NCBI RefSeq assembly: GCF_016807805.1
Contig: NZ_CP063362.1
Span: forward strand, 1,787,001-1,851,000
Length of the DNA: 64,000 nucleotides
Source: Xanthobacter dioxanivorans
Lineage (GTDB): Bacteria; Pseudomonadota; Alphaproteobacteria; Rhizobiales; Xanthobacteraceae
Direction of reading: 5' to 3'
The translations under genes and the position numbers were made by a program. This document shows, piece after piece, positions 1 to 64,000 of this stretch (position 1 is the stretch's first letter; each line of letters opens with the position of its first letter). Below the pieces are notes generated by a model. That model did no database searches. It saw only the letters and a program-made list of their open reading frames with translations, and was not told where the DNA came from.

Positions 1-279
1 GCGCGGGGCCAGGGTGTAGTCGGCCATCCAGTCGACGAGCTTGATCAGGTCCGGCGGCAGCGGCACGTAGTCGAGCTTCGCCTTCACCGCCTTGAGCTTC
101 TTTGCCTCCACCGGCGGCGCCGTGCCGGCGCGTGGCCAGACGCAGCCGATGATGCCGCGCGCGCCCAGGGGCACGTGCACGAGATCGCCGGGGGCGAGGA
201 TCATGCCCTCCGGGAGGAGGTAGGAATAGGGGGTGTCGAGGCCGAGGGGGAGCAGGACGTCGACGGTGCGCGGGCTCAT
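1..279 (-). CDS. priA: Primosomal protein N' (PriA), N-terminal part only
   Basis: The gene runs off the left edge, so only the first 93 residues are present. They translate from an ATG at 279 and match the PriA N-terminal DNA-binding domain: MSPRTVDVLLPLGLDTPYSY, then APGDLVHVPLGARG, then PPDLIKLVDWMADYTLAPR. PriA is the DEXH helicase that reloads the replisome at stalled forks. The helicase core and zinc-binding region lie outside the window. The gene is divergent from the following amidohydrolase gene. In many relatives priA sits beside atpH; here the ATP synthase operon is 25 kb away. The family assignment rests on the remembered N-terminal pattern and is fairly secure. Confidence 0.82.
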   Translation of the reverse strand, partial: MSPRTVDVLLPLGLDTPYSYLLPEGMILAPGDLVHVPLGARGIIGCVWPRAGTAPPVEAKKLKAVKAKLDYVPLPPDLIKLVDWMADYTLAPR

Positions 280-395
280 GTTCCTCTTTTGGTCCGGCCG
301 GCGCAAAAGGTCAAAGCCGGAAAGGCGGGACCTGTTTGCGCCCGGTCCGGCCGGCGGCTAGCGTGGGCGGTGCGCCGCGCCCCATGGAGCCTCAC

Positions 396-2585
<2,190 letters not shown>

Positions 2586-2595
2586 AGGCCTAGCG

Positions 2596-2814
2596 CGGAT
2601 CGACATTCAGATCGACCGGCGTCCGGTGGCATTCTCTCCGAAGATGCATGAGATCGCGTGCCTTGCCTTCGACCGCTTCGGCAAGGGGCGGCGTCCGGCG
2701 GGCTTGAACTTTGGCGACTGCATGGCCTATGCCGTCGCCAAGGCGCATGACGCGCCGCTCCTCTTCAAGGGGGATGACTTTTCCCGCACCGACGGGCGCG
2801 TCCTGCCTGTCTGA
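2596..2814 (+). pseudogene. VapC-type PIN-domain toxin remnant (C-terminal end)
   Basis: The reading frame after obgE encodes the last third of a VapC-like PIN ribonuclease. The segment [20 protein letters not shown], followed by [14 protein letters not shown], is the hallmark C-terminal part with the catalytic Asp of the GDC motif and the final DDF motif. Similarity can be followed in frame upstream of any usable start codon, back to just after the obgE stop, so the N-terminal PIN residues and the vapB antitoxin gene are missing. A GTG at 2626 could open a 62-residue ORF, but that product would lack most of the active site. I read it as the decayed end of a toxin-antitoxin pair deleted between obgE and proB. 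Confidence 0.8.
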
Positions 2815-2839
2815 GTGCCTTCCGGTTGCAAAGACGTCC

Positions 2840-3982
2840 ATGGCCTCGCAGGTTTCCGGGCAGACGCCCGCCTTCTCCGATTTCCGCCGCATCGTCGTCA
2901 AGGTGGGCTCGGCGCTCCTCGTGGATCGGGAGCATGGGCGGGTGCGGCTCGCCTGGCTGACCTCGCTGGTGGAGGACATCGCCGCCCTGCATGCCACCGG
3001 CTGCGAGGTGATGGTGGTGTCCTCCGGCGCCATCGCCCTCGGGCGCACCGTGCTCGGCCTGCCGCCGGGCGCCCTGAAGCTGGAGGACAGCCAGGCCGCC
3101 GCCGCCGTGGGGCAGATCGCCCTGTCGCGCACCTGGGCGCAGACCCTGAACCATTACGGCATCACCGCCGGCCAGGTGCTGCTGACCCTGGGCGACACCG
3201 AGGAGCGCCGGCGCTACCTCAACGCCCGCTCCACCCTGGCGCGGCTGATGGAGCTGAGGGCCGTGCCGATCATCAACGAGAACGACACGGTCGCCACCAC
3301 CGAGATCCGCTACGGCGACAACGACCGCCTCGCCGCCCGCGTCGCCACCATGGCGAGCGCCGATCTCCTGGTGCTGCTCTCCGACATCGACGGGCTCTAC
3401 ACCGCCCCGCCGGCCCTTGATCCCTCGGCCACCCTGATCCCGGTGGTGGCGCGCATCGGCGCCGAGATCGAGGCCATCGCCGGCGACGCGGGCTCCGAGC
3501 TGTCGCGCGGCGGCATGCGCACCAAGATCGAGGCGGGCAAGATCGCCACCTCCGCCGGCACCCACATGGTGATCGCCTCCGGGCACGTGAAGAACCCGCT
3601 CAAGCGCATCATGGACGGCGGACGCTGCACCTGGTTCCTCACCTCGGCGAACCCGGTGCGCGCGCGCAAGAGCTGGATCGCCGGGGCGCTGGAGCCGCGC
3701 GGCACGCTGCATCTGGACGAGGGTGCCGTGGCGGCGCTGCGCCGGGGCGCCAGCCTCCTGCCGGCCGGGGTGAAGCGCATCGAGGGCGTGTTCGACCGCG
3801 GCGACGCGGTGGTGCTGCGCGGGCCGGACGGGGCCGAGGTGGGGCGCGGGCTGGTGGCCTACGATTCCACCCACGCCGCCCGCATCATGGGCCGCTCCAC
3901 CTCCGAGATCGAAACCCTGCTCGGGGTGAAGGGCCGCTCGGAGATGGTGCACCGGGACGACATGGCGCTCGGGGTGGAGTAG
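2840..3982 (+). CDS. proB: Glutamate 5-kinase
   Basis: The 380-residue enzyme phosphorylates glutamate to gamma-glutamyl phosphate, the first step of proline synthesis. The amino acid kinase domain (about residues 14-265) shows [29 protein letters not shown] with the following [11 protein letters not shown], and [10 protein letters not shown], then [18 protein letters not shown] domain occupies the C-terminal 100 residues ([24 protein letters not shown] onward reads as such). I chose the ATG at 2840, which gives the usual N-terminus; upstream in-frame codons overlap the vapC remnant. The partner proA lies 1.8 kb downstream, separated by two unrelated genes. Confidence 0.95.
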
Positions 3983-4000
3983 TCATTATTCCGCAATCAC

Positions 4001-4014
4001 TTACCGTTAGGTAA
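4001..4014. promoter_or_regulatory. Short inverted repeat TTACC-GTTA-GGTAA
   Basis: A 5-bp inverted repeat with a four-base spacer lies 19 bp after the proB stop and 116 bp before the membrane-protein start. Its form resembles TetR-family half-site spacing. No TetR gene is nearby, so the role is speculative. Confidence 0.25.
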
Positions 4015-4129
4015 TGCCTGGATTTGACTCGACAGGTTGCGCGCCCTCGCATACCGGTTGTGCCTGCGACGGTTGAAGGGGCGGGCCGGCGCCCACGCTG
4101 CGCGTCGCTCCGGGTCGGGCGAGGCGGGC

Positions 4130-5026
4130 ATGAGCGACGAAGACGTGAGCGAGGCGGGCAGAAGCGAACGCGTGAAGCTGCCGGTGGTATCGACGGCGAC
4201 GCTTTCGCTCCAATGGGGCCTGGTGGTTGCCCGCAGGCACTGGCTGATGGTCATTGCCTACGCTGTCGTTCCGTTTGCCTTCATCCTGATCTTTCAGCAT
4301 TTCTTTCCCCTGCGACTGGGAAGCAGGGTCGATCCGTGGCCGATCCTGGTGCTTTTCGCGGCCGTCCCGGCCTACAGCGTGTCGCTCGTGGTGCTTGCCC
4401 TCGTCACCCATAACGAGGTGCTGCGGGGATCCGCCGGCCTTGACGGGGCGACGCTGGGGCGCGGTGGGAGCCGGGCGTTCGGCTATGTTTTCGACGTCCT
4501 CTTGCTGATGCTTGCCGGCATTGCCAGCCTCGCCGCCCTCGCCGGAGTGCATGCGGTCCTGGGCCGGTGGACGGGCACAGGCCCGGGCCCTTCCGGCGTC
4601 GTGGTGTTTGCCTTCTTCGCCTGGTGGGTGCTGGCGGTTCTGGCGATCCAGCGCCTGTTGCTGCGGCTGCCGTCGCGGGCTCTGGGTCGTACCCTGTCCT
4701 GGCGAAAGGTCTGGCGCCTCGGTCGGGGCAACACCTGGCGGATGCTGGGATGCATGTTCCTCATCACCGCCGTGATCGGGATGGGAATCGGCGCCCTCAT
4801 GATGCCGCTGCAGATGAGCTTCCTGCCGTATCTCCTGCCGGTCCCGCCCCTGGCCGGCGATGAGGCCATCTCCCTCACCCCGTTCGCCAATCCCGACACG
4901 CCGTTCGCCCTGGTCGCGGCGGCGGCGCTCGTCATGGGTCTCAGCTATCCGGTGAACACCGTTTTCATCTGCGCCTTCCTGTCCCTGTCCTACCTGCACC
5001 TGCGCGACGGCACGCCCGGCACCTAG
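4130..5026 (+). CDS. Multi-pass membrane protein, unknown function
   Basis: This 298-residue protein has about six hydrophobic segments: near residues 40-62 (WLMVIAYAVVPFAFILIF), 72-95, 120-145, 160-180, 205-225 and 260-290. The N-terminus (MSDEDVSEAGRSERVK) is polar and probably cytoplasmic. I see no motif tying it to a known transporter or enzyme. The layout of paired helices with short loops recalls membrane proteins of unknown function common in this order. The ATG at 4130 was preferred over the 4037 ATG because the latter adds an Arg-rich stretch typical of untranslated GC-rich DNA. Confidence 0.6.
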   Translation: MSDEDVSEAGRSERVKLPVVSTATLSLQWGLVVARRHWLMVIAYAVVPFAFILIFQHFFPLRLGSRVDPWPILVLFAAVPAYSVSLVVLALVTHNEVLRGSAGLDGATLGRGGSRAFGYVFDVLLLMLAGIASLAALAGVHAVLGRWTGTGPGPSGVVVFAFFAWWVLAVLAIQRLLLRLPSRALGRTLSWRKVWRLGRGNTWRMLGCMFLITAVIGMGIGALMMPLQMSFLPYLLPVPPLAGDEAISLTPFANPDTPFALVAAAALVMGLSYPVNTVFICAFLSLSYLHLRDGTPGT

Positions 5027-5107
5027 GGCATTTCCCCGTTTCCCGGCATCGGTCACCTGCTCCGGATCCTTGAACCGGGCGCCCCGCCTGAGCGCCCGCT
5101 CGCCCTC

Positions 5108-5602
5108 TCAGGGCGCCAGCCGCGCGTGCGCGCCGTCGGCGAGGCCCACTTCCACGGCGGGCTTTCCGTTCATCGTGAACAGGCCGAAATCGGTCACCGC
5201 CGCCGTGGGCAGGGGCGGGGAAGAGATCTCGTGCACCCCGCCCCTGAACGACAGGAAACGCAGGCGCCTGCGGTCGAAGCTGGGGATGGCGAGGTCGGCC
5301 ACCCCGTCGCCGTCGAGGTCGGCGATGCGCGGCGCGAGGTCCTCGAACATCTCGCCGCCGGGCAGGCTGAAGTCCAGCACCCGCCCGTCGTGCATGCGCA
5401 CCACGAGCCGCGATGCCTCCGCCGGCGCCCCGGGAACCACGTGCCCGGTGCGGTCGGCGGGGCCGGCGAGGGTTGCCTCGGCGATGGTGCCGCCGCCGGT
5501 CGCCGCCCGCGCCCGCGCCTGCGGAATGTCGGCATCGCCGGCGGCAACCGGGCCCGGCAGGACGAGAAGGCCCAGAAGACCCAGAAGAAGCGCGGTGCGC
5601 AT
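5108..5602 (-). CDS. Exported protein with an FG-GAP/VCBS-like DLDGDG motif
   Basis: The 164-residue product starts with a clear signal peptide (MRTALLLGLLGLLVLPGPVAAG). The mature part contains APRIADLDGDGVADLAIPS, a calcium-binding DxDGDG loop of the kind found in FG-GAP/VCBS propeller repeats, followed by aromatic beta-like segments. Only one complete repeat is visible, so it is not a full propeller. It probably resides in the periplasm. It lies antisense to the flanking proline genes and is likely its own transcription unit. Function unknown. Confidence 0.68.
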   Translation of the reverse strand: MRTALLLGLLGLLVLPGPVAAGDADIPQARARAATGGGTIAEATLAGPADRTGHVVPGAPAEASRLVVRMHDGRVLDFSLPGGEMFEDLAPRIADLDGDGVADLAIPSFDRRRLRFLSFRGGVHEISSPPLPTAAVTDFGLFTMNGKPAVEVGLADGAHARLAP

Positions 5603-5796
5603 GGGCGGTCGGTTCCCGAAGACGGCGATGGCCTATCCTTGCCACCCTTTGCGCCGGCTTGTCCTGACAAGTCCGAGAGGTGACGGTGCATGAGGCCGGC
5701 GGCACGGATCTGTCGCAATCCCCTTGCATCGTGCTAGGGAAAGCCTCCCGCCTGGGTTTCCGGGCGGATCCGTCCTTTCTGCCAGCGAGACCCCCC

Positions 5797-7131
5797 ATGG
5801 CCACCGCCTCCGCCGCCCGAACCGATGTTTCCGCCGCCGCGGACCGGTCCGTGCCGCCGGCCGGCGCCGGGGCGGCGCTTGATGCCTACATGTTGGACAT
5901 GGGCCGGCGCGCCCGCGCCGCCGCGCGCACGCTTGCCCTGGCGGAGCCCGAGGTGAAGACGCAGGCGCTTCTTGCCGCCGCCGCCGCCATCCGCGCCGCC
6001 GCCGCCGAGATCCTCGCCGCCAATGCGGGCGACGTGGCCAAGGCGAAGGTGGACGGCATGACCGGCTCCTTCCTCGATCGCCTCACCCTCACGCCCGCCC
6101 GCATCGAGGCCATGGCCGAGGGGGTCGAGGCGGTGGCCGCCCTGCCCGATCCCGTGGGCAAGGTGACCGAGCGCTGGACCCGGCCCAACGGCATGGTCAT
6201 CGAGCGCGTGCGCACGCCGCTGGGCGTCATCGGCGTCATCTATGAAAGCCGGCCCAACGTGACGGCGGACGCCGCCGCGCTCTGCCTGCGCGCCGGCAAT
6301 GCGGTGATCCTGCGCGGCGGCTCCGATGGCCTCGCCACATCCGGCGCCATCCACCGGGCCTTCGTCACCGGGCTGGCGGCGGCGGGCCTGCCGCAGGATG
6401 CGGTGCAGTTCGTCGCCGTGGCCGACCGCGCCGCCGTGGGCCACATGCTGGCGGGCCTCGACGGAAATGTGGACGTGATCGTGCCGCGCGGCGGCAAGAG
6501 CCTCGTCGCCCGGGTGCAGAGCGACGCGCGGGTGCCGGTCTTCGCCCATCTCGACGGCATCAACCACGTCTATGTGGACAAGGCCGCCGACCTCGACATG
6601 GCCAAGTCCGTGGTGCTGAACGCCAAGATGCGCCGCACTGGCGTGTGTGGGGCGGCGGAGACGCTGCTGGTGGACCGGGCCGTCGCCGGCACCTACCTGG
6701 AGCCCCTCGTGGAGATGCTCATCGCCGCCGGCTGCGAGGTGCGGGGCGATGCCGCCGTGCAGGCGGTGGACGCGCGGGTGAGGCCGGCCAGCGATGCCGA
6801 CTGGGACACCGAGTATCTCGACGCCATCATCGCCGCCAAGGTGGTGGACGGGCTCGCCGACGCCATCGCCCATATCGAGGCGCACGGCTCCCACCATACC
6901 GATTCCATCGTCACCCAGGACGATGCGGCGGCGCAGCGCTTCCTGGCGGAGGTGGATTCCGCCATCGTGCTGCACAATGCCTCCACCCAGTTCGCCGACG
7001 GCGGCGAGTTCGGCTTCGGCGCGGAGATCGGCATCGCCACCGGCCGCATGCACGCGCGCGGCCCGGTGGGGGCGGAGCAGCTCACCTCCTTCAAGTACCG
7101 CATCCACGGTTCCGGGCAGACGCGCCCGTGA
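5797..7131 (+). CDS. proA: Glutamate-5-semialdehyde dehydrogenase (gamma-glutamyl phosphate reductase)
   Basis: The 444-residue enzyme reduces gamma-glutamyl phosphate with NADPH, the second step of proline synthesis. Diagnostic segments are [48 protein letters not shown] and [15 protein letters not shown], which holds the catalytic Cys, plus [13 protein letters not shown] near the C-terminus. I chose the ATG at 5797; an upstream in-frame GTG at 5680 would add about 39 residues not expected for the family. Its stop overlaps the GTG start of nadD by four bases, so the two are translationally coupled. Confidence 0.95.
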
Positions 7132-7835
7132 GTTCTGCCGCCGCGCGGGATGGGACGGTCGCGGACCCGGCGCGGGCCGGCGGGGTCAGCCCGCGCGCGG
7201 CCCGCCACCTGCCGTGGGTGACTCCGGGCCTGCGTGTCGGCCTGTTCGGCGGCAGCTTCAACCCGGCCCACGGCGCCCATCGCGCCGCGAGCCTTCTCGC
7301 CATGCGCCGGCTCGGTCTCGACCGGGTGTGGTGGCTGGTGACGCCGGGCAATCCGCTGAAGGACAACCGGGCCTTGCCGCCCCTGGAGGAGCGCGTGGCG
7401 GTGGCGCGGGCGGTGGCACGCCATCCGCGCATCGACGTCACCGGCTTCGAGGCCACGCTCGGCGTGCGCTACAGCTACGACACAATGGCCTATCTCGTCC
7501 GCCGCCTGCCCACGGTGCGCTTCGTGTGGATCATGGGCGCGGACAACCTCGCCCGTTTCGACCGCTGGCAGCGCTGGCGCGCCATCGCCGACCTCATGCC
7601 CATCGCGGTGGTGGACCGCATGGGCAACAGCCTCGCCGCGACGGCCTCGGTGGCGGCGCGGGCGCTGGCGCCCTACCGCATCGACGAGAGCGACGCCAAG
7701 GTGCTCGCGGACCTCGATCCGCCGGCCTGGGTGTTCCTGCACGGGCTGAAATCCCCCATGTCTTCAACGGGAATCCGCGCCGCGCGAGGGGTGGCGTCCG
7801 GGGGCCTGGGGCGGGGGCTGCGCCAAACTTCTTGA
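7128..7835 (+). CDS. nadD: Nicotinate-nucleotide adenylyltransferase
   Basis: NadD joins nicotinate mononucleotide and ATP to deamido-NAD in NAD synthesis. The nucleotidyltransferase start [19 protein letters not shown] holds the GSFNP loop and a variant of the (H/T)xGH motif; [11 protein letters not shown] and [14 protein letters not shown] follow, and SSTGIRAA is the ISSTxIR motif. The GTG at 7128 overlaps the proA stop (GTGA) and gives 235 residues with a leader of about 35 residues before the core, common in this order. A later GTG is possible. Confidence 0.93.
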
Positions 7836-7860
7836 AAATTCGTTGATTTACCTGCATTCT

Positions 7861-8307
7861 ATGGGGGTGCGACGGTTTGGACCGTCGCCTTCATCAAGAG
7901 GATCTGGACCCCTGTCCACAACGGCTCTTCTGGCGGCCGCTGACATTTCGGCACCCGCCACGGTCTCCGAGGCGTATCCCGACGCTGCGGAGATTCTCGC
8001 CCTCGTCACAGCTCGGCTGGACGACGACAAGTCCGAGGACATCGTCTCCATCGACCTGCGCGGGAAGACCTCCATCGCCGATTACATGGTGATTGCCTCC
8101 GGCCGCTCGCAGCGGCATGTGGGCGCCATCGCCGAGCACCTCATCGAGGCGCTCAAGGCGGCGGGGATCAAGCACGTGCGCGTCGAGGGCCAGCCGGCCT
8201 GCGACTGGGTGCTCATCGATGCGAACGACGTGATCGTGCACGTCTTTCAGCCCGAGGTCCGCAGCTTCTACAACATCGAGAAGATGTGGTCCGGAACCCG
8301 CGCCTGA
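7861..8307 (+). CDS. rsfS: Ribosomal silencing factor RsfS
   Basis: RsfS binds L14 on the free 50S subunit and blocks subunit joining when nutrients are short. The core is clear: LDDDKSEDIVSIDLRGKTS, IADYMVIASGRSQRHVGAIAE, then GQPACDWVLIDANDVIVHVF and a C-terminal FYNIEKMWSG. The start is uncertain: ATGs occur at 7843 and 7861, and the first 40 residues are not family-like. The true start may be an internal alternative codon near 7912. It lies 25 bp after nadD, in the usual nadD-rsfS-rlmH order. Confidence 0.88.
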   Translation: MGVRRFGPSPSSRGSGPLSTTALLAAADISAPATVSEAYPDAAEILALVTARLDDDKSEDIVSIDLRGKTSIADYMVIASGRSQRHVGAIAEHLIEALKAAGIKHVRVEGQPACDWVLIDANDVIVHVFQPEVRSFYNIEKMWSGTRA

Positions 8308-8441
8308 CGCGCGCCGCCCGAGCACTGTCGCGCTTCCACGAAGCGGGAGGGTGCGTCGGGGCATGATTGATCGCGTCGTGACGGATCGCGTCGTCCCGGC
8401 GCGGACCGGGATCCCTTTCGCTTGAAAACGCCCTAGACGCC

Positions 8442-8924
8442 GTGCGCCTCGTCCTCGCCTGTGTCGGCCGGCTGAAAGCCGGGGCCGAGCGCGACCTCGT
8501 CACGCGCTACCTGGAGCGCATCCGCCCCGCCGGACGGCCCCTCGGCCTCGGCGCCTGCGACATGGTCGAGATCCCCGAATCCGCCGCCCGCCGCCCCGAG
8601 GACCGCATAGCGGAGGAGGGGGCGGCGCTGCTCGCCGCCTTGCCGCCAGGGGCGGGGCTGATGGTGCTTGATCCCCGCGGGCGGAACCTGTCGAGCGAGG
8701 ATTTCGCCGCGCGCGTGGCGGCGCAGCGGGACGGCGGCCTTGCCGCCCTCGCCTTCGTCATCGGCGGCGCCGACGGGCTCGCCCCGGCGGTGCGGGAGAA
8801 GGCGAGCGTGCTCATCGCCTACGGGACCGCCACCTTTCCCCATCAATTGGTGCGGGTGATGCTGGCCGAGCAGATCTACCGCGCCGTGACCATCCTGTCC
8901 GGGCACCCCTATCACCGGGCCTGA
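8442..8924 (+). CDS. rlmH: 23S rRNA (pseudouridine1915-N3)-methyltransferase
   Basis: This 160-residue SPOUT-class methylase modifies helix 69 of 23S rRNA. Seen are the N-terminal [37 protein letters not shown], and the SAM-binding knot [16 protein letters not shown], followed by [17 protein letters not shown] and the conserved C-terminal GHPYHR. The start is GTG at 8442; the length equals the family norm. It follows rsfS by 134 bp. Confidence 0.95.
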
Positions 8925-8981
8925 GGGGCGCGCGCGAACCGGTGGCCGGGCCGCCGCGCTCGATCCGAGGCGCCGCCTTTG

Positions 8982-9010
8982 TTGACATCGCGCCCGCCGC
9001 CCCTTATCAC
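8982..9010 (+). promoter_or_regulatory. Sigma70-type promoter for the L36 gene
   Basis: TTGACA at 8982-8987 and TATCAC at 9005-9010 are separated by exactly 17 bp. The -35 box is a perfect consensus match and the -10 box is a fair one. The downstream gene is rpmJ, whose start is 77 bp beyond the -10 box. This is one of the best consensus promoters in the window. Confidence 0.65.
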
Positions 9011-9086
9011 GCCGGCTCTATCCAGCACCTAGAGTGTCGATGGGCCGCGCGGTAAGCGCGCCGCGGTCGGCCGAAGCGAGTTTGTC

Positions 9087-9212
9087 ATGAAGATCCGCAA
9101 TTCCCTGAAGTCGCTGCTCGGGCGCCACCGCGACAACCGCCTGGTTCGCCGCAAGGGCCGCGTCTACATCATCAACAAGACCCAGAAGCGCTACAAGGCC
9201 CGCCAGGGCTGA
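9087..9212 (+). CDS. rpmJ: 50S ribosomal protein L36, zinc-free (type B)
   Basis: This 41-codon gene encodes [20 protein letters not shown] and ends [10 protein letters not shown]. It matches the C-minus L36 (YkgO-like) form: it has no cysteine, so it lacks the zinc ribbon of type-A L36. In alphaproteobacteria this is commonly the main L36. It has its own promoter (8982-9010) and a GC hairpin after the stop, so it is a single-gene unit. Confidence 0.93.
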
Positions 9213-9248
9213 TGCAGCCGGGTGCGGATGGCGTTTCCGCGCCGCACG

Positions 9249-9268
9249 GGCGCCCCGTTCGGGGCGCC
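9249..9268 (+). terminator. GC-rich hairpin after rpmJ
   Basis: GGCGCCCC at 9249-9256 pairs perfectly with GGGGCGCC at 9261-9268 across a four-base loop, 36 bp after the rpmJ stop. There is no clear T tract after it, so it may be a weak or Rho-assisted terminator. Confidence 0.4.
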
Positions 9269-9361
9269 GGGCCGGGGTCTTCTCCCCGATGTGATCTGCC
9301 GGGCCGCCCGCTTGCGCGCGGGTGAGTTGACGCGGCCGGCGCTTGGTCGGACACTCCTGCC

Positions 9362-10069
9362 ATGAGCGCCGAGGACACGCCGCCCCATCACCTATTCCCC
9401 GCCGCCGCCGCGCGCCGGAGCGGCCGTCGCCGTGGTTGGCGCACGGCGCTGCTCGGCCTTCCGCTGCTGCTTGCGGCGGAGGCTGCCATGGCGCAGGCGC
9501 CGCGTGGCGACAGGGTGCCGTCTGCCCCGCAGCAGGCCGCGCCCGGGGCACCGTCCGAGGCGGCTCGTCCTCGCCTGCCCAAGGACAAGCGCACCCAGCT
9601 CGAAGGCCTGTTCGCCGCGCTGAAGGTTGCTCCCGACGATCGCAGCTCCAAGATGATCGCCGACCGGCTCGAACAGATCTTCACCGATTCCGGCAGCCCC
9701 ACCGCCGATATGCTGATGATCCGCGCCAACGCCGCCGCCGAGGCCAAGCAGTTCGATCTCGCCCTCCAGCTGCTCGACCAGGTGATCGTGCTTGAGCCCG
9801 ATTATATCGGGGCGCTGAGCAAGCGGGCGACCATCCTCTACATGCGCGACGACTACAGCGCGGCCATTCTCGATATCCGCGAGGTGCTGGCGCGCGAGCC
9901 GCGCCATTTCGCCATGCTCTACGGCCTTGCGCTGATCTTCCGCGAGCTCGACGACGACCAGCACGCGCTGCAGGCGGTGCGCCGGGCGCTGGCGGTCAAT
10001 CCGCGCCTCGACGGGGCGGCCGAGCTTGAGCGGCAGCTCACGGTGAAGGTGGAAGGCCGGCCCCTCTGA
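9362..10069 (+). CDS. Exported tetratricopeptide-repeat protein
   Basis: The 235-residue protein has a basic N-terminus followed by a hydrophobic segment (TALLGLPLLLAAEAAMAQA, residues about 29-47) that reads as a signal peptide. A Pro/Ala-rich linker leads into three or four TPR units: ADMLMIRANAAAEAKQFDLA, PDYIGALSKRATILYMRDDY, PRHFAMLYGLALIFRELDDD, then HALQAVRRALAVNP. TPRs mediate protein-protein contacts, here probably in the periplasm. No partner is evident from the neighbours. Confidence 0.75.
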   Translation: MSAEDTPPHHLFPAAAARRSGRRRGWRTALLGLPLLLAAEAAMAQAPRGDRVPSAPQQAAPGAPSEAARPRLPKDKRTQLEGLFAALKVAPDDRSSKMIADRLEQIFTDSGSPTADMLMIRANAAAEAKQFDLALQLLDQVIVLEPDYIGALSKRATILYMRDDYSAAILDIREVLAREPRHFAMLYGLALIFRELDDDQHALQAVRRALAVNPRLDGAAELERQLTVKVEGRPL

Positions 10070-10106
10070 CGGGCGCCTGTCCGGCGACGCCTTGGGGGAT
10101 GATCCC

Positions 10107-10130
10107 GGCCGAAGATCTGGCCGAAGATCT
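10107..10130. repeat. 12-bp tandem duplication
   Basis: GGCCGAAGATCT occurs twice head to tail (10107-10118 and 10119-10130) in the spacer between the converging TPR and DUF1036 genes. The unit is short and both copies are identical. Confidence 0.85.
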
Positions 10131-10142
10131 CAACGAGAATTT

Positions 10143-10180
10143 CAGGGCCCTCCGTGTCAGGGCCCTCCGTGTCAGGGCCG
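10143..10180. repeat. 15-bp tandem repeat, 2.5 copies
   Basis: CAGGGCCCTCCGTGT is repeated at 10143-10157 and 10158-10172, with a partial third copy (CAGGGCC) from 10173. The second and third copies reach the 3' end of the DUF1036 gene, whose stop codon overlaps the array. Confidence 0.85.
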
Positions 10181-10711
10181 GCGCGCGGGCACGGCGGGCG
10201 GTTGCGGTGCCGTGGCCTGGGCCGGCTTGCGGGCGGGTTCGGTGAGCTGGACCGTCCAGGACTTCTGCTCCTGGGTGTCCACCTCGAAGAAACCGGTGCG
10301 GTCGTAGCCGCTCACCAGGCAGTCCTGGTTGCCGCGGATGGTGAATTCCTTTTCCCGCGTGCACATGTAGGCCTTGCCGGTCCACTCCCCGCCCTGGTCG
10401 TAGTCCACGGCGTAGAGGTAGAAGAAGCGGGCCGAGAGGTCGCCGCGCACCAGCGTCTCGCAGGTGTTCGCGGCCACGTTCCACCAGCCTTCCGTGGTCC
10501 AGCCGCTGCCGTCATTGTAGCCCATGGCGATGCCGACGCGGCTCTGCGTGCGGTTGCACAGGCGCAGCTCAGCGGAGGCCGTGGCGGGCAGGGCGACGCA
10601 GCCGACCGCGCAGGCCACGGCCACGGCCAGCGCGCGCCAAAGGCTGGCCCGGCGCGCGGTCGCGCGGTGCAGGGACGTCGTCGCGATCATGCCGTCGAAG
10701 CAGAAGGACAT
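10172..10711 (-). CDS. DUF1036 exported protein
   Basis: The 179-residue product carries a signal peptide (hydrophobic LWRALAVAVACAVGCVALPA, cleavage near ASAELRLCN). The DUF1036 core then runs LRLCNRTQSRVGIAMGYNDG, WTTEGWWNVAANTCETLVRG, ARFFYLYAVDY and KAYMCTREKEFTI, with a conserved Cys pattern. The family is common in alphaproteobacteria and uncharacterised; the protein is probably periplasmic. The tail is Pro/Ala-rich. The start could be ATG 10711 or ATG 10690. Confidence 0.85.
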   Translation of the reverse strand: MSFCFDGMIATTSLHRATARRASLWRALAVAVACAVGCVALPATASAELRLCNRTQSRVGIAMGYNDGSGWTTEGWWNVAANTCETLVRGDLSARFFYLYAVDYDQGGEWTGKAYMCTREKEFTIRGNQDCLVSGYDRTGFFEVDTQEQKSWTVQLTEPARKPAQATAPQPPAVPARRP

Positions 10712-10746
10712 GGTAGGAGCGTGTGTGCCTTTCCGATCCCGTCCCG

Positions 10747-11715
10747 TCAATGCCGGCCGGGGTCGCGTTGTGTGAGGGGCGATCCGGGCGCTATCGAGGC
10801 GGCCGGGTCTCTGGGTGGCGGGCTTTGGGTGGCGGGCTTTGGGCGGCGCGGGCGGGCGACCACCAGCCCGGCCACGATCAGCGCGCCGCCCAGCATCTGC
10901 AGGGGCGACAGGGGTTCGCCGAGCAGCAGCGCGCCGAGGGCCGCCGCCGACACCACCTCCAGGAAGAAGACCAGTGCGCCGAAGGCCGGCGGCACCGCGG
11001 CGAGCCCCACCGCCAGCAATCCCTGTCCGCCCACCTGCGAGACCAGGGCGAGCGCGAGGAGTGAGGCCATGCCGGCGGCGCTCGCCGGCCACAGGGTCGG
11101 CTCCAGCGCCAAGGCGACGGCCAGGAGGATGGCGGCGGTGACGGCGGTGGAGACCAGCGATACCGCCGCCGCGCCCCGCACCCGCCGCGCCCGGCCGATG
11201 GCCAGGAAATAGCCGGCGAAGAAAACGGCGGTGGCGAGGCCCGCGGCATCGCCCGGCAGGTGGCCCGGATCGAAGTGCCAGCTCTGGCCCACCAGCGCCG
11301 CCGCACCCAGGAGGCACAGCAGCAGCCCGGCCCAGCCGGAGTGTGACACCCTCTGGCGCAGCACTAGCACGGCGAAGGCGGTGACCCAGACCGGAGACGT
11401 GGTGGCGAGGGCGGTGGCGTTGGCCACGCTCGTGCCCAGGATGGCGAGGTGCCAGAAGAATAGGTCGCCGGCGAAGAAGGTCCCGGCGAGGGACGAGGCG
11501 CGATCCACGCGAAAGGCGCTGCGCCCCTCGGCGAGGGCGGTCCATGCGGCGAGCACGGGCAAGGCCAGCGCCACGCGCCAGAAGGCACTGGCGAAAGGGC
11601 CGACATCCGCCTGCCGCACGAACAGCACCGAGGCGCCCATGGCGAAGGCGCCGAGCGCAAGCGTGGCGATGCCGAAGGCGAGCCGGTAGGGGGCGGGCGT
11701 CACGATCGGTGTCAC
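10747..11715 (-). CDS. DMT-superfamily (EamA) transporter
   Basis: The 322-residue protein has ten predicted hydrophobic helices in two EamA repeats. Key features are FAMGASVLFVRQADVGPFAS at the first helices and FGALVFFLEVVSAAALGALL plus LLGEPLSPLQMLGGALIVAG in the second repeat. EamA proteins usually export amino acids or related metabolites; the substrate here is unknown. The C-terminal tail after ARPRRPK is encoded partly by a 14-bp tandem repeat and is unlikely to be conserved. Confidence 0.85.
   Translation of the reverse strand: MTPIVTPAPYRLAFGIATLALGAFAMGASVLFVRQADVGPFASAFWRVALALPVLAAWTALAEGRSAFRVDRASSLAGTFFAGDLFFWHLAILGTSVANATALATTSPVWVTAFAVLVLRQRVSHSGWAGLLLCLLGAAALVGQSWHFDPGHLPGDAAGLATAVFFAGYFLAIGRARRVRGAAAVSLVSTAVTAAILLAVALALEPTLWPASAAGMASLLALALVSQVGGQGLLAVGLAAVPPAFGALVFFLEVVSAAALGALLLGEPLSPLQMLGGALIVAGLVVARPRRPKPATQSPPPRDPAASIAPGSPLTQRDPGRH
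10813..10848. repeat. 14-bp tandem repeat inside the EamA gene tail
   Basis: GGGTGGCGGGCTTT occurs at 10813-10826 and 10827-10840, followed by a partial copy. A 14-bp period is not a multiple of three, so each extra copy shifts the frame. This implies the protein's C-terminal tail is not under strong constraint. Confidence 0.85.
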
Positions 11716-11976
11716 CGGCAGGGGCGGTACGGGGTGGGGAAGGGGTAGCGGGACCGGGTTGCGCAGCGATGCCTGTGCGCCGTTGCGTGGAAAACGGGGA
11801 CGCGTCCTTGACGGGGCGCCTGCGGGGCGCCTCTATCGACGCCCGACCGGGAGCCGGGCGGATGCGGCGGCGTGCAGGCGCGTCGCGGCAGGCGGACGGC
11901 TCCCACCGATGTTTCGCGCGTCCCGCGGCCGGCTTCGCCCGTGCCCGCCCGCGCCCCGTACGAGGAGAGAGGCCAG

Positions 11977-12240
11977 GTGGCGGAAGACGTGTCAGATGCC
12001 CCCGCGGGCTTTGCCAAGGAGCAGCTCAAGTCCTTCATCGAGCGCATCGAGCGCCTTGAGGAGGAGAAAAAGGCCATCGCCGACGACATCAAGGACGTGT
12101 TCGCCGAGGCGAAGGCCAACGGCTTCGATGTGAAGGCGCTGCGCGCCATCCTGAAGATCCGCAAGGAAGACGTGGACGAGCGCAAGGAGCACGAGGCCAT
12201 CGTGGATCTCTATCTCCAGGCGCTGGGCATCTTCGTCTAG
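11977..12240 (+). CDS. gapR: GapR nucleoid-associated protein (DUF2312)
   Basis: The 87-residue protein matches the GapR/DUF2312 family: [60 protein letters not shown]. In Caulobacter GapR forms a coiled-coil tetramer that encircles AT-rich or overtwisted DNA and aids chromosome replication. I chose the GTG at 11977, preceded by a strong GAGGAGAGAG site; an earlier ATG at 11872 would add unrelated residues. Confidence 0.9.
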
Positions 12241-12282
12241 AGCGTCTTCGAGTGGAGAAGGCGCGTTAAATCAATGACATGT

Positions 12283-12317
12283 AGCATTTTTCCGGTTCGG
12301 TGAATCGCAAAAATGCT
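12283..12317. repeat. Long imperfect palindrome between converging genes
   Basis: AGCATTTTT (12283-12291) pairs with AAAAATGCT (12309-12317). The 17-base middle is itself nearly self-complementary (CGGTTC against GAATCG), so the whole 35 bases form an almost continuous hairpin. It lies between gapR (+) and the M15-like gene (-). The T run is on the 5' arm, so it is not a classical intrinsic terminator. It resembles dispersed intergenic palindromes of this bacterial order. Confidence 0.7.
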
Positions 12318-12354
12318 CCCGTCCCCGTCCGGCCGATGCCGGGCGGCGGCGGTC

Positions 12355-13833
12355 TCACATGCGCTGGGTGATCGCCACGCCGCGCAGGCCGCCCCCGCGC
12401 AGGTCGGGCCACACGTCGCCCGGCGTCGGCTGCATGGAGAAGGTCATGGCGTAGACCGCAGGGGTCACGTCGTGGGGCGGTTCCATCAGCTCGGCGAGGC
12501 TGCGCACCTCGGGGCTGCGCAAATAGGACTGGGACGAGACGCTGGTCGACAGGAACATGCGTCCGGCCGCGAGCTCCGTGCCGCCGCGGGCGCCCCGCGG
12601 CCGGCCGGCCGGGGCCGGTTCCTCGGCCGCCTGGGCCATGAGGCCGCCGGCGAGGAACCGGGCGTTGCCGAGAAGATCCCCCATGTTGTCGCCGGCGACG
12701 CGCGCCGCGGCATAGCTGAGCGCCGGCGTGTCGGCGCCGGCTCCGCGCGCCTGCGTCCCCCGGGTGATGACCGGCGGCAGCGGTGCCATGGCCGAGGCGA
12801 GGCTGGCGACGCGCGCATTGCGCTCCTGCTCGGCCTCGGCCGGACGGCGCTGCGGGAAGGGGACGGGAACGCCGGAGCTGGCCTGGCTCGCCAGCATCGC
12901 GCCGGCCGCGATTTCCGCCGGCCGCGACGGGGGCAGCGGCGCCAGGGCGGCGAGCTGGGTCCTCGGGGCGCCCTCGCGCGCCGGGGCGGGAGCGGCGGGC
13001 TCGGGGGCCGAAGCGGATGCCGTGGCGTTCTCCGCGCCGCTTTCCTCGTCGTCCGCGTCCTTGCGGCCGAACAGGCTGGCCAGGAAGTTCTTGCCGCCGG
13101 CGGAGGCGACGGCGACGCCGGGCTTGGAGCCTCGGGCCTGAAGCTCGGCGACCGCGGCATTGTAGTTGGAGAGCGGGCGCCCGTCGGAGGGCACGTGCAC
13201 GGTCTTGCCGTCCGGGAAGACGCGGGCGAGCTGGTCGTGATTCATGCGCGGCCAGTGGCGCACGTTGCCGGTGTCCATGTGCACGAAGGGCGAGCCCGAG
13301 GTGGGATAGAAGCCGACGCCGCCGCGCTGGAGCCGCAGGCCGGCCACGCGCAGGTCGGTGAGGTTCACGCCGGGAATGTAGAAGTCCATGGCCTTGCCCA
13401 GCATGTGCTGGGAGAACTTGGCGACGCCGCGGCTGCGCGAGCGCAGCATGGAATTGGTCTCGGGCGAGCGGTAGGAGGAGACGATCTGGATGGGGGCGGA
13501 GGCGTTGGTCTCGCGATAGACCTCCCAGACGATGTCGAACAGCTGCGGGTCCATCTGGGTGGACTTCTGGTTGCGCCAGTCCCGCAGGAAATGATTGAGC
13601 TTGGCCAGCGCCTCGGGGTCGTAGCGGCCGTTCTTCTTGAAGGTGAAGGTACCGTCCTCGCCCGAATGGGTGTGGTGCAGGGTGATGGTGCGGGTGTCGC
13701 CGTTGGCCACCGCCGTCTGCAGCGACGAGGTGCCGGCGATCAGCAGGCTCGTTCCGATGGCGGCCGCCCGCAGTGCCGGCGCACCGTTGCGGCGCATGGA
13801 TCGGACGGTGTCGAGGGCGTGTCGGATGGCCAA
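12355..13833 (-). CDS. DUF882/YcbK-like peptidase M15 family protein
   Basis: The 492-residue protein begins with a signal-like segment (residues about 22-42). The DUF882 domain (about 50-230) shows LNHFLRDWRNQK, VSSYRSPETN, SQHMLGKAMDFYIPGV and FVHMDTGNVRHW. The SxHMxGxAxDF and HxDxG residues are the zinc ligands of M15 peptidases, so it may cut peptidoglycan peptide stems. The C-terminal half is long, Ala/Pro-rich and low-complexity. E. coli ycbK lies beside the L,D-transpeptidase ycbB; the same pairing is seen here with the next gene upstream. Confidence 0.85.
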   Translation of the reverse strand: MAIRHALDTVRSMRRNGAPALRAAAIGTSLLIAGTSSLQTAVANGDTRTITLHHTHSGEDGTFTFKKNGRYDPEALAKLNHFLRDWRNQKSTQMDPQLFDIVWEVYRETNASAPIQIVSSYRSPETNSMLRSRSRGVAKFSQHMLGKAMDFYIPGVNLTDLRVAGLRLQRGGVGFYPTSGSPFVHMDTGNVRHWPRMNHDQLARVFPDGKTVHVPSDGRPLSNYNAAVAELQARGSKPGVAVASAGGKNFLASLFGRKDADDEESGAENATASASAPEPAAPAPAREGAPRTQLAALAPLPPSRPAEIAAGAMLASQASSGVPVPFPQRRPAEAEQERNARVASLASAMAPLPPVITRGTQARGAGADTPALSYAAARVAGDNMGDLLGNARFLAGGLMAQAAEEPAPAGRPRGARGGTELAAGRMFLSTSVSSQSYLRSPEVRSLAELMEPPHDVTPAVYAMTFSMQPTPGDVWPDLRGGGLRGVAITQRM

Positions 13834-14193
13834 TGTCTCGAACCCGAGGCTCAGATTTCATGGACGCCGCGACTGTTGCCGCGGCGCTATAGGACCGGAG
13901 TCTTGTCGGGTTCGGTTAAGGGTGCGTTGACACCCCGCGCCCCCATGCGCCCGGGCACGAAACTTCTTTCGCACACCGGTCACGGCTCCGTGACTATCGG
14001 CCGAGTGTGGCGAAAACGTGCCCCGGCCTGTGGCGCAGCGGCCTCAGGCAAGCGCGAAGCGGTGCGGGTGTGTGGGGTCCGGCGCGGCACGCCGTCGCAC
14101 AAGGCGACGGTCGAGCTCAGGGGAAGTCACGTAAAATCAATCATTTGAAGATATGTGCCGGCCCCGCGTCGCGCGCCGCCGGCATTCGCGGGT
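13834..14193. other. 360-bp spacer between L,D-transpeptidase and YcbK-like genes
   Basis: No credible gene is seen. The stretch between 14125 and 14155 is less GC-rich (GTAAAATCAATCATTTGAAG). Since both flanking genes read leftwards, a promoter for the YcbK-like gene could lie here, but I cannot place it. Confidence 0.5.
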
Positions 14194-16140
14194 TCAGCGC
14201 GGCTTCGGCGCCGAGGCGCTGCCGCCTTCGGCGATTCGCTTGCGGCCGTCGAGGCCGAGCCGGGTCTTCACATCGGCATTGATGCCGTAGAGGTCCTCGC
14301 GCGTCACCAGCCGGCCGGCATCGTCGAACACCACGTTGAAATAGACGATGTGCACCGGGAAGCGCTGCTTGAGGTTGATGTAGCGCTCGGAGGAGCCGAA
14401 CATCTTGGAGATGCGCCCCTCGGTCCAGTTGTCGCCGGGCAGGCCGAGATTGAAGATCACCTCGCCGAACTTGAGCGGCTCGTAGACGCGCACGCAGCCA
14501 TGGCTGTAGGCGCGCCGGTCGTTCTGGAACAGCGCCTTGGACGGGGTGTCGTGCAGATAGACCGAGTGGTCGTTGGGGAACATGAACTTGATGCGCCCCA
14601 GGGCATTGCGCTCGCTCGGCGCCTGGCGGAAGGAGTAGCCGCCCGAGCCGTTGCGCACCACCTGGATGCCGCGGCGGCTCAGCGCCGAGGGGTCCGAGCG
14701 CAGCAGCGGCATCATCTCGTTGCGGGCGATGCTCGGCGGGATGTTCCAGGCCGGGTTGACCACGATGTACTGCATCTCGCGGGTGAGGAGCGGGGTGGGG
14801 GTCTGCGGCTTGCCCACCACCACCCGCGTCTCGTGGATCCGGCGCGTGTCCTCGAAGATCCGGACCATGAATTCCGGGATGTTGACCATCACGTAGGTCT
14901 GACCGAGGTCGCGCGGCAGCCAGCGCCAGCGCTCCATGTTGGCGATCACGTCCGCCTTCAGGCTGCCGCCGCCGGGATTGGCGCCTTCGTTCAGGGCGGC
15001 GAGGGTCGAGGGGCCGACGATGCCGGTCGGCTTGATGCTCACCGTCTCCTGGTAGGCCTTGACCGCGTCCGCGAGCTGCCGGTCGTAGACGAGGTCTCCG
15101 GGCACGCCGGTGGTGAGGCCGAGGCGGGCGCGCAACGCGGGGATGCGGGCGTCGCTGGCGCCGGGGCGGATCTGCGGGCCGGATGCGATGGCGACGATGC
15201 CGGGGGTGGTCTGCCCGGTCACCTTGGCGAGCTGCGCCTTCAGCGCCTTGTAGCCGGCATGGGGCGGGTTGTAGGAGGCGAGCGCCGCGTTGGCGTCCGG
15301 CGCATAGGCCACCTTGGTGAGGATCGCCGTCGGGTCGGGGATGTCGCGCACCGGGGTGACCAGCGCCGAAATGCGGTTCGGGTCGAAGCGGCCCGACTGG
15401 GCGTGGCGGGCATAGGTGAGGGCGGCCACGGCGAGCTTCAGCTCGGTCCGGGCGAGCTCGCTGGCATCGGCCGCCGCCCGGGGCGCCGGGACGGCATAGT
15501 CGGCCGGGTCGAGCCCGTCTTCCGCCGCCGCGCCGAGGCGGGCGATGACCGCCTTGCCGCGGGCGTCGACGCCCTTGTCGTCCACGAACACGGGCATGTT
15601 CTGCCGCGCGCCGTAGAAGGTGACCAGCGCGTCCTGCTCCTTCTTGGCGGCGCCGAGGTGGTCGGGCGTGGCCAGGAGGCTGGCGATGCTCCCGGCGATG
15701 GGGGCGAGCGGGCTTTCGGCCACCACCGGCGCCGGCGGTGCGGCGGGGGGTGCAGTCTCAGGGGCGGAGGCCGTGGCGGCCGCGCCGTCGCCGGCGGCGT
15801 CGACGCCGCCGCGCACCGGAGCCGGCGCGCTCGCCTGGGGCGCGGATGCGGGAGCGGCGGCGGGCGGGGTGGCCGGCGCGGTCGAATGGGTCTGCGCGGT
15901 CGAGGTGGCGAGGGGCGGCAGCGGGGTGGTCAGCGGCAGGTCGGCGGCGGATCCGGGACGCGGCGCGTCGTCCGTCCCCATGCCGGCATCGGCGGTGACG
16001 GGCATGGCGTGCGGCGGATCGGGCTGCTCGGCGCGGGCCGGCGCGAGCCCGAGGGTGGCGACCGACATGCCGATGACTCCGGCGCGGAGCAGGCGGCACA
16101 GGGTGCCCGCCGTCGTCTCGTCCTCTGGTCCGAACCCCAT
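14194..16140 (-). CDS. YcbB-like L,D-transpeptidase
   Basis: The 648-residue protein has an N-terminal hydrophobic segment (about 17-38), then a Pro/Ala-rich linker to residue 120. A peptidoglycan-binding-like helical region (about 300-370, KAYQETVSIKPTGIVGPSTL) precedes the YkuD domain. The catalytic motif is AYSHGCVRVYEP, with the nucleophile Cys near residue 549. FMFPNDHSVYLHDTPSKALF is typical of the LdtD/YcbB branch. It likely makes 3-3 cross-links in peptidoglycan. It sits 360 bp upstream of the YcbK-like gene in the same direction. Confidence 0.9.
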   Translation of the reverse strand: MGFGPEDETTAGTLCRLLRAGVIGMSVATLGLAPARAEQPDPPHAMPVTADAGMGTDDAPRPGSAADLPLTTPLPPLATSTAQTHSTAPATPPAAAPASAPQASAPAPVRGGVDAAGDGAAATASAPETAPPAAPPAPVVAESPLAPIAGSIASLLATPDHLGAAKKEQDALVTFYGARQNMPVFVDDKGVDARGKAVIARLGAAAEDGLDPADYAVPAPRAAADASELARTELKLAVAALTYARHAQSGRFDPNRISALVTPVRDIPDPTAILTKVAYAPDANAALASYNPPHAGYKALKAQLAKVTGQTTPGIVAIASGPQIRPGASDARIPALRARLGLTTGVPGDLVYDRQLADAVKAYQETVSIKPTGIVGPSTLAALNEGANPGGGSLKADVIANMERWRWLPRDLGQTYVMVNIPEFMVRIFEDTRRIHETRVVVGKPQTPTPLLTREMQYIVVNPAWNIPPSIARNEMMPLLRSDPSALSRRGIQVVRNGSGGYSFRQAPSERNALGRIKFMFPNDHSVYLHDTPSKALFQNDRRAYSHGCVRVYEPLKFGEVIFNLGLPGDNWTEGRISKMFGSSERYINLKQRFPVHIVYFNVVFDDAGRLVTREDLYGINADVKTRLGLDGRKRIAEGGSASAPKPR

Positions 16141-16266
16141 GGTCTTCTCCTCGCCCGCCCTTGCGCTCGTATGCTTGCGCTCAAGATCCCCGCGCTTGCT
16201 TCGTGCCGTGACCCGTTCGTCCGATCAACTCACAAAGCCGCGCTGACACGGGCTTTTCATCGTCTG

Positions 16267-16959
16267 TCACTCTGCGGCAACAAACCGCGGTGCCAAAGGT
16301 TCCGCGGGGAGGTCTTCGCCTACCGCACCGTGCTCGATCTCCGCCAGCTTGCGGTAGAGGGTGGAGCGGCCGATGCCGAGGCGGCGCGCCGCCTCGGTGA
16401 GGCGGCCGCCATACAGGTGGCAGGCGAAGCGGATGGCTTCCGCCTCGATCTGCTCCAGGCGGCGCACGTGCCCGGCCGATTCGAGCAGGGCGAAGGCGTG
16501 CTCCTGCGCCGCGTCGCCCGGTGCGGCGGGCGCGGCCGGAGGCGCGAACGGCACCACCGTGCCGGTCCGGATCTCCGCCTCGGGACGCGCCGCCCGCCCG
16601 AGCGCGATGGCGTTGGCGAGGGCCACTTCCAGCCGCAGCGCGCCGGCGGGCTTCACCACGAAATCGCGGGCTCCGGCGCGGATGGCGTCGGCGGCGGCAT
16701 CGAGCCCGGCCGGCGTCACCTGCACCACCACGGGCACGGCGAGGCCCCGCGCCGACATCCGGCGCAGCACCCCCATGCCGTCGAGGCCGGGCAGCACAAG
16801 GTCCAGCAGCACGGCGTCGAACCGCTCGAGCGACAGGCGCGCGAGCGCGCCGTCGCCGTCGTCGGCCAGGACGCAGCGGTAACCCTTGCGGGAGAGAGCG
16901 GTTTCGAGACGGGCGGCCTCGAGCGAATCGTCTTCGACGATGAGGATGGAAAGCGGCAT
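16267..16959 (-). CDS. Response regulator with REC and Fis-type HTH domains
   Basis: The 230-residue protein starts with a receiver domain: acidic pair IVEDD (residues 8-10), phosphoacceptor Asp53 in VLLDLVLPG, and the KP signature VVKPAG. The C-terminal part holds a Fis-like helix-turn-helix, LTEAARRLGIGRSTLYRKLA (about 190-210). It looks like an NtrC-type regulator without the AAA+ sigma54-activating domain. No sensor kinase is adjacent, so its partner is elsewhere. The K-S loop residues are somewhat divergent (VVVQVTPAG in place of the usual TG/TA). Confidence 0.87.
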   Translation of the reverse strand: MPLSILIVEDDSLEAARLETALSRKGYRCVLADDGDGALARLSLERFDAVLLDLVLPGLDGMGVLRRMSARGLAVPVVVQVTPAGLDAAADAIRAGARDFVVKPAGALRLEVALANAIALGRAARPEAEIRTGTVVPFAPPAAPAAPGDAAQEHAFALLESAGHVRRLEQIEAEAIRFACHLYGGRLTEAARRLGIGRSTLYRKLAEIEHGAVGEDLPAEPLAPRFVAAE

Positions 16960-17054
16960 CAGGGCTGTGACGGAGCACCGGGCGGGAGGGATTCGCTGCG
17001 GAGCTTGGGCGGGAGATGGTTAACAAGCCCTGAGCCTCGCGCCGGCCGTGTTCG

Positions 17055-17096
17055 TCGGGCAGCTTGGGTCGGGCAACCTGGGTCGGGCCGCTTGCG
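17055..17096. repeat. 14-bp tandem repeat, about three copies
   Basis: Units TCGGGCAGCTTGGG (17055), TCGGGCAACCTGGG (17069) and TCGGGCCGCTTGCG (17083) follow one another upstream of the oligoendopeptidase gene. The second and third copies carry substitutions. Confidence 0.75.
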
Positions 17097-17171
17097 GCGC
17101 AGGCCCAATGCGGCGATTTTGTCCCCCGAGCCCGGCGCCGTCGGTGCGCCGCCCCCGTTTGCGGAGGTCCC

Positions 17172-19055
17172 ATGTTTCGTTCGTTCCCGCTGCCGCATCG
17201 TTCGCCGGATTTTCACGACGCCTTTGCCCGCCTCTGCCGCGCCGCGCCGGCGACCGTCTCCGCCACCGCCGAGGCGGCCGAGCGCCTGCCCGAGTGGAAC
17301 CTCTCGGACCTTTACCCGGCCATGGATTCGCCGCTGCTGGAAGCGGACCTGATGGCGGCCGATGCCGAGTGCACCGCGTTCGAGCAGGCCTTCAAGGGCA
17401 AGCTCGCGGATCTGCTGGCCGGGCCTGACGCGGGCGGCATCCTGGCCGCGGCGGTGAAGCGCTACGAGGCGATCGACGACCTCATCGGCCGCATCGCCTC
17501 CTATGGCAGCCTCGTCTATGCGGGCGACACGTCCGACGCCGCCCGCGCCAAGTTCTACGGCGACATCCAGGAGCGCCTCACCGACGCCTCCACCCATCTC
17601 CTGTTCTTCACCCTGGAGCTGAACCGGCTCGACGACGCGGCGCTGGAAGCCGCCATGGCCGACCCGGCGCTGGGGCATTACCGCCCGTGGATCGAGGACC
17701 TGCGCAAGGACAAGCCCTACCAGCTCGACGACAAGATCGAGCAGCTGTTCCACGAGAAGGCCAATCCCTCCCGCAGCGCCTGGAGCCGGCTGTTCGACGA
17801 GACCATCTCCTCCCTGCGCTTTCAGGTGGACGGGCAGGAGCTCGCCATCGAGCCCACCTTGAACCTGATGCAGGACCCCAAGGAGGAGGTGCGCAAGACC
17901 GCCGGCCTCGCCTTGGCGGAGACCTTCGGCAAAAACCTGCGCCTGTTCACCCTCATCACCAACACGCTGGCCAAGGACAAGGAAATCTCCGACCGCTGGC
18001 GCGGCTTTCCCGATGTCGCCTCCTCCCGCCACCTCGCCAACCGGGTGGAGAAGGAGGTGGTGGACGCCATGGTGGAGGCGATCCGCGTCGCCTATCCGCG
18101 CCTGTCGCACCGCTATTACGCGCTGAAGGCGCGCTGGTTCGGCAAGGAAAAGCTGGAATTCTGGGACCGCAACGCGCCGCTGCCGAAGGTGGAGAGCCGG
18201 GACATCGGCTGGAGCGAGGCGAGGGACACGGTGCTCGAAGCCTACGGCACCTTCTCGCCGCGCATGGCGGACATCGCCCGCACCTTCTTCGACAAGTCCT
18301 GGATCGATGCCCCGGTGCGGCCCGGCAAGTCGCCCGGCGCCTTCGCCCATCCCACCGTGCCGTCGGCGCACCCCTACGTGCTGCTCAACTACCAGGGCAA
18401 GCCGCGGGACGTGATGACGCTGGCCCACGAGCTCGGCCACGGGGTGCACCAGGTGCTGGCGGCCCGCCAGGGCGCGCTGATGGCGCCGACCCCGCTGACG
18501 CTGGCCGAGACCGCCTCCGTCTTCGGCGAGATGCTCACCTTCCGCCGGCTGCTCGCCGGTGCCGAGACCCCGCGGGCGCGCAAGATCATGCTCGCGCAGA
18601 AGGTGGAGGACATGATCAACACGGTGGTGCGCCAGACCGCCTTCTACACCTTCGAGCGCAACGTCCACACCGAGCGCCGGCAGGGCGAGCTGACGTCGGA
18701 GAAGGTGGGCGAGATCTGGATGCAGGTGCAGAGCGAGAGCCTCGGCCCGGCCATCCACCTGAGCGCCGGCTACGAGACCTTCTGGACCTACATCCCCCAC
18801 TTCATCCACTCGCCCTTCTACGTCTACGCCTATGCGTTCGGCGATTGCCTGGTGAACTCGCTCTATGCGGTCTACGAGAAGGCGGCGGACGGCTTTGCCG
18901 AGCGCTATCTTGAAATGCTGTCGGCCGGCGGCACCCGGCACCACGCCGAGCTGCTCGCCCCCTTCGGCCTTGATGCGCGCGACCCGGCCTTCTGGCAGAC
19001 CGGCCTCTCGCTCATCGACCGGATGATCACCGAGCTGGAAAGCATGGAGGGCTGA
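17172..19055 (+). CDS. pepF: Oligoendopeptidase F family metallopeptidase (M3B)
   Basis: This 627-residue peptidase should cut short peptides in the cytoplasm. The N-terminal segment (WNLSDLYPAMDSPLLEADL) and the zinc motif LAHELGHGVHQ (about residues 418-422, HExxH) identify the M3B clan. Downstream FGEMLTFRRLL supplies the third ligand Glu, and YETFWTYIPHFIHSPFYVYA is the family's C-terminal signature. The ATG at 17172 gives the normal start. It is flanked by a 14-bp repeat upstream and an EnvC-like gene downstream. Confidence 0.93.
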   Translation: MFRSFPLPHRSPDFHDAFARLCRAAPATVSATAEAAERLPEWNLSDLYPAMDSPLLEADLMAADAECTAFEQAFKGKLADLLAGPDAGGILAAAVKRYEAIDDLIGRIASYGSLVYAGDTSDAARAKFYGDIQERLTDASTHLLFFTLELNRLDDAALEAAMADPALGHYRPWIEDLRKDKPYQLDDKIEQLFHEKANPSRSAWSRLFDETISSLRFQVDGQELAIEPTLNLMQDPKEEVRKTAGLALAETFGKNLRLFTLITNTLAKDKEISDRWRGFPDVASSRHLANRVEKEVVDAMVEAIRVAYPRLSHRYYALKARWFGKEKLEFWDRNAPLPKVESRDIGWSEARDTVLEAYGTFSPRMADIARTFFDKSWIDAPVRPGKSPGAFAHPTVPSAHPYVLLNYQGKPRDVMTLAHELGHGVHQVLAARQGALMAPTPLTLAETASVFGEMLTFRRLLAGAETPRARKIMLAQKVEDMINTVVRQTAFYTFERNVHTERRQGELTSEKVGEIWMQVQSESLGPAIHLSAGYETFWTYIPHFIHSPFYVYAYAFGDCLVNSLYAVYEKAADGFAERYLEMLSAGGTRHHAELLAPFGLDARDPAFWQTGLSLIDRMITELESMEG

Positions 19056-19222
19056 CGCCTGCGGGCGGCCCTGCCGGGCGCATGTCCGGGCGGGGCGGAT
19101 GCCGGCCCGCAGCAAGAAGATGCGCCGAGCCGAAGCCCGGGAGCATGCGCGATGCGGAAAGCTCCCGGGAGCGCGGGCGCGGCTTTACCAGTCCTAAACC
19201 ATGCGGCCTCAAGGATGGGGCC

Positions 19223-20623
19223 ATGACCTCAAGGGCCGCCCTGTTCCTGTGCGCGGTGCTCGCCGGCTGCGTGCCGGCGGCGACGGTGGCGCGCGCGCAG
19301 TCGGCCTCTCCGCCCGCCACGCCATTGCCCGTCGCGCCATTGCCGCAGCCGGTGCCCAACCGCACCGGCATCGATACGGATGCGCTGAAGAGCGACGTGC
19401 GCGGCGCCCAGGAGGCGCAGGCGCGCCTGCGGGCCGACCTCGACGCGGCGAAGGGCGATCGCGGCCGCCTCAACCAGATGCTGCTGGAGACCGCCACCCG
19501 CAGCCGTGGCGTGGAACAGCAGCTCACGGACGTGGAAGGGCGCATCACGGTACTCGACCAGTCCGCCACCGAGCTGTCCGCCTCCCTTCTCAAGCGGCGC
19601 GGCGTGCTGGCCCAGGTGCTGGCGGCGCTCATGCGCATGGGCCGCGAGCCGCCGCCGGCCTTGCTGATGCGCCCGGACGACGCGCTCGACGCGGTGCGCT
19701 CGGCCATCCTCCTCGGCGCCCTCCTGCCCGAGCTCAGGGTGGAGGCGGAGACGCTGGCGTCCGACCTGTCGGAACTCGCGCGGGTGCGCACCGAGCTCGC
19801 CTCCTCCCGCGAGGCGCTGACCCGCCTGCGCGGCGAGCTGGAGGAGGACGGGCGGCGCCTCGCGGCCCTGGTGACGGAACGTCAGCGCCGCCAGGCGGAG
19901 GAGCACCCGGTGCCGCCGGCCGAGAAGGCGCAGGCCGACCAGCTGGCCAAGGCCACCGCCGACGTGCACGATCTCGTGACCCGGCTGGAGAGCGAGGTGG
20001 CCCCGGCCGCCCGCGCGGCGGATGCGGCAAATGCCGTCGCCCGCCCGCCGGAAGTGGCGAAACCCGACCTCGCGGCGCTGAAGGATCCGGCGCGCATCAC
20101 TCCCGCCGTTGCATTCTCCCAGGCTAAAGGCTTGCTGCCGCTACCGGTCGCCGGGGTGACGCTGCGCAGCTTCGGGGCGCCGGACACGGTCGGCGGCAAC
20201 GAGAAGGGCCTCACCATCGCCACCCGTGCCGGTGCCCCGGTGAGCGCGCCCGCGGACGGGTGGGTGGTCTATGCCGGACCGTTCCGAAGCTACGGGCAAC
20301 TCTTGATCATCAACGCGGGCGGCGGGTACCATATCCTCATGGCAGGCATGGAACGGATCACCGTCGAGCTCGGCCAGTTCGTCCTGGCGGGCGAGCCGGT
20401 GGCGGTGATGGGCAGCGCCTCGCGTTCCCCGGCGGCGCCGGTGCGCGGTGCCGGCGGGCCGGGTGCGCCGGCACAGGGTTCGCCTGCACAGGGTTCGCCC
20501 GCACAAGGCGCTGCTGTGGCCACGGGACAGCCCCAATTGTATGTCGAGTTCCGCAAAGACGGAGTCTCGATCGACCCCTCCCCCTGGTGGGCGGCAACGG
20601 ATAGCCAGAAGGTACGTGGATAA
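19223..20623 (+). CDS. EnvC-like murein hydrolase activator (degenerate M23)
   Basis: The 466-residue protein has a signal-type N-terminus (LFLCAVLAGCVPAATVARAQ), then a long coiled coil (about 45-245) and a C-terminal LytM/M23 domain (about 310-460). The usual zinc ligands (HxxxD and HxH) are missing: the fold segments THIS-type read GGNEKGLTIATRAGAPVSAP and GGGYHILMAGMERI, and the last strand is LYVEFRKDG. This matches EnvC/LytM activators that stimulate amidases at the division site rather than cutting wall themselves. A 15-bp tandem repeat encodes the AQGSP repeats near residue 420. Its stop overlaps the ctpA start. Confidence 0.87.
   Translation: MTSRAALFLCAVLAGCVPAATVARAQSASPPATPLPVAPLPQPVPNRTGIDTDALKSDVRGAQEAQARLRADLDAAKGDRGRLNQMLLETATRSRGVEQQLTDVEGRITVLDQSATELSASLLKRRGVLAQVLAALMRMGREPPPALLMRPDDALDAVRSAILLGALLPELRVEAETLASDLSELARVRTELASSREALTRLRGELEEDGRRLAALVTERQRRQAEEHPVPPAEKAQADQLAKATADVHDLVTRLESEVAPAARAADAANAVARPPEVAKPDLAALKDPARITPAVAFSQAKGLLPLPVAGVTLRSFGAPDTVGGNEKGLTIATRAGAPVSAPADGWVVYAGPFRSYGQLLIINAGGGYHILMAGMERITVELGQFVLAGEPVAVMGSASRSPAAPVRGAGGPGAPAQGSPAQGSPAQGAAVATGQPQLYVEFRKDGVSIDPSPWWAATDSQKVRG
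20471..20511. repeat. 15-bp in-frame tandem repeat in the EnvC-like gene
   Basis: GCACAGGGTTCGCCT (20471), GCACAGGGTTCGCCC (20486) and a diverged third copy (20501) encode repeated Ala-Gln-Gly-Ser-Pro. They lie in a loop between the last beta strands of the M23 domain. Confidence 0.85.
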
Positions 20624-21981
20624 TGCGTCGTACGTCTCTATTTCTCTTCGGCGTTGCGGCGGGTGCCCTCGTGGCCGTTGCCGCGGTTCAGCCACGGGCC
20701 TTCATCGGCATCGCATCGGGGGCGTCGTCGTCCGACGTCTACCAGAAGATCGACCTGTTCGGCGAAGTGTTCGAGCGCGTGCGCTCGGACTATGTCGAGA
20801 AGCCCGATGACGGCAAGCTGATCGAGGCCGCCATCAACGGCATGCTCCAGTCGCTCGACCCGCATTCGTCCTACATGGATCAGAAGAGCCATCAGGACAT
20901 GGAGGTGCAGAATCGCGGCGAGTTCGGCGGCCTCGGCATCGAGGTGATCATGGAGGACGGCCTGGTGAAGGTGGTGTCCCCCATGGAGGACAGCCCCGCC
21001 GCCAAGGCCGGCGTGATGGCCGGCGACCTCATCACCAAGCTCAATTCCGACCAGGTCCAGGGCATGACCCTGAACGAGGCGGTGGACAAGATGCGCGGGG
21101 CGGTGAACACCCCCATCACGCTCACCATCCAGCGCAAGGGCATGGACAAGCCGGTCGAGCTCAAGATCGTCCGCGACACCATCAAGATCCAGACGGTGCG
21201 TTCGCGGGTCGAGGCCGACGACATCGGCTACATCCGCATCAACACCTTCCAGAGCGCGCAGACCACCGAGATCCTCAAGGAGGCCATCCGCAACCTCACC
21301 GCCAAGATCGGGGCGGACAAGCTGCGCGGCTTCATCATCGACCTGCGCAACAATCCCGGCGGCCTCCTCGACCAGGCGGTCGAGGTGTCGAGCGTGTTTC
21401 TGAACCGCGGCGAGGTGGTGACCACCCGTGGCCGCAACCCGGACGACACGCAGCGCTTCAATGCGCGCGGCGGTGACGTGACCAAGGGCGTGCCGGTGAT
21501 CGTGCTCGTGAACGGCGGCTCGGCCTCCGCGTCCGAGATCGTGGCCGGTGCCCTCCAGGACCACAAGCGCGCGACCATCATCGGCTCGCGCACCTTCGGC
21601 AAGGCCTCGGTGCAGACCGTGATCAAGCTCGGGCCGGGCGGCTCGAACGGCGCCCTGAAGCTGACCACCGCCCGTTACTACACGCCCTCGGGCCGCTCCA
21701 TCCAGGCCAAGGGCATCGATCCGGATATCGTGCTGGTGCAGGACCTGCCGGACGACCTCAAGGCGAAGCTCGGCGGCGCCGCCGACGCCACCCGCGGCGA
21801 GGCCTCCCTGAAGGGCCACCTGAAGAACGGCGAAGACGAGCAGACCGGCTCGCCGGCCTACGTGCCGCCGGACCCGAAGAACGACAGCCAGCTCAAGCTG
21901 GCGGTGGAGCTGATGAAGGGCGACGTGAAGAACGCCGCCTACCCGGCGAACCCCGCCAACAAGTCCACCAAGGCCAACTGA
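20623..21981 (+). CDS. ctpA: Carboxy-terminal processing protease CtpA (S41)
   Basis: The 452-residue protease has an N-terminal membrane anchor or signal (LFLFGVAAGALVAVAAV). It continues with a PDZ domain (about 90-175, GEFGGLGIEVIMEDGLVKVV) and an S41 core. The catalytic Ser is in GGSASASEIVAGAL and the Lys lies in SRTFGKASVQT; IDLRNNPGG is also diagnostic. It trims periplasmic proteins. Its ATG overlaps the upstream stop (TAATG), so it is coupled to the EnvC-like gene, a common alphaproteobacterial pair. A strong terminator follows. Confidence 0.95.
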   Translation: MRRTSLFLFGVAAGALVAVAAVQPRAFIGIASGASSSDVYQKIDLFGEVFERVRSDYVEKPDDGKLIEAAINGMLQSLDPHSSYMDQKSHQDMEVQNRGEFGGLGIEVIMEDGLVKVVSPMEDSPAAKAGVMAGDLITKLNSDQVQGMTLNEAVDKMRGAVNTPITLTIQRKGMDKPVELKIVRDTIKIQTVRSRVEADDIGYIRINTFQSAQTTEILKEAIRNLTAKIGADKLRGFIIDLRNNPGGLLDQAVEVSSVFLNRGEVVTTRGRNPDDTQRFNARGGDVTKGVPVIVLVNGGSASASEIVAGALQDHKRATIIGSRTFGKASVQTVIKLGPGGSNGALKLTTARYYTPSGRSIQAKGIDPDIVLVQDLPDDLKAKLGGAADATRGEASLKGHLKNGEDEQTGSPAYVPPDPKNDSQLKLAVELMKGDVKNAAYPANPANKSTKAN

Positions 21982-22041
21982 GGCCGGAGCCGGCTCCGGC
22001 CGGCCAGCGGCGCAAGGGTTGCGCTGCCTACGACTTGTGCA

Positions 22042-22080
22042 GATGCCCCGTCCGAGCCATCGGACGGGGCATCTTTCGTT
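22042..22080 (+). terminator. Intrinsic terminator after ctpA
   Basis: GATGCCCCGTCCGA (22042-22055) pairs perfectly with TCGGACGGGGCATC (22060-22073) across a four-base loop, followed by a T-rich tail (TTTCGTTT). It ends the EnvC-like/ctpA unit. Confidence 0.92.
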
Positions 22081-22221
22081 TCGGGGCGCTGCCGTTTTCG
22101 CGGGCAAGATGGCTGCGCCGCAGTGACGGGCCCGACCCGTGGTCCTTCCGCCCGCCTTGGCACAGGGCTTGCTCAATTCGTCCCAACGCGCCACCGGCGC
22201 AGCGGGAGAAGGGGCAGGAAA

Positions 22222-23052
22222 ATGCGCACGGATCACAACCGTTTCGGTCGGAGGGGCGCCGTCGGGGCGGTCCTGCGCGGCGCCCTGCTCGCCGCACTCC
22301 TGCCGGCCGGGCTGGCCCTGTCCAGCGCCGGCGCGCGGGCGGAGGCCCTCGCCGACATCATGAAGGCCGGTGTCATCAAGATCGCCGTGCCGCAGGACTT
22401 CCCGCCCTTCGGCTCCGTGGGCACCGACCTGAAGCCCGTGGGCTACGACATCGACGTCGCCAACCTCATCGCCAGCAAGCTGGGCGTGAAGGCGGAGCTG
22501 GTGCCGGTGACCAGCGCCAACCGCATCCCCTATCTGCAGACCAAGAAGGTGGACCTCGTCATCTCCAGCCTCGGCAAGAATCCGGAGCGGGAGAAGGTGA
22601 TGGATTTCTCGGTGGCCTACGCCCCCTTCTTCAACGGCATCTTCGGCCCGGCGGACGTGAAGGTGGAGAAGGTGGAGGACATCGCCGGCATGACGGTGGG
22701 CGTCACCCGTGGCTCGGTGGAGGACCTGGAGCTGACCAAGGTCGCCCCGCCCACCGCCGAGATCAAGCGCTACGAGGACAACAATTCCACCATCTCCGCC
22801 TTCCTGTCGGGCCAGGTGAAGGTGGTGGCCACCGGCAACGTGGTGGCCGCCGCGATCCTCGCGCGCAACCCGCCGAAGAAGCCGCAGGTGAAGGTGCTGA
22901 TCAAGAACTCGCCCTGCTATGTCGGCCTCAACAAGGACGAGCCGAAGCTGCTGGAGAAGGTGAACGCCATCATCACCGCCGCCAAGGCGGATGGCAGCCT
23001 GGAGAAGATCTCGCAGAAATGGCTGGGCGCTTCGCTGCCGGCGGACCTGTGA
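22222..23052 (+). CDS. Polar amino acid ABC transporter, substrate-binding protein
   Basis: The 276-residue precursor has a signal peptide (about residues 1-41, ending SSAGARAEA). The SBP family 3 fold follows: IKIAVPQDFPPFGSVG, PVGYDIDVANLIASKLG, VDLVISSLGKNPEREKVMDF and the C-terminal DGSLEKISQKWLG. Such proteins bind an amino acid (Gln, Asp/Glu, Cys or His type) in the periplasm. It heads the importer with the two permeases and ATPase that follow. The specific ligand cannot be told. The ATG at 22222 has a GGGGCAGGAAA site upstream. Confidence 0.92.
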   Translation: MRTDHNRFGRRGAVGAVLRGALLAALLPAGLALSSAGARAEALADIMKAGVIKIAVPQDFPPFGSVGTDLKPVGYDIDVANLIASKLGVKAELVPVTSANRIPYLQTKKVDLVISSLGKNPEREKVMDFSVAYAPFFNGIFGPADVKVEKVEDIAGMTVGVTRGSVEDLELTKVAPPTAEIKRYEDNNSTISAFLSGQVKVVATGNVVAAAILARNPPKKPQVKVLIKNSPCYVGLNKDEPKLLEKVNAIITAAKADGSLEKISQKWLGASLPADL

Positions 23053-23326
23053 GGGACATTCGTGCTCCGGCCGGCTGAAGCGTCAGCGGCGGCAGGGGCG
23101 GAGCCCGGTGCAGGCGTTCGCCGAGGGCGCTTCTGAACCTTCGGCCCGCCGAAAACGACTGCCGCGCGGACGTCTCGCGCGGAGCCCGGTTCGCGTGCCG
23201 CCGACGCCCGCGCGTCCGGGACGCGGGGCGGCATCGCGCAGTGGCCCCGCGGGGGGCGGATGAGGGGAAGCCATCGCCTTCCGGGACCTGCACGGCCCGC
23301 ATGGCGCATGGGGGGAAAGGGCGCAG

Positions 23327-24001
23327 ATGGCCTACAGCTTCGATTTCTCATCCCTCGGCGACTATGTGCCGGTGATCGCCAAGGGCGTCGCCGTCACCGT
23401 GGAGCTGATTGTCGTCGGCGGTGCCATCGGGGTGGCGGTGGGCATCGCCTGCGCCTGGGCGCGGGCGCTGGGGCCAGGCTGGCTGAAGCCCATCGTCTCC
23501 GCCTATGTGGAGCTGATCCGCAACACGCCGTTCCTGATCCAGCTGTTCTTCATCTTCTTCGGCCTGCCGGCGGCCGGGGTCTCGCTGACCGAGATGCAAG
23601 CGGCCATCCTCGCCATGGTGGTCAATCTCGGCGCCTATGCCTGCGAGATCATCCGCGCCGGCATCGAGGCGACGCCGCGCGGGCAGTTCGAGGCGGGCGC
23701 CTCCCTCGCCATGAGCCCGCTGCAGACCTTCCGCCACGTGGTGCTCGTCCCCGCCTTGCAGAAGATCTGGCCGGCCCTCTCCTCGCAGATGGTCATCGTC
23801 ATGTTCGGCTCGGCGGTGTGCTCGCAGATCTCGGTGGAGGAGCTGACCTTCGCCGCCAACTTCATCCAGTCGCGCACCTTCCGCGCCTTCGAGGTCTATA
23901 TCCTCGCCACCCTGATCTACCTTCTGCTCGCGGTGTTGCTGCGGCAGGCCATGCGCGGCATCGGCCTCATCCTCTTTCCGCGCCGGAGGGCCGCAAGATG
24001 A
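23327..24001 (+). CDS. Polar amino acid ABC transporter, permease 1
   Basis: The 224-residue permease has about five helices and the HisMQ-type signature. ELIRNTPFLIQLFFIFFGLP is the conserved start of the domain, and EAGASLAMSPLQTFRHVVLVPAL is the EAA loop that docks on the ATPase. Its stop overlaps the start of permease 2 (ATGA). The 274-bp spacer before it holds no gene. Confidence 0.92.
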   Translation: MAYSFDFSSLGDYVPVIAKGVAVTVELIVVGGAIGVAVGIACAWARALGPGWLKPIVSAYVELIRNTPFLIQLFFIFFGLPAAGVSLTEMQAAILAMVVNLGAYACEIIRAGIEATPRGQFEAGASLAMSPLQTFRHVVLVPALQKIWPALSSQMVIVMFGSAVCSQISVEELTFAANFIQSRTFRAFEVYILATLIYLLLAVLLRQAMRGIGLILFPRRRAAR

Positions 24002-24657
24002 CCGCCTTCTCCACCTGGGACATCGTCTCGAACCTGCTTCTGGCCGCCCGCTGGACGGTGCTGCTCTCCCTTGCCGCGTTCGTGGGCGGGGGCGTGGTCG
24101 GGCTCTGCGTCCTTTATGCCCGCATCGCCCGGCGGGCGTGGCTGCGGCGGGCGGCGGCGCTCTATATCGAGCTGTTCCAGGGTACCCCGCTGCTGATGCA
24201 GCTGTTCCTGATCTTCTTCGGCCTGCCGCTGCTCGGCCTCGACGTCTCGTCCTGGGCGGCGGCCGCCGTCTCGCTCACCCTGTGGACCTCCGCCTTCCTC
24301 GCCGAGATCTGGCGCGGCTGCGTGGAATCGATCCCCAAGGGGCAGTGGGAGGCGTCCTCGTCCCTGGCCATGACCTTTCCCGAGCAGCTGCGCCACGTGA
24401 TCCTGCCCCAGTCCCTGCGCATCGCCGTGCCGCCCACGGTGGGCTTCTCGGTGCAGGTGGTGAAGGGCACGGCGCTGACCTCGATCATCGGCTTCGTCGA
24501 GCTGTCGAAGGCCGCCACCATCATCACCAACGCTACGTTCGAGCCGTTCACCGTCTATGGCTTCGCCGCCCTCATCTATTTCGCCCTGTGCTGGCCCCTT
24601 TCGAAGTCGAGCCAGATCCTGGAGAGGAAGCTGAATGTCGCTCATCACCATCACTGA
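23998..24657 (+). CDS. Polar amino acid ABC transporter, permease 2
   Basis: The 219-residue second permease shows [20 protein letters not shown] and an EAA loop ([20 protein letters not shown]). It starts with ATG four bases into the end of permease 1. Its last 23 bases overlap the ATPase gene, whose start codon lies at 24635. The extreme C-terminus AHHHH reflects the overlap. Confidence 0.92.
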
Positions 24658-25360
24658 GGTGCGCAAGAGCTTCGGCCAGAACGAGGTGCTGAAGGGCATC
24701 AACCTCGACGTCGCGCCGGGCGAGGTCATCGCCATCATCGGCAAGTCGGGCTCGGGCAAGTCGACGCTGCTGCGCTGCATCAACGGACTGGAGACCATCA
24801 ATGACGGCTCCATCACCGTGGCCGGCGCCCAGCTCCTGCCCGACGAGGTGCACCTGCGGGCGCTCCGGCTCAAGGTCGGCATGATCTTCCAGGGCTTCAA
24901 CCTGTTCCCCCACCTCACCGCCGGGCGCAACGTGATGCTCTCGCCCATGGTGGTGAAGAAGGTGAAGGAGAAGGAGGCCGAGGCGGAGGCGCGCGCCCGC
25001 CTGGAGCAGGTGGGCCTGGCCCACAAGTTCGACGCCTATCCGGACCAGCTCTCCGGCGGCCAGCAGCAGCGCGTCGCCATCGCCCGGGCGCTGGCCATGA
25101 AGCCGCTCGCCCTGCTCTGCGACGAAATCACCTCCGCCCTCGACCCAGAGCTGGTGAACGAGGTGCTCGCCGTGGTGAAGAGCCTCGCCGAGGAAGGGAT
25201 GACGCTGCTCATGGTGACCCATGAGATGCGCTTCGCCCGCGAGGTGTGCGACCGCGTGGTGTTCATGCACCAGGGACGGGTGCACGAGATTGGCCCGCCC
25301 GAAGAAGTGTTCGCCCATCCGCAGACCACCGAGCTGAAGCAGTTTCTCGGCACCGCATAA
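24635..25360 (+). CDS. Polar amino acid ABC transporter, ATP-binding protein
   Basis: This 241-residue GlnQ/HisP-type ATPase powers the importer. Walker [10 protein letters not shown] (residues about 36-44), the Q loop FQGFNLFPH, signature [15 protein letters not shown], Walker [14 protein letters not shown] and switch His in VTHEM are all intact. It closes the four-gene operon. Confidence 0.95.
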
Positions 25361-25548
25361 GGCCTTGGGCGGGGGTGGCGGCGGTAACACGGGCTCCCGG
25401 TGCGGCAATGCGGCCTAGGTGCCATCCTTCGGTCATGTTGCCGCCCAGATCGCCCTGTGTTAGGCACACCGGGATTTCGAGGGGCGGGTTCAGCCCTCTC
25501 GCGGGGTCAATTTTGAATATTCCCAACAGATCAAGGGCTTGGGCCGTC

Positions 25549-25567
25549 GCGGCACACGGTGTGCCGC
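25549..25567. promoter_or_regulatory. Perfect palindrome in the atpH leader
   Basis: GCGGCACAC (25549-25557), a single central G, and GTGTGCCGC (25559-25567) form a perfect 9+1+9 palindrome 31 bp before the atpH start. It could be an operator or an mRNA hairpin. Confidence 0.55.
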
Positions 25568-25597
25568 TTCTTCCTGGAAGTCCGAGAGAGGTGCGGG

Positions 25598-27681
<2,084 letters not shown>

Positions 27682-27720
27682 GCGGCGCCCTTCGTTCCTC
27701 GAACCTGACGGACGGGCGCG

Positions 27721-28596
27721 ATGGCGAGCCTGAAAGACCTTAGAAACCGCATCGCCTCGGTGAAGGCGACGCAGAAGATCACCAAGGCGATGCAGATGGT
27801 CGCCGCGGCGAAGCTGCGTCGCGCCCAGATGGCGGCGGAAGCGGCCCGTCCCTATGCCGAGCGCATGGAGACGGTGCTGGGCAATCTCGCCGCCGGCATC
27901 GTCGGGGCGGGGCAGGCGCCGGTGCTGATCTCCGGCACCGGGCAGTCGCAGAAGCATCTCCTGCTGGTGTGCACCGGCGAGCGCGGCCTGTGCGGTGCCT
28001 TCAACACCGCCATCGTGCGGCTCGCCCGCGAGAAGGCGCAGCAGCTCCTCGGCGAGGGGAAGGACGTCAAGTTCTTCTGCGTCGGCCGCAAGGGCTACGA
28101 CCAGCTGCGCCGGACCTACCCGGACCGCATCATCGAGCTCGTGGACCTGCGCACCGTGCGCACGCTCGGCTTCAAGAACGCCGACGACATCGCCGGCCGG
28201 ATCCTGTCGCTGCTCGACCAGGGCGCGTTCGATGTGTGCACGCTGTTCTACTCGCATTTCCGCAGCGTGATCTCGCAGGTGCCCACCGCCCAGCAGATCA
28301 TCCCCGCCAGCTTCCCCGAGCGGGACGAGAGCGAGGCCGGGCCGGTCTACGAGTATGAGCCGACGGAAGAGGAGATCCTCGCGGACCTCCTGCCGCGCAA
28401 CATCGCGGTGCAGATCTTCCGCGCGCTCCTGGAAAACCAGGCGTCCTTCTACGGCTCGCAGATGAGCGCCATGGACAACGCCACCCGCAATGCGGGCGAC
28501 ATGATCAAGAAGCAGACGCTGATCTACAACCGGACGCGTCAGGCCATGATCACGAAAGAACTTATCGAAATCATCTCCGGCGCCGAAGCGCTCTGA
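27721..28596 (+). CDS. atpG: ATP synthase F1 gamma subunit
   Basis: The 291-residue gamma subunit is the rotating central shaft. The N-terminal [20 protein letters not shown] with [13 protein letters not shown], the internal [13 protein letters not shown] and the C-terminal [20 protein letters not shown] are diagnostic. It follows atpA by 39 bp. Confidence 0.97.
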
Positions 28597-30066
<1,470 letters not shown>

Positions 30067-30092
30067 TCCCCTGAGCGGGGTGGAGGACTGAG

Positions 30093-30326
30093 ATGAACAC
30101 CAAGATCCTCTGCCTCGTTCTCGGTCTCGCGGCGGGCGGCCTCGTCGGCTGGCTCACCCGCCCGCAGGTGGCGGAAATCCACCTGCCGGGCATCGACATC
30201 AAGCTCCAGGGCGAGCGCCCGGGCGGCGGCTTGACCTCGGAGCAGTCCCGCCACATCGGCATTGCCGCCGTGGTGGGCGCGATCATCGGGCTCGGCGTCG
30301 GCTTCGTGGCCGACCGCCGACGCTGA
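30093..30326 (+). CDS. Small two-helix membrane protein inserted between atpD and atpC
   Basis: This 77-residue protein has a hydrophobic segment at residues 5-22 (ILCLVLGLAAGGLVGWLT) and another at 55-72 (IGIAAVVGAIIGLGVGFVA), with Gly-rich faces and a basic end (DRRR). It is 26 bp after atpD in the same direction and 158 bp before atpC. The codon use looks like its neighbours. It is probably co-transcribed with the F1 genes. I do not recognise the family. It could be an ATP synthase accessory factor or a passenger. Confidence 0.7.
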   Translation: MNTKILCLVLGLAAGGLVGWLTRPQVAEIHLPGIDIKLQGERPGGGLTSEQSRHIGIAAVVGAIIGLGVGFVADRRR

Positions 30327-30484
30327 CGCCCGCGACGGGCGCCGAGGAGCCGGACCTGCGGGGGCGGAACGACCGCTCCGGCATGGCGGCTCCCCGCATG
30401 GGACAATGAAGGCCGCCGGGCGCGATCGCGCCGGGGCGGACGTGAGCGGAACCCTTTCGAGGGGCCGACCCGGAGACGACAAAG

Positions 30485-30910
30485 ATGGCGACCTTACCCT
30501 TTGAGCTGGTCTCCCCCGAGCGGCTCGTATTTTCCGGCGCGGTGACGGAAGTCATCGTCCCCGGCGCGGAAGGCGAGTTCGGCGTGCTGGCTGGCCATGC
30601 CCCCTTCATCGGCATGCTGAAGCCGGGCATCCTCACCATCAAGGGCGATGGCACCGCTCCGAAGAGCTACTTCGTCCGCGGCGGCTTCGCCGAGGTGAAC
30701 CCGGCCGGCCTCACCATCCTCGCGGAAGAGGCGAAGCCTCTGGAGGAACTGGATCTCGGGGCGCTGCAGCAGCAGATCCAGGAAGCCAGGGAAGACGTGG
30801 CCGACGCTTCAGCCGACGCGGTGCGCCAGCGCGCGGAGCGTCACCTCGCCGATCTCCAGCAGGTCTACGAGGCGCTGGAGCGCGCGCGGGGCGGTGGCAC
30901 CGGGCACTGA
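30485..30910 (+). CDS. atpC: ATP synthase F1 epsilon subunit
   Basis: The 141-residue subunit regulates F1. The beta-barrel segment (FELVSPERLVFSGAVTEVIV, PGAEGEFGVLAGHAPFIGML) is clear, and the C-terminal helices follow, rich in Ala and Glu. It ends the operon, and a terminator lies 25 bp after the stop. Confidence 0.96.
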   Translation: MATLPFELVSPERLVFSGAVTEVIVPGAEGEFGVLAGHAPFIGMLKPGILTIKGDGTAPKSYFVRGGFAEVNPAGLTILAEEAKPLEELDLGALQQQIQEAREDVADASADAVRQRAERHLADLQQVYEALERARGGGTGH

Positions 30911-30935
30911 GTCGGCGAATAAGACACGATTTGGA

Positions 30936-30970
30936 AAAGCCCGGGCCGCACGCCCGGGCTTTCTGCTTTT
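30936..30970 (+). terminator. Intrinsic terminator after atpC
   Basis: AAAGCCCGGGC (30936-30946) pairs with GCCCGGGCTTT (30952-30962) across a five-base loop, followed by TCTGCTTTTT. It ends the atpHAGDC operon and may act in both directions. Confidence 0.9.
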
Positions 30971-31083
30971 TCGCTCGCCTGCCCTGATGCCGGCGTCACG
31001 CCCGCGGCCCGGCCTGCAGCGCCACTTGTGGGGTGAAGGCCGGCATGGTCTTGTTGGCCGTCACCTGCAAATCTGGGGTAGCC

Positions 31084-31773
31084 ATGCCTGAGCGCCAGGA
31101 CAGGAGCGGTCGGGGCAGGAACGGCCAAAACGGCGACGGCCGCGCAAATTGGGGCCAAGAAGGCGATCACCGGGACGGCTCGGCCGCTGCGGCCAGCGCG
31201 AAAACGCTTCCGTCCCGCCGCGCGGTGCTGACGGCGCTGGCCATCGGGGCCGGTGGAAGCGTGCTCGACCTCTTTCCCCGCGAAGCCCGTGCGGAAGCGA
31301 CCCTGGTGCCGGTCCGCCCGGAAGACGAGCGGCTGATGCGCGAGGCCATCGCCCTTGCGGCGGAGGCGGACTATCCGTTCGGCGCCGTGATCACCCGCGA
31401 CGGGCAGGTGCTGGTGCGCGGTCTCAATCTCGGCCGGCGGCTCGCCGATCCCACCGCCCATGGGGAGATGGTGGCCATCCGCCGCTTCGTCGCCACCCGG
31501 CCACCGGAGGAGCTGAAGGGGACGACGCTCTACACCTCCGGCGAACCGTGCGCCATGTGCATGGGCGCCATCATCTGGTGCGGCATTTCCCGCGTGGTGT
31601 TCGCGGCGTCGGTGGACGATATCGCGGCTCGGCTCGGCCAGATCACCATGTCGGCGCAGGCGGTGGCCCAGCTGATGGCGCGGCACGCGCCGTTCGCGCA
31701 GGTGGAGATCACCGGCGGGGTCCTGCGGACCGAGGCGCTGGCCCTGTTCGACGCCAAGAAGACCAGCCCGTAA
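31084..31773 (+). CDS. Tat-exported nucleoside (cytidine/guanine-type) deaminase
   Basis: The 229-residue protein has a polar N-terminus, then SRRAVLTALAIGAGGSVLDL, a Tat-type signal. The CDA fold holds AHGEMVAIRRF, with the zinc His and catalytic Glu, and SGEPCAMCMGAIIWCGISRV, with the PCxxC zinc pair. Such enzymes deaminate guanine, cytosine or tRNA adenosine and are normally cytoplasmic. The Tat signal implies folded export, which would make purine or pyrimidine salvage in the periplasm its likely setting. ATG 31084 was chosen over the upstream GTG 31033. The next gene is a regulator, 138 bp away. Confidence 0.82.
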   Translation: MPERQDRSGRGRNGQNGDGRANWGQEGDHRDGSAAAASAKTLPSRRAVLTALAIGAGGSVLDLFPREARAEATLVPVRPEDERLMREAIALAAEADYPFGAVITRDGQVLVRGLNLGRRLADPTAHGEMVAIRRFVATRPPEELKGTTLYTSGEPCAMCMGAIIWCGISRVVFAASVDDIAARLGQITMSAQAVAQLMARHAPFAQVEITGGVLRTEALALFDAKKTSP

Positions 31774-31823
31774 GGGCCGCCGGAATGCGCCGGCACGCTG
31801 GATCGGCGGGAGCTTTGCCGCCA

Positions 31824-31866
31824 CAATATTTATATTAAATTGATCGACAAAATTATTTATATATTG
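31824..31866. promoter_or_regulatory. AT-rich island upstream of the Crp/Fnr gene
   Basis: About 43 bases (from AATATTTATATTAAATTGAT on) are nearly all A/T in a GC-rich genome. They include TTGATCGACAA, which keeps only part of the FNR-type TTGAT-N4-ATCAA pattern. The stretch likely contains the promoter and possibly an autoregulatory site for the regulator starting at 31912. Confidence 0.5.
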
Positions 31867-31911
31867 GTACGCTTCTTGCGGATTGGAATCCATCCAACCG
31901 GGAGAAGCCGC

Positions 31912-32688
31912 ATGCAGACCGCCTCCCATCAGGGACACCCTCCGGCCCCCGCGTCGCCCTTGCTCGCGACCGCGAACCCGGCCCAGGCCCTGCTGCTGAC
32001 CGAGAATGCGGCGCTGACCAACGGGCCGCCCCTGCTGTTCCAGCGCCTCACCGCCAAGGAGCGGGAGGAGGTGCTGCGCGAGGGTCAGAAGCGGGTGGTC
32101 TATCGGGGCAAGATGCTGTTTTCACAAGGCACGCCCCATGACGGCATCTTCCTGATCGAGAGCGGCCGGATCCGAGTCTTCTACATCGCCCCCTCGGCTC
32201 GCGAGATCACCCTGGCTTACTGGGATGCCGGCAATTTCGTCGGCGGCCCGGAACTGTTCGGTCAGGGCCAGCACGTCTGGTCGGGGGTGGCCGCCACCAA
32301 CTCGGTGGTGGTGCATCTCACCGGCAAGACCTTGCGCCGCCTCATCGCCCAGATCCCCGCCTTCGCCATCGGCCTGATCGAGGGCGTCACCTTCAAGGGC
32401 AAGTGCTATTCCGCCCTTGCCCAGATGCTGGGCACACGCTCCGTCACCGAGCGTCTCGCCCACCTGCTGCTCCACCTCGCCGACACCTACGGCGTCAGGG
32501 ACGAAGGCGCCGTGGTCATCGGCACCGCCTTCACCCACGCGGACCTCGCCCACATGGTGGGGGCCACGCGCCAATGGGTCACCATCAGCCTCAAGCGCCT
32601 GCAGGAGCAGGGTGTTCTGAAGGCGGAGAAGGCCAAGCTGGTGGTCTATGACCTCGATGCCCTGCACGCCATGCGCGGTGATCGCTGA
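31912..32688 (+). CDS. Crp/Fnr-family transcription regulator
   Basis: The 258-residue protein has a cyclic-nucleotide-binding-like barrel (about 45-170: GKMLFSQGTPHDGIFLIESG) and a winged HTH with recognition segment LAHMVGATRQWVTISLKRLQ. There is no N-terminal cysteine set, so it should not carry an Fnr-type iron-sulfur cluster. The effector is unknown. ATG 31912 has GGGAGAAG upstream. It precedes the ABC importer genes by 180 bp and is a candidate controller of them. Confidence 0.85.
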   Translation: MQTASHQGHPPAPASPLLATANPAQALLLTENAALTNGPPLLFQRLTAKEREEVLREGQKRVVYRGKMLFSQGTPHDGIFLIESGRIRVFYIAPSAREITLAYWDAGNFVGGPELFGQGQHVWSGVAATNSVVVHLTGKTLRRLIAQIPAFAIGLIEGVTFKGKCYSALAQMLGTRSVTERLAHLLLHLADTYGVRDEGAVVIGTAFTHADLAHMVGATRQWVTISLKRLQEQGVLKAEKAKLVVYDLDALHAMRGDR

Positions 32689-32868
32689 GCGCGGCCGCCC
32701 CGGCCGCCCGCGCGCCGCCGGTATCACAGGCAGGCCTTGCTGAAAAAACGGGCGGGGCCGTAAAGGAGGCAACTAATCGACAGGCGCGCATCATCTTCCT
32801 TTGAACCGGTCGAAGCTCGCGGCGGAAGATCACGGTCGAGAGCCGTCCTGCCCCGAGAGGTGGATCCG

Positions 32869-34338
32869 ATGACCCTGTTCCCGTCCGCGCTTCTTCGCAC
32901 CCCCGTGGTTCAAACTTCGATCCTTCGCGCGCTGGCCCTGGCGCTTTCGGCCGCCAGCGCCCTCGCCGCTCTTCCCGCCGGCGCCGAGACCATCAACATC
33001 GGCATCGGCACCCAGGACACCACCACCAACACGGTGACCACGGGTGTGGTGATCAAGGAGCTGAAGCTCCTCGACAAGTATCTGCCGAAGGACGGCAAGT
33101 ATGCCGGCGCCACCTACAACATCGAATGGCAGAACTTCACCTCCGGCCCGCCGGTGACCAACGGCATGATGGCCGACAAGCTCCAGTTCGGCGGCATGGG
33201 GGATTATCCCCTGGTGGTGAACGGCTACACCTTCCAGTCCAATCCGCAGTCCAAGTCCCAGCTGATCTCGGTCGCCGCCTACAACCTGTTCGGCTCGGGC
33301 AACGGGGTGGTGGTGCACAAGGACTCGCCGTACTTCGAGCTGTCGGACCTGAAGGGCAAGGTGCTCTCCGTCCCGTTCGGCTCGGCGGCCCATGGCATGA
33401 TCCTCAAGGCCATGCAGGACAAGGGCTGGCCCAATGACTACTTCAAGCTGGTGAGCCAGTCGCCGGAGGTGGGCTCCACCAACCTCCAGGAAAAGAAGAT
33501 CGACGCCCACGCCGACTTCGTCCCCTTCGCCGAGCTGCTGCCGTTCCGCGGCTTCGCCCGCAAGATCTTCGACGGCGTGGAGACCAGGGCCCCCACCTGG
33601 CATGGCGTGGTGGTGCGCACCGACTTCGCCGAGAAGTATCCGGAGGTGGTGGTCGGCTATCTGAAGGCGGTCATCGAGGCGAACGGCTGGGTGCGCAAGG
33701 ATCCCAAGACCGCCGCCGAGCAGATCGCCAAGTGGACCGGCATCGACAAGGAAGTGGTCTACATCTTCCTCGGCCCGGGCGGCATCATGACCATGGACCC
33801 CACCATCAAGCCGCAGCTGGTGGCCGACGCCGCCGAGGATGCCGCCGTGCTGCAGAAGCTCGGGCGGATGAAGGAATTCGACGTCAAGGCCTGGGTCAAC
33901 GACAGCTATATCCGCCAAGCCTACAAGGAACTGGGCCTCGATTACGAGAAGCAGCTGGCGAGCACCGACAATTACGAGGTCTCCGGCGAGGACGCCTTCT
34001 GCAAGGTCAAGATCAGCGCGCCGCGCAAGGCGGGCGAGATCTGGATCGAGGGCGAGGGCATCAAGTCCTATTCCAGCCCCGCCTGCACCCTGGGCGCGCT
34101 CGCCGAGCTGACCGCCCAGGGCAAGACGGTGAGCATGACCTATCTGTTCGACAGCGCCCGCGGCATCAAGCTGTTCGCCAGCGAGGCCTTCTATGCGGTG
34201 GGCACGACGAAGGACGGCAAGGCGGAGATCCTGCCCTTCCTGCTCAAGGCCGACGCGGAGGCCGCTGCGGCCAAGGATGGCGGCAAGGTGATGTCCTTCG
34301 GCGACGCGCTGAAGGCCGCCACCGCGGGCCGCGGGTGA
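32869..34338 (+). CDS. ABC transporter substrate-binding protein with NosL-like C-terminal domain
   Basis: The 489-residue precursor has a signal peptide (ending AALPAGAE). The main SsuA/TauA/NMT1-type fold follows (about 40-355): TINIGIGTQDTTTN, ADKLQFGGMGDYPLVVNGY, VVGYLKAVIEANGWV. The last 125 residues resemble NosL, the copper-binding accessory protein of nitrous oxide reductase: a Cys in DAFCKVKI, then SSPACTLGALAEL, then KLFASEAFYAVG and DGGKVMSFGDALKAAT. The fusion is unusual and may bind a metal or a sulfur species. Substrate unknown. The ATG at 32869 lies eight bases after a GAGAGG site; GTG 32860 is a less likely start. Confidence 0.83.
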   Translation: MTLFPSALLRTPVVQTSILRALALALSAASALAALPAGAETINIGIGTQDTTTNTVTTGVVIKELKLLDKYLPKDGKYAGATYNIEWQNFTSGPPVTNGMMADKLQFGGMGDYPLVVNGYTFQSNPQSKSQLISVAAYNLFGSGNGVVVHKDSPYFELSDLKGKVLSVPFGSAAHGMILKAMQDKGWPNDYFKLVSQSPEVGSTNLQEKKIDAHADFVPFAELLPFRGFARKIFDGVETRAPTWHGVVVRTDFAEKYPEVVVGYLKAVIEANGWVRKDPKTAAEQIAKWTGIDKEVVYIFLGPGGIMTMDPTIKPQLVADAAEDAAVLQKLGRMKEFDVKAWVNDSYIRQAYKELGLDYEKQLASTDNYEVSGEDAFCKVKISAPRKAGEIWIEGEGIKSYSSPACTLGALAELTAQGKTVSMTYLFDSARGIKLFASEAFYAVGTTKDGKAEILPFLLKADAEAAAAKDGGKVMSFGDALKAATAGRG

Positions 34339-34343
34339 GCGCC

Positions 34344-35303
34344 ATGCAGACCGCCATGGCGAAAACGCTCGTGTCCCCCTCCGCTCCCCTGCACCTGGCG
34401 GGCGTGGAGGGAAGGGGTGCCGCCGTGGCGGCGCCGGGGCCCATCCTGTTGCGGCCGGAGCGCCCGGAGGCGCCGGCTGCCCCCGCGCCCGACCGCTCCC
34501 CCCTGGGGCGGGCGCGGCGCTGGGTGAAGCTCAATGCCGCGGCGATCCGGGCGATCCTGCTCGGCGCCCTTTCCATCGGCCTCTTCATCCTCGCCTGGCA
34601 CGTGCTCACCAGCAACCGCATGATCCTCTACGTGCGCTTCGTGAACGTGCCCTCGCCCGAGCAGGTGCTGGAAAGCGCCCGCACCGCCTTTTCCACCGGC
34701 GCCTTCTTCGACCACATCTATATTTCCTGTCGCCGCATCTTCCTCGGCTTCGCCATCGCCACCCTCGTCGCGGTGCCGTTGGGCCTGCTGATGGGGCGCT
34801 TCCAGCTGCTGAAGGACTTCGTGTTCCCGGTGTCCGAGGTGCTGCGGCCCATCCCGGCCATCGCCTGGGTGCCCATGTCCATCATGCTGTGGCCGACCAA
34901 CGAGGAGAGCATCGTCTTCATCACTTTCCTCGGCTCGTTCTTTCCCATCCTCATCAACACCCTGCACGGCATGGCCAATGTGGACGAGGTGCTGGTGCGC
35001 GCCGCCCGCTGCCTCGGGGCGAGCGAGCGGGCGACCTTCCGCGAGGTCTACTTCCCGGCGGTGCTGCCGCAGATCTTCACCGGCCTCACCGTGGGCATGG
35101 GGGTCGCCTGGGTGTCGCTGATCGCGGCGGAGATGATCTCCGGCCAGTTCGGCATCGGCTATTTCACCTGGGAGGCCTATTCCCTGGTGCAGTATCCCGA
35201 CATCGCGTTGGGCATGATCACCATCGGCGTGCTCGGGCTCGCCTCCTCCTTCCTCATCCGGCTTCTCGGGCGGGCGGTGACGCCCTGGTCCCGGGCCAAA
35301 TGA
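34344..35303 (+). CDS. ABC transporter permease (SsuC/TauC type)
   Basis: The 319-residue permease has about six helices after a long polar N-terminus of roughly 65 residues. GFAIATLVAVPLGLLMGR and the EAA loop (VDEVLVRAARCLGASERATF) mark the BPD transporter fold of nitrate/sulfonate/taurine importers. It could start at the GTG overlapping the binding-protein stop. It is followed by its ATPase. Confidence 0.9.
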   Translation: MQTAMAKTLVSPSAPLHLAGVEGRGAAVAAPGPILLRPERPEAPAAPAPDRSPLGRARRWVKLNAAAIRAILLGALSIGLFILAWHVLTSNRMILYVRFVNVPSPEQVLESARTAFSTGAFFDHIYISCRRIFLGFAIATLVAVPLGLLMGRFQLLKDFVFPVSEVLRPIPAIAWVPMSIMLWPTNEESIVFITFLGSFFPILINTLHGMANVDEVLVRAARCLGASERATFREVYFPAVLPQIFTGLTVGMGVAWVSLIAAEMISGQFGIGYFTWEAYSLVQYPDIALGMITIGVLGLASSFLIRLLGRAVTPWSRAK

Positions 35304-35326
35304 GCCAAACGAAAGCGAGGCGCGCC

Positions 35327-36202
35327 ATGGCTGTTCCTCCCGTCCCTCCCGCCCAGACCGGCCTGATCGAGGTCAGCGATTTCCATCTGGCCTACGACAC
35401 CCTCGATGGCGCCATGGTGGCGGTCAGCGACGCCGATCTCGTGGTGCGGCCCGGCGAGTTCGTCTCCATCATCGGCCCCTCCGGCTGCGGCAAGTCCACC
35501 CTGCTCAACGCGGTGGCGGGCTTCCTCAAGCCCACGGCCGGGCGGGTCACCGTGGACGGGGAGGCGGTGAAGGGCCCCTCGGCTGACCGGGGCATGGTGT
35601 TCCAGCAATATTCCCTGTTCCCGTGGAAGACGGTGCGGGAGAACGTGGAGTTCGGCCTCAAGATGCGCGGACTGGGCCGTTCCGAGCGGGCGGTGGCGGC
35701 GCGCACGCTGCTCGGCCTTGCCGGCCTTTCCGCCTTCGAGGACCATTATCCCGACCGCCTGTCCGGCGGCATGAAGCAGCGGGTGGGGATCGTCCGCGCC
35801 CTGGCGACCGGGCCCAAGGTGCTGCTGCTGGACGAGCCCTTCGGCGCGCTCGACGCGCAGACGCGCATCATCATGCAGCAGATCCTCACCAACCTCTGGC
35901 AGCGGCTCGGCATCTCGGTGCTGTTCGTGACCCACGACATCGACGAGGCGATCTTCCTCTCCGACCGCATCTACGTGATGACCGCGCGTCCCGGCACCAT
36001 CAAGGCCGAGGTGACGGTGCCGCTGGCCCGCCCGCGCGATGCGGCACTCCAGCTCTCCCCCGACTTCATCCAGCTGCGCGCCGACCTCGGCGCCCTGATC
36101 CGCGAGGAGAGCCTGAAGGCCATGGGCGGCGAGCTGAACGAGGACGCGCTGAAGGGCCTCGCGGTGAACCTCAACGGTTCGAACCTCGCGCAGGTGGTGT
36201 GA
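35327..36202 (+). CDS. ABC transporter ATP-binding protein (SsuB/TauB type)
   Basis: The 291-residue ATPase has Walker A GPSGCGKST, Q loop QQYSLFPW, signature LSGGMKQRVGIVRAL, Walker B LLLDEPFGALD and switch His in THDIDEA. The family serves nitrate/sulfonate/taurine/thiamine-precursor import. It ends the three-gene importer; the spacer to the ferredoxin gene is 452 bp. An overlapping ATG at 35300 is a possible alternative start. Confidence 0.94.
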   Translation: MAVPPVPPAQTGLIEVSDFHLAYDTLDGAMVAVSDADLVVRPGEFVSIIGPSGCGKSTLLNAVAGFLKPTAGRVTVDGEAVKGPSADRGMVFQQYSLFPWKTVRENVEFGLKMRGLGRSERAVAARTLLGLAGLSAFEDHYPDRLSGGMKQRVGIVRALATGPKVLLLDEPFGALDAQTRIIMQQILTNLWQRLGISVLFVTHDIDEAIFLSDRIYVMTARPGTIKAEVTVPLARPRDAALQLSPDFIQLRADLGALIREESLKAMGGELNEDALKGLAVNLNGSNLAQVV

Positions 36203-36654
36203 CATCCCACCCTCGCCCTCCGGCTTGACCGGAGCCATCCATCGTTTCCCGGCCGACTGAAACGGAGCGCAGCGCAGTGGAAGGAGAGCCGGGATCCCGC
36301 GCAGCGGGTCAAAGTCCAGGACCGCTGTTGAAGGCAGCGCCTTCGGCGGTCTCTTTGTGCTGGGCCCCGGCTCGCATTCCGCTGTCGCTGCATGCGTCCG
36401 GGGAATGCAGGGCGCCTGCGTTCTCCAACCGCCGTCACGGCAAAAGGACGACACATCCCTCGCAGCCGCAAACACGGTTGCTCGACTGGAGGACCCATTC
36501 CTCCTCCGGTCCCGGCGCGGCGCGCCAGCGGATTTCGTGCGGTCGTCAAGCGTCCTGGAAAATCCGCAATTAATTGACCCGTCAAGGTCTTAGTCCTGAA
36601 GGCCGAGCGCCGGTCCGGCTAAAATAAAGGAGAACAACAACGGGACCCTGCCCC
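36203..36654. other. 452-bp spacer with palindromes before the ferredoxin gene
   Basis: I see no credible gene; short ORFs here look like noise. The left part holds CTCCGG-CTTGA-CCGGAG, close to a dispersed palindrome (see 42013). The next 150 bases contain GC-rich imperfect repeats. The inverted repeat TTGAC-CC-GTCAA at 36574-36585 stands 69 bp before the ferredoxin start and is the best candidate promoter or operator. Confidence 0.55.
36574..36585 (+). promoter_or_regulatory. Inverted repeat TTGAC-CC-GTCAA before fdxA
   Basis: A perfect 5-bp inverted repeat; TTGACC also matches a -35 element. A match to a -10 element 17 bp downstream is poor, so an activator may be needed. Confidence 0.35.
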
Positions 36655-37020
36655 ATGGCCTACGTCGTCACCGACAAATGCATCCGCTGCAAATTCATGG
36701 ATTGCGTCTCGGTCTGCCCGGTGGACTGCTTCTATGAGGGCGAGAACATGCTCGTCATCAATCCGGACGAATGCATCGATTGCGGCGTGTGCGAGCCCGA
36801 ATGCCCGGCCGCCGCCATTTCCGCCGACAGCGATCCTGAGGCGGCGCGCTGGCTGGCGCTCAACGCCGAATATGCCGCCCTGTGGCCGAACATCGCCGAG
36901 AAGAAGGAGCCGCCGGCCGACGCCTCGGACTGGATGGACGTGGACGGCAAGTTCGAGAGCGCCTTCTCGGCGGCACCGGGCCAGTCCTCCGCCGGCCCGT
37001 CCCCGTCGTCGCTGGCGTGA
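36655..37020 (+). CDS. fdxA: Seven-iron ferredoxin
   Basis: The 121-residue protein matches Azotobacter FdI-type ferredoxins. Cys9, Cys17 and Cys50 would bind the [3Fe-4S] cluster; Cys21, Cys40, Cys43 and Cys46 the [4Fe-4S] cluster, as in [14 protein letters not shown] and [11 protein letters not shown]. It carries electrons at low potential. The C-terminal tail is Pro/Ser-rich. It is followed after 10 bp by ferredoxin-NADP reductase, its natural partner. Confidence 0.94.
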
Positions 37021-37030
37021 GGGGAGAGCC

Positions 37031-37804
37031 ATGAGCAATCTCAACACCGAGACCGTCCTCGATGTCCGCCACTGGACCGACCGGCTCTTCTCCTTCACCG
37101 CCACCCGCGACACCGCCTTCCGCTTCAAGAGCGGCCAGTTCACCATGATCGGCCTGCCGGTGGCCGACAGGCCGCTGCTGCGCGCCTATTCACTCGCCTG
37201 CGCGCCCCATGAGGACACGCTGGAATTCTTCTCCATCAAGGTGCCGGACGGCCCGCTCACCTCGCGCCTGCAGGCGCTGAAGCCGGGTGATCCCATCCTC
37301 GTCGGCCGCCGCCCCACCGGCACGCTGCTGCTGGACAATTTGAAGCCCGGCAAAAGGCTCTATCTTCTCGCCACCGGCACCGGGCTGGCGCCGTTCGTGT
37401 CCATCGCCAAGGACCCGGAGGCCTATGAGCGCTTCGAGCACATCGTGCTGGTGCACGGCTGCCGCGAGGTGGCGGAGCTGGCCTATGGGGAGCAGGTGGT
37501 GGCGGACCTCAAGGCCAACGATTTCCTCGGCGAATACGCCGCCGCCCAGCTGCTGCATTATCCGACCGTGACGCGCGAGCCGTTCCGCAATCGCGGCCGC
37601 GTCACCGACCTGATGGAGAGCGGGCGGCTGTTCGCCGATCTCGGCCTGCCCGACCTCGACCCGGCCCATGACCGGGTCATGCTGTGCGGCTCGCCGCAGA
37701 TGATCGCCGACACGCGCGAGCTCCTCGAAGGACGTGGCTTCGCCGAGGGCGCCGGCCATCGGCCCGAGACCTTCGTGGTGGAGAAGGCCTTTGCCGAGCG
37801 GTGA
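37031..37804 (+). CDS. fpr: Ferredoxin-NADP+ reductase
   Basis: The 257-residue flavoprotein moves electrons between NADPH and ferredoxin. FAD binding is seen in RAYSLACAP, the NADP-binding start in LATGTGLAPF, and MLCGSPQMIADT follows. The C-terminal VEKAFAER is typical of bacterial subclass Fpr. It is 10 bp after fdxA and clearly in one unit with it. Which redox enzyme they serve is not shown by the sequence. Confidence 0.93.
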   Translation: MSNLNTETVLDVRHWTDRLFSFTATRDTAFRFKSGQFTMIGLPVADRPLLRAYSLACAPHEDTLEFFSIKVPDGPLTSRLQALKPGDPILVGRRPTGTLLLDNLKPGKRLYLLATGTGLAPFVSIAKDPEAYERFEHIVLVHGCREVAELAYGEQVVADLKANDFLGEYAAAQLLHYPTVTREPFRNRGRVTDLMESGRLFADLGLPDLDPAHDRVMLCGSPQMIADTRELLEGRGFAEGAGHRPETFVVEKAFAER

Positions 37805-37873
37805 GGCTTCCGGGCCGGCGCCGGCCCTGCCCGCGAGGGCCGGGCTGTCGGCGCATCCGGTGCCGGCATGCCA

Positions 37874-37928
37874 TATAATCAAATAAATCGATCAATTGTA
37901 GAAATACAACTCGTTTGATCGATTGATT
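37874..37928 (+). promoter_or_regulatory. Perfect -10 box and nested palindromes before the YeiH-type gene
   Basis: TATAAT at 37874-37879 is a perfect -10 element without a good -35 partner, so the promoter probably depends on an activator. Just downstream, AATAAATCGATCAA (37882-37895) and TTGATCGATTGATT (37915-37928) form a 14-bp inverted repeat with one mismatch. Nested inside is TTGTA-GAAA-TACAA (37896-37909), a LysR-like T-N-A arrangement. The LysR gene 1.2 kb downstream is the obvious candidate regulator. Confidence 0.6.
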
Positions 37929-37967
37929 GTGCCGCTGCATGCTCCGTGTCACTTCTGGAGCCCCGCC

Positions 37968-39032
37968 ATGACCGACAAGACCGTCGCCGACCCTGCCACG
38001 CTCGCACCGTCCCCGCTCGCCCGCGGAGGTGGTCCGCTTGCCACGGCCTTCGGCGGCATCCTGCCGGGCCTCGCTTACACCGTGCTCATCGCCGCCTCCG
38101 CCTACGGGTTGCGGCAGATCCCCGGCATGGGGCTGGTGAGCCCGCTTATCCTCGCCATCGCCATCGGCATGGCCCTGCACAACATCTTCGGCACGGCGGC
38201 CATCGCCAAGCCGGGGGTGAAGTTCGCGCTGCGCCGCATCCTGCGCTTCGCCATCGTGCTGCTGGGCCTCCAGCTCACCTTCGAGCAGGTGCGCTCGGTG
38301 GGGCTCACCGGCTTCCTCATCGTCGCCGGAACCCTGTTCGCTACCTTCTTCGCCACCCGCTGGCTGGGCCGGCTGATGGGGGTGGACAAGCAATTGTCCG
38401 AGCTGATCGCGGCCGGCACCGCCATCTGTGGCGCCTCGGCGGTGATCGCCACCAACACGGTCACCCGTGGCTCGGACGAGGATGTGGCCTATGCGGTGGC
38501 CTGCGTCACCGTCTTCGGCTCGCTGTCCATGCTGCTGATGCCGGTGCTCCTGCCCTATACGGGCCTCGACGCGCACGGCTTCGGCCTGTGGACCGGCGCC
38601 TCCATCCACGAGGTGGCGCAGGTGGTGGCCGCCGCCTTCCAGGGCGGCCAGCAGGCCGGCGAGTTCGGCACGGTGGCGAAGCTGTCGCGGGTGATGCTGC
38701 TCGCGCCCCTGGTCATCGGCCTCGGCGCCGCCGCCGTCATCCGCGCCCGCGGCGACAAGGCGGCCGGCCATGCCAGCCCGCCAATGCCGTGGTTCGTGTT
38801 CGGCTTCATCGCCATGGTGATGGTGGCTTCGAGCGGATGGGTGCCGGCGGAGGTGAAGATGCCGGTCGCCACCACCACCACCTTCCTGCTCGCGGTGGCG
38901 CTGGGCGCCATGGGGCTGGAGACCGACATCGCCAAGCTGCGCCTCAAGGGCATCAAGCCCCTGCTTCTCGGTGCCGCCGCCTGGCTTTTCATCTCGGCGC
39001 TGAGCCTTATCCTGATCAAGACGCTGATGTGA
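37968..39032 (+). CDS. YeiH-type (UPF0324) putative sulfate/sulfite exporter
   Basis: The 354-residue protein has about ten hydrophobic helices. Characteristic segments are [36 protein letters not shown] and [18 protein letters not shown], placing it in PF03601. Members of the family are called putative sulfate exporters. E. coli yeiH is linked to the LysR regulator YeiE, which responds to sulfite; a LysR gene follows here too. The ATG at 37968 gives the normal length. Confidence 0.85.
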
Positions 39033-39038
39033 GCGAAA

Positions 39039-39096
39039 GCCCGCGCGGCGCCTGAGCGGGATCCCGCAGAATCAAGGCCCGCGCGACGCCTGAGCG
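39039..39096. repeat. 20-bp direct repeat between the YeiH-type and LysR genes
   Basis: GCCCGCGCGGCGCCTGAGCG (39039-39058) recurs at 39077-39096 with one change (GACGCC for GGCGCC). The two copies are 38 bp apart. Confidence 0.8.
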
Positions 39097-39114
39097 CGGG
39101 CAGGCGGAGCCACG

Positions 39115-40056
39115 ATGACGCTGGAGCAATTGCGGGTCTTCGTCGCCGTCGCCCGCGCCCTGCACATGACGCGCGCCGCCGCCCAGCTTCACATGACCCA
39201 GTCGGCGGTCAGCGCCTCGGTCGCGGCGCTGGAGGCTTCCTGCGGCGTCGCCCTGTTCCACCGGGTGGGGCGGCGGATCGAGCTGACCGAAGCGGGGCGC
39301 GCCTTCGTGCCGGAAGCGGACGCCGTGCTCGCCCGCGCCGCCGCCGCCGAGACCGTGCTGGCCGATCTCTCCGGCCTGAGGCGCGGGCGCCTCGCGCTCC
39401 AGGCCAGCCAGACCATCGCCAACTACTGGCTCGGTCCCCTGCTCAATCGCTTCCACCAGCTTTATCCGGACATCGCGCTGTCGGTGGTCATCGGCAACAC
39501 CACGCAGGTGGCGGCGGCGGTGCGGGAGGGGACCGCCGATCTCGGCTTCGTGGAAGGCGAGGTGGAGGAGCCGCTCCTCGCCCGCACCGCCGTGCCGGGG
39601 GACCGGCTGGTGCTGGTGACGGCGGCCGGCCACCCGTTCGCGGCGCGGCGCGCGCTGACGCCGGCGGACCTGTTCGAGCTGCCGTTCGTGCTGCGCGAGC
39701 CCGGCTCGGGCACACGGCAGGTGTTCGAGGATGCGCTGCGCGCGTCCGGGCTCGATCCGGCGGGGCTCAAGGTGGTGCTGGAGCTGCCGTCCAACGAGGC
39801 GGTCATCAGCGCGGTGGCGGCTGGGGCCGGGGCAACGGTGATCTCGGACCTGGTGGCGGCGGCGGGGCTCGCCACCGGCACCCTGCGCCAGCTGCCGCTG
39901 GGCTTTCCGGCGCGCCGCTTCTACGCGCTGCGCCACGCCGATCGGTACCACTCGCGCGCCGCGCAGGCGCTGACGGCGCTGATGCAGGCGCCCGAAGCGG
40001 CGCGGGCGGCCCCGGCGGCGCCTACGAGCCGGCCGCGGCCTCGAGCTCGGCGCTGA
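39115..40056 (+). CDS. LysR-family regulator
   Basis: The 313-residue protein has the LysR N-terminal HTH (MTLEQLRVFVAVARALHMTR, AAAQLHMTQSAVSASVAALE) and a periplasmic-binding-like effector domain (LALQASQTIANYWLGPLLNR, VIGNTTQVAAAV). It is closest in style to CysL/YeiE regulators, as expected next to the YeiH-type gene. The tail is Pro/Arg-rich. Its 3' end overlaps the converging ABC-F gene by 35 bases. Confidence 0.88.
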   Translation: MTLEQLRVFVAVARALHMTRAAAQLHMTQSAVSASVAALEASCGVALFHRVGRRIELTEAGRAFVPEADAVLARAAAAETVLADLSGLRRGRLALQASQTIANYWLGPLLNRFHQLYPDIALSVVIGNTTQVAAAVREGTADLGFVEGEVEEPLLARTAVPGDRLVLVTAAGHPFAARRALTPADLFELPFVLREPGSGTRQVFEDALRASGLDPAGLKVVLELPSNEAVISAVAAGAGATVISDLVAAAGLATGTLRQLPLGFPARRFYALRHADRYHSRAAQALTALMQAPEAARAAPAAPTSRPRPRARR

Positions 40057-41905
40057 CGGCGAGCCATTCCTCTTCCGCCGCGGCGAGCTTCTCCACCGCC
40101 TCGGCGCGGGCCTTGGCGAAGCGGGCGGCATCGAACGGCTTCCGGGCATGCAGGTCCGGCTCGGCGAGCTTGGCGTCGATGCCGGCGATTTCCTTCTCCA
40201 GCTTCTCCACGCTGGCTTCCAGCTCGCGGACGCGCTTCTTGAGCGGGCCGGTGGGCGTCTTGCGCTTCTGGTCGGCCGGGGTGCCCTTCTTCGTCTCGGC
40301 ACTGTCCTTGCGGCCGGAATCGGTCATGCGGTCGCCGTCGGAGCGCGACAGCACCTCGGTGCGGTACTGGTCGAGGTCGCCTTCATAGGCCTTCACGGTG
40401 CCGCCGGCGACGCGCCACAGCCGCTCGGCGCAGGCCTCCAGCAGGTGCCGGTCGTGGGAGACGAGGATGACCGCGCCGGGAAAGTCGTTCAGCGCCTCGA
40501 TGAGGGCGGCGCGCGCCTCGATGTCCAGGTGGTTGGTGGGCTCGTCGAGGATGAGCAAATGCGGGCCGTTGAAGGTGGCGAGCCCCAGCAGCAGGCGCGC
40601 CTTCTCGCCGCCCGAGAGGGACGCGACCTTGGTGTCGGCGGCCCCGCCGGAAAACCCCATCTCCGCCGCCCGCGCCCGCACCCGGGCCTCGGGCGCGTCG
40701 GGCATGAGCTTGCGCACGTGCTGGGCGGGGCTGTCGCCGGGGACCAGCTCGTCGATCTGGTGCTGGGCGAGATAGGCCACTTCCAGCCTGTCGGCGCGCA
40801 CGAGGCTGCCGCTCTCCTCCTTCAGCCGGCCGGCGAGGAGCTTGGCGAAGGTGGACTTGCCGTTGCCGTTGGGGCCGAGCAGCGCGATCCGGTCGTCCTC
40901 GTCGATGCGAAGATCGAGGTTCCGCAGGATCGGCTTGCCGGGCACATAGCCGACCGACACATGGTCCATGACCACGATAGGCGGCGAGAGGAGCCGCTCG
41001 GGATGGCGGATGGAGATGGACGCCCCCTCCTCGCTCACCTGGGCGGCCAGCGGCTCCATGCGGGCCAGCGCCTTGAGGCGGGACTGGGCCTGCTTGGCCT
41101 TGGTGGCCTTGGCGCGGAAGCGGGCGACGAAGGATTCCATGTGGGCACGCTGCATCTCCTGCTTCTTGCGCGCCTTCTGGTCCAGCAGCAGCCGCTCGCG
41201 CCGCTGGCGGTCGAACGAGCTGAAGCCGCCCTTGTAGAGGGTCAGCTTCTGCCCGGTGAGGTGCAGGATGTGGTCGACGCTGGTGTCGAGCAGGTCGCGG
41301 TCATGGCTGATGAGGATCACCGTGCGCGGGTAGTGCGCGAGGTAGTCCTGGAGCCACAGGGTGCCTTCGAGGTCGAGATAGTTGGTGGGCTCGTCGAGCA
41401 GAAGCAGGTCGGGCTCGGTGAACAGCAGCGCGGCGAGCGCCACGCGCATGCGCCAGCCGCCCGAGAATTCCGAGCAGGGCCGCGCCTGCGCGCTCTCGTC
41501 GAAGCCGAGGCCGGCGAGGATGGTGGCGGCGCGGGCGGGGGCGGAATAGGCGTCGATGTCGAGCAGGCGCATCTCGATCTCGCCCATGCGCATGGGATCG
41601 GCGGCGGCCTCGCGCTCCGTCAGCAGCGCGGCGCGCTCGGTATCGGCGGCCAGCACGCGCTCGATGAGCGAATCCGGCCCCGCCGGCGCCTCCTGCGCCA
41701 CCCGGCCGATGCGAGTGCGGTTGGGCATGCGGATGGCGCCGGATTCCAGCTCCAGCTCGCCCACCAGGGCCTTGAACAGGGTGGTCTTGCCCGAGCCGTT
41801 GCGCCCGACCACGCCGACCCGCGCATTCTCGGGGATGGCCACCGAGGCATGGTCGATGAGCAGGCGCCCGGCGAGGCGCAGGGAAATATCGTCGAGAACG
41901 ATCAT
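40022..41905 (-). CDS. ABC-F family ATPase
   Basis: The 627-residue protein has two ABC domains without membrane helices: Walker A GRNGSGKTT and GPNGNGKST, signatures FSGGWRMRVALAALL and LSGGEKARLLLGLA, and Walker B LLLDEPTNYLD and LILDEPTNHLD. A linker rich in Arg/Lys (about 240-290) and a coiled-coil C-terminus place it near Uup/YheS. ABC-F proteins act on ribosomes, easing stalled translation or giving antibiotic protection. ATG 41905 was preferred over 41956. Confidence 0.93.
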   Translation of the reverse strand: MIVLDDISLRLAGRLLIDHASVAIPENARVGVVGRNGSGKTTLFKALVGELELESGAIRMPNRTRIGRVAQEAPAGPDSLIERVLAADTERAALLTEREAAADPMRMGEIEMRLLDIDAYSAPARAATILAGLGFDESAQARPCSEFSGGWRMRVALAALLFTEPDLLLLDEPTNYLDLEGTLWLQDYLAHYPRTVILISHDRDLLDTSVDHILHLTGQKLTLYKGGFSSFDRQRRERLLLDQKARKKQEMQRAHMESFVARFRAKATKAKQAQSRLKALARMEPLAAQVSEEGASISIRHPERLLSPPIVVMDHVSVGYVPGKPILRNLDLRIDEDDRIALLGPNGNGKSTFAKLLAGRLKEESGSLVRADRLEVAYLAQHQIDELVPGDSPAQHVRKLMPDAPEARVRARAAEMGFSGGAADTKVASLSGGEKARLLLGLATFNGPHLLILDEPTNHLDIEARAALIEALNDFPGAVILVSHDRHLLEACAERLWRVAGGTVKAYEGDLDQYRTEVLSRSDGDRMTDSGRKDSAETKKGTPADQKRKTPTGPLKKRVRELEASVEKLEKEIAGIDAKLAEPDLHARKPFDAARFAKARAEAVEKLAAAEEEWLAVSAELEAAAGS

Positions 41906-42012
41906 GCCGGCGCTTTTCGCAGGCGCGGCGAGCGGGGGCAAGGGGTGGGAACGCATGGCGCGGCGCCCGGTTCCCTCCCGAGGGGAGGATCGCGCTGTCG
42001 TCCTTCACCACC

Positions 42013-42041
42013 GTCATGCCCCGGCTTGTCCGGGGCATGAC
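42013..42041. repeat. Dispersed palindrome GTCATGCCCCGG-CTTGT-CCGGGGCATGAC
   Basis: A perfect 12-bp stem with a five-base loop lies between gcvPB and the ABC-F gene. It matches a palindromic intergenic repeat widespread in alphaproteobacteria; a degenerate copy lies at about 60749-60779 and a shorter one near 36215. It may also help end gcvPB transcription. Confidence 0.8.
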
Positions 42042-42072
42042 GACCGTTCGTGGGACCGGAGCCCTCTGCCCG

Positions 42073-43656
42073 CTATTCCGCCGCGTCGGGGATCGGCTCC
42101 GGCTTCACCCAGCGCAGCACCGGCGCGCGGGCGGCGCGGGTCTCGTCGAGGCGGCGGCGCGGGGCGTAATAGGGCGCGCCGAGGAAGCGCGCCTTGTCCC
42201 CGGCCTTCGCCGCCAAAGCGAGGTCGCGCAGGGCGGCGATGAACAGGTCCAGGGAGGCCTTGGACTCGCTCTCCGTCGGCTCGATGAGCATGGCGCCGTG
42301 CACCACCAGCGGGAAATACACCGTCATGGGGTGGTAGCCCTCGTCGATGAGGGCCTTGGCCACGTCCAGGGTCGAGATCCCCGTGCCGGCGAGCCAGGCG
42401 TCGTCGAACAGGGCCTCGTGCATGGCCGGGCGCTCGGCGAAGGGCGCGCTCATCACGTCCATGAGGCAGGCGCGGATGTAGTTGGCCGAGAGCACCGCAT
42501 CCTCGGAGGCCTGCCGCATGCCGTCGGCGCCGTGGGAGAGCATCCACGACAGCGCCCGCACGAACATGCCCATCTGGCCGTGGAAGGCGCTCATGCGGCC
42601 CAGCGCCTGCTGCGCCCCGTCCGCGCCCTGGTCCTCCACCAGCGCCAGCCCGTCCGCCGTGGCCACCAGCGCCGGCACCGGCGCGAAGGGGGCGAGCGCC
42701 GCCGAGAGCACCACCGGCCCCGCCCCCGGCCCGCCGCCGCCATGGGGCGTGGAGAAGGTCTTGTGCAGGTTGATGTGCATGGCGTCGACGCCGAGGTCGG
42801 CGATGCGCACCTTGCCGAGGATGGCGTTGAAGTTGGCGCCATCCGAATAGAAATAGGCCCCGGCTGCGTGCACCGCCTCGGCGATGGCCACCACATCGCG
42901 CTCGAACAGGCCGCAGGTGTTGGGGTTGGTGAGCATGAGGGCGGCCACCTCCGGCCCCAGCGCGGCCTTCACCGCCTCCGGGTCCACCGTGCCGTCGGCG
43001 CGCGCCGGGATGGAGCGCACCTCGTAGCCGATGAGGGCGGCGGTGGCGGGGTTGGTGCCGTGGGCGCTCTCCGGCACCAGCACCACGTGGCGCTTGGAGC
43101 CGCTTGCCTCGTGCGCGGCCTTGATGGCCATCATGCCGCACAGCTCGCCATGGGCGCCGGCCTTGGGCTGGAGCGCCACCGCCTGCATGCCGGTGAGTTC
43201 CAGGAGGTAGCGCGACAGCTCGCCCATGAGACCGAGCGCGCCCTGGACCGTGGACAGGGGCTGGAGCGGGTGCACGTCGGCGAAGCCCGGCAGCCGCGCC
43301 ATCTTCTCGTTGAGGCGCGGATTGTGCTTCATGGTGCACGACCCCAGCGGGAACAGGCCGCTGTCGATGCCGTAATTCATCCGCGACAGGCGCACGTAAT
43401 GGCGCATGGCTTCCGGCTCGCTGAGGCCGGGCAGCTCCAGCGGCGCGGTGCGGGCATGGCCGCCCAGGCGGTCCTTGAACGGCGCGGGCTCGGGCACGTC
43501 GACGCCGGTCACCTCGGTGCGGCCGATCTCGAACAGGAGCCCCTCTTCCAGGTCCAGGGCGCGGTTGCCGGTGAAGGTCTGCGGCCCCGCATAGGGGACG
43601 GACGTGGTGTCGGAAACGATCTGCGGCGTGGTGGCGCCGCGGCCTTCGCGGTTCAT
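42073..43656 (-). CDS. gcvPB: Glycine dehydrogenase (decarboxylating) subunit 2
   Basis: The 527-residue subunit is the PLP half of the P protein. The PLP lysine sits in HINLHKTFSTPHGGGGPG (about residue 299); LFPLGSCTMKHNPR and LTNPNTCGLFE are diagnostic. With gcvPA it decarboxylates glycine and passes the aminomethyl group to GcvH. Its ATG overlaps the gcvPA stop (TGATG). Confidence 0.96.
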   Translation of the reverse strand: MNREGRGATTPQIVSDTTSVPYAGPQTFTGNRALDLEEGLLFEIGRTEVTGVDVPEPAPFKDRLGGHARTAPLELPGLSEPEAMRHYVRLSRMNYGIDSGLFPLGSCTMKHNPRLNEKMARLPGFADVHPLQPLSTVQGALGLMGELSRYLLELTGMQAVALQPKAGAHGELCGMMAIKAAHEASGSKRHVVLVPESAHGTNPATAALIGYEVRSIPARADGTVDPEAVKAALGPEVAALMLTNPNTCGLFERDVVAIAEAVHAAGAYFYSDGANFNAILGKVRIADLGVDAMHINLHKTFSTPHGGGGPGAGPVVLSAALAPFAPVPALVATADGLALVEDQGADGAQQALGRMSAFHGQMGMFVRALSWMLSHGADGMRQASEDAVLSANYIRACLMDVMSAPFAERPAMHEALFDDAWLAGTGISTLDVAKALIDEGYHPMTVYFPLVVHGAMLIEPTESESKASLDLFIAALRDLALAAKAGDKARFLGAPYYAPRRRLDETRAARAPVLRWVKPEPIPDAAE

Positions 43657-44996
43657 CACAGCACCTCATTCAGGGTCGCGGCAAAAGCGGCGCGGTCGTC
43701 CGCGCTGGTGGTCTCGGTGGCGGCGACGAGGATGAGGGCGTCGAGGCCCGATTTCGGCGCCAGGCGCGAATACGGCACGCCGCCGAGGATGCCCTTCGCC
43801 GCCAGCTTCTCCACCACGTGCGACGCGGAGCCGGGCACGCGGATGGTGAATTCGTTGAAGAAGGTGTCGTTGAGCACCTCCACCCCCGGCACCACCGCCA
43901 GCCGGTCGGCGAGGTCGCAGGCGCCGGCGTGGTTGAGGCGGGCGAGGCGGGTGAGCCCGGTCTTGCCGAGCAGGCTCATGTGGATGGTGAAGGCCAGGGC
44001 GCACAGGCCCGAATTGGTGCAGATGTTGGAGGTGGCCTTCTCGCGGCGGATATGCTGCTCGCGGGTGGAGAGCGTCAGCACGAAGCCGCGCCGGCCCTCC
44101 GCGTCCACGGTCTCGCCGGCGAGGCGCCCCGGCATCTGACGCACGAACTTGGAGCGGGTGGCGAACAGGCCCACATAGGGACCGCCGAAATTCAGCGCGT
44201 TGCCGATGGACTGGCCTTCGCCTGCCACGATGTCGGCGCCCTGCGCCCCCGGCGGCTCGATGAGGCCCAGGGACACCGCCTCGGTGAACACGGCGACCAG
44301 CAGGGCGCCGGCCTTGTGGGCGGCCTCGGCGATGGGTTTCAGGTCCACGAGGTTGCCGAACACGTCCGGCGACTGCACCACCACGCAGGAACAGCCGGCG
44401 TCGATGGCGCCGATGATGTCCTCGCCGCCGGAGGGGGCGGGGGGCAGGGACACCACCTCGTCGCCGGCATAACGGGAGACGGTCTCCACCGTGGCGCGAT
44501 AGTGCGGGTGCAGGTTGCCGGCGAGCAGCGCCTTGCGGCGGCGGGTGACGCGGTGGGCCATCAGCACCGCCTCGGCGGTGGCGGTGGAGCCGTCATACAT
44601 GGAGGCGTTGGCCACCTCCATGCCGGTGAGCTCGGCCACCTGCGTCTGGAACTCGAACAGGTATTGCAGGGTGCCCTGGGCGATCTCGGGCTGGTACGGC
44701 GTGTAGGAGGTGAGGAATTCCGAGCGCTGGATCAGGTGGTCCACGCTCGCCGGCACGTGGTGGCGGTAGGCGCCGGCACCGACGAAGAAGGGCACCGAGC
44801 CGGCCGGCACGTTGCGGGAGGCGAGGCGGGCCAGCGCCCGCTCCACCTCCAGCTCGCCCTTGGCCAAAGGCAGGTTCGGCAGCTCGGTCTCGCGCTGGGC
44901 GAGGGGAATGTCGGCGAACAGGGCGTCCACCGAGGCGGCGCCGGTGCGCGCCAGCATCTCGGCGCGGTCCTCGGGGGTGAGGGGAAGATATCGCAT
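43656..44996 (-). CDS. gcvPA: Glycine dehydrogenase (decarboxylating) subunit 1
   Basis: The 446-residue N-terminal half of the split P protein begins [19 protein letters not shown]. Segments [40 protein letters not shown] and the later [16 protein letters not shown] are family hallmarks. It overlaps gcvPB and follows the OsmC-like gene by 15 bp. Confidence 0.96.
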
Positions 44997-45011
44997 GGGT
45001 CCGCCTTCCGG

Positions 45012-45485
45012 TCAGGCGAGGGTGAAGCGCGGCGTGATGATGATGTCCGCGCGCAGCGAATGGGCGACGTAGCACTCCTCGTGCGCCCGGTGGTGTAGGG
45101 CCGCCACGTCCTCGCCGCTCGGCAGCTTCTCGCCGGAGAACACCATCACCGGGTTGAGGCTGATGCGGGAGACGAACAGCTTGCCCTTCTCGTTGGGGGT
45201 CATCTCGCCCGTGGCCGCGTCCTCGTAGCTGTCCACGCGGAAGCCGGCGCGGCGGGCGAAATCGAGAGCGAAAAGCATGTGGCAGCTGGCGGCCGAGGCC
45301 ACCAGCGCCTCCTCCGGGTCCACCGCATCCTCGCGGGAGAGCGGCACCCGCACCGATGACGGCGCCGAGGAGCCGGGCACCTCGATGCCGTCGAAGGCCC
45401 AGACATGGCCGCGGGAATAGCGCCCGTCGGTGAAGGCGGCCTCGCCCCGCGCCCAGCGGATGGTGGCTTGGTAGTCGTGGGCCAT
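45012..45485 (-). CDS. OsmC/Ohr-family protein within the glycine cleavage operon
   Basis: The 157-residue protein has the OsmC fold with paired cysteines in SAASCHMLFALDFARRAGF and EECYVAHSL, able to reduce organic peroxides with a dithiol. It lies two bases after gcvH and 15 bp before gcvPA, so it must be in the same transcript. Its role beside the glycine genes is unclear; perhaps it protects the lipoyl group. Confidence 0.88.
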   Translation of the reverse strand: MAHDYQATIRWARGEAAFTDGRYSRGHVWAFDGIEVPGSSAPSSVRVPLSREDAVDPEEALVASAASCHMLFALDFARRAGFRVDSYEDAATGEMTPNEKGKLFVSRISLNPVMVFSGEKLPSGEDVAALHHRAHEECYVAHSLRADIIITPRFTLA

Positions 45486-45487
45486 GG

Positions 45488-45865
45488 TCAGCCCAGCGTG
45501 TCGAGGAAGGACTTGTAGGCGTGCTCGTTCATGAGGTCGTCGAGCTCGGCCGGGTTCGAGATCTTCAGCTTCAGGAACCAGCCCTTGCCTTCCGGGTCCT
45601 CGTTGACGAGGCCGGGGGCGCCTTCGAGCTCGCTGTTGACCTCCACCACCTCGCCGGTGAGGGGGGCGTAGACCTCGCTCGCCGCCTTCACGCTCTCCAC
45701 GACGGCGGCTTCCTTGCCCTTCTCCACCGCCTTGCCGATGTCGGGCAGCTCGACGAACACCACGTCGCCGAGCTGGCCCTGGGCGTAGTCGGAGATGCCG
45801 ACCACCGCCACGTCGCCCTCGACGCGCACATATTCATGGTCCTTGGTGTAGCGCACTTGCGTCAT
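45488..45865 (-). CDS. gcvH: Glycine cleavage system H protein
   Basis: This 125-residue carrier has the lipoyl-lysine Lys60 in [31 protein letters not shown] is the usual start. It shuttles the aminomethyl group between P, T and L proteins. It is three bases from the gcvT stop. Confidence 0.97.
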
Positions 45866-45868
45866 GGA

Positions 45869-47014
45869 TCAGGCCCCCGGCTTCTGCTTGCGCGCATAGC
45901 GCGTCGGAACGAATGGAAGAGACGTCACCACGGCGGGCAGGGCCTTGCCGCGGACGAGGATGTCGAGGCGGGTGCCGGGCGCGGCGAGGGCCGGCGGCAC
46001 GTAGCCCATGGCGATGGGCGCCTGCAGCGTCGGGGCGAAGCCGCCGGAAGTGACGACCCCGACCACCGCGCCGCCGGAGGCGATCTCCGCCCCCTCGCGG
46101 GCCGGGGCGCGCCCCTCCAGCTTCAGGCCCACCCGGACGCGGGCCGGGCCCTCGGCCAGCTCGCGCTGGATGCGTGCCGCGCCGGGAAAGCCGCCGCCTT
46201 CGCGCCGCCGCTTCTGCATGGACCACACCAGGGCCGCCTCCACCGGGGAGGTGGAAAGGTCGATGTCGTGGCCGTAGAGGCAGAGCCCGGCCTCGAGCCG
46301 CAGGCTGTCGCGCGCCCCGAGGCCGATGGCCTTCACCTCCGGCTCGGCGAGAAGAGCCGCCCACAGGGCCGCCGCCTGGTCTTCGGCCACGGAAATCTCG
46401 AAGCCGTCCTCGCCGGTATAGCCGGAGCGGGAGACCTCCACCGGAATGCCGTCGAAGGTGGTGGGGATGGCGCTCATGAAGTCGAGCGAGGCCGCCTCCG
46501 GCGCGTGCCGCGCCATGACGGTGGCGGCCTCGGGCCCCTGAAGGGCGAGGAGCGCCCGCTCGGGGCGGGTGACGAGGCGCACCGACGGCGGCAGGTGTTC
46601 GGCGATGTGGGCGAAGTCACCGGTCTTGCAGGCGGCGTTGACCACTAGGATGAGCGTGCCGTCCGCCTCCGGGGCGAGCGGGCGCGTCACCATGAAATCG
46701 TCGATGATGCCGCCGTCCGCGGCGAGGAGCTGGGAATAGCGCTGCTTGCCGGGGGAGAGATTGAGGAAATCGGCGGGGGCGAGGGCTTCCAGCGCCAGCG
46801 CGGTGGTGGCGTGGTCCGGCCCGACCAGCAGGGCCTGGCCCATGTGGGAGACGTCGAACAGGCCGGCGTGGGCGCGTGTCCAGCCGTGCTCGGCGAGGAT
46901 GCCGTCCGGATACTGCACCGGCATCTGGTAGCCGGCGAAGGGAACGATGCGCGCCCCGAGTGCGGCGTGGGCGGAATAAAGGGGTGTTTCGAGCAGCGGC
47001 TCGGATTGATCCAC
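45869..47014 (-). CDS. gcvT: Aminomethyltransferase (glycine cleavage T protein)
   Basis: The 381-residue T protein uses tetrahydrofolate to release ammonia and form methylene-THF. FAGYQMPVQYPDGILAEH, AGLFDVSHMGQ and the later VEVSRSGYTGEDGFEI are diagnostic. The GTG at 47014 has a GGGAG site; an upstream in-frame start at 47107 overlaps the riboswitch region and is unlikely. A tandem glycine riboswitch lies just upstream. Confidence 0.95.
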   Translation of the reverse strand: MDQSEPLLETPLYSAHAALGARIVPFAGYQMPVQYPDGILAEHGWTRAHAGLFDVSHMGQALLVGPDHATTALALEALAPADFLNLSPGKQRYSQLLAADGGIIDDFMVTRPLAPEADGTLILVVNAACKTGDFAHIAEHLPPSVRLVTRPERALLALQGPEAATVMARHAPEAASLDFMSAIPTTFDGIPVEVSRSGYTGEDGFEISVAEDQAAALWAALLAEPEVKAIGLGARDSLRLEAGLCLYGHDIDLSTSPVEAALVWSMQKRRREGGGFPGAARIQRELAEGPARVRVGLKLEGRAPAREGAEIASGGAVVGVVTSGGFAPTLQAPIAMGYVPPALAAPGTRLDILVRGKALPAVVTSLPFVPTRYARKQKPGA

Positions 47015-47119
47015 GAGGGACTCCCGGACGATAGCGCCAATTTCCGGATCCGGGTGCCGGGAGAATGCGTGACGCGACAAGCTTGCCAGGCAAACTCGTC
47101 GGCGCATGCTCCCGCGGAT

Positions 47120-47365
47120 CCGCGCGGCGCCCCCTCTGTCTGAAGGACCTGAGAGATTTCACCGTGCCTCGTGGAAGGGCGCGGCTTACTCCTTCGGTGA
47201 GCGACGAGGATGCGCGTCTCCGCGCAGTGCCGGCGCTGCTTTCCAGAGGCTCGTCCCCCTGCGGCCCTTGGTGCCTGAGCGGTTCCGGGGCGGTTGCGCC
47301 TTCGGCGCCGGCCTGGAACCTCGCGAGAGGAAAAAGGCCGGTCTCTCCCGCAGGGATCGTCCGAT
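47120..47365 (-). promoter_or_regulatory. Tandem glycine riboswitch upstream of gcvT
   Basis: On the minus strand two aptamers follow in order. The first (about 47365-47235) contains GGGAGAGACC, GCCGAAGGCGCAA and CTCAGGC with the terminal GGGGGACGAGCCTCTGGA. The second (about 47225-47120) contains ACCGAAGGAGTAAG and CTCTCAGGTCC with CAGACAGAGGGG. These are the known conserved pieces of the gcvT motif. Glycine binding should switch on the gcv operon, which starts about 100 bp further at 47014. Confidence 0.88.
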
Positions 47366-47479
47366 TGCGTCCGGTCCGAACCGGCCCGAACGCGGGTGCA
47401 GCATAGGCGAATGTCGGCGGGCGTCAACGCGGGGATGCGGAGGGCGGTCCGGTTTAAGGGCGGGGGGCGCCCGTCCGCC

Positions 47480-48274
47480 TCACTGCGGGGCCGGGCCGAA
47501 GACTTCCGGCGTGCTGTCGCCGGCCGGCTGGGCCGCCGGCTTGCGCGGCTTGGGCTTGGCGGCGGGCTTGGGCTTCTCGCGCGCCTCGGTGCCCTGCGGG
47601 TCGAAGCCCACATACACCACGTGGCGCTCCATCTCGGCCGGCTTCAGCAGCGGGAAGGAAATCTGCTCCTCCACCGCAGTGAAGGGGGCGTGGCCGGGAT
47701 CGGCCGGAACATCCACCTGCACCAGGAAGAATTTGGTGGTGAGGGTCTTCGGGCTCGGGCCCTCCTGCACCACGGCGATGCGGATGGGCACCCGCACCGG
47801 GCCCGGCGTGCCCTTCTCGCCCATGAGCACGCGGCCCTCTATGCCCACCTTCACCAGCATGGTGCCGCCGGCGATGGAGCACTCGCGGGCAAGCCGGCTG
47901 ATGCTGGCCTGGTAGCGCAGGGCGCCGCCCGGCTTGTCGGTGACCTGCCAGGTGGAGGCGCCGGTGCGCACCGTCACCGGCGGGCAGTCATAGACCTGGG
48001 TATCCGGCCCCGTCCCCACGGTGAGGACGCCGGTGGTGCCGCTGTTGACCACGCCGGCCGAGGAGGTGCCCGGCCGCGAGGCGACCCCGGTGTCCTGCGC
48101 GCCGAAGGCGCCGTCGAGCCCCTCGCCGGCGCCGCAGCCGGCGACCGCGAGGGCGAGGAACGCGGACAGGACCACCGCGATCGGAGCGCCGGACGGAGCG
48201 CCGGTCGGAGCGCCCTTGCCGCCGCGCCGCGCGGCGCGGCTGGCATGTGGAAGGGCGTGTTCTGCACGGGCCAT
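47480..48274 (-). CDS. Putative lipoprotein of unknown function
   Basis: The 264-residue product has a lipoprotein signal: hydrophobic VVLSAFLALAVAGC with the lipobox LAVAGC. The mature region has few motifs (DCPPVTVRTGASTWQVTD, VRVPIRIAVVQEG), reading as beta strands, and a Lys/Pro-rich end. A 12-bp repeat codes for the repeated GAP near the N-terminus (48180-48214). No family is recognised. It is transcribed in the same direction as the M16 genes upstream. Confidence 0.7.
   Translation of the reverse strand: MARAEHALPHASRAARRGGKGAPTGAPSGAPIAVVLSAFLALAVAGCGAGEGLDGAFGAQDTGVASRPGTSSAGVVNSGTTGVLTVGTGPDTQVYDCPPVTVRTGASTWQVTDKPGGALRYQASISRLARECSIAGGTMLVKVGIEGRVLMGEKGTPGPVRVPIRIAVVQEGPSPKTLTTKFFLVQVDVPADPGHAPFTAVEEQISFPLLKPAEMERHVVYVGFDPQGTEAREKPKPAAKPKPRKPAAQPAGDSTPEVFGPAPQ
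48180..48214. repeat. 12-bp tandem repeat in the lipoprotein gene
   Basis: CGGAGCGCCGG-type units recur three times, encoding repeated Gly-Ala-Pro with a Thr or Ser before the lipoprotein signal. The unit keeps the reading frame. Confidence 0.7.
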
Positions 48275-48446
48275 TGCGCTCAACTCCAGTCGCTCGATGT
48301 CAGATGCCGGCTTCGAGGCGGAGGCCGTTATAGCAAAGGATGCCGGTCCGCCGGAACCGCCCCCCGCCACCGACCGGCACCGGTGGCGGGGGGCGGCGGA
48401 GGGTTTTGCGCGGCATGGTTACCCGCGCCCGCGCCGGAACCGCGGT

Positions 48447-49823
48447 TCAGCCGCCCGAAAGGCCTTGCGGCTTGCCGACCACCACGGTGAGGGCATCGCG
48501 GGCGGTTGCGAGGCGCCCGGCCACGCGCTTCAGGTCGTCGAGGGTGACGGCGGTGATCAGCGCATTGCGCTTGTCGATGTAGTCGATGCCGAGCTCGTCG
48601 AGCTGGATCTGCAGGAGCTGACCCGCCACCTTGGAGGAGGTGTCGAAGCGCAGGGCGTAGCTGCCGGTCAGATAGCTCTTCGCCTCGTCCAGCTCGGTCT
48701 GGCTGGGGCCGTCCTTCAGGATCTTGCGGAACTCGTCGGTGATGATCGAGATGGATTCGCCCGCCCGCTCGTTCTTGGTGGCGGTGCCGGCGAACCACAG
48801 GCCGGTGTGGGAGAGGGCCACCTGATAGGAATAGACCGAGTAAGCAAGCCCGCGCGCCTCGCGCACCTCCTTGAACAGGCGGGAGGAGAAGGCGCTGCCG
48901 CCGAGGATGTGGTTGAGCACGAAGGCGGGGATGAAGTCCGGGTCGCGCCGCTCCAGGCCGCCCGTGCCCATCACCACCACCGACTGCGGCACGTCGAGCG
49001 GGATCACGTCCACCGTGCCGATCTTCTGCGGCGTCACGTTGGCCACCGGGGTAAGGGTGGCGGTGGCGGGCAGGGCGCCGAAGGTGGCGTCGAGCCGCTT
49101 GCCCAGTTCCGCCGCGTCGATGTCGCCGACCACCGCCACGCGCAGGTTCGAGCGGGCGAGGCTGCGCTTGGCGAAGCCGGCGATGTCGTCGCGGCTGATG
49201 CGCGGCATGCTTTCCAGCGTTCCATCCACCGGGCGGCCGTAGGGGTGGCCGGGGAAGGCGAGGGCGAACCAGCGCTCGTTGGCAATGGAGTTGGGCTCGG
49301 TGGAACGGCGGCGCAGCATGGCCATCTGCGCGGCGCGGATGCGCTCCACCGCCTCGGTATCGAAGCGCGGCTCGCTGACGGCGACGCGCAGCAGCTCGAA
49401 CGCCTTGTCGCGGTTGTCGGAGAGGGTGCGCAGCGAACCGCGGACATCGTCACGCCCGGCGTCGAAATGCAGCTCCACGGCATGGTCGGCCAAGGCGCGC
49501 TGGAAGGCCTCCGCGTCGAGCGTGCCGGCCCCCTCGTCGAGGAGGGAGGCGGTGAGGTTGGCAAGGCCCGGAAGGTCCTTGCCGTCCTGGGACGCGCCGC
49601 CGATGAAGGCGAACTCCACGGCGATGAGGGGCAGGGTGGTGTCGTGCACCAGCCAGGCCTTGATGCCGCCGGGACTGGTCACCTCGGTGATGCGGTTGGA
49701 CTGGGAGTGCGCCGCGTCGGCGGACAGAAGGGAAAGAGCCATCGTAACCATCGCAAAGAGGAGACGGCCGGCGCGCGCAGCGCTGCCGGCATGGGCGGGT
49801 GCCGTCGGGAGGGCCAGCCTCAC
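48447..49823 (-). CDS. M16 family protein without zinc site (partner subunit)
   Basis: The 458-residue protein has a signal-like N-terminus and the M16 fold, but the HxxEH motif is replaced (GLANLTASLLDEGAG). It should therefore be the non-catalytic partner of the upstream M16 peptidase, as in mitochondrial processing peptidase-like and bacterial pairs. Segment ALVAGDI-type text reads RVAVVGDIDAAELGKRLDAT, and GLERRDPDFIPAFVLNHILGG is typical. The start is GTG 49823, overlapping the upstream stop (GTGA). Confidence 0.88.
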   Translation of the reverse strand: MRLALPTAPAHAGSAARAGRLLFAMVTMALSLLSADAAHSQSNRITEVTSPGGIKAWLVHDTTLPLIAVEFAFIGGASQDGKDLPGLANLTASLLDEGAGTLDAEAFQRALADHAVELHFDAGRDDVRGSLRTLSDNRDKAFELLRVAVSEPRFDTEAVERIRAAQMAMLRRRSTEPNSIANERWFALAFPGHPYGRPVDGTLESMPRISRDDIAGFAKRSLARSNLRVAVVGDIDAAELGKRLDATFGALPATATLTPVANVTPQKIGTVDVIPLDVPQSVVVMGTGGLERRDPDFIPAFVLNHILGGSAFSSRLFKEVREARGLAYSVYSYQVALSHTGLWFAGTATKNERAGESISIITDEFRKILKDGPSQTELDEAKSYLTGSYALRFDTSSKVAGQLLQIQLDELGIDYIDKRNALITAVTLDDLKRVAGRLATARDALTVVVGKPQGLSGG

Positions 49824-51175
49824 GAGCGGTCTTCCTTGCGGGCTTCGGACTGCTTCAGGTAGCCGGTGACCGCGCGATCCGTCACCAGATACCGGCGGGC
49901 CGCGTCCTTCACCTGCTCGGCCGTCACCGCCTTGATGCGCTCCGGCCAGGCGTTGACGTCATCCGCCGAGAGGCCGGTGGCCCAGGCCGCGCCGTAGATG
50001 CGCGCCAGCGTTGCCTGGTTGTCCTGGGAGTAGATGGTGTCGGCCACCAGCCGGGTCTTTGCCCGGGCCAGCTCCAGATCATCCACGCCCTTCGCCTGCA
50101 GATCGGCGACCACCGCGTCCGCCGCCTTCTCCAGGTCCTCCAGGCTCACGCCGGGCCGCGGCGAGGCGTAGGTCACGAACCGCGTGGCGTCGTACGCGGT
50201 GCTTTGATACCAGGCGCCAGCGCCGGCGGCGAGGCCCTTCTCCGCCACCAGGGTGCGATAGAGCCGGCTCGTCTGGCCGCCGCCGAGAATCTGGGAAAGC
50301 ACCTCCAGGGCCTCGGATTCCCCCGGCTGCGCGGTGCGCGAGGAGGGCACGAGGTAGGAGCGCTGGAGGCTCGGCTGGGCCACGCGGGGGTCGGCGAGCG
50401 AGACGCGGCGATGGGCCTGCGGCTCGGGCTCCTGCGGGCGGCTGCGCGGCGGCGTGTCGGCGCGGGCCACCTTGCCGTAGGTCTTCTCGGCCAGCGCGCG
50501 CACGGCCTCGGGGTCCACGTCGCCGGCCACCACGAGCAAGGCGTTGTTGGGGGCGTAGTAGCGCCGGTAGAAGGCGAGGGCGTCCTCGCGGTTCAGCCCC
50601 TTGATCTCGTGCTCCCAGCCGATGATGGGATGCTGGTAGGGGTGGTTCACGTACGTCGTGGCCTGCAGCACCTCGGACAGGCGCGCGCCGGGATCGTTGT
50701 CCGTGCGCATGCGGCGCTCTTCCAGCACCACGTCGCGCTCGGGCAGCACCACCTCGTCGGAGAGCTTGAGGCCGGTCATGCGGTCGGCCTCGAAGCCCAT
50801 CACCTTTTCCAGGTGCTCCTTGGCGACGCGCTGGAAATAGGCGGTGTAGTCCTGCGAGGTGAAGGCGTTCTCCTGGCCGCCGAGGCGCGCCACCTCGGCC
50901 GAGAACTGGCCCTGCGGGTGCGCGTCCGTGCCCTTGAACATCAGGTGTTCGAGGAAATGGGCGATGCCCGACTTGCCGGGCTGCTCGTCGGCCGATCCCA
51001 CCTTGTACCACACCATGTGGGTCACCACCGGGGTGCGGTGGTCGGGGATGACCATGACCTGAAGGCCGTTGGCGAGCTGAAACTGGGTGACCTCCGGCCC
51101 TGCGGCGTCGGCGAGGCGGGGGGAAAGCGCGGCCGCGCCTGCGGCGAGAATGGCAACCATGGTGAGACGGCTCAT
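49820..51175 (-). CDS. Zinc M16 peptidase (pitrilysin family)
   Basis: The 451-residue protein has a signal peptide (MSRLTMVAILAAGAAALSP) and the zinc motif GIAHFLEHLMFKG (His73, Glu76, His77) with the third ligand in the following ENAFTSQDYTAYF segment. It likely cleaves periplasmic or outer-membrane peptides with its partner. The ATG at 51175 suits the signal peptide; ATG 51199 is an alternative. It lies after a 290-bp spacer from the secreted protein gene. Confidence 0.9.
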   Translation of the reverse strand: MSRLTMVAILAAGAAALSPRLADAAGPEVTQFQLANGLQVMVIPDHRTPVVTHMVWYKVGSADEQPGKSGIAHFLEHLMFKGTDAHPQGQFSAEVARLGGQENAFTSQDYTAYFQRVAKEHLEKVMGFEADRMTGLKLSDEVVLPERDVVLEERRMRTDNDPGARLSEVLQATTYVNHPYQHPIIGWEHEIKGLNREDALAFYRRYYAPNNALLVVAGDVDPEAVRALAEKTYGKVARADTPPRSRPQEPEPQAHRRVSLADPRVAQPSLQRSYLVPSSRTAQPGESEALEVLSQILGGGQTSRLYRTLVAEKGLAAGAGAWYQSTAYDATRFVTYASPRPGVSLEDLEKAADAVVADLQAKGVDDLELARAKTRLVADTIYSQDNQATLARIYGAAWATGLSADDVNAWPERIKAVTAEQVKDAARRYLVTDRAVTGYLKQSEARKEDRS

Positions 51176-51465
51176 ATGCACGTGGCGATCTTCCGGCATT
51201 GCGCGCGCCGAACGGCCCGCGCGTCAAGGAAAGATAGGGGGTGGCTGCGGCGCGATAAGGGCCGTGGCGGTGAAATCGGTCGCCGCGGCGCACGCCGGGC
51301 CGGCGATCCCGCGATCGTTATCGGCATCCGCCACGTGCCCTTGCGCGCTCCGGCGGAGGGAGCAGGCGATGCCGGTGCTCCCCGGCCCGACGCTGCGACC
51401 GCCATCTGCCGCGACCGCATCCGCTCGTGGCGCCGCGGCCTCGCCGGCCTGCGCCTCGGCGCGCT

Positions 51466-52176
51466 CTAGTTCGTGCGGTCGAACAGGGTGGGGAACTTGA
51501 AGGCTTCCTTCTTCGGCTCCACCACGCCATAGGGGGCGTTGGGGGCCGGGGTCTGGTAGCCGGGCGGCGGCTGGATGAGGTTCTCGCGCTCGGGCTCGCC
51601 GTTGAAGGTGAGCTGGTCCTGCTTGCCGGTCACGCCGTTCATCCAGCCGGTGAAGCCGAGCTGGCTTGGCAGCAGCACGTCGCGCTTGGATTCCGCGCCG
51701 ACCGGCTCGGTGGGCGCGTTGGACGAATTGCCCACGTACTTGCGCTTGCCCTTGTTGAGTTCGGAGGGCAGGAGCGGACGGCCCGGATCGTCACGCACGA
51801 TGGGCGTCTTGGACCCCTCGGCCTCGCGCTTGCGGCGCTGCACGTCCGGGTCCTTCGGCCAGTTGGGGTTGGCCTCCGCCGCGCTCGCCTGGGGCACGGG
51901 CAGCGCGTCCGGAACCTTGGGCGGCACCACCAGGGGGGCGCGCTCGCGATAGTCGATCTCGGGCTTGGCCTCGTCGTCCTTGAGGCCGAGCATCTGGAGG
52001 GTGGATTCGAAGATGTCGTTGTTGCCGAACGACTGGGCGGAGGCCGCGGTCGGCGCGGCGAAGGCCGCGAGGCCGAAGCACAGCACTCCCGCGCAGGCCA
52101 TCGCCGGGCGACGAAGGGGGGCGGCATCCGTGGCCGCCGTCCTCGCGCTCACGCGCAAAATTTCACCGACGCGCAT
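51466..52176 (-). CDS. Exported protein between lspA and the M16 genes (DUF3035-like)
   Basis: The 236-residue product has a signal sequence (ACAGVLCFGLAAFAAPTAASA) without a lipobox Cys. The mature part is rich in Pro, Asn and charged residues: GNNDIFESTLQMLGLKDDEA, YRERAPLVVPPKVPD, ELNKGKRKYVG, ending KFPTLFDRT. Its position between lspA and the M16 pair is shared with DUF3035-type proteins in this class of bacteria, so I suggest that family with caution. Confidence 0.65.
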   Translation of the reverse strand: MRVGEILRVSARTAATDAAPLRRPAMACAGVLCFGLAAFAAPTAASAQSFGNNDIFESTLQMLGLKDDEAKPEIDYRERAPLVVPPKVPDALPVPQASAAEANPNWPKDPDVQRRKREAEGSKTPIVRDDPGRPLLPSELNKGKRKYVGNSSNAPTEPVGAESKRDVLLPSQLGFTGWMNGVTGKQDQLTFNGEPERENLIQPPPGYQTPAPNAPYGVVEPKKEAFKFPTLFDRTN

Positions 52177-52189
52177 GGGTGCTCCCCTC

Positions 52190-52726
52190 TCAAGGCTCGC
52201 GCTCCGCTTCAGGTTTCGGAGCCATTGGCAGGTCCGAGGGCGGCAATTTTGAGGCGCGGCTGAAGAACGCATCATAAAGAAGCAGGCCCACGCCCACAAC
52301 GACCGCGACGTCAGCCACGTTGAACACGTACCAGCGGTAGCCGAATGCGTGCAGCGAGATGAAGTCGAACACCGCGCCGTAGACCACCCGGTCCACCGCA
52401 TTGCCGATGGCGCCGCCGATGAGCATGCCGAGGGCGAGGGCTTCCAGACGCCCGCGGGCCCGGGTCAGCCACACCGAGAACAGCAGGGCGGCGACCACCT
52501 TGATGGCCACCAGCACCCAGCGCCCGGTCTCCCCCTGCGGAAACAGGCCATAGCTGATGCCGTAATTCCACAGGGCGACGAAATCCAGGAACGGCGTCAC
52601 CGGGTGCAACTGGGCCGGCCAGCGCTCCGCCCAGGCGATGACCAGGCTCTTCGTGGCCTGGTCGGCCACCAGCACGAGGAGGGCGACGAGAAGCCCGAAG
52701 ACGATGCGGCGGCGCTGCACGCTCAC
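52190..52726 (-). CDS. lspA: Lipoprotein signal peptidase (SPase II)
   Basis: The 178-residue four-helix membrane aspartyl peptidase removes signal peptides from prolipoproteins. Catalytic Asp residues are in GNAVDRVVYGAVFDFISLH and VFNVADVAV; DQATKSLV and NYGISYGLF are also diagnostic. The start is GTG 52726, overlapping nothing but two bases after the ileS stop. It is in the usual ileS-lspA pair. Confidence 0.95.
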   Translation of the reverse strand: MSVQRRRIVFGLLVALLVLVADQATKSLVIAWAERWPAQLHPVTPFLDFVALWNYGISYGLFPQGETGRWVLVAIKVVAALLFSVWLTRARGRLEALALGMLIGGAIGNAVDRVVYGAVFDFISLHAFGYRWYVFNVADVAVVVGVGLLLYDAFFSRASKLPPSDLPMAPKPEAEREP

Positions 52727-52727
52727 C

Positions 52728-55700
52728 TCACTCGGCCGCCGCGCAGGCGGCATGGAATTCCCGCAGCGCCGCCGCGTCGCGCGGCGTCACGTCGGGGAAT
52801 TCGGGATCGGTGCCCACCTCGGGGGAGATCTTCCACGAGCGGGCGCACTTCCTGCCCTCGGCGCGGACGGACACCACCGCCACCCCCGGCACGTCGGGGA
52901 GGCGGAACGCGTCCTGCGGTCCCTCGCCGCGCACCAGGGTCGCGGCGCTGGTGATGGCGATCTCGGCGAGGTCGAGCCCGTCGAGGGCATCGGCGAGGGC
53001 GGCGTCGGTGACGTACACCTCGGGCGCCGCCTCCAGCGACGAGCCCATGCGCTTGGCCGCGCGCTCCACCTCCAGCGCGCCCAGCACCACGCGGCGGATC
53101 AGGCGCACCTTGCGCCACTGCTCGGCGAGGGCATCGTCGCGCCACGCGGCCGGCGTGTCGGGGAAGGGGAGGAGATGCACGGAGCCTTCCTCGTCCCCGG
53201 TGCGGGCAATCCAGGCCTCCTCGCAGGTGAAGGGCAGGATCGGCGCGAGCCAGGTGACGAGGCGGGCGAACACCTCGTCGAGCACGGTCAGGCAGGCCCG
53301 CCGGGTGAGCGAGGAGATGGGGTCGCAGTAGAGCGCGTCCTTCCGCACGTCGAAATAGAAGGCCGACAGCTCGGTGGTCATGAAGGACGACAGCGCCGCG
53401 TGCACCTTCTTGTAGTCGAAGGCGCGGTAGGCGGCGCGGATCTCAGCGTCCAGCTCCACCAGGCGGTGCAGGATGAAGCGCTCCAGCGCCGGCATCTGGG
53501 CGAAGGCGACCTTTTCCTGAGGCCGGTAATGGTGCAGCGAGCCGAGCAGCCAGCGGACGGTGTTGCGCAGCTTGCGGTAGGTGTCGGCCGTGGTCTTCAG
53601 GATTTCCGGGCCGATGCGCAGGTCGTCCGCATAGTCGGAGGCGCACACCCACAGGCGCAGGATGTCGGCGCCGGACTGCTTGATCACCTCCTGCGGCGCG
53701 GTGACGTTGCCCAGCGACTTGGACATCTTGCGCCCGTCCTCGTCGAGCACGAAGCCGTGGGTCAGGACCACGTCGTAGGGCGGGCGGCCGCGGGTGCCGC
53801 AGCTCTCCAGCAGGGAGGAATGGAACCAGCCGCGGTGCTGGTCCGAGCCTTCCAGATACATCACCTTGTCATTGCCCTCGGGCGGGCGCAGCGCCTTGAG
53901 GTCCGGGCGCACCTCCAGGGTGAAGGCGTGGGTGGAGCCACTGTCGAACCACACGTCCAGCACGTCGTCCACCTTGGCCCAGCCCTCGCCGGCACGGCTG
54001 CCGAGGAAGCGTTCGCGGGCGCCCTCCTTGAACCAGGCGTCGGCGCCTTCCGCCGCGAAGGCGTCGGCGATGCGGGCGTTGACCTCGGCATCCTTGAGGA
54101 TCTCCACCGAGCCGTCGCCGACGTCCTTCACGAACACGGTGATGGGCACGCCCCAGGCGCGCTGGCGCGAGACCACCCAGTCGGGCCGGTTCTCGATCAT
54201 GCCATTGATGCGGTTCTCGCCGGCGGCGGGCACCCACTCCACGGTCTTGATGCCGGCCAGCGCGCGGGCGCGCAGGGTGTCGGGGGCATTGCCGGGCAGC
54301 GCCGCCGGGCGCGTCGCCGCCTTGCCGTCCGCCGCGCGGATGTCCTGGTCCATGGCGATGAACCATTGCGGCGTGTTGCGGAAGATGACCGGCTTCTTGG
54401 AGCGCCAGGAGTGCGGGTACTGGTGCTTCACCCGGCCGCGGGCGAGCAGGTTGCCGGCCGCGATCAGGGCGTCGATGACGGCGGTGTTGGCATCGCCCTT
54501 CTCGCCCTTCTCGGTGATGACGCGCTTGCCCGCGAAGCCGGGCGCCTGGGACGTGTAGAACGAGTCCGCGTCCACCGTGTAGGGGATGGCGGGGTTGATG
54601 CCGCGCTCTTCCAGCCAGCGGCGATGCTGGGTCCAGATCTCGAAATCCTCGCGGCCGTGGCCCGGCGCGGTGTGGACGAAGCCGGTGCCGGCATCGTCGG
54701 TGACGTGGTCGCCGTCGAGGAGGGGGACCTTGAAGTCGTAGCCGAGGGCGGCGAGGGGGTGGGCGGTGACGAGGGCGCCGAGCACGTCCGCCGGGACGTC
54801 GCTGCGGCGCTCGAAGGCGGTCACGCGGGCCTGCTTGAACACGTCCTCGGCCAGCTTGTCGGCGAGGATCAGTTTGTCGCCGGCCTTGGCCCAATTGTCG
54901 GCGGGGGCGTCGGTCACCTCGTAGAGGCCGTAGGAGATCTTGGAGGCGAAGGAGATGGCGCGGTTGCCCGGCAGCGTCCAGGGCGTGGTGGTCCAGATGA
55001 CGACGGAGGCGCCCCTCAGGTTGCCTTCGGAGGTCACCGGAAACTTCACCCAAACCGTGTCACTCGTAAAATCCTGGTACTCCACCTCGGCCTCGGCCAA
55101 GGCGGTCTTCTCCACCACGGACCACATGACCGGCTTCGAGCCACGGTACAAAAGCCCGTTCTCGGCGAACTTCATGATCTCGCGGGCGATCTGGGCTTCC
55201 GCCATGAAGGCCATGGTGGTGTAGGGGTGGTCCCAGTCGCCCTCCACGCCGAGGCGCTTGAACTCCTCGCGCTGGACGGCGAGCCAGTGCTCGGCATAGG
55301 CGCGGCATTCCTGGCGGAAGGCCACCATGGCGGCGGCGTCGGAGAAATCGGGCTTCTGCTTGCCCTTCTTGCGGTAGTTCTCCTCCTCGATCTTCCACTC
55401 GATGGGCAGGCCGTGGCAGTCCCAGCCGGGCACGTAGTTCGAGTCGTAGCCGAGCATCTGCTGGGAGCGCGTCACCACGTCCTTGAGGATCTTGTTGAGC
55501 GCATGGCCGATATGGATGTTGCCGTTGGCATAAGGCGGGCCGTCGTGCAGCACGAAGCGGGCGCGGCCGCGTCCGGCCTCGCGCAGGCGGCCGTAGAGAT
55601 CGGTGCGCGCCCAGCGGGCCAGCAGTTCCGGCTCCTTCTGGGGCAGGCCGCCGCGCATGGGGAACGCCGTCTCGGGCAAAAACAGGGTCTTGGAATAGTC

Positions 55701-55730
55701 CGGGGCGCCGGACGGGGGCTTTTCGGTCAT
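52728..55730 (-). CDS. ileS: Isoleucyl-tRNA synthetase
   Basis: The 1000-residue class I synthetase has the HIGH motif in [20 protein letters not shown] in [13 protein letters not shown], and an intact editing (CP1) region. The C-terminal zinc finger seems degenerate: around [19 protein letters not shown] only one Cys remains of the usual set, as in several alphaproteobacterial forms. It heads the ileS-lspA unit. Confidence 0.97.
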
Positions 55731-56045
55731 GGAACGCTCGGGGGATGAGGTCGGATCAGGCGGACGAACCCGGCGTCCCCCGCGCGCTCAGCCGCGCCGG
55801 CGGGGGGCCGGGCCGATAATTCGCGCCGCAAGGGGCGCTGCGTGGCGGGGCGCAAGCCCGCCGGAATGGGACGATCCGCACATGGATCCGGCTTCTAGCA
55901 GGCGGCCCCGGCCGCGAAAAGCCCACAGATCCGCGCAGCGCCCGGCCCCCGGCCCGTCCGCGCAAAAAGCCCCGCGCCGGCGCGCCCGCCGCCGGGCGCG
56001 CCAAAAAGGCCTCCGGCACTGCAAGGCGCCAGCCACCGGGCGCGC
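55731..56045. other. 315-bp GC-rich spacer before ileS
   Basis: No convincing gene or T-box leader is seen. The stretch is very GC-rich. Short ORFs on both strands look like noise. The ileS promoter probably lies here but cannot be placed. Confidence 0.5.
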
Positions 56046-56083
56046 AAAAAAAGACCCCGGCACCGAGGTGCCGGGGCTTTCTT
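56046..56083 (-). terminator. Terminator for the glnK-amtB unit
   Basis: On the minus strand CCCCGGCACC pairs with GGTGCCGGGG (56055-56076) over a two-base loop, followed by TCTTTTTTT (56046-56053). The plus-strand side also has CTTTCTT, so it may work both ways. Confidence 0.88.
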
Positions 56084-56105
56084 GGTTCCCCTCTTTTTTA
56101 AATCG

Positions 56106-56128
56106 CCGGGGCGGCAGCGCCGCCCCGG
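56106..56128. terminator. Second hairpin directly after amtB
   Basis: CCGGGGCGGC and GCCGCCCCGG pair perfectly over a three-base loop eight bases after the amtB stop. On the minus strand it is followed by A-rich rather than T-rich sequence, so it more likely protects the mRNA end than stops transcription alone. Confidence 0.5.
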
Positions 56129-56135
56129 TAAAGGC

Positions 56136-57632
56136 TCACGAGTGGTAGGCGCGTTCGCCGTGCTCGTTGATGTCGAGGCCCTCGCGCTCCACGTCGGTCG
56201 TGGGACGCAGGCCCACCACCACCGAGATCACGAACAGGATCACCGCGGTGCCGATGCCGGACCAGGCCACGGTGATGAGCACGCCCTTGACCTGCGCGAT
56301 CAGCTGGGTGGCCATGTCGTAGTCGGCGACCTTGCCGATGGTGTAGTCGAAGATGCCTGTGCCGCCGAGGGCCGGGTTCACCAGGATGCCGGTGGCGATG
56401 GCGCCGACGATGCCGCCGATGCCGTGCACGCCGAACACGTCGAGCGCGTCGTCATAGCCGAACGCGTTCTTCACGGCGGTGCAGAAGATGAAGCAGATCG
56501 GGGAGACGACCAGCCCCAGCACCAGCGAGCCCATGATGCCGGAGAAGCCCGACGGCGGCGTGACGGCCACGAGGCCGGCGACGATGCCCGAGGCCAGGCC
56601 CAGCATGGAGGGCTTGCCCTTCACCAGCCACTCCACGAACATCCAGGAGATGGCCGCGGCGCAGGTGGCGATGAACGTGTTCATCATGGCGAGGCCGGTC
56701 ACCGCGTTCGACTCGAGGTTCGAGCCGGCGTTGAAGCCGAACCAGCCGACCCACAGCAGGGAGGCGCCGACCATGGTGAGGGTGAGCGAGTGGGGCGAGA
56801 GCGCCTCCTTGCCGTAGCCGAGCCGCTTGCCCACCATCAGGCAGGCCACCAGGCCGGCGATGCCGGCATTGATGTGCACCACGGTGCCGCCCGCGAAGTC
56901 GATGGCTCCGAGGGAGAAGATGTAGCCGGCATCGGCGAGGACGGCGTCGAGGGCGGTCTGCGCGGCGGTCTTGGCGGCGCCGTCAGCGGCGGCGGCAACC
57001 GCCTTGGCGGCCGCGTCGATGGCGTCAGGGCCGGCCCAGTACCAGACCATGTGGGCCACCGGGAAGTACACGAAGGTCACCCACAGCGGCACGAACAGGA
57101 CCACGGCGGTGAACTTGGTGCGCTCCGCGAAGGCGCCGAAGATCAGGGCGGGGGTGATCATGGCGAAGGTCATCTGGAACGCGATGTAGACGAGTTCCGG
57201 AATTGCCACGCCAACCGAGAAGGTGGCCGCCAGGGAGTCGGTGGTCACGCCCGAGAGGAACGCCTTGGAGAAGCCGCCGATGAAGGGCGAGCCGCCGGTG
57301 AAGGCGAGGGAGTAGCCGTACAGCACCCAGATGAGGCCGACGATGCACACGCAGTAGCCGACCTGCATCAGCACCGAGAGCATGTTCTTGGCGCGTACCA
57401 GGCCGCCGTAGAACAGGAACAGGCCCGGCACCGACATCATCAGCACGAGCAGCGAGGACGTGAGCATCCAGGCCACGTCGCCCTTGTTCACGGTGGGCGC
57501 GGCCGCGGCCGCGGCGGCCGTGGTGCCGGCGTCGGCGGCGGGCGCGGCGGTCTGTGCCAAGGCTGGCAAGGCGAACGCCGTCGCCAGAAGAAGCGCGGGA
57601 ATCCCCACGCGGGACCACGTCTTGGACGTCAT
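56136..57632 (-). CDS. amtB: Ammonium transporter
   Basis: The 498-residue precursor has a signal peptide (ending ALPALAQ) and about eleven helices. The twin pore histidines are in VVHINAGIAG and VFGVHGIGG. An Ala-rich periplasmic insertion (about residues 216-245, AAAKAVAAAADG) lengthens it compared with E. coli AmtB. It is downstream of glnK, which binds and blocks it. Transcription is likely from the sigma54 promoter before glnK. ATG 57632 was chosen; 57665 is upstream and overlaps the glnK stop region. Confidence 0.96.
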   Translation of the reverse strand: MTSKTWSRVGIPALLLATAFALPALAQTAAPAADAGTTAAAAAAAPTVNKGDVAWMLTSSLLVLMMSVPGLFLFYGGLVRAKNMLSVLMQVGYCVCIVGLIWVLYGYSLAFTGGSPFIGGFSKAFLSGVTTDSLAATFSVGVAIPELVYIAFQMTFAMITPALIFGAFAERTKFTAVVLFVPLWVTFVYFPVAHMVWYWAGPDAIDAAAKAVAAAADGAAKTAAQTALDAVLADAGYIFSLGAIDFAGGTVVHINAGIAGLVACLMVGKRLGYGKEALSPHSLTLTMVGASLLWVGWFGFNAGSNLESNAVTGLAMMNTFIATCAAAISWMFVEWLVKGKPSMLGLASGIVAGLVAVTPPSGFSGIMGSLVLGLVVSPICFIFCTAVKNAFGYDDALDVFGVHGIGGIVGAIATGILVNPALGGTGIFDYTIGKVADYDMATQLIAQVKGVLITVAWSGIGTAVILFVISVVVGLRPTTDVEREGLDINEHGERAYHS

Positions 57633-57661
57633 GGAAGAAAGCTCCGTCGAATGAGGAAGGC

Positions 57662-58313
<652 letters not shown>

Positions 58314-59186
58314 TTATCGGGGCGTTACCGGTCGCATCAGCCCCTCCTGCGCCGCCGAGGCGACCAGAAGTCCGTCGCGGGTGAACAGCTCCCCGCGGCA
58401 GAAACCCCGCCCTGCGAACGCCGCGGGGCTCTCCTGCACGTAGAGCAGCCACTCGTCGGCGCGAAAGCGGCGGTGAAACCACAGCGCATGATCGAGGCTG
58501 GCCACCTGCAGGTCGGGGTCGAACACCGATTTCCCGTGCGGCAGCAACGCCGCCTGGAGCAGGGAAAGGTCTGAAGCATAGGCAAGGACCGCCTGATGCG
58601 TAGGCAGATCGTCCGGCAAGGGATCTCTGGCGCGCACCCACATGCTCGGCCGCGTCCCCGGGGCGCCGAGATACGCGGGGTCGAGGGTGGTGGGCTTCAC
58701 CTCCAGCGGGCGCAGGGACATCCAGTCGGCCCGCGCGGCGCGCGGAAAGCGGGCGAGGAGGCGCTCGCGCCAGACTTCGTCGGAGGGCAGATCCTCCGGC
58801 AGGGGCACCTCGGGCATGGTGCCCTGGTGAAACAGGCCGCTCTCCTCGATCTGGAACGACACCGCCATGGTGAAGATGGCCTGGCCGTGCTGGATGGCGA
58901 CCACCCGCCGGGTGGTGAAGGAGCGCCCGTCGCGGATGCGGTCCACGTCGTAGATGATGGGCACCCGCGGATCCCCGCCGAGCAGGAAGTAGCCGTGAAG
59001 CGAGTGGGCGATGCGATCCGCCTCCACCGTCCGCCGCGCCGCCACCAGCGCCTGGGCCACCACCTGCCCGCCGAACACGCGGCCGCCGTCCGGGGACGCG
59101 GTGCGACCGCGGAACAGGTTGATCTCCAGGGTTTCAAGGTCGAGGATGTCCAGAAGCGTACCCACGTTGGACGGTGATCCGGTCAT
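58314..59186 (-). CDS. tesB: Acyl-CoA thioesterase II
   Basis: The 290-residue double-hotdog enzyme hydrolyses acyl-CoA esters. Typical segments are LFRGRTASPDGGRVFGGQV, HSLHGYFLLGGD, FTTRRVVAIQHGQAIF, YASDLSLLQAALLPHG and LDHALWFHR, with the catalytic Asp in the YASD segment. The ATG at 59186 matches the family start; upstream ATGs are less likely. It is divergent from the monooxygenase. Confidence 0.93.
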   Translation of the reverse strand: MTGSPSNVGTLLDILDLETLEINLFRGRTASPDGGRVFGGQVVAQALVAARRTVEADRIAHSLHGYFLLGGDPRVPIIYDVDRIRDGRSFTTRRVVAIQHGQAIFTMAVSFQIEESGLFHQGTMPEVPLPEDLPSDEVWRERLLARFPRAARADWMSLRPLEVKPTTLDPAYLGAPGTRPSMWVRARDPLPDDLPTHQAVLAYASDLSLLQAALLPHGKSVFDPDLQVASLDHALWFHRRFRADEWLLYVQESPAAFAGRGFCRGELFTRDGLLVASAAQEGLMRPVTPR

Positions 59187-59413
59187 GCGGCTCGGCTCGT
59201 TGGGCGCCGTCGCGCGGGGCGATCGGGCGAAAGGGATGGACAGCGAGGACGCCATGCCGGCGCCGTCCGCGTCAACCCCGAAAACGTCAGCCGCTTGCCG
59301 TATAGGGTGACGCGGGACCGCACCGCCTGGTGCGGAAAAGAGCACAGGCCGCGCCGGCCGGCGCCACACGACCACGGTGCCCGCGGCACCGGAGAAGTCC
59401 AAGGAGCAGAACA

Positions 59414-60706
59414 ATGGCCTCCCTGAATGCGCCCCACCCGGAATTCGCACCGGGCGCCGCCGCCACGGCGGCGGCCGCGCGGGCGGATGTCGCCATCGTC
59501 GGCGGCGGCCTCGCCGGGCTCAGCCTCGCCCTCGCCCTGCGCCAGGGCCTCGGGCCGGACGCGGACATCGTGCTGTTCGATCCGGCCCTGGCGAAGCCGA
59601 CCATCGAAGACGGGCGGGCCTCGGCCATCGCCGCCGGGGCGCGGCGGCTGCTGACCACCCTGGGCGCCTGGGAGCGGATCAGCCGGGAGGCGGAGCCGAT
59701 CCGGTCCATGGTGGTCACCGACAGCCGCACCAAGGACGTGGCGCGGCCCACCTTCCTCACCTTCGACGGCGGACTGGAGGACGGTGCCCTGGAGCCGGGC
59801 GAGGCCTTCGCCTACATGGTGCCCAACGCCGCCCTGCAGCATGCCCTCGTCGATTGCGCGCGGGCGGCGGGCATCGACCTGCGCGCCGAGGCGGTGGATG
59901 CGTTTGCCGCCGACCGCAGCGGCGTGAGCCTTTCGAGCGCCTCGGGCGCGCCGCTGCGCGCGCAGCTCCTCGTCGCCTGCGACGGGGCCCGCTCGCGCAT
60001 CCGCGCCATGGCCGGCATCGCCAACGTCTCGTGGGGCTACGGCCAGAGCGGCATCACCTTCACGGTGGAGCACGAGCGTCCGCACGAGGGCCGCGCCGAG
60101 GAGCACTTCCTGCCCGCCGGCCCCTTCGCCACCCTGCCTTTGCCCGGCAACCGCAGCTCCATCGTCTGGACCGAGCGCACGGCGGATGCCGAGCGGCTGG
60201 TGGCGCTGCCCCCGGTCCTGTTCCAGGAGGAGCTGGAGCAGCGCTTCGGCCACCGGCTGGGCTGGGTGAAGCCGGTGTCGAAGCCGCGCCCCTATCCCCT
60301 CGGCTTCGCCATGGCCCGCACCTTCATCGGCGAGCGCCTCGCCCTGGTGGGCGACGCGGCCCACCTGATCCACCCCATCGCCGGGCAGGGCCTCAACATG
60401 GGCCTGCGCGACGTGGCGGCGCTGGCCGAGGCGGTGACCGACGCGGCGCGGGTCGGGCTCGATTTCGCCGCCCCCTCGGTGCTGGAGCGCTACCAGCGCT
60501 GGCGGCGGTTCGACACCCTGGCCATGGGCGTGGCGACGGACGGGCTCAACCGCCTGTTTTCCAACCACTCCGACGCGCTCCGGGCGGTGCGCGACGTGGG
60601 GCTCGGCCTGGTGGACCGCCTGCCGCGCCTCAAGGGCCTGTTCATCCGCGACGCGGCGGGCCTCACCGGCGCGGTGCCCAAGCTGCTCCGCGGCGAGGCG
60701 CTCTAG
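59414..60706 (+). CDS. UbiH/UbiF-family FAD-dependent monooxygenase
   Basis: The 430-residue flavoprotein likely hydroxylates the ring of a ubiquinone precursor. The Rossmann start VAIVGGGLAGLSLALAL, GRASAIAAGARRLL, ACDGARSRIR, and LVGDAAHLIHPIAGQGLNMG are the FAD-binding hallmarks. Which ring position (UbiH, UbiF or UbiI type) cannot be told. The ATG at 59414 follows an AAGGAGC site. Confidence 0.9.
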   Translation: MASLNAPHPEFAPGAAATAAAARADVAIVGGGLAGLSLALALRQGLGPDADIVLFDPALAKPTIEDGRASAIAAGARRLLTTLGAWERISREAEPIRSMVVTDSRTKDVARPTFLTFDGGLEDGALEPGEAFAYMVPNAALQHALVDCARAAGIDLRAEAVDAFAADRSGVSLSSASGAPLRAQLLVACDGARSRIRAMAGIANVSWGYGQSGITFTVEHERPHEGRAEEHFLPAGPFATLPLPGNRSSIVWTERTADAERLVALPPVLFQEELEQRFGHRLGWVKPVSKPRPYPLGFAMARTFIGERLALVGDAAHLIHPIAGQGLNMGLRDVAALAEAVTDAARVGLDFAAPSVLERYQRWRRFDTLAMGVATDGLNRLFSNHSDALRAVRDVGLGLVDRLPRLKGLFIRDAAGLTGAVPKLLRGEAL

Positions 60707-60748
60707 GGCCGATCGACCTTCAGTGTCCGCGTTTTTCTTCGGCCGCGG

Positions 60749-60779
60749 TCGTGCCCGGGCTCGTCCCGGCCACCCGCGC
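60749..60779. repeat. Degenerate copy of the dispersed palindrome
   Basis: GCCCGGG-CTCGT-CCCGGCC repeats the pattern of the element at 42013 with several changes. It lies between the monooxygenase (+) and Trm112-like (-) genes, which converge. Confidence 0.6.
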
Positions 60780-60790
60780 GCCGCGGCGCC

Positions 60791-61003
60791 TCAGCGCGCG
60801 AGCTCGCTTTCATCGAGCTTGCGGGCCTCGTCGGCGAGCATGATCGGGATGCCGTCGCGGATGGGATAGGCGAGGCGGGCGGCGCGGGAGATCAGCTCCT
60901 GGTGCTCGCGGTCGTACTCCAGGGGCCCCTTGGTCAGCGGGCAGACCAGGATTTCGAGCAGCTTCGGGTCCACCTGGTGGCCGGGACGCTGGGATTGGAT
61001 CAT
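60791..61003 (-). CDS. Trm112-like (UPF0434) small protein
   Basis: The 70-residue protein reads [19 protein letters not shown], then [21 protein letters not shown], typical of the YcaR/Trm112 family. In bacteria the family may aid methyltransferases. Only one Cys of a possible zinc set remains. Confidence 0.87.
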
Positions 61004-61277
61004 GGCGTGTCACCTTCGTCGCGCCGGAGATCGGCGTGGCCCGGGTCGGCGTCGCCCGCCGGGCCCTCGGGGGCGCACCATAGCCGCCGGCGCCGTCCCG
61101 TCCACGGCCTTTTCGCCGGAGGGAACGATCCATCAAGATCCTTTGCCTATTTATCAGCCGATTTCATTGTTCCGCAGGTTGCCGATTGCCTACAGCTGCA
61201 CCCGGCCGGATCCGGCCCCATGCCGCGCCGCCCCCGGCGCGGCCGGATTCTCGGGCCGAACCTCCCGAAAGGCTTCC

Positions 61278-62183
61278 ATGGACCGCCGCGCTTCCCTCGG
61301 GCTCGTCCTCGGCTTCGTCGGCGTCCTCATGTTCGGCGCCACTCTGCCGGTGACGCGCTTCGCCCTTGCCGACCTCGACCCCTGGGCCATCACCTTCGGC
61401 CGTGCCGCGGTGGCCGGCGTCGCCGCCCTGGCCCTGGTGCTGGCGTCGGGCCGGCCGTGGCCGTTCGCCGCGCGCGGCACGTTCAGGGACCTCGCCATCG
61501 GCAGCTCCTGCCTGGTGATCGTCTTCCCGCTTCTTATCGGCCTGGCGATGCAGACGGTGCCCGCCGCCCATGGCGGCGTCGTGGTCGGCCTGCTGCCCTT
61601 GCTCACGGCCCTTGCCGCGGTGCTGTTCGCCGGCGAGCGTCCCGGCGCGCCCCTGTTCGTGGCCAGTGCCACCGGGGCGGCCCTCGTCGCCGCCTTCGCC
61701 CTGCGCAATGGCGGCGACGGCGGCGTGCGCGCGGGCGACATGATGCTGTTCGCCGGTGTCGTCGCCGCCGCGGTGGGCTACGGGGTCAGCGGACGGCTGC
61801 TGCGGCAGATGGCCGGCTGGGAGGTCATCGCCTTCATGCTGATCCTCGCTCTGCCGGTGACGCTGCCGGTCGCCCTTGCCACCTATCCGTGGGGGAAGGC
61901 GGTATCGACCGCGGCCCTCGTGTCGGTGCTCTATCTCGGGCTGTTCAGCCAGTTCATCGGCTTCTTCTTCTGGAATGCGGGCATGGCCATGGGCGGCGTC
62001 GCCCGGGTCGGGCAGATGCAGCTGCTGCAGACCTTCGTGACCGTGGGCCTCGCCTGGCCCATCAATGGCGAGACGCCCGACGCCGAGACCCTGTTCTTCG
62101 CCCTGGGGGTGGTGCTGGTGGTGGCCGTCGCCCAGCGGGTGAGCGCCCGCAAGAGCCGGGGCACGGCCGTGCCGCCGGGTTGA
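61278..62183 (+). CDS. DMT-superfamily (EamA) transporter
   Basis: The 301-residue protein has about ten helices in two EamA repeats: LGFVGVLMFGATLPVTRFAL at the start, LLPLLTALAAVLFAGERPG at the first repeat end, and a second repeat with SQFIGFFFWNAGMAMGGVARV. Substrate unknown. A strong terminator follows and serves the converging asd gene too. Confidence 0.87.
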   Translation: MDRRASLGLVLGFVGVLMFGATLPVTRFALADLDPWAITFGRAAVAGVAALALVLASGRPWPFAARGTFRDLAIGSSCLVIVFPLLIGLAMQTVPAAHGGVVVGLLPLLTALAAVLFAGERPGAPLFVASATGAALVAAFALRNGGDGGVRAGDMMLFAGVVAAAVGYGVSGRLLRQMAGWEVIAFMLILALPVTLPVALATYPWGKAVSTAALVSVLYLGLFSQFIGFFFWNAGMAMGGVARVGQMQLLQTFVTVGLAWPINGETPDAETLFFALGVVLVVAVAQRVSARKSRGTAVPPG

Positions 62184-62194
62184 GGCGCAAACGA

Positions 62195-62220
62195 AAACGG
62201 CCCTCGCGGGAGGGCCGTTT
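62195..62220. terminator. Bidirectional terminator between converging genes
   Basis: AAACGGCCCTC (62195-62205) pairs with GAGGGCCGTTT (62210-62220). A and T runs flank both ends, fitting termination of the DMT gene (+) and asd (-). Confidence 0.85.
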
Positions 62221-62249
62221 CCAGGCTGTCAGGGTGCGTGCGGGCCGGC

Positions 62250-63284
62250 TCAGGCGGCCTTGCTGCGGGCGGTGATGAGCTTGCGGTTCACCAGCACCTC
62301 GGCGATCTGCACCGCGTTCAGCGCCGCGCCCTTGCGCAGGTTGTCGGAGACGCACCAGAAGTTGATGGCGTTCTCCACCGTCGGGTCGTCGCGCAGGCGC
62401 GAGATGTAGGTGGCGTCCTCGCCGGCGGCCTCATGCGGCGTGGCGTAGCCGCCCGGCTCGCGGGTATCGATGACGAGGATGCCCGGCGCCTCGCGCAGGA
62501 TCTTGCGCGCGTCCTCGGCCGAGAGCTCCCGTTCGAACTCCACGTTCACCGCCTCCGAATGGGAGATGAACACCGGCACGCGCACGCAGGTGGCCGTGAG
62601 CTTGATCTTCGGGTCGAGGATCTTCTTGGTCTCGACCACCATCTTCCACTCTTCCTTGGTCGAGCCGTCGTCGAGGAAGACGTCGATTTGGGGAATGAGG
62701 TTGAAGGCGATGCGCTTGGGAAACTTCTTCGGCTCCACCGGATCGGACACGAAGATGGCCCGGGTCTGGGAGAACAGCTCGTCCATGCCCTCCTTGCCGG
62801 CACCGGAGACGGACTGGTAGGTGGAGACCACCACGCGCTTGATCGTCGCCGCGTCGTGCAGCGGCTTCAACGCCACCACCAGCTGCGCGGTGGAGCAGTT
62901 GGGGTTGGCGATGATGTTCTTCTTGGTGAAGCCGACGATGGCGTCCGCATTCACCTCGGGCACGATCAGCGGCACGTCGGGATCCATCCGCCACTGGGAC
63001 GAATTGTCGATCACCACGCAGCCGGCGGCGCCGATCTTCGGCGACCACTCCTTCGACACGGCTCCGCCCGCCGACATCAGGCAGATGTCGGTGTCGGAGA
63101 AGTCGTAGGTGTCGAGCGCCTTCACCTTCAGGGTTTTGTCGCCGTACGAGACTTCCACGCCCTGCGACTTGCGCGAGGCGAGCGCCACCACCTCGTCGGC
63201 GGGGAAGCCCCGCTCGTCGAGGATCGCGAGAATCTCCCGGCCCACGTTGCCCGTGGCGCCGACGACGGCGACCTTGTAACCCAT
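62250..63284 (-). CDS. asd: Aspartate-semialdehyde dehydrogenase
   Basis: The 344-residue enzyme makes aspartate semialdehyde for lysine, threonine and methionine synthesis. VAVVGATGNVGREIL is the NADP fold, and the catalytic Cys130 is in ANPNCSTAQLV; QSVSGAGKEGMDEL follows. The ATG at 63284 matches the family start. Confidence 0.97.
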   Translation of the reverse strand: MGYKVAVVGATGNVGREILAILDERGFPADEVVALASRKSQGVEVSYGDKTLKVKALDTYDFSDTDICLMSAGGAVSKEWSPKIGAAGCVVIDNSSQWRMDPDVPLIVPEVNADAIVGFTKKNIIANPNCSTAQLVVALKPLHDAATIKRVVVSTYQSVSGAGKEGMDELFSQTRAIFVSDPVEPKKFPKRIAFNLIPQIDVFLDDGSTKEEWKMVVETKKILDPKIKLTATCVRVPVFISHSEAVNVEFERELSAEDARKILREAPGILVIDTREPGGYATPHEAAGEDATYISRLRDDPTVENAINFWCVSDNLRKGAALNAVQIAEVLVNRKLITARSKAA

Positions 63285-63518
63285 GCTGTTCCTCGGGATC
63301 TGCCGGCCCATGCGGCCGGAAACGGTGCTTTTAGGCCGAATGCCCCATCCTTGCAAATCGCTGATTCGCGAGCGTTCGGGCGAACTGTTGCGCCAGCGCA
63401 ACGCGCCGGCGCCGAGAAAGCGGGAACAGGTCCTTGCCCGTCCTCGTTTCCTTGCACGGGGGGCGGGAGTGTCCTAAGTCAGGCTAGGGCGGCGGCTATG
63501 CCGTTTTTGGAGGTTGCC

Positions 63519-63854
63519 ATGCGTGTCGCGCCGTACATCACCTTCGCCGCTGCGGTTCGGCTGGCGCTCGCGGTGACGTCCGCGGTGGCGCTGTCGGGCG
63601 TGGCTTCCCTGGTGGCCGCCGACTCCGCGCAGGCGCAGCAGGTCACCAAGAAGCGCACGCGCATCGACGTCAGCAAGCGCTCGTACCTCGATGCCGGCAC
63701 GGTGGTGAAGCCGGGGTCCAAGTCCTATCTCGACTATGCCCTGCCGCCGGGCTGGTTCTATCCGGGCTACGGCCAGGGCGGCGCCGCCGGTCCGGGGCCG
63801 ATCACCGGCATCCGCCAGCCGCTGCCGGGGCCGTTCGAGCTGCCGGGCTACTGA
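63519..63854 (+). CDS. Small exported protein of unknown function
   Basis: The 111-residue precursor has a signal peptide (about residues 1-40, ending AADSAQAQQ). The short mature part has a repeated SYLD motif (KRSYLDAGTVVKPGSKSYLD) and a Pro/Gly-rich end. The ATG at 63519 has TGGAGG five bases upstream. Unknown family, possibly a periplasmic protein common in this order. A terminator follows. Confidence 0.7.
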   Translation: MRVAPYITFAAAVRLALAVTSAVALSGVASLVAADSAQAQQVTKKRTRIDVSKRSYLDAGTVVKPGSKSYLDYALPPGWFYPGYGQGGAAGPGPITGIRQPLPGPFELPGY

Positions 63855-63863
63855 CCCGGCGCC

Positions 63864-63919
63864 AAGGACGTCCGAGGAAGGACGTCCAAGGAAGAACGTC
63901 CGAGGAGGGACGATCGGGG
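63864..63919. repeat. 14-bp tandem repeat, about four copies
   Basis: AAGGACGTCCGAGG (63864), AAGGACGTCCAAGG (63878), AAGAACGTCCGAGG (63892) and a diverged fourth copy (63906) run head to tail just after the small exported protein gene. Confidence 0.88.
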
Positions 63920-63921
63920 AG

Positions 63922-63946
63922 GGGCCGCAGGCGCGGCCCTTTTTTG
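63922..63946 (+). terminator. Intrinsic terminator after the small exported protein
   Basis: GGGCCGC (63922-63928) pairs with GCGGCCC (63933-63939), followed by TTTTTTG. It ends the unit starting at 63519. Confidence 0.88.
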
Positions 63947-64000
63947 CGCCTTCTAATCACATTTTTACCAAGTGGTTCATCGCTGTTTCCGCAGGGGGCA

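Follow-up and report, generated by a model that had tools for sequence, protein, structure and literature searches.

The question raised by positions 31912-40056 of the window, the 64,000-nucleotide stretch of Xanthobacter dioxanivorans DNA that was analysed, is whether the genes encoded there belong to one system and on what it would act. Profile searches of the window ORFs identified eight genes, all in the same orientation (Table 1), which bore out the arrangement given in the original prediction. The gene set looks like a little-known bacterial sulfur-scavenging system, and a probability of roughly 0.55 was assigned to the five-step model as a whole, in which the window encodes uptake and electron supply for a sulfur-scavenging regulon split over two loci.

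Table 1. Features of the locus, in window coordinates.
Feature	Position	Strand	Remarks
Crp/Fnr-family regulator	31912..32688	+	PF00027 and PF13545; candidate reader of GCAACTA box
Operator-like box GCAACTAATCGAC	32769..32781	+	about 100 bp upstream of the binding-protein gene
Periplasmic binding protein (SBP): SsuA/TauA-like domain with fused NosL-like C-terminal domain	32869..34338	+	
ABC permease, NtrB/SaoP/TauC/SsuC type	34344..35303	+	
ABC ATPase, SaoA/TauB/NtrCD type	35306..36202	+	
Second operator-like box GCAATTAATTGAC, upstream of fdxA	36566..36578	+	
Ferredoxin FdxA	36655..37020	+	NF045490, 162 bits (cut-off 135)
Ferredoxin-NADP reductase family protein (Fpr-like)	37031..37804	+	
YeiH-family membrane protein, candidate sulfite exporter	37968..39032	+	PF03601
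LysR-family regulator adjoining yeiH	39115..40056	+	YeiE-like, under YeiE cut-off

Importer and candidate exporter genes of the window

The binding protein scored 118 bits against the NCBIfam SsuA_fam model (cut-off 163.5) and 62 bits against the NCBIfam taurine model (cut-off 304), and its best folds in structure comparison were SsuA/TauA. The predicted fusion of a NosL-like domain to a binding protein of this type was confirmed by family and fold matches, the C-terminal domain having a NosL fold and a Pfam NosL match just above cut-off. The 50 Foldseek matches listed for the protein were all binding-protein-type folds with no NosL chain among them; NosL chains appeared on a second look within the top 1000. 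The importer is like SsuABC/TauABC in the fold and family of its binding protein, permease and ATPase, but scores under the curated cut-offs and carries the additional NosL-like domain.

The window YeiH matched PF03601 at 261 bits (cut-off 24.5) and TIGR00698 under cut-off, and the LysR protein scored 202.8 bits against the YeiE model, under the cut-off of 480. YeiH-family and LysR genes are adjacent here as in the YeiE-YeiH sulfite resistance pair, but the pair is divergent in Salmonella (PMC12880088, accessible part) and co-oriented in the window. Among the best 80 of at least 543 relatives of the binding-protein locus, a close YeiH (at least 60% identity) was present in 3 and any YeiH-like match in 42, close homologues of the window YeiH being confined to Xanthobacter and a single Aquabacter locus; the window LysR was matched in 5 of these 80 and closely in 2. 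On these counts the yeiH-lysR pair, originally counted as part of the set, looks locally added and not part of the core. Sulfite-exporter genes of YeiH or TauE type nevertheless adjoin the system in some lineages, not all: both types occur near it in Pseudanabaena, a YeiH-like gene in Bradyrhizobium, and annotated TauE in Leptolyngbya, Rhizobium and Aquabacterium, of which the Aquabacterium case was tested. The TauE references matched none of the best 80 of at least 543 loci by tblastn.

An unlinked enzyme operon and a shared box

The completeness of the predicted set held only in part, the eight genes being without the enzyme: an AprA/PAPS-reductase-like flavoprotein and a ferredoxin are encoded at another locus of the same genome. 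Gene neighbourhoods were compared in the best 80 of at least 543 relatives, which are mostly from Bradyrhizobium and therefore not independent, with L046/L058 and L057/L059 each representing one genome; presence was scored from tblastn matches (E 1e-8, at least 40% of the reference), not annotations. In 75 of these 80 loci each, the binding-protein gene lay beside genes for the AprA-like flavoprotein, an 8-Cys ferredoxin and a HEAT-repeat protein, and the remaining five were two Xanthobacter loci and three loci shorter than 14 kb. The enzyme operon was unlinked to the importer in seven Xanthobacter genomes, including X. dioxanivorans, where it lies approximately 0.66 Mb from the window genes. 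A general lack of fdxA or fpr neighbours beside the binding proteins, named beforehand as a pattern that would speak against the prediction, was not seen: one or the other gene was near in 75 of the best 80 of at least 543 loci (61/62 of loci of at least 20 kb), fdxA itself in 22 only and fpr more commonly, in 67.

Across 198 genomes of the family, 36 contained both halves, 2 the importer only, 1 the enzyme only and 159 neither (Fisher p 6e-36, uncorrected for relatedness). The three genomes with one half are assemblies of 500-830 contigs, and the single enzyme-only genome retains an SBP remnant. In a sample of the class, both halves were found in the same 3 of 240 genomes. The enzyme was found in alpha-, beta- and gammaproteobacteria, Acidithiobacillus, cyanobacteria and actinobacteria, with an AprA-HEAT fusion in Tsukamurella, and many of the plasmid-borne copies of the gene set were from legume- and plant-associated bacteria. 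One annotated cluster carries ssuD and tauA, and another an arylsulfatase and a paralogous importer.

An operator-like box was common to the promoters of the SBP gene, fdxA and the enzyme operon (GCAACTAGTTGC upstream of the last). Since the window genes have two boxed promoters, with a third at the unlinked locus, the reading of them as one operon was rejected. With a strict form of the box, 167 sites were counted across 87 of 103 loci, a palindromic G-form box counting once on each strand; all 167 were upstream of system genes, compared with 2 of 53 for the reversed control. Eight of the 14 genus genomes had the box at both the SBP and the aprA-like promoter, and these eight together contained 2 strays. 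Before fdxA, the GCAATTAATTGAC site occupied the same place in 7/7 Xanthobacter loci with the window gene order, and no box was found just upstream of the gene in 11 checked fdxA loci outside Xanthobacter and Aquabacter. In whole-genome scans the reversed control outnumbered the box in most genus genomes (13 against 4 in X. dioxanivorans, G000). The box is therefore informative through its position, not its number. A stray box near guaA in X. dioxanivorans (G000:C1:3335175) was rejected as a real site and taken as chance, no matchable site being found in any congener; further strays were seen in G005, G011 and G013.

A Crp protein of at least 50% identity was encoded in 76 of the best 80 of at least 543 loci. 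Where the SBP locus encoded a Crp of at least 56% identity, the box was present in 84 of 85 cases, against 1 of 15 loci without such a Crp, a correlation that is confounded by phylogeny. It was absent from the diverged and GntR-type clusters (L023-L031, L050, L051, L134 and L135). The Crp-family protein would be the reader of the box. That the importer and enzyme halves form one regulated system is well supported. The gene identities, the co-occurrence and the shared box were all obtained by computation.

The flavoprotein and rival readings

Computation also showed the flavoprotein to be akin to APS/PAPS reductase. Its best solved relative was the alpha chain of MtPAPSR (8a8o), aligned over residues 8-532 of 572 with E 6e-59, and the ferredoxin subunit of the operon, of 77 aa, gave a weak aprB match (36 bits). 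In A. fulgidus AprA, we take R265 to be the sulfate-contacting Arg and E141 to be APS-contacting. Gln145 is a further APS-contacting residue (PMC10322725, accessible part). The position aligned with R265 is Leu in the flavoprotein and invariant in the 16 sequences of alignment A3, those of E141 and Q145 are Lys and Val (in a gapped stretch of the alignment), and N74 is retained. With the R265 position and others of the substrate site changed, APS is probably not the substrate and a different chemistry is possible, as judged from aligned residues; the structure model of the AprA-like protein (pLDDT 56) was too poor for pocket inspection. Compared with AprAB/MtPAPSR, the alpha subunit aligns near full length and has a small ferredoxin beta-like subunit alongside, but the enzyme differs in these residues, in the 77-aa length of the beta subunit and in its organosulfur-type importer context.

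The closest analogue is asfRABC, the aromatic-sulfonate system of Pseudomonas putida S-313, which comprises an SBP, an ABC transporter, a reductase/ferredoxin and a LysR regulator, complements ssu and is active under sulfate limitation (PMC4267179, accessible part). Binding protein, ABC, flavoprotein and ferredoxin genes are encoded together in the asf manner in 75 of the best 80 of at least 543 loci and split in X. dioxanivorans. The AprAB-like enzyme seems to be of a different subfamily. On its megaplasmid, C. metallidurans CH34 encodes a probable AsfA, named as such from adjoining ferredoxin and ABC genes, to which the flavoprotein was only distantly similar (approximately 26% identity, E 1e-7), so that the flavoprotein was considered unlikely to be AsfA itself; a CH34 fumarate-reductase-like flavoprotein in another context matched better (30%, E 4e-19). 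The ferredoxin beside the probable AsfA is 111 aa long, against 77 aa here, and no HEAT or DUF971 gene was recognised around it when the ORF list was read by eye. The LysR gene of the window is a possible counterpart of the one in asf; most related loci carry Crp.

This parallel with asfRABC, together with oxygenase-type genes in 4 of 17 annotated clusters (NtaA/DmoA, SsuD, an LLM flavin oxidoreductase and a Rieske protein), speaks for a reading in which flavoprotein and ferredoxin are an electron chain for an oxygenase, as proposed for AsfA/AsfB, with oxygenolytic C-S cleavage of SsuD or other type. The four genes differ in kind, however, and the SsuD reference, SsuD being the sole oxygenase family searched, matched 0 of the best 80 of at least 543 loci; the near full-length match is to a family of enzymes, not of electron carriers, and the separate FdxA/Fpr pair already constitutes a carrier chain. 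Oxygenolytic cleavage was accordingly considered unlikely. Much less probable still is an alternative assimilatory APS/PAPS reductase with the importer as bystander: the nearest solved structure belongs to an assimilatory PAPS reductase (PMC10322725, accessible part), but the R265-aligned Arg is lost, co-occurrence and box tie importer and enzyme together, and X. dioxanivorans encodes its own CysD and CysH (CysH above the PRK02090 cut-off), which make an AprAB-like enzyme unnecessary for sulfate and rule it out as the only APS reductase of the cell.

Two further readings concern the importer. An NMT1-type importer and flavoenzyme could handle a non-sulfur anion or an aromatic compound, since the SBP fold is common to nitrate, bicarbonate and pyrimidine binding proteins too and the SsuA_fam score is under cut-off; with SsuA/TauA as the best folds, sulfite exporters and sulfur genes near several clusters and APS/PAPS reductases as the nearest solved relatives of the enzyme, this was judged improbable. 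An importer that handles copper is suggested by the NosL fold and by C378 and C406 of the domain, invariant across 19 close members, yet it is hardly credible, given that seven of the ten proteins in the wider alignment A1 lack both Cys, that these seven adjoin the same enzyme genes and that no copper-named product occurs in 17 annotated neighbourhoods. A general copper site was rejected on the same absence; the domain is like the NosL copper chaperone in fold, but is fused to a binding protein and its Cys pair is not family-wide.

Proposed pathway and its meaning

For the two-locus sulfur-scavenging regulon, we infer substrate, reaction, electron route and sulfite product as follows. The SBP-NosL protein, permease and ATPase would import an anionic, oxidised organosulfur compound, for which a sulfonate or a sulfate ester is the likeliest candidate. 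The AprA/PAPS-reductase-like flavoprotein, the 8-Cys ferredoxin, the HEAT-repeat partner and a DUF971 protein, all encoded away from the window, would release sulfite by reductive cleavage, with DUF971 as an aid to Fe-S assembly. Electrons would pass from NADPH through the Fpr-like reductase to FdxA, and the sulfite would be assimilated, any surplus being exported via YeiH. The dedicated Crp-family regulator would bind the GCAAYTARTYG-type box before the SBP gene, fdxA and the enzyme operon. A more specific proposal, put forward tentatively and at less than even odds, makes the AprAB-like enzyme a reductive desulfonase related to APS reductase: driven by ferredoxin, it would split S-C or S-O bonds in the imported organosulfur compounds and yield sulfite without oxygen. 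The putative import of sulfur and release of sulfite, as originally predicted, agrees with the SsuA/TauA-like binding protein, with YeiH or TauE nearby in several lineages and with the candidate reductive enzyme.

No description of this two-locus set was found in the accessible parts of the open-access literature (PMC4267179, PMC9694294, PMC2864759, PMC7661421, PMC12880088 and PMC10322725). Organic forms make up more than 95% of soil sulfur; bacteria free it from sulfonates and sulfate esters (PMC4267179, accessible part). If the model is true, a widespread gene set in which a sulfonate-type importer works with an APS-reductase-like enzyme would be a new route of organosulfur release, and would give a function to proteins now annotated as 'fumarate reductase/succinate dehydrogenase flavoprotein subunit'.

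The eight window genes

The positions of eight co-oriented genes (Crp, SBP-NosL, permease, ATPase, fdxA, fpr, yeiH and lysR) were confirmed as originally predicted in this 6.65 Mb genome, and each gene name was matched by family searches, with the limits that the NosL domain of the binding protein (SBP) was a marginal sequence match (24.1 bits; cut-off 24), that YeiH scored above the Pfam cut-off and under that of NCBIfam, and that LysR, scored against YeiE, was not a YeiE equivalog. The putative NosL fusion was backed by the predicted structure and by Pfam NosL matches in relatives (E 0.01 or better in 16/19 close relatives and 4/10 of a wider set). Across the whole window, no Rfam family besides a glycine riboswitch, away from the eight genes, reached gathering scores.

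Coordinates of the features described in the text.
Feature	Source	Position	Strand
Whole window	Own genome (G000), C1	1787001-1851000	
Eight-gene set	Window	31912-40056	
Glycine riboswitch RF00504, 61.5 bits	Window	47252-47360	-
AprA-like flavoprotein gene	Own genome (G000)	2478315-2480030	
Lone extra box close to guaA end	Own genome (G000), C1	3335175	
qatD anti-phage gene upstream of system	Methylobacterium radiotolerans plasmid (L022)	1-516	
SBP-NosL paralogue cluster	Paraburkholderia plasmid (L024)	9842-17046	
GntR, AprA-like, ferredoxin, HEAT and fdxA genes, then long FAD-dependent oxidoreductase gene	Acidithiobacillus caldus plasmid pTcM1 (L176)	6361-14035	
Flavoprotein-HEAT fusion, 893 aa	Tsukamurella plasmid (L178)	9001-11682	
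SBP start joined to lysR sequence at contig end	G007 (L184)	4529-4851	

An enzyme operon paired with the binding protein

In 8 of 9 plasmid-borne annotated regions, the SBP homologue was found beside a 'fumarate reductase/succinate dehydrogenase flavoprotein' (here AprA-like), a ferredoxin of ~77 aa and a HEAT-repeat protein, frequently with a DUF971 protein. The ninth (Paraburkholderia) held an SBP-NosL paralogue and its ABC genes without the AprA-like set, and instead an arylsulfatase, a formylglycine-generating-enzyme-like gene and a SulP transporter. A tenth, unannotated region carried the same enzyme-set genes by tblastn, and in M. radiotolerans the two halves adjoin. A named-genome scan was analysed for the best 80 of 543 SBP relatives: SBP, permease and ATPase were present at 80/80 loci, AprA-like, ferredoxin and HEAT at 75/80, DUF971 at 76/80 and Crp (50% or more) at 76/80, with 0 matches each to TauE and SsuD references. 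Of the neighbours originally grouped with the SBP, fpr was present at 67/80, fdxA at 22/80, any YeiH at 42/80 and close YeiH at 3/80.

The own-genome flavoprotein was 84% identical to the M. radiotolerans copy and was accompanied by ferredoxin and HEAT genes; a GBBH-like_N/DUF971 frame was read in the sequence upstream, the family being tested on a congener's copy. Among 198 family genomes, counted with kinship ignored, SBP (E 1e-90 or better) occurred in 38, AprA-like (E 1e-120 or better) in 37 and both in 36. Three genomes departed from this pattern. In G381 (830 contigs) and G395 (790 contigs) the SBP was partial; in G007 a contig end bears the box and a remnant of the SBP gene, the start of which is joined to lysR sequence, either by deletion or by misassembly. 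Of 240 genomes sampled across the class, the same 3 carried each half, the own genome among them. The halves were unlinked in G000, G001, G002, G003, G005, G010 and G012, and linked in two same-genus genomes, G004 (L051) and G013 (L050), in a diverged version (SBP ~45% identical) with fdxA-fpr on the opposite strand and the box described below absent.

A shared operator-like box

Inspection of upstream regions revealed GCAACTAATCGAC ahead of SBP, while the enzyme operon was preceded by the palindrome GCAACTAGTTGC. Sites of the strict form, GCAACTA[AG]T[CT], numbered 168 in the window plus 103 loci, every one upstream of system genes (SBP 84, DUF971 73, fpr 8, aprA-like 3). As the loci were fetched for carrying system genes, the reversed pattern is the fair comparison: with the window excluded, 167/167 strict sites, over 87 loci, were so placed against 2/53 reversed ones. 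Genome-wide, 8/14 genus genomes had the box at both SBP and enzyme promoters; 5 strays were seen (G000, G005 and G011 one each, G013 two), and the reversed control outnumbered the box in most genomes (13 vs 4 in G000), so the evidence lies in position, not number.

A third site, GCAATTAATTGAC, preceded fdxA at 7/7 Xanthobacter loci of this gene order and, with one mismatch, at two Aquabacter loci; no box preceded fdxA at 11 other fdxA-bearing loci checked. GCAAYTARTTG occurred at 3 places in the own genome (fdxA promoter, enzyme promoter, guaA-side stray; control 2). The box was present at 84/85 SBP loci with Crp of 56% identity or more, the remaining one having a near variant, and at 1/15 without such Crp. 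This correlation, although confounded with descent, makes the clustered Crp a candidate reader of the box.

Enzyme, putative exporters and proposed function

The best solved relative of the flavoprotein was Methanothermococcus thermolithotrophicus PAPS reductase alpha (E 6e-59), followed by A. fulgidus AprA (1e-37). Aligned with the latter, the Xanthobacter enzyme kept Asn at N74, had Leu for R265 and differed at E141 and Q145; R265 and E141 of AprA are APS-contacting. By sequence, the flavoprotein is akin to APS reductase, probably with a different substrate. The HEAT protein is likely its partner, given their fusion in Tsukamurella, whose binding protein did not match Pfam NosL at E 0.01. 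CysD and CysH are also encoded in the own genome. The M. thermolithotrophicus enzyme is reported to reduce PAPS; an APS-reductase-type mechanism is proposed for it, and substrate residues are suggested to have switched its specificity (PMC10322725).

YeiH and TauE-type genes both lie beside the system in Pseudanabaena, TauE by annotation in Leptolyngbya, Rhizobium and Aquabacterium, and a distinct YeiH in Bradyrhizobium (2 proteins tested). In Salmonella, yeiH is required for sulfite resistance and activated by YeiE (PMC12880088). Taken together, this indirectly supports sulfite as the product.

The nearest system described in the open literature (PMC4267179, PMC9694294, PMC2864759) is asfRABC, whose parts list resembles the window system plus the enzyme operon; however, the enzyme here seemingly belongs to another subfamily, and most related clusters carry Crp, not LysR. 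There is strong evidence that the two loci form one regulon. The original prediction of sulfur import and sulfite release, which had missed the enzyme half elsewhere in the genome, is partly supported: with the exact substrate weakly indicated, the evidence moderately favours a system that imports an organosulfur compound and releases sulfite.
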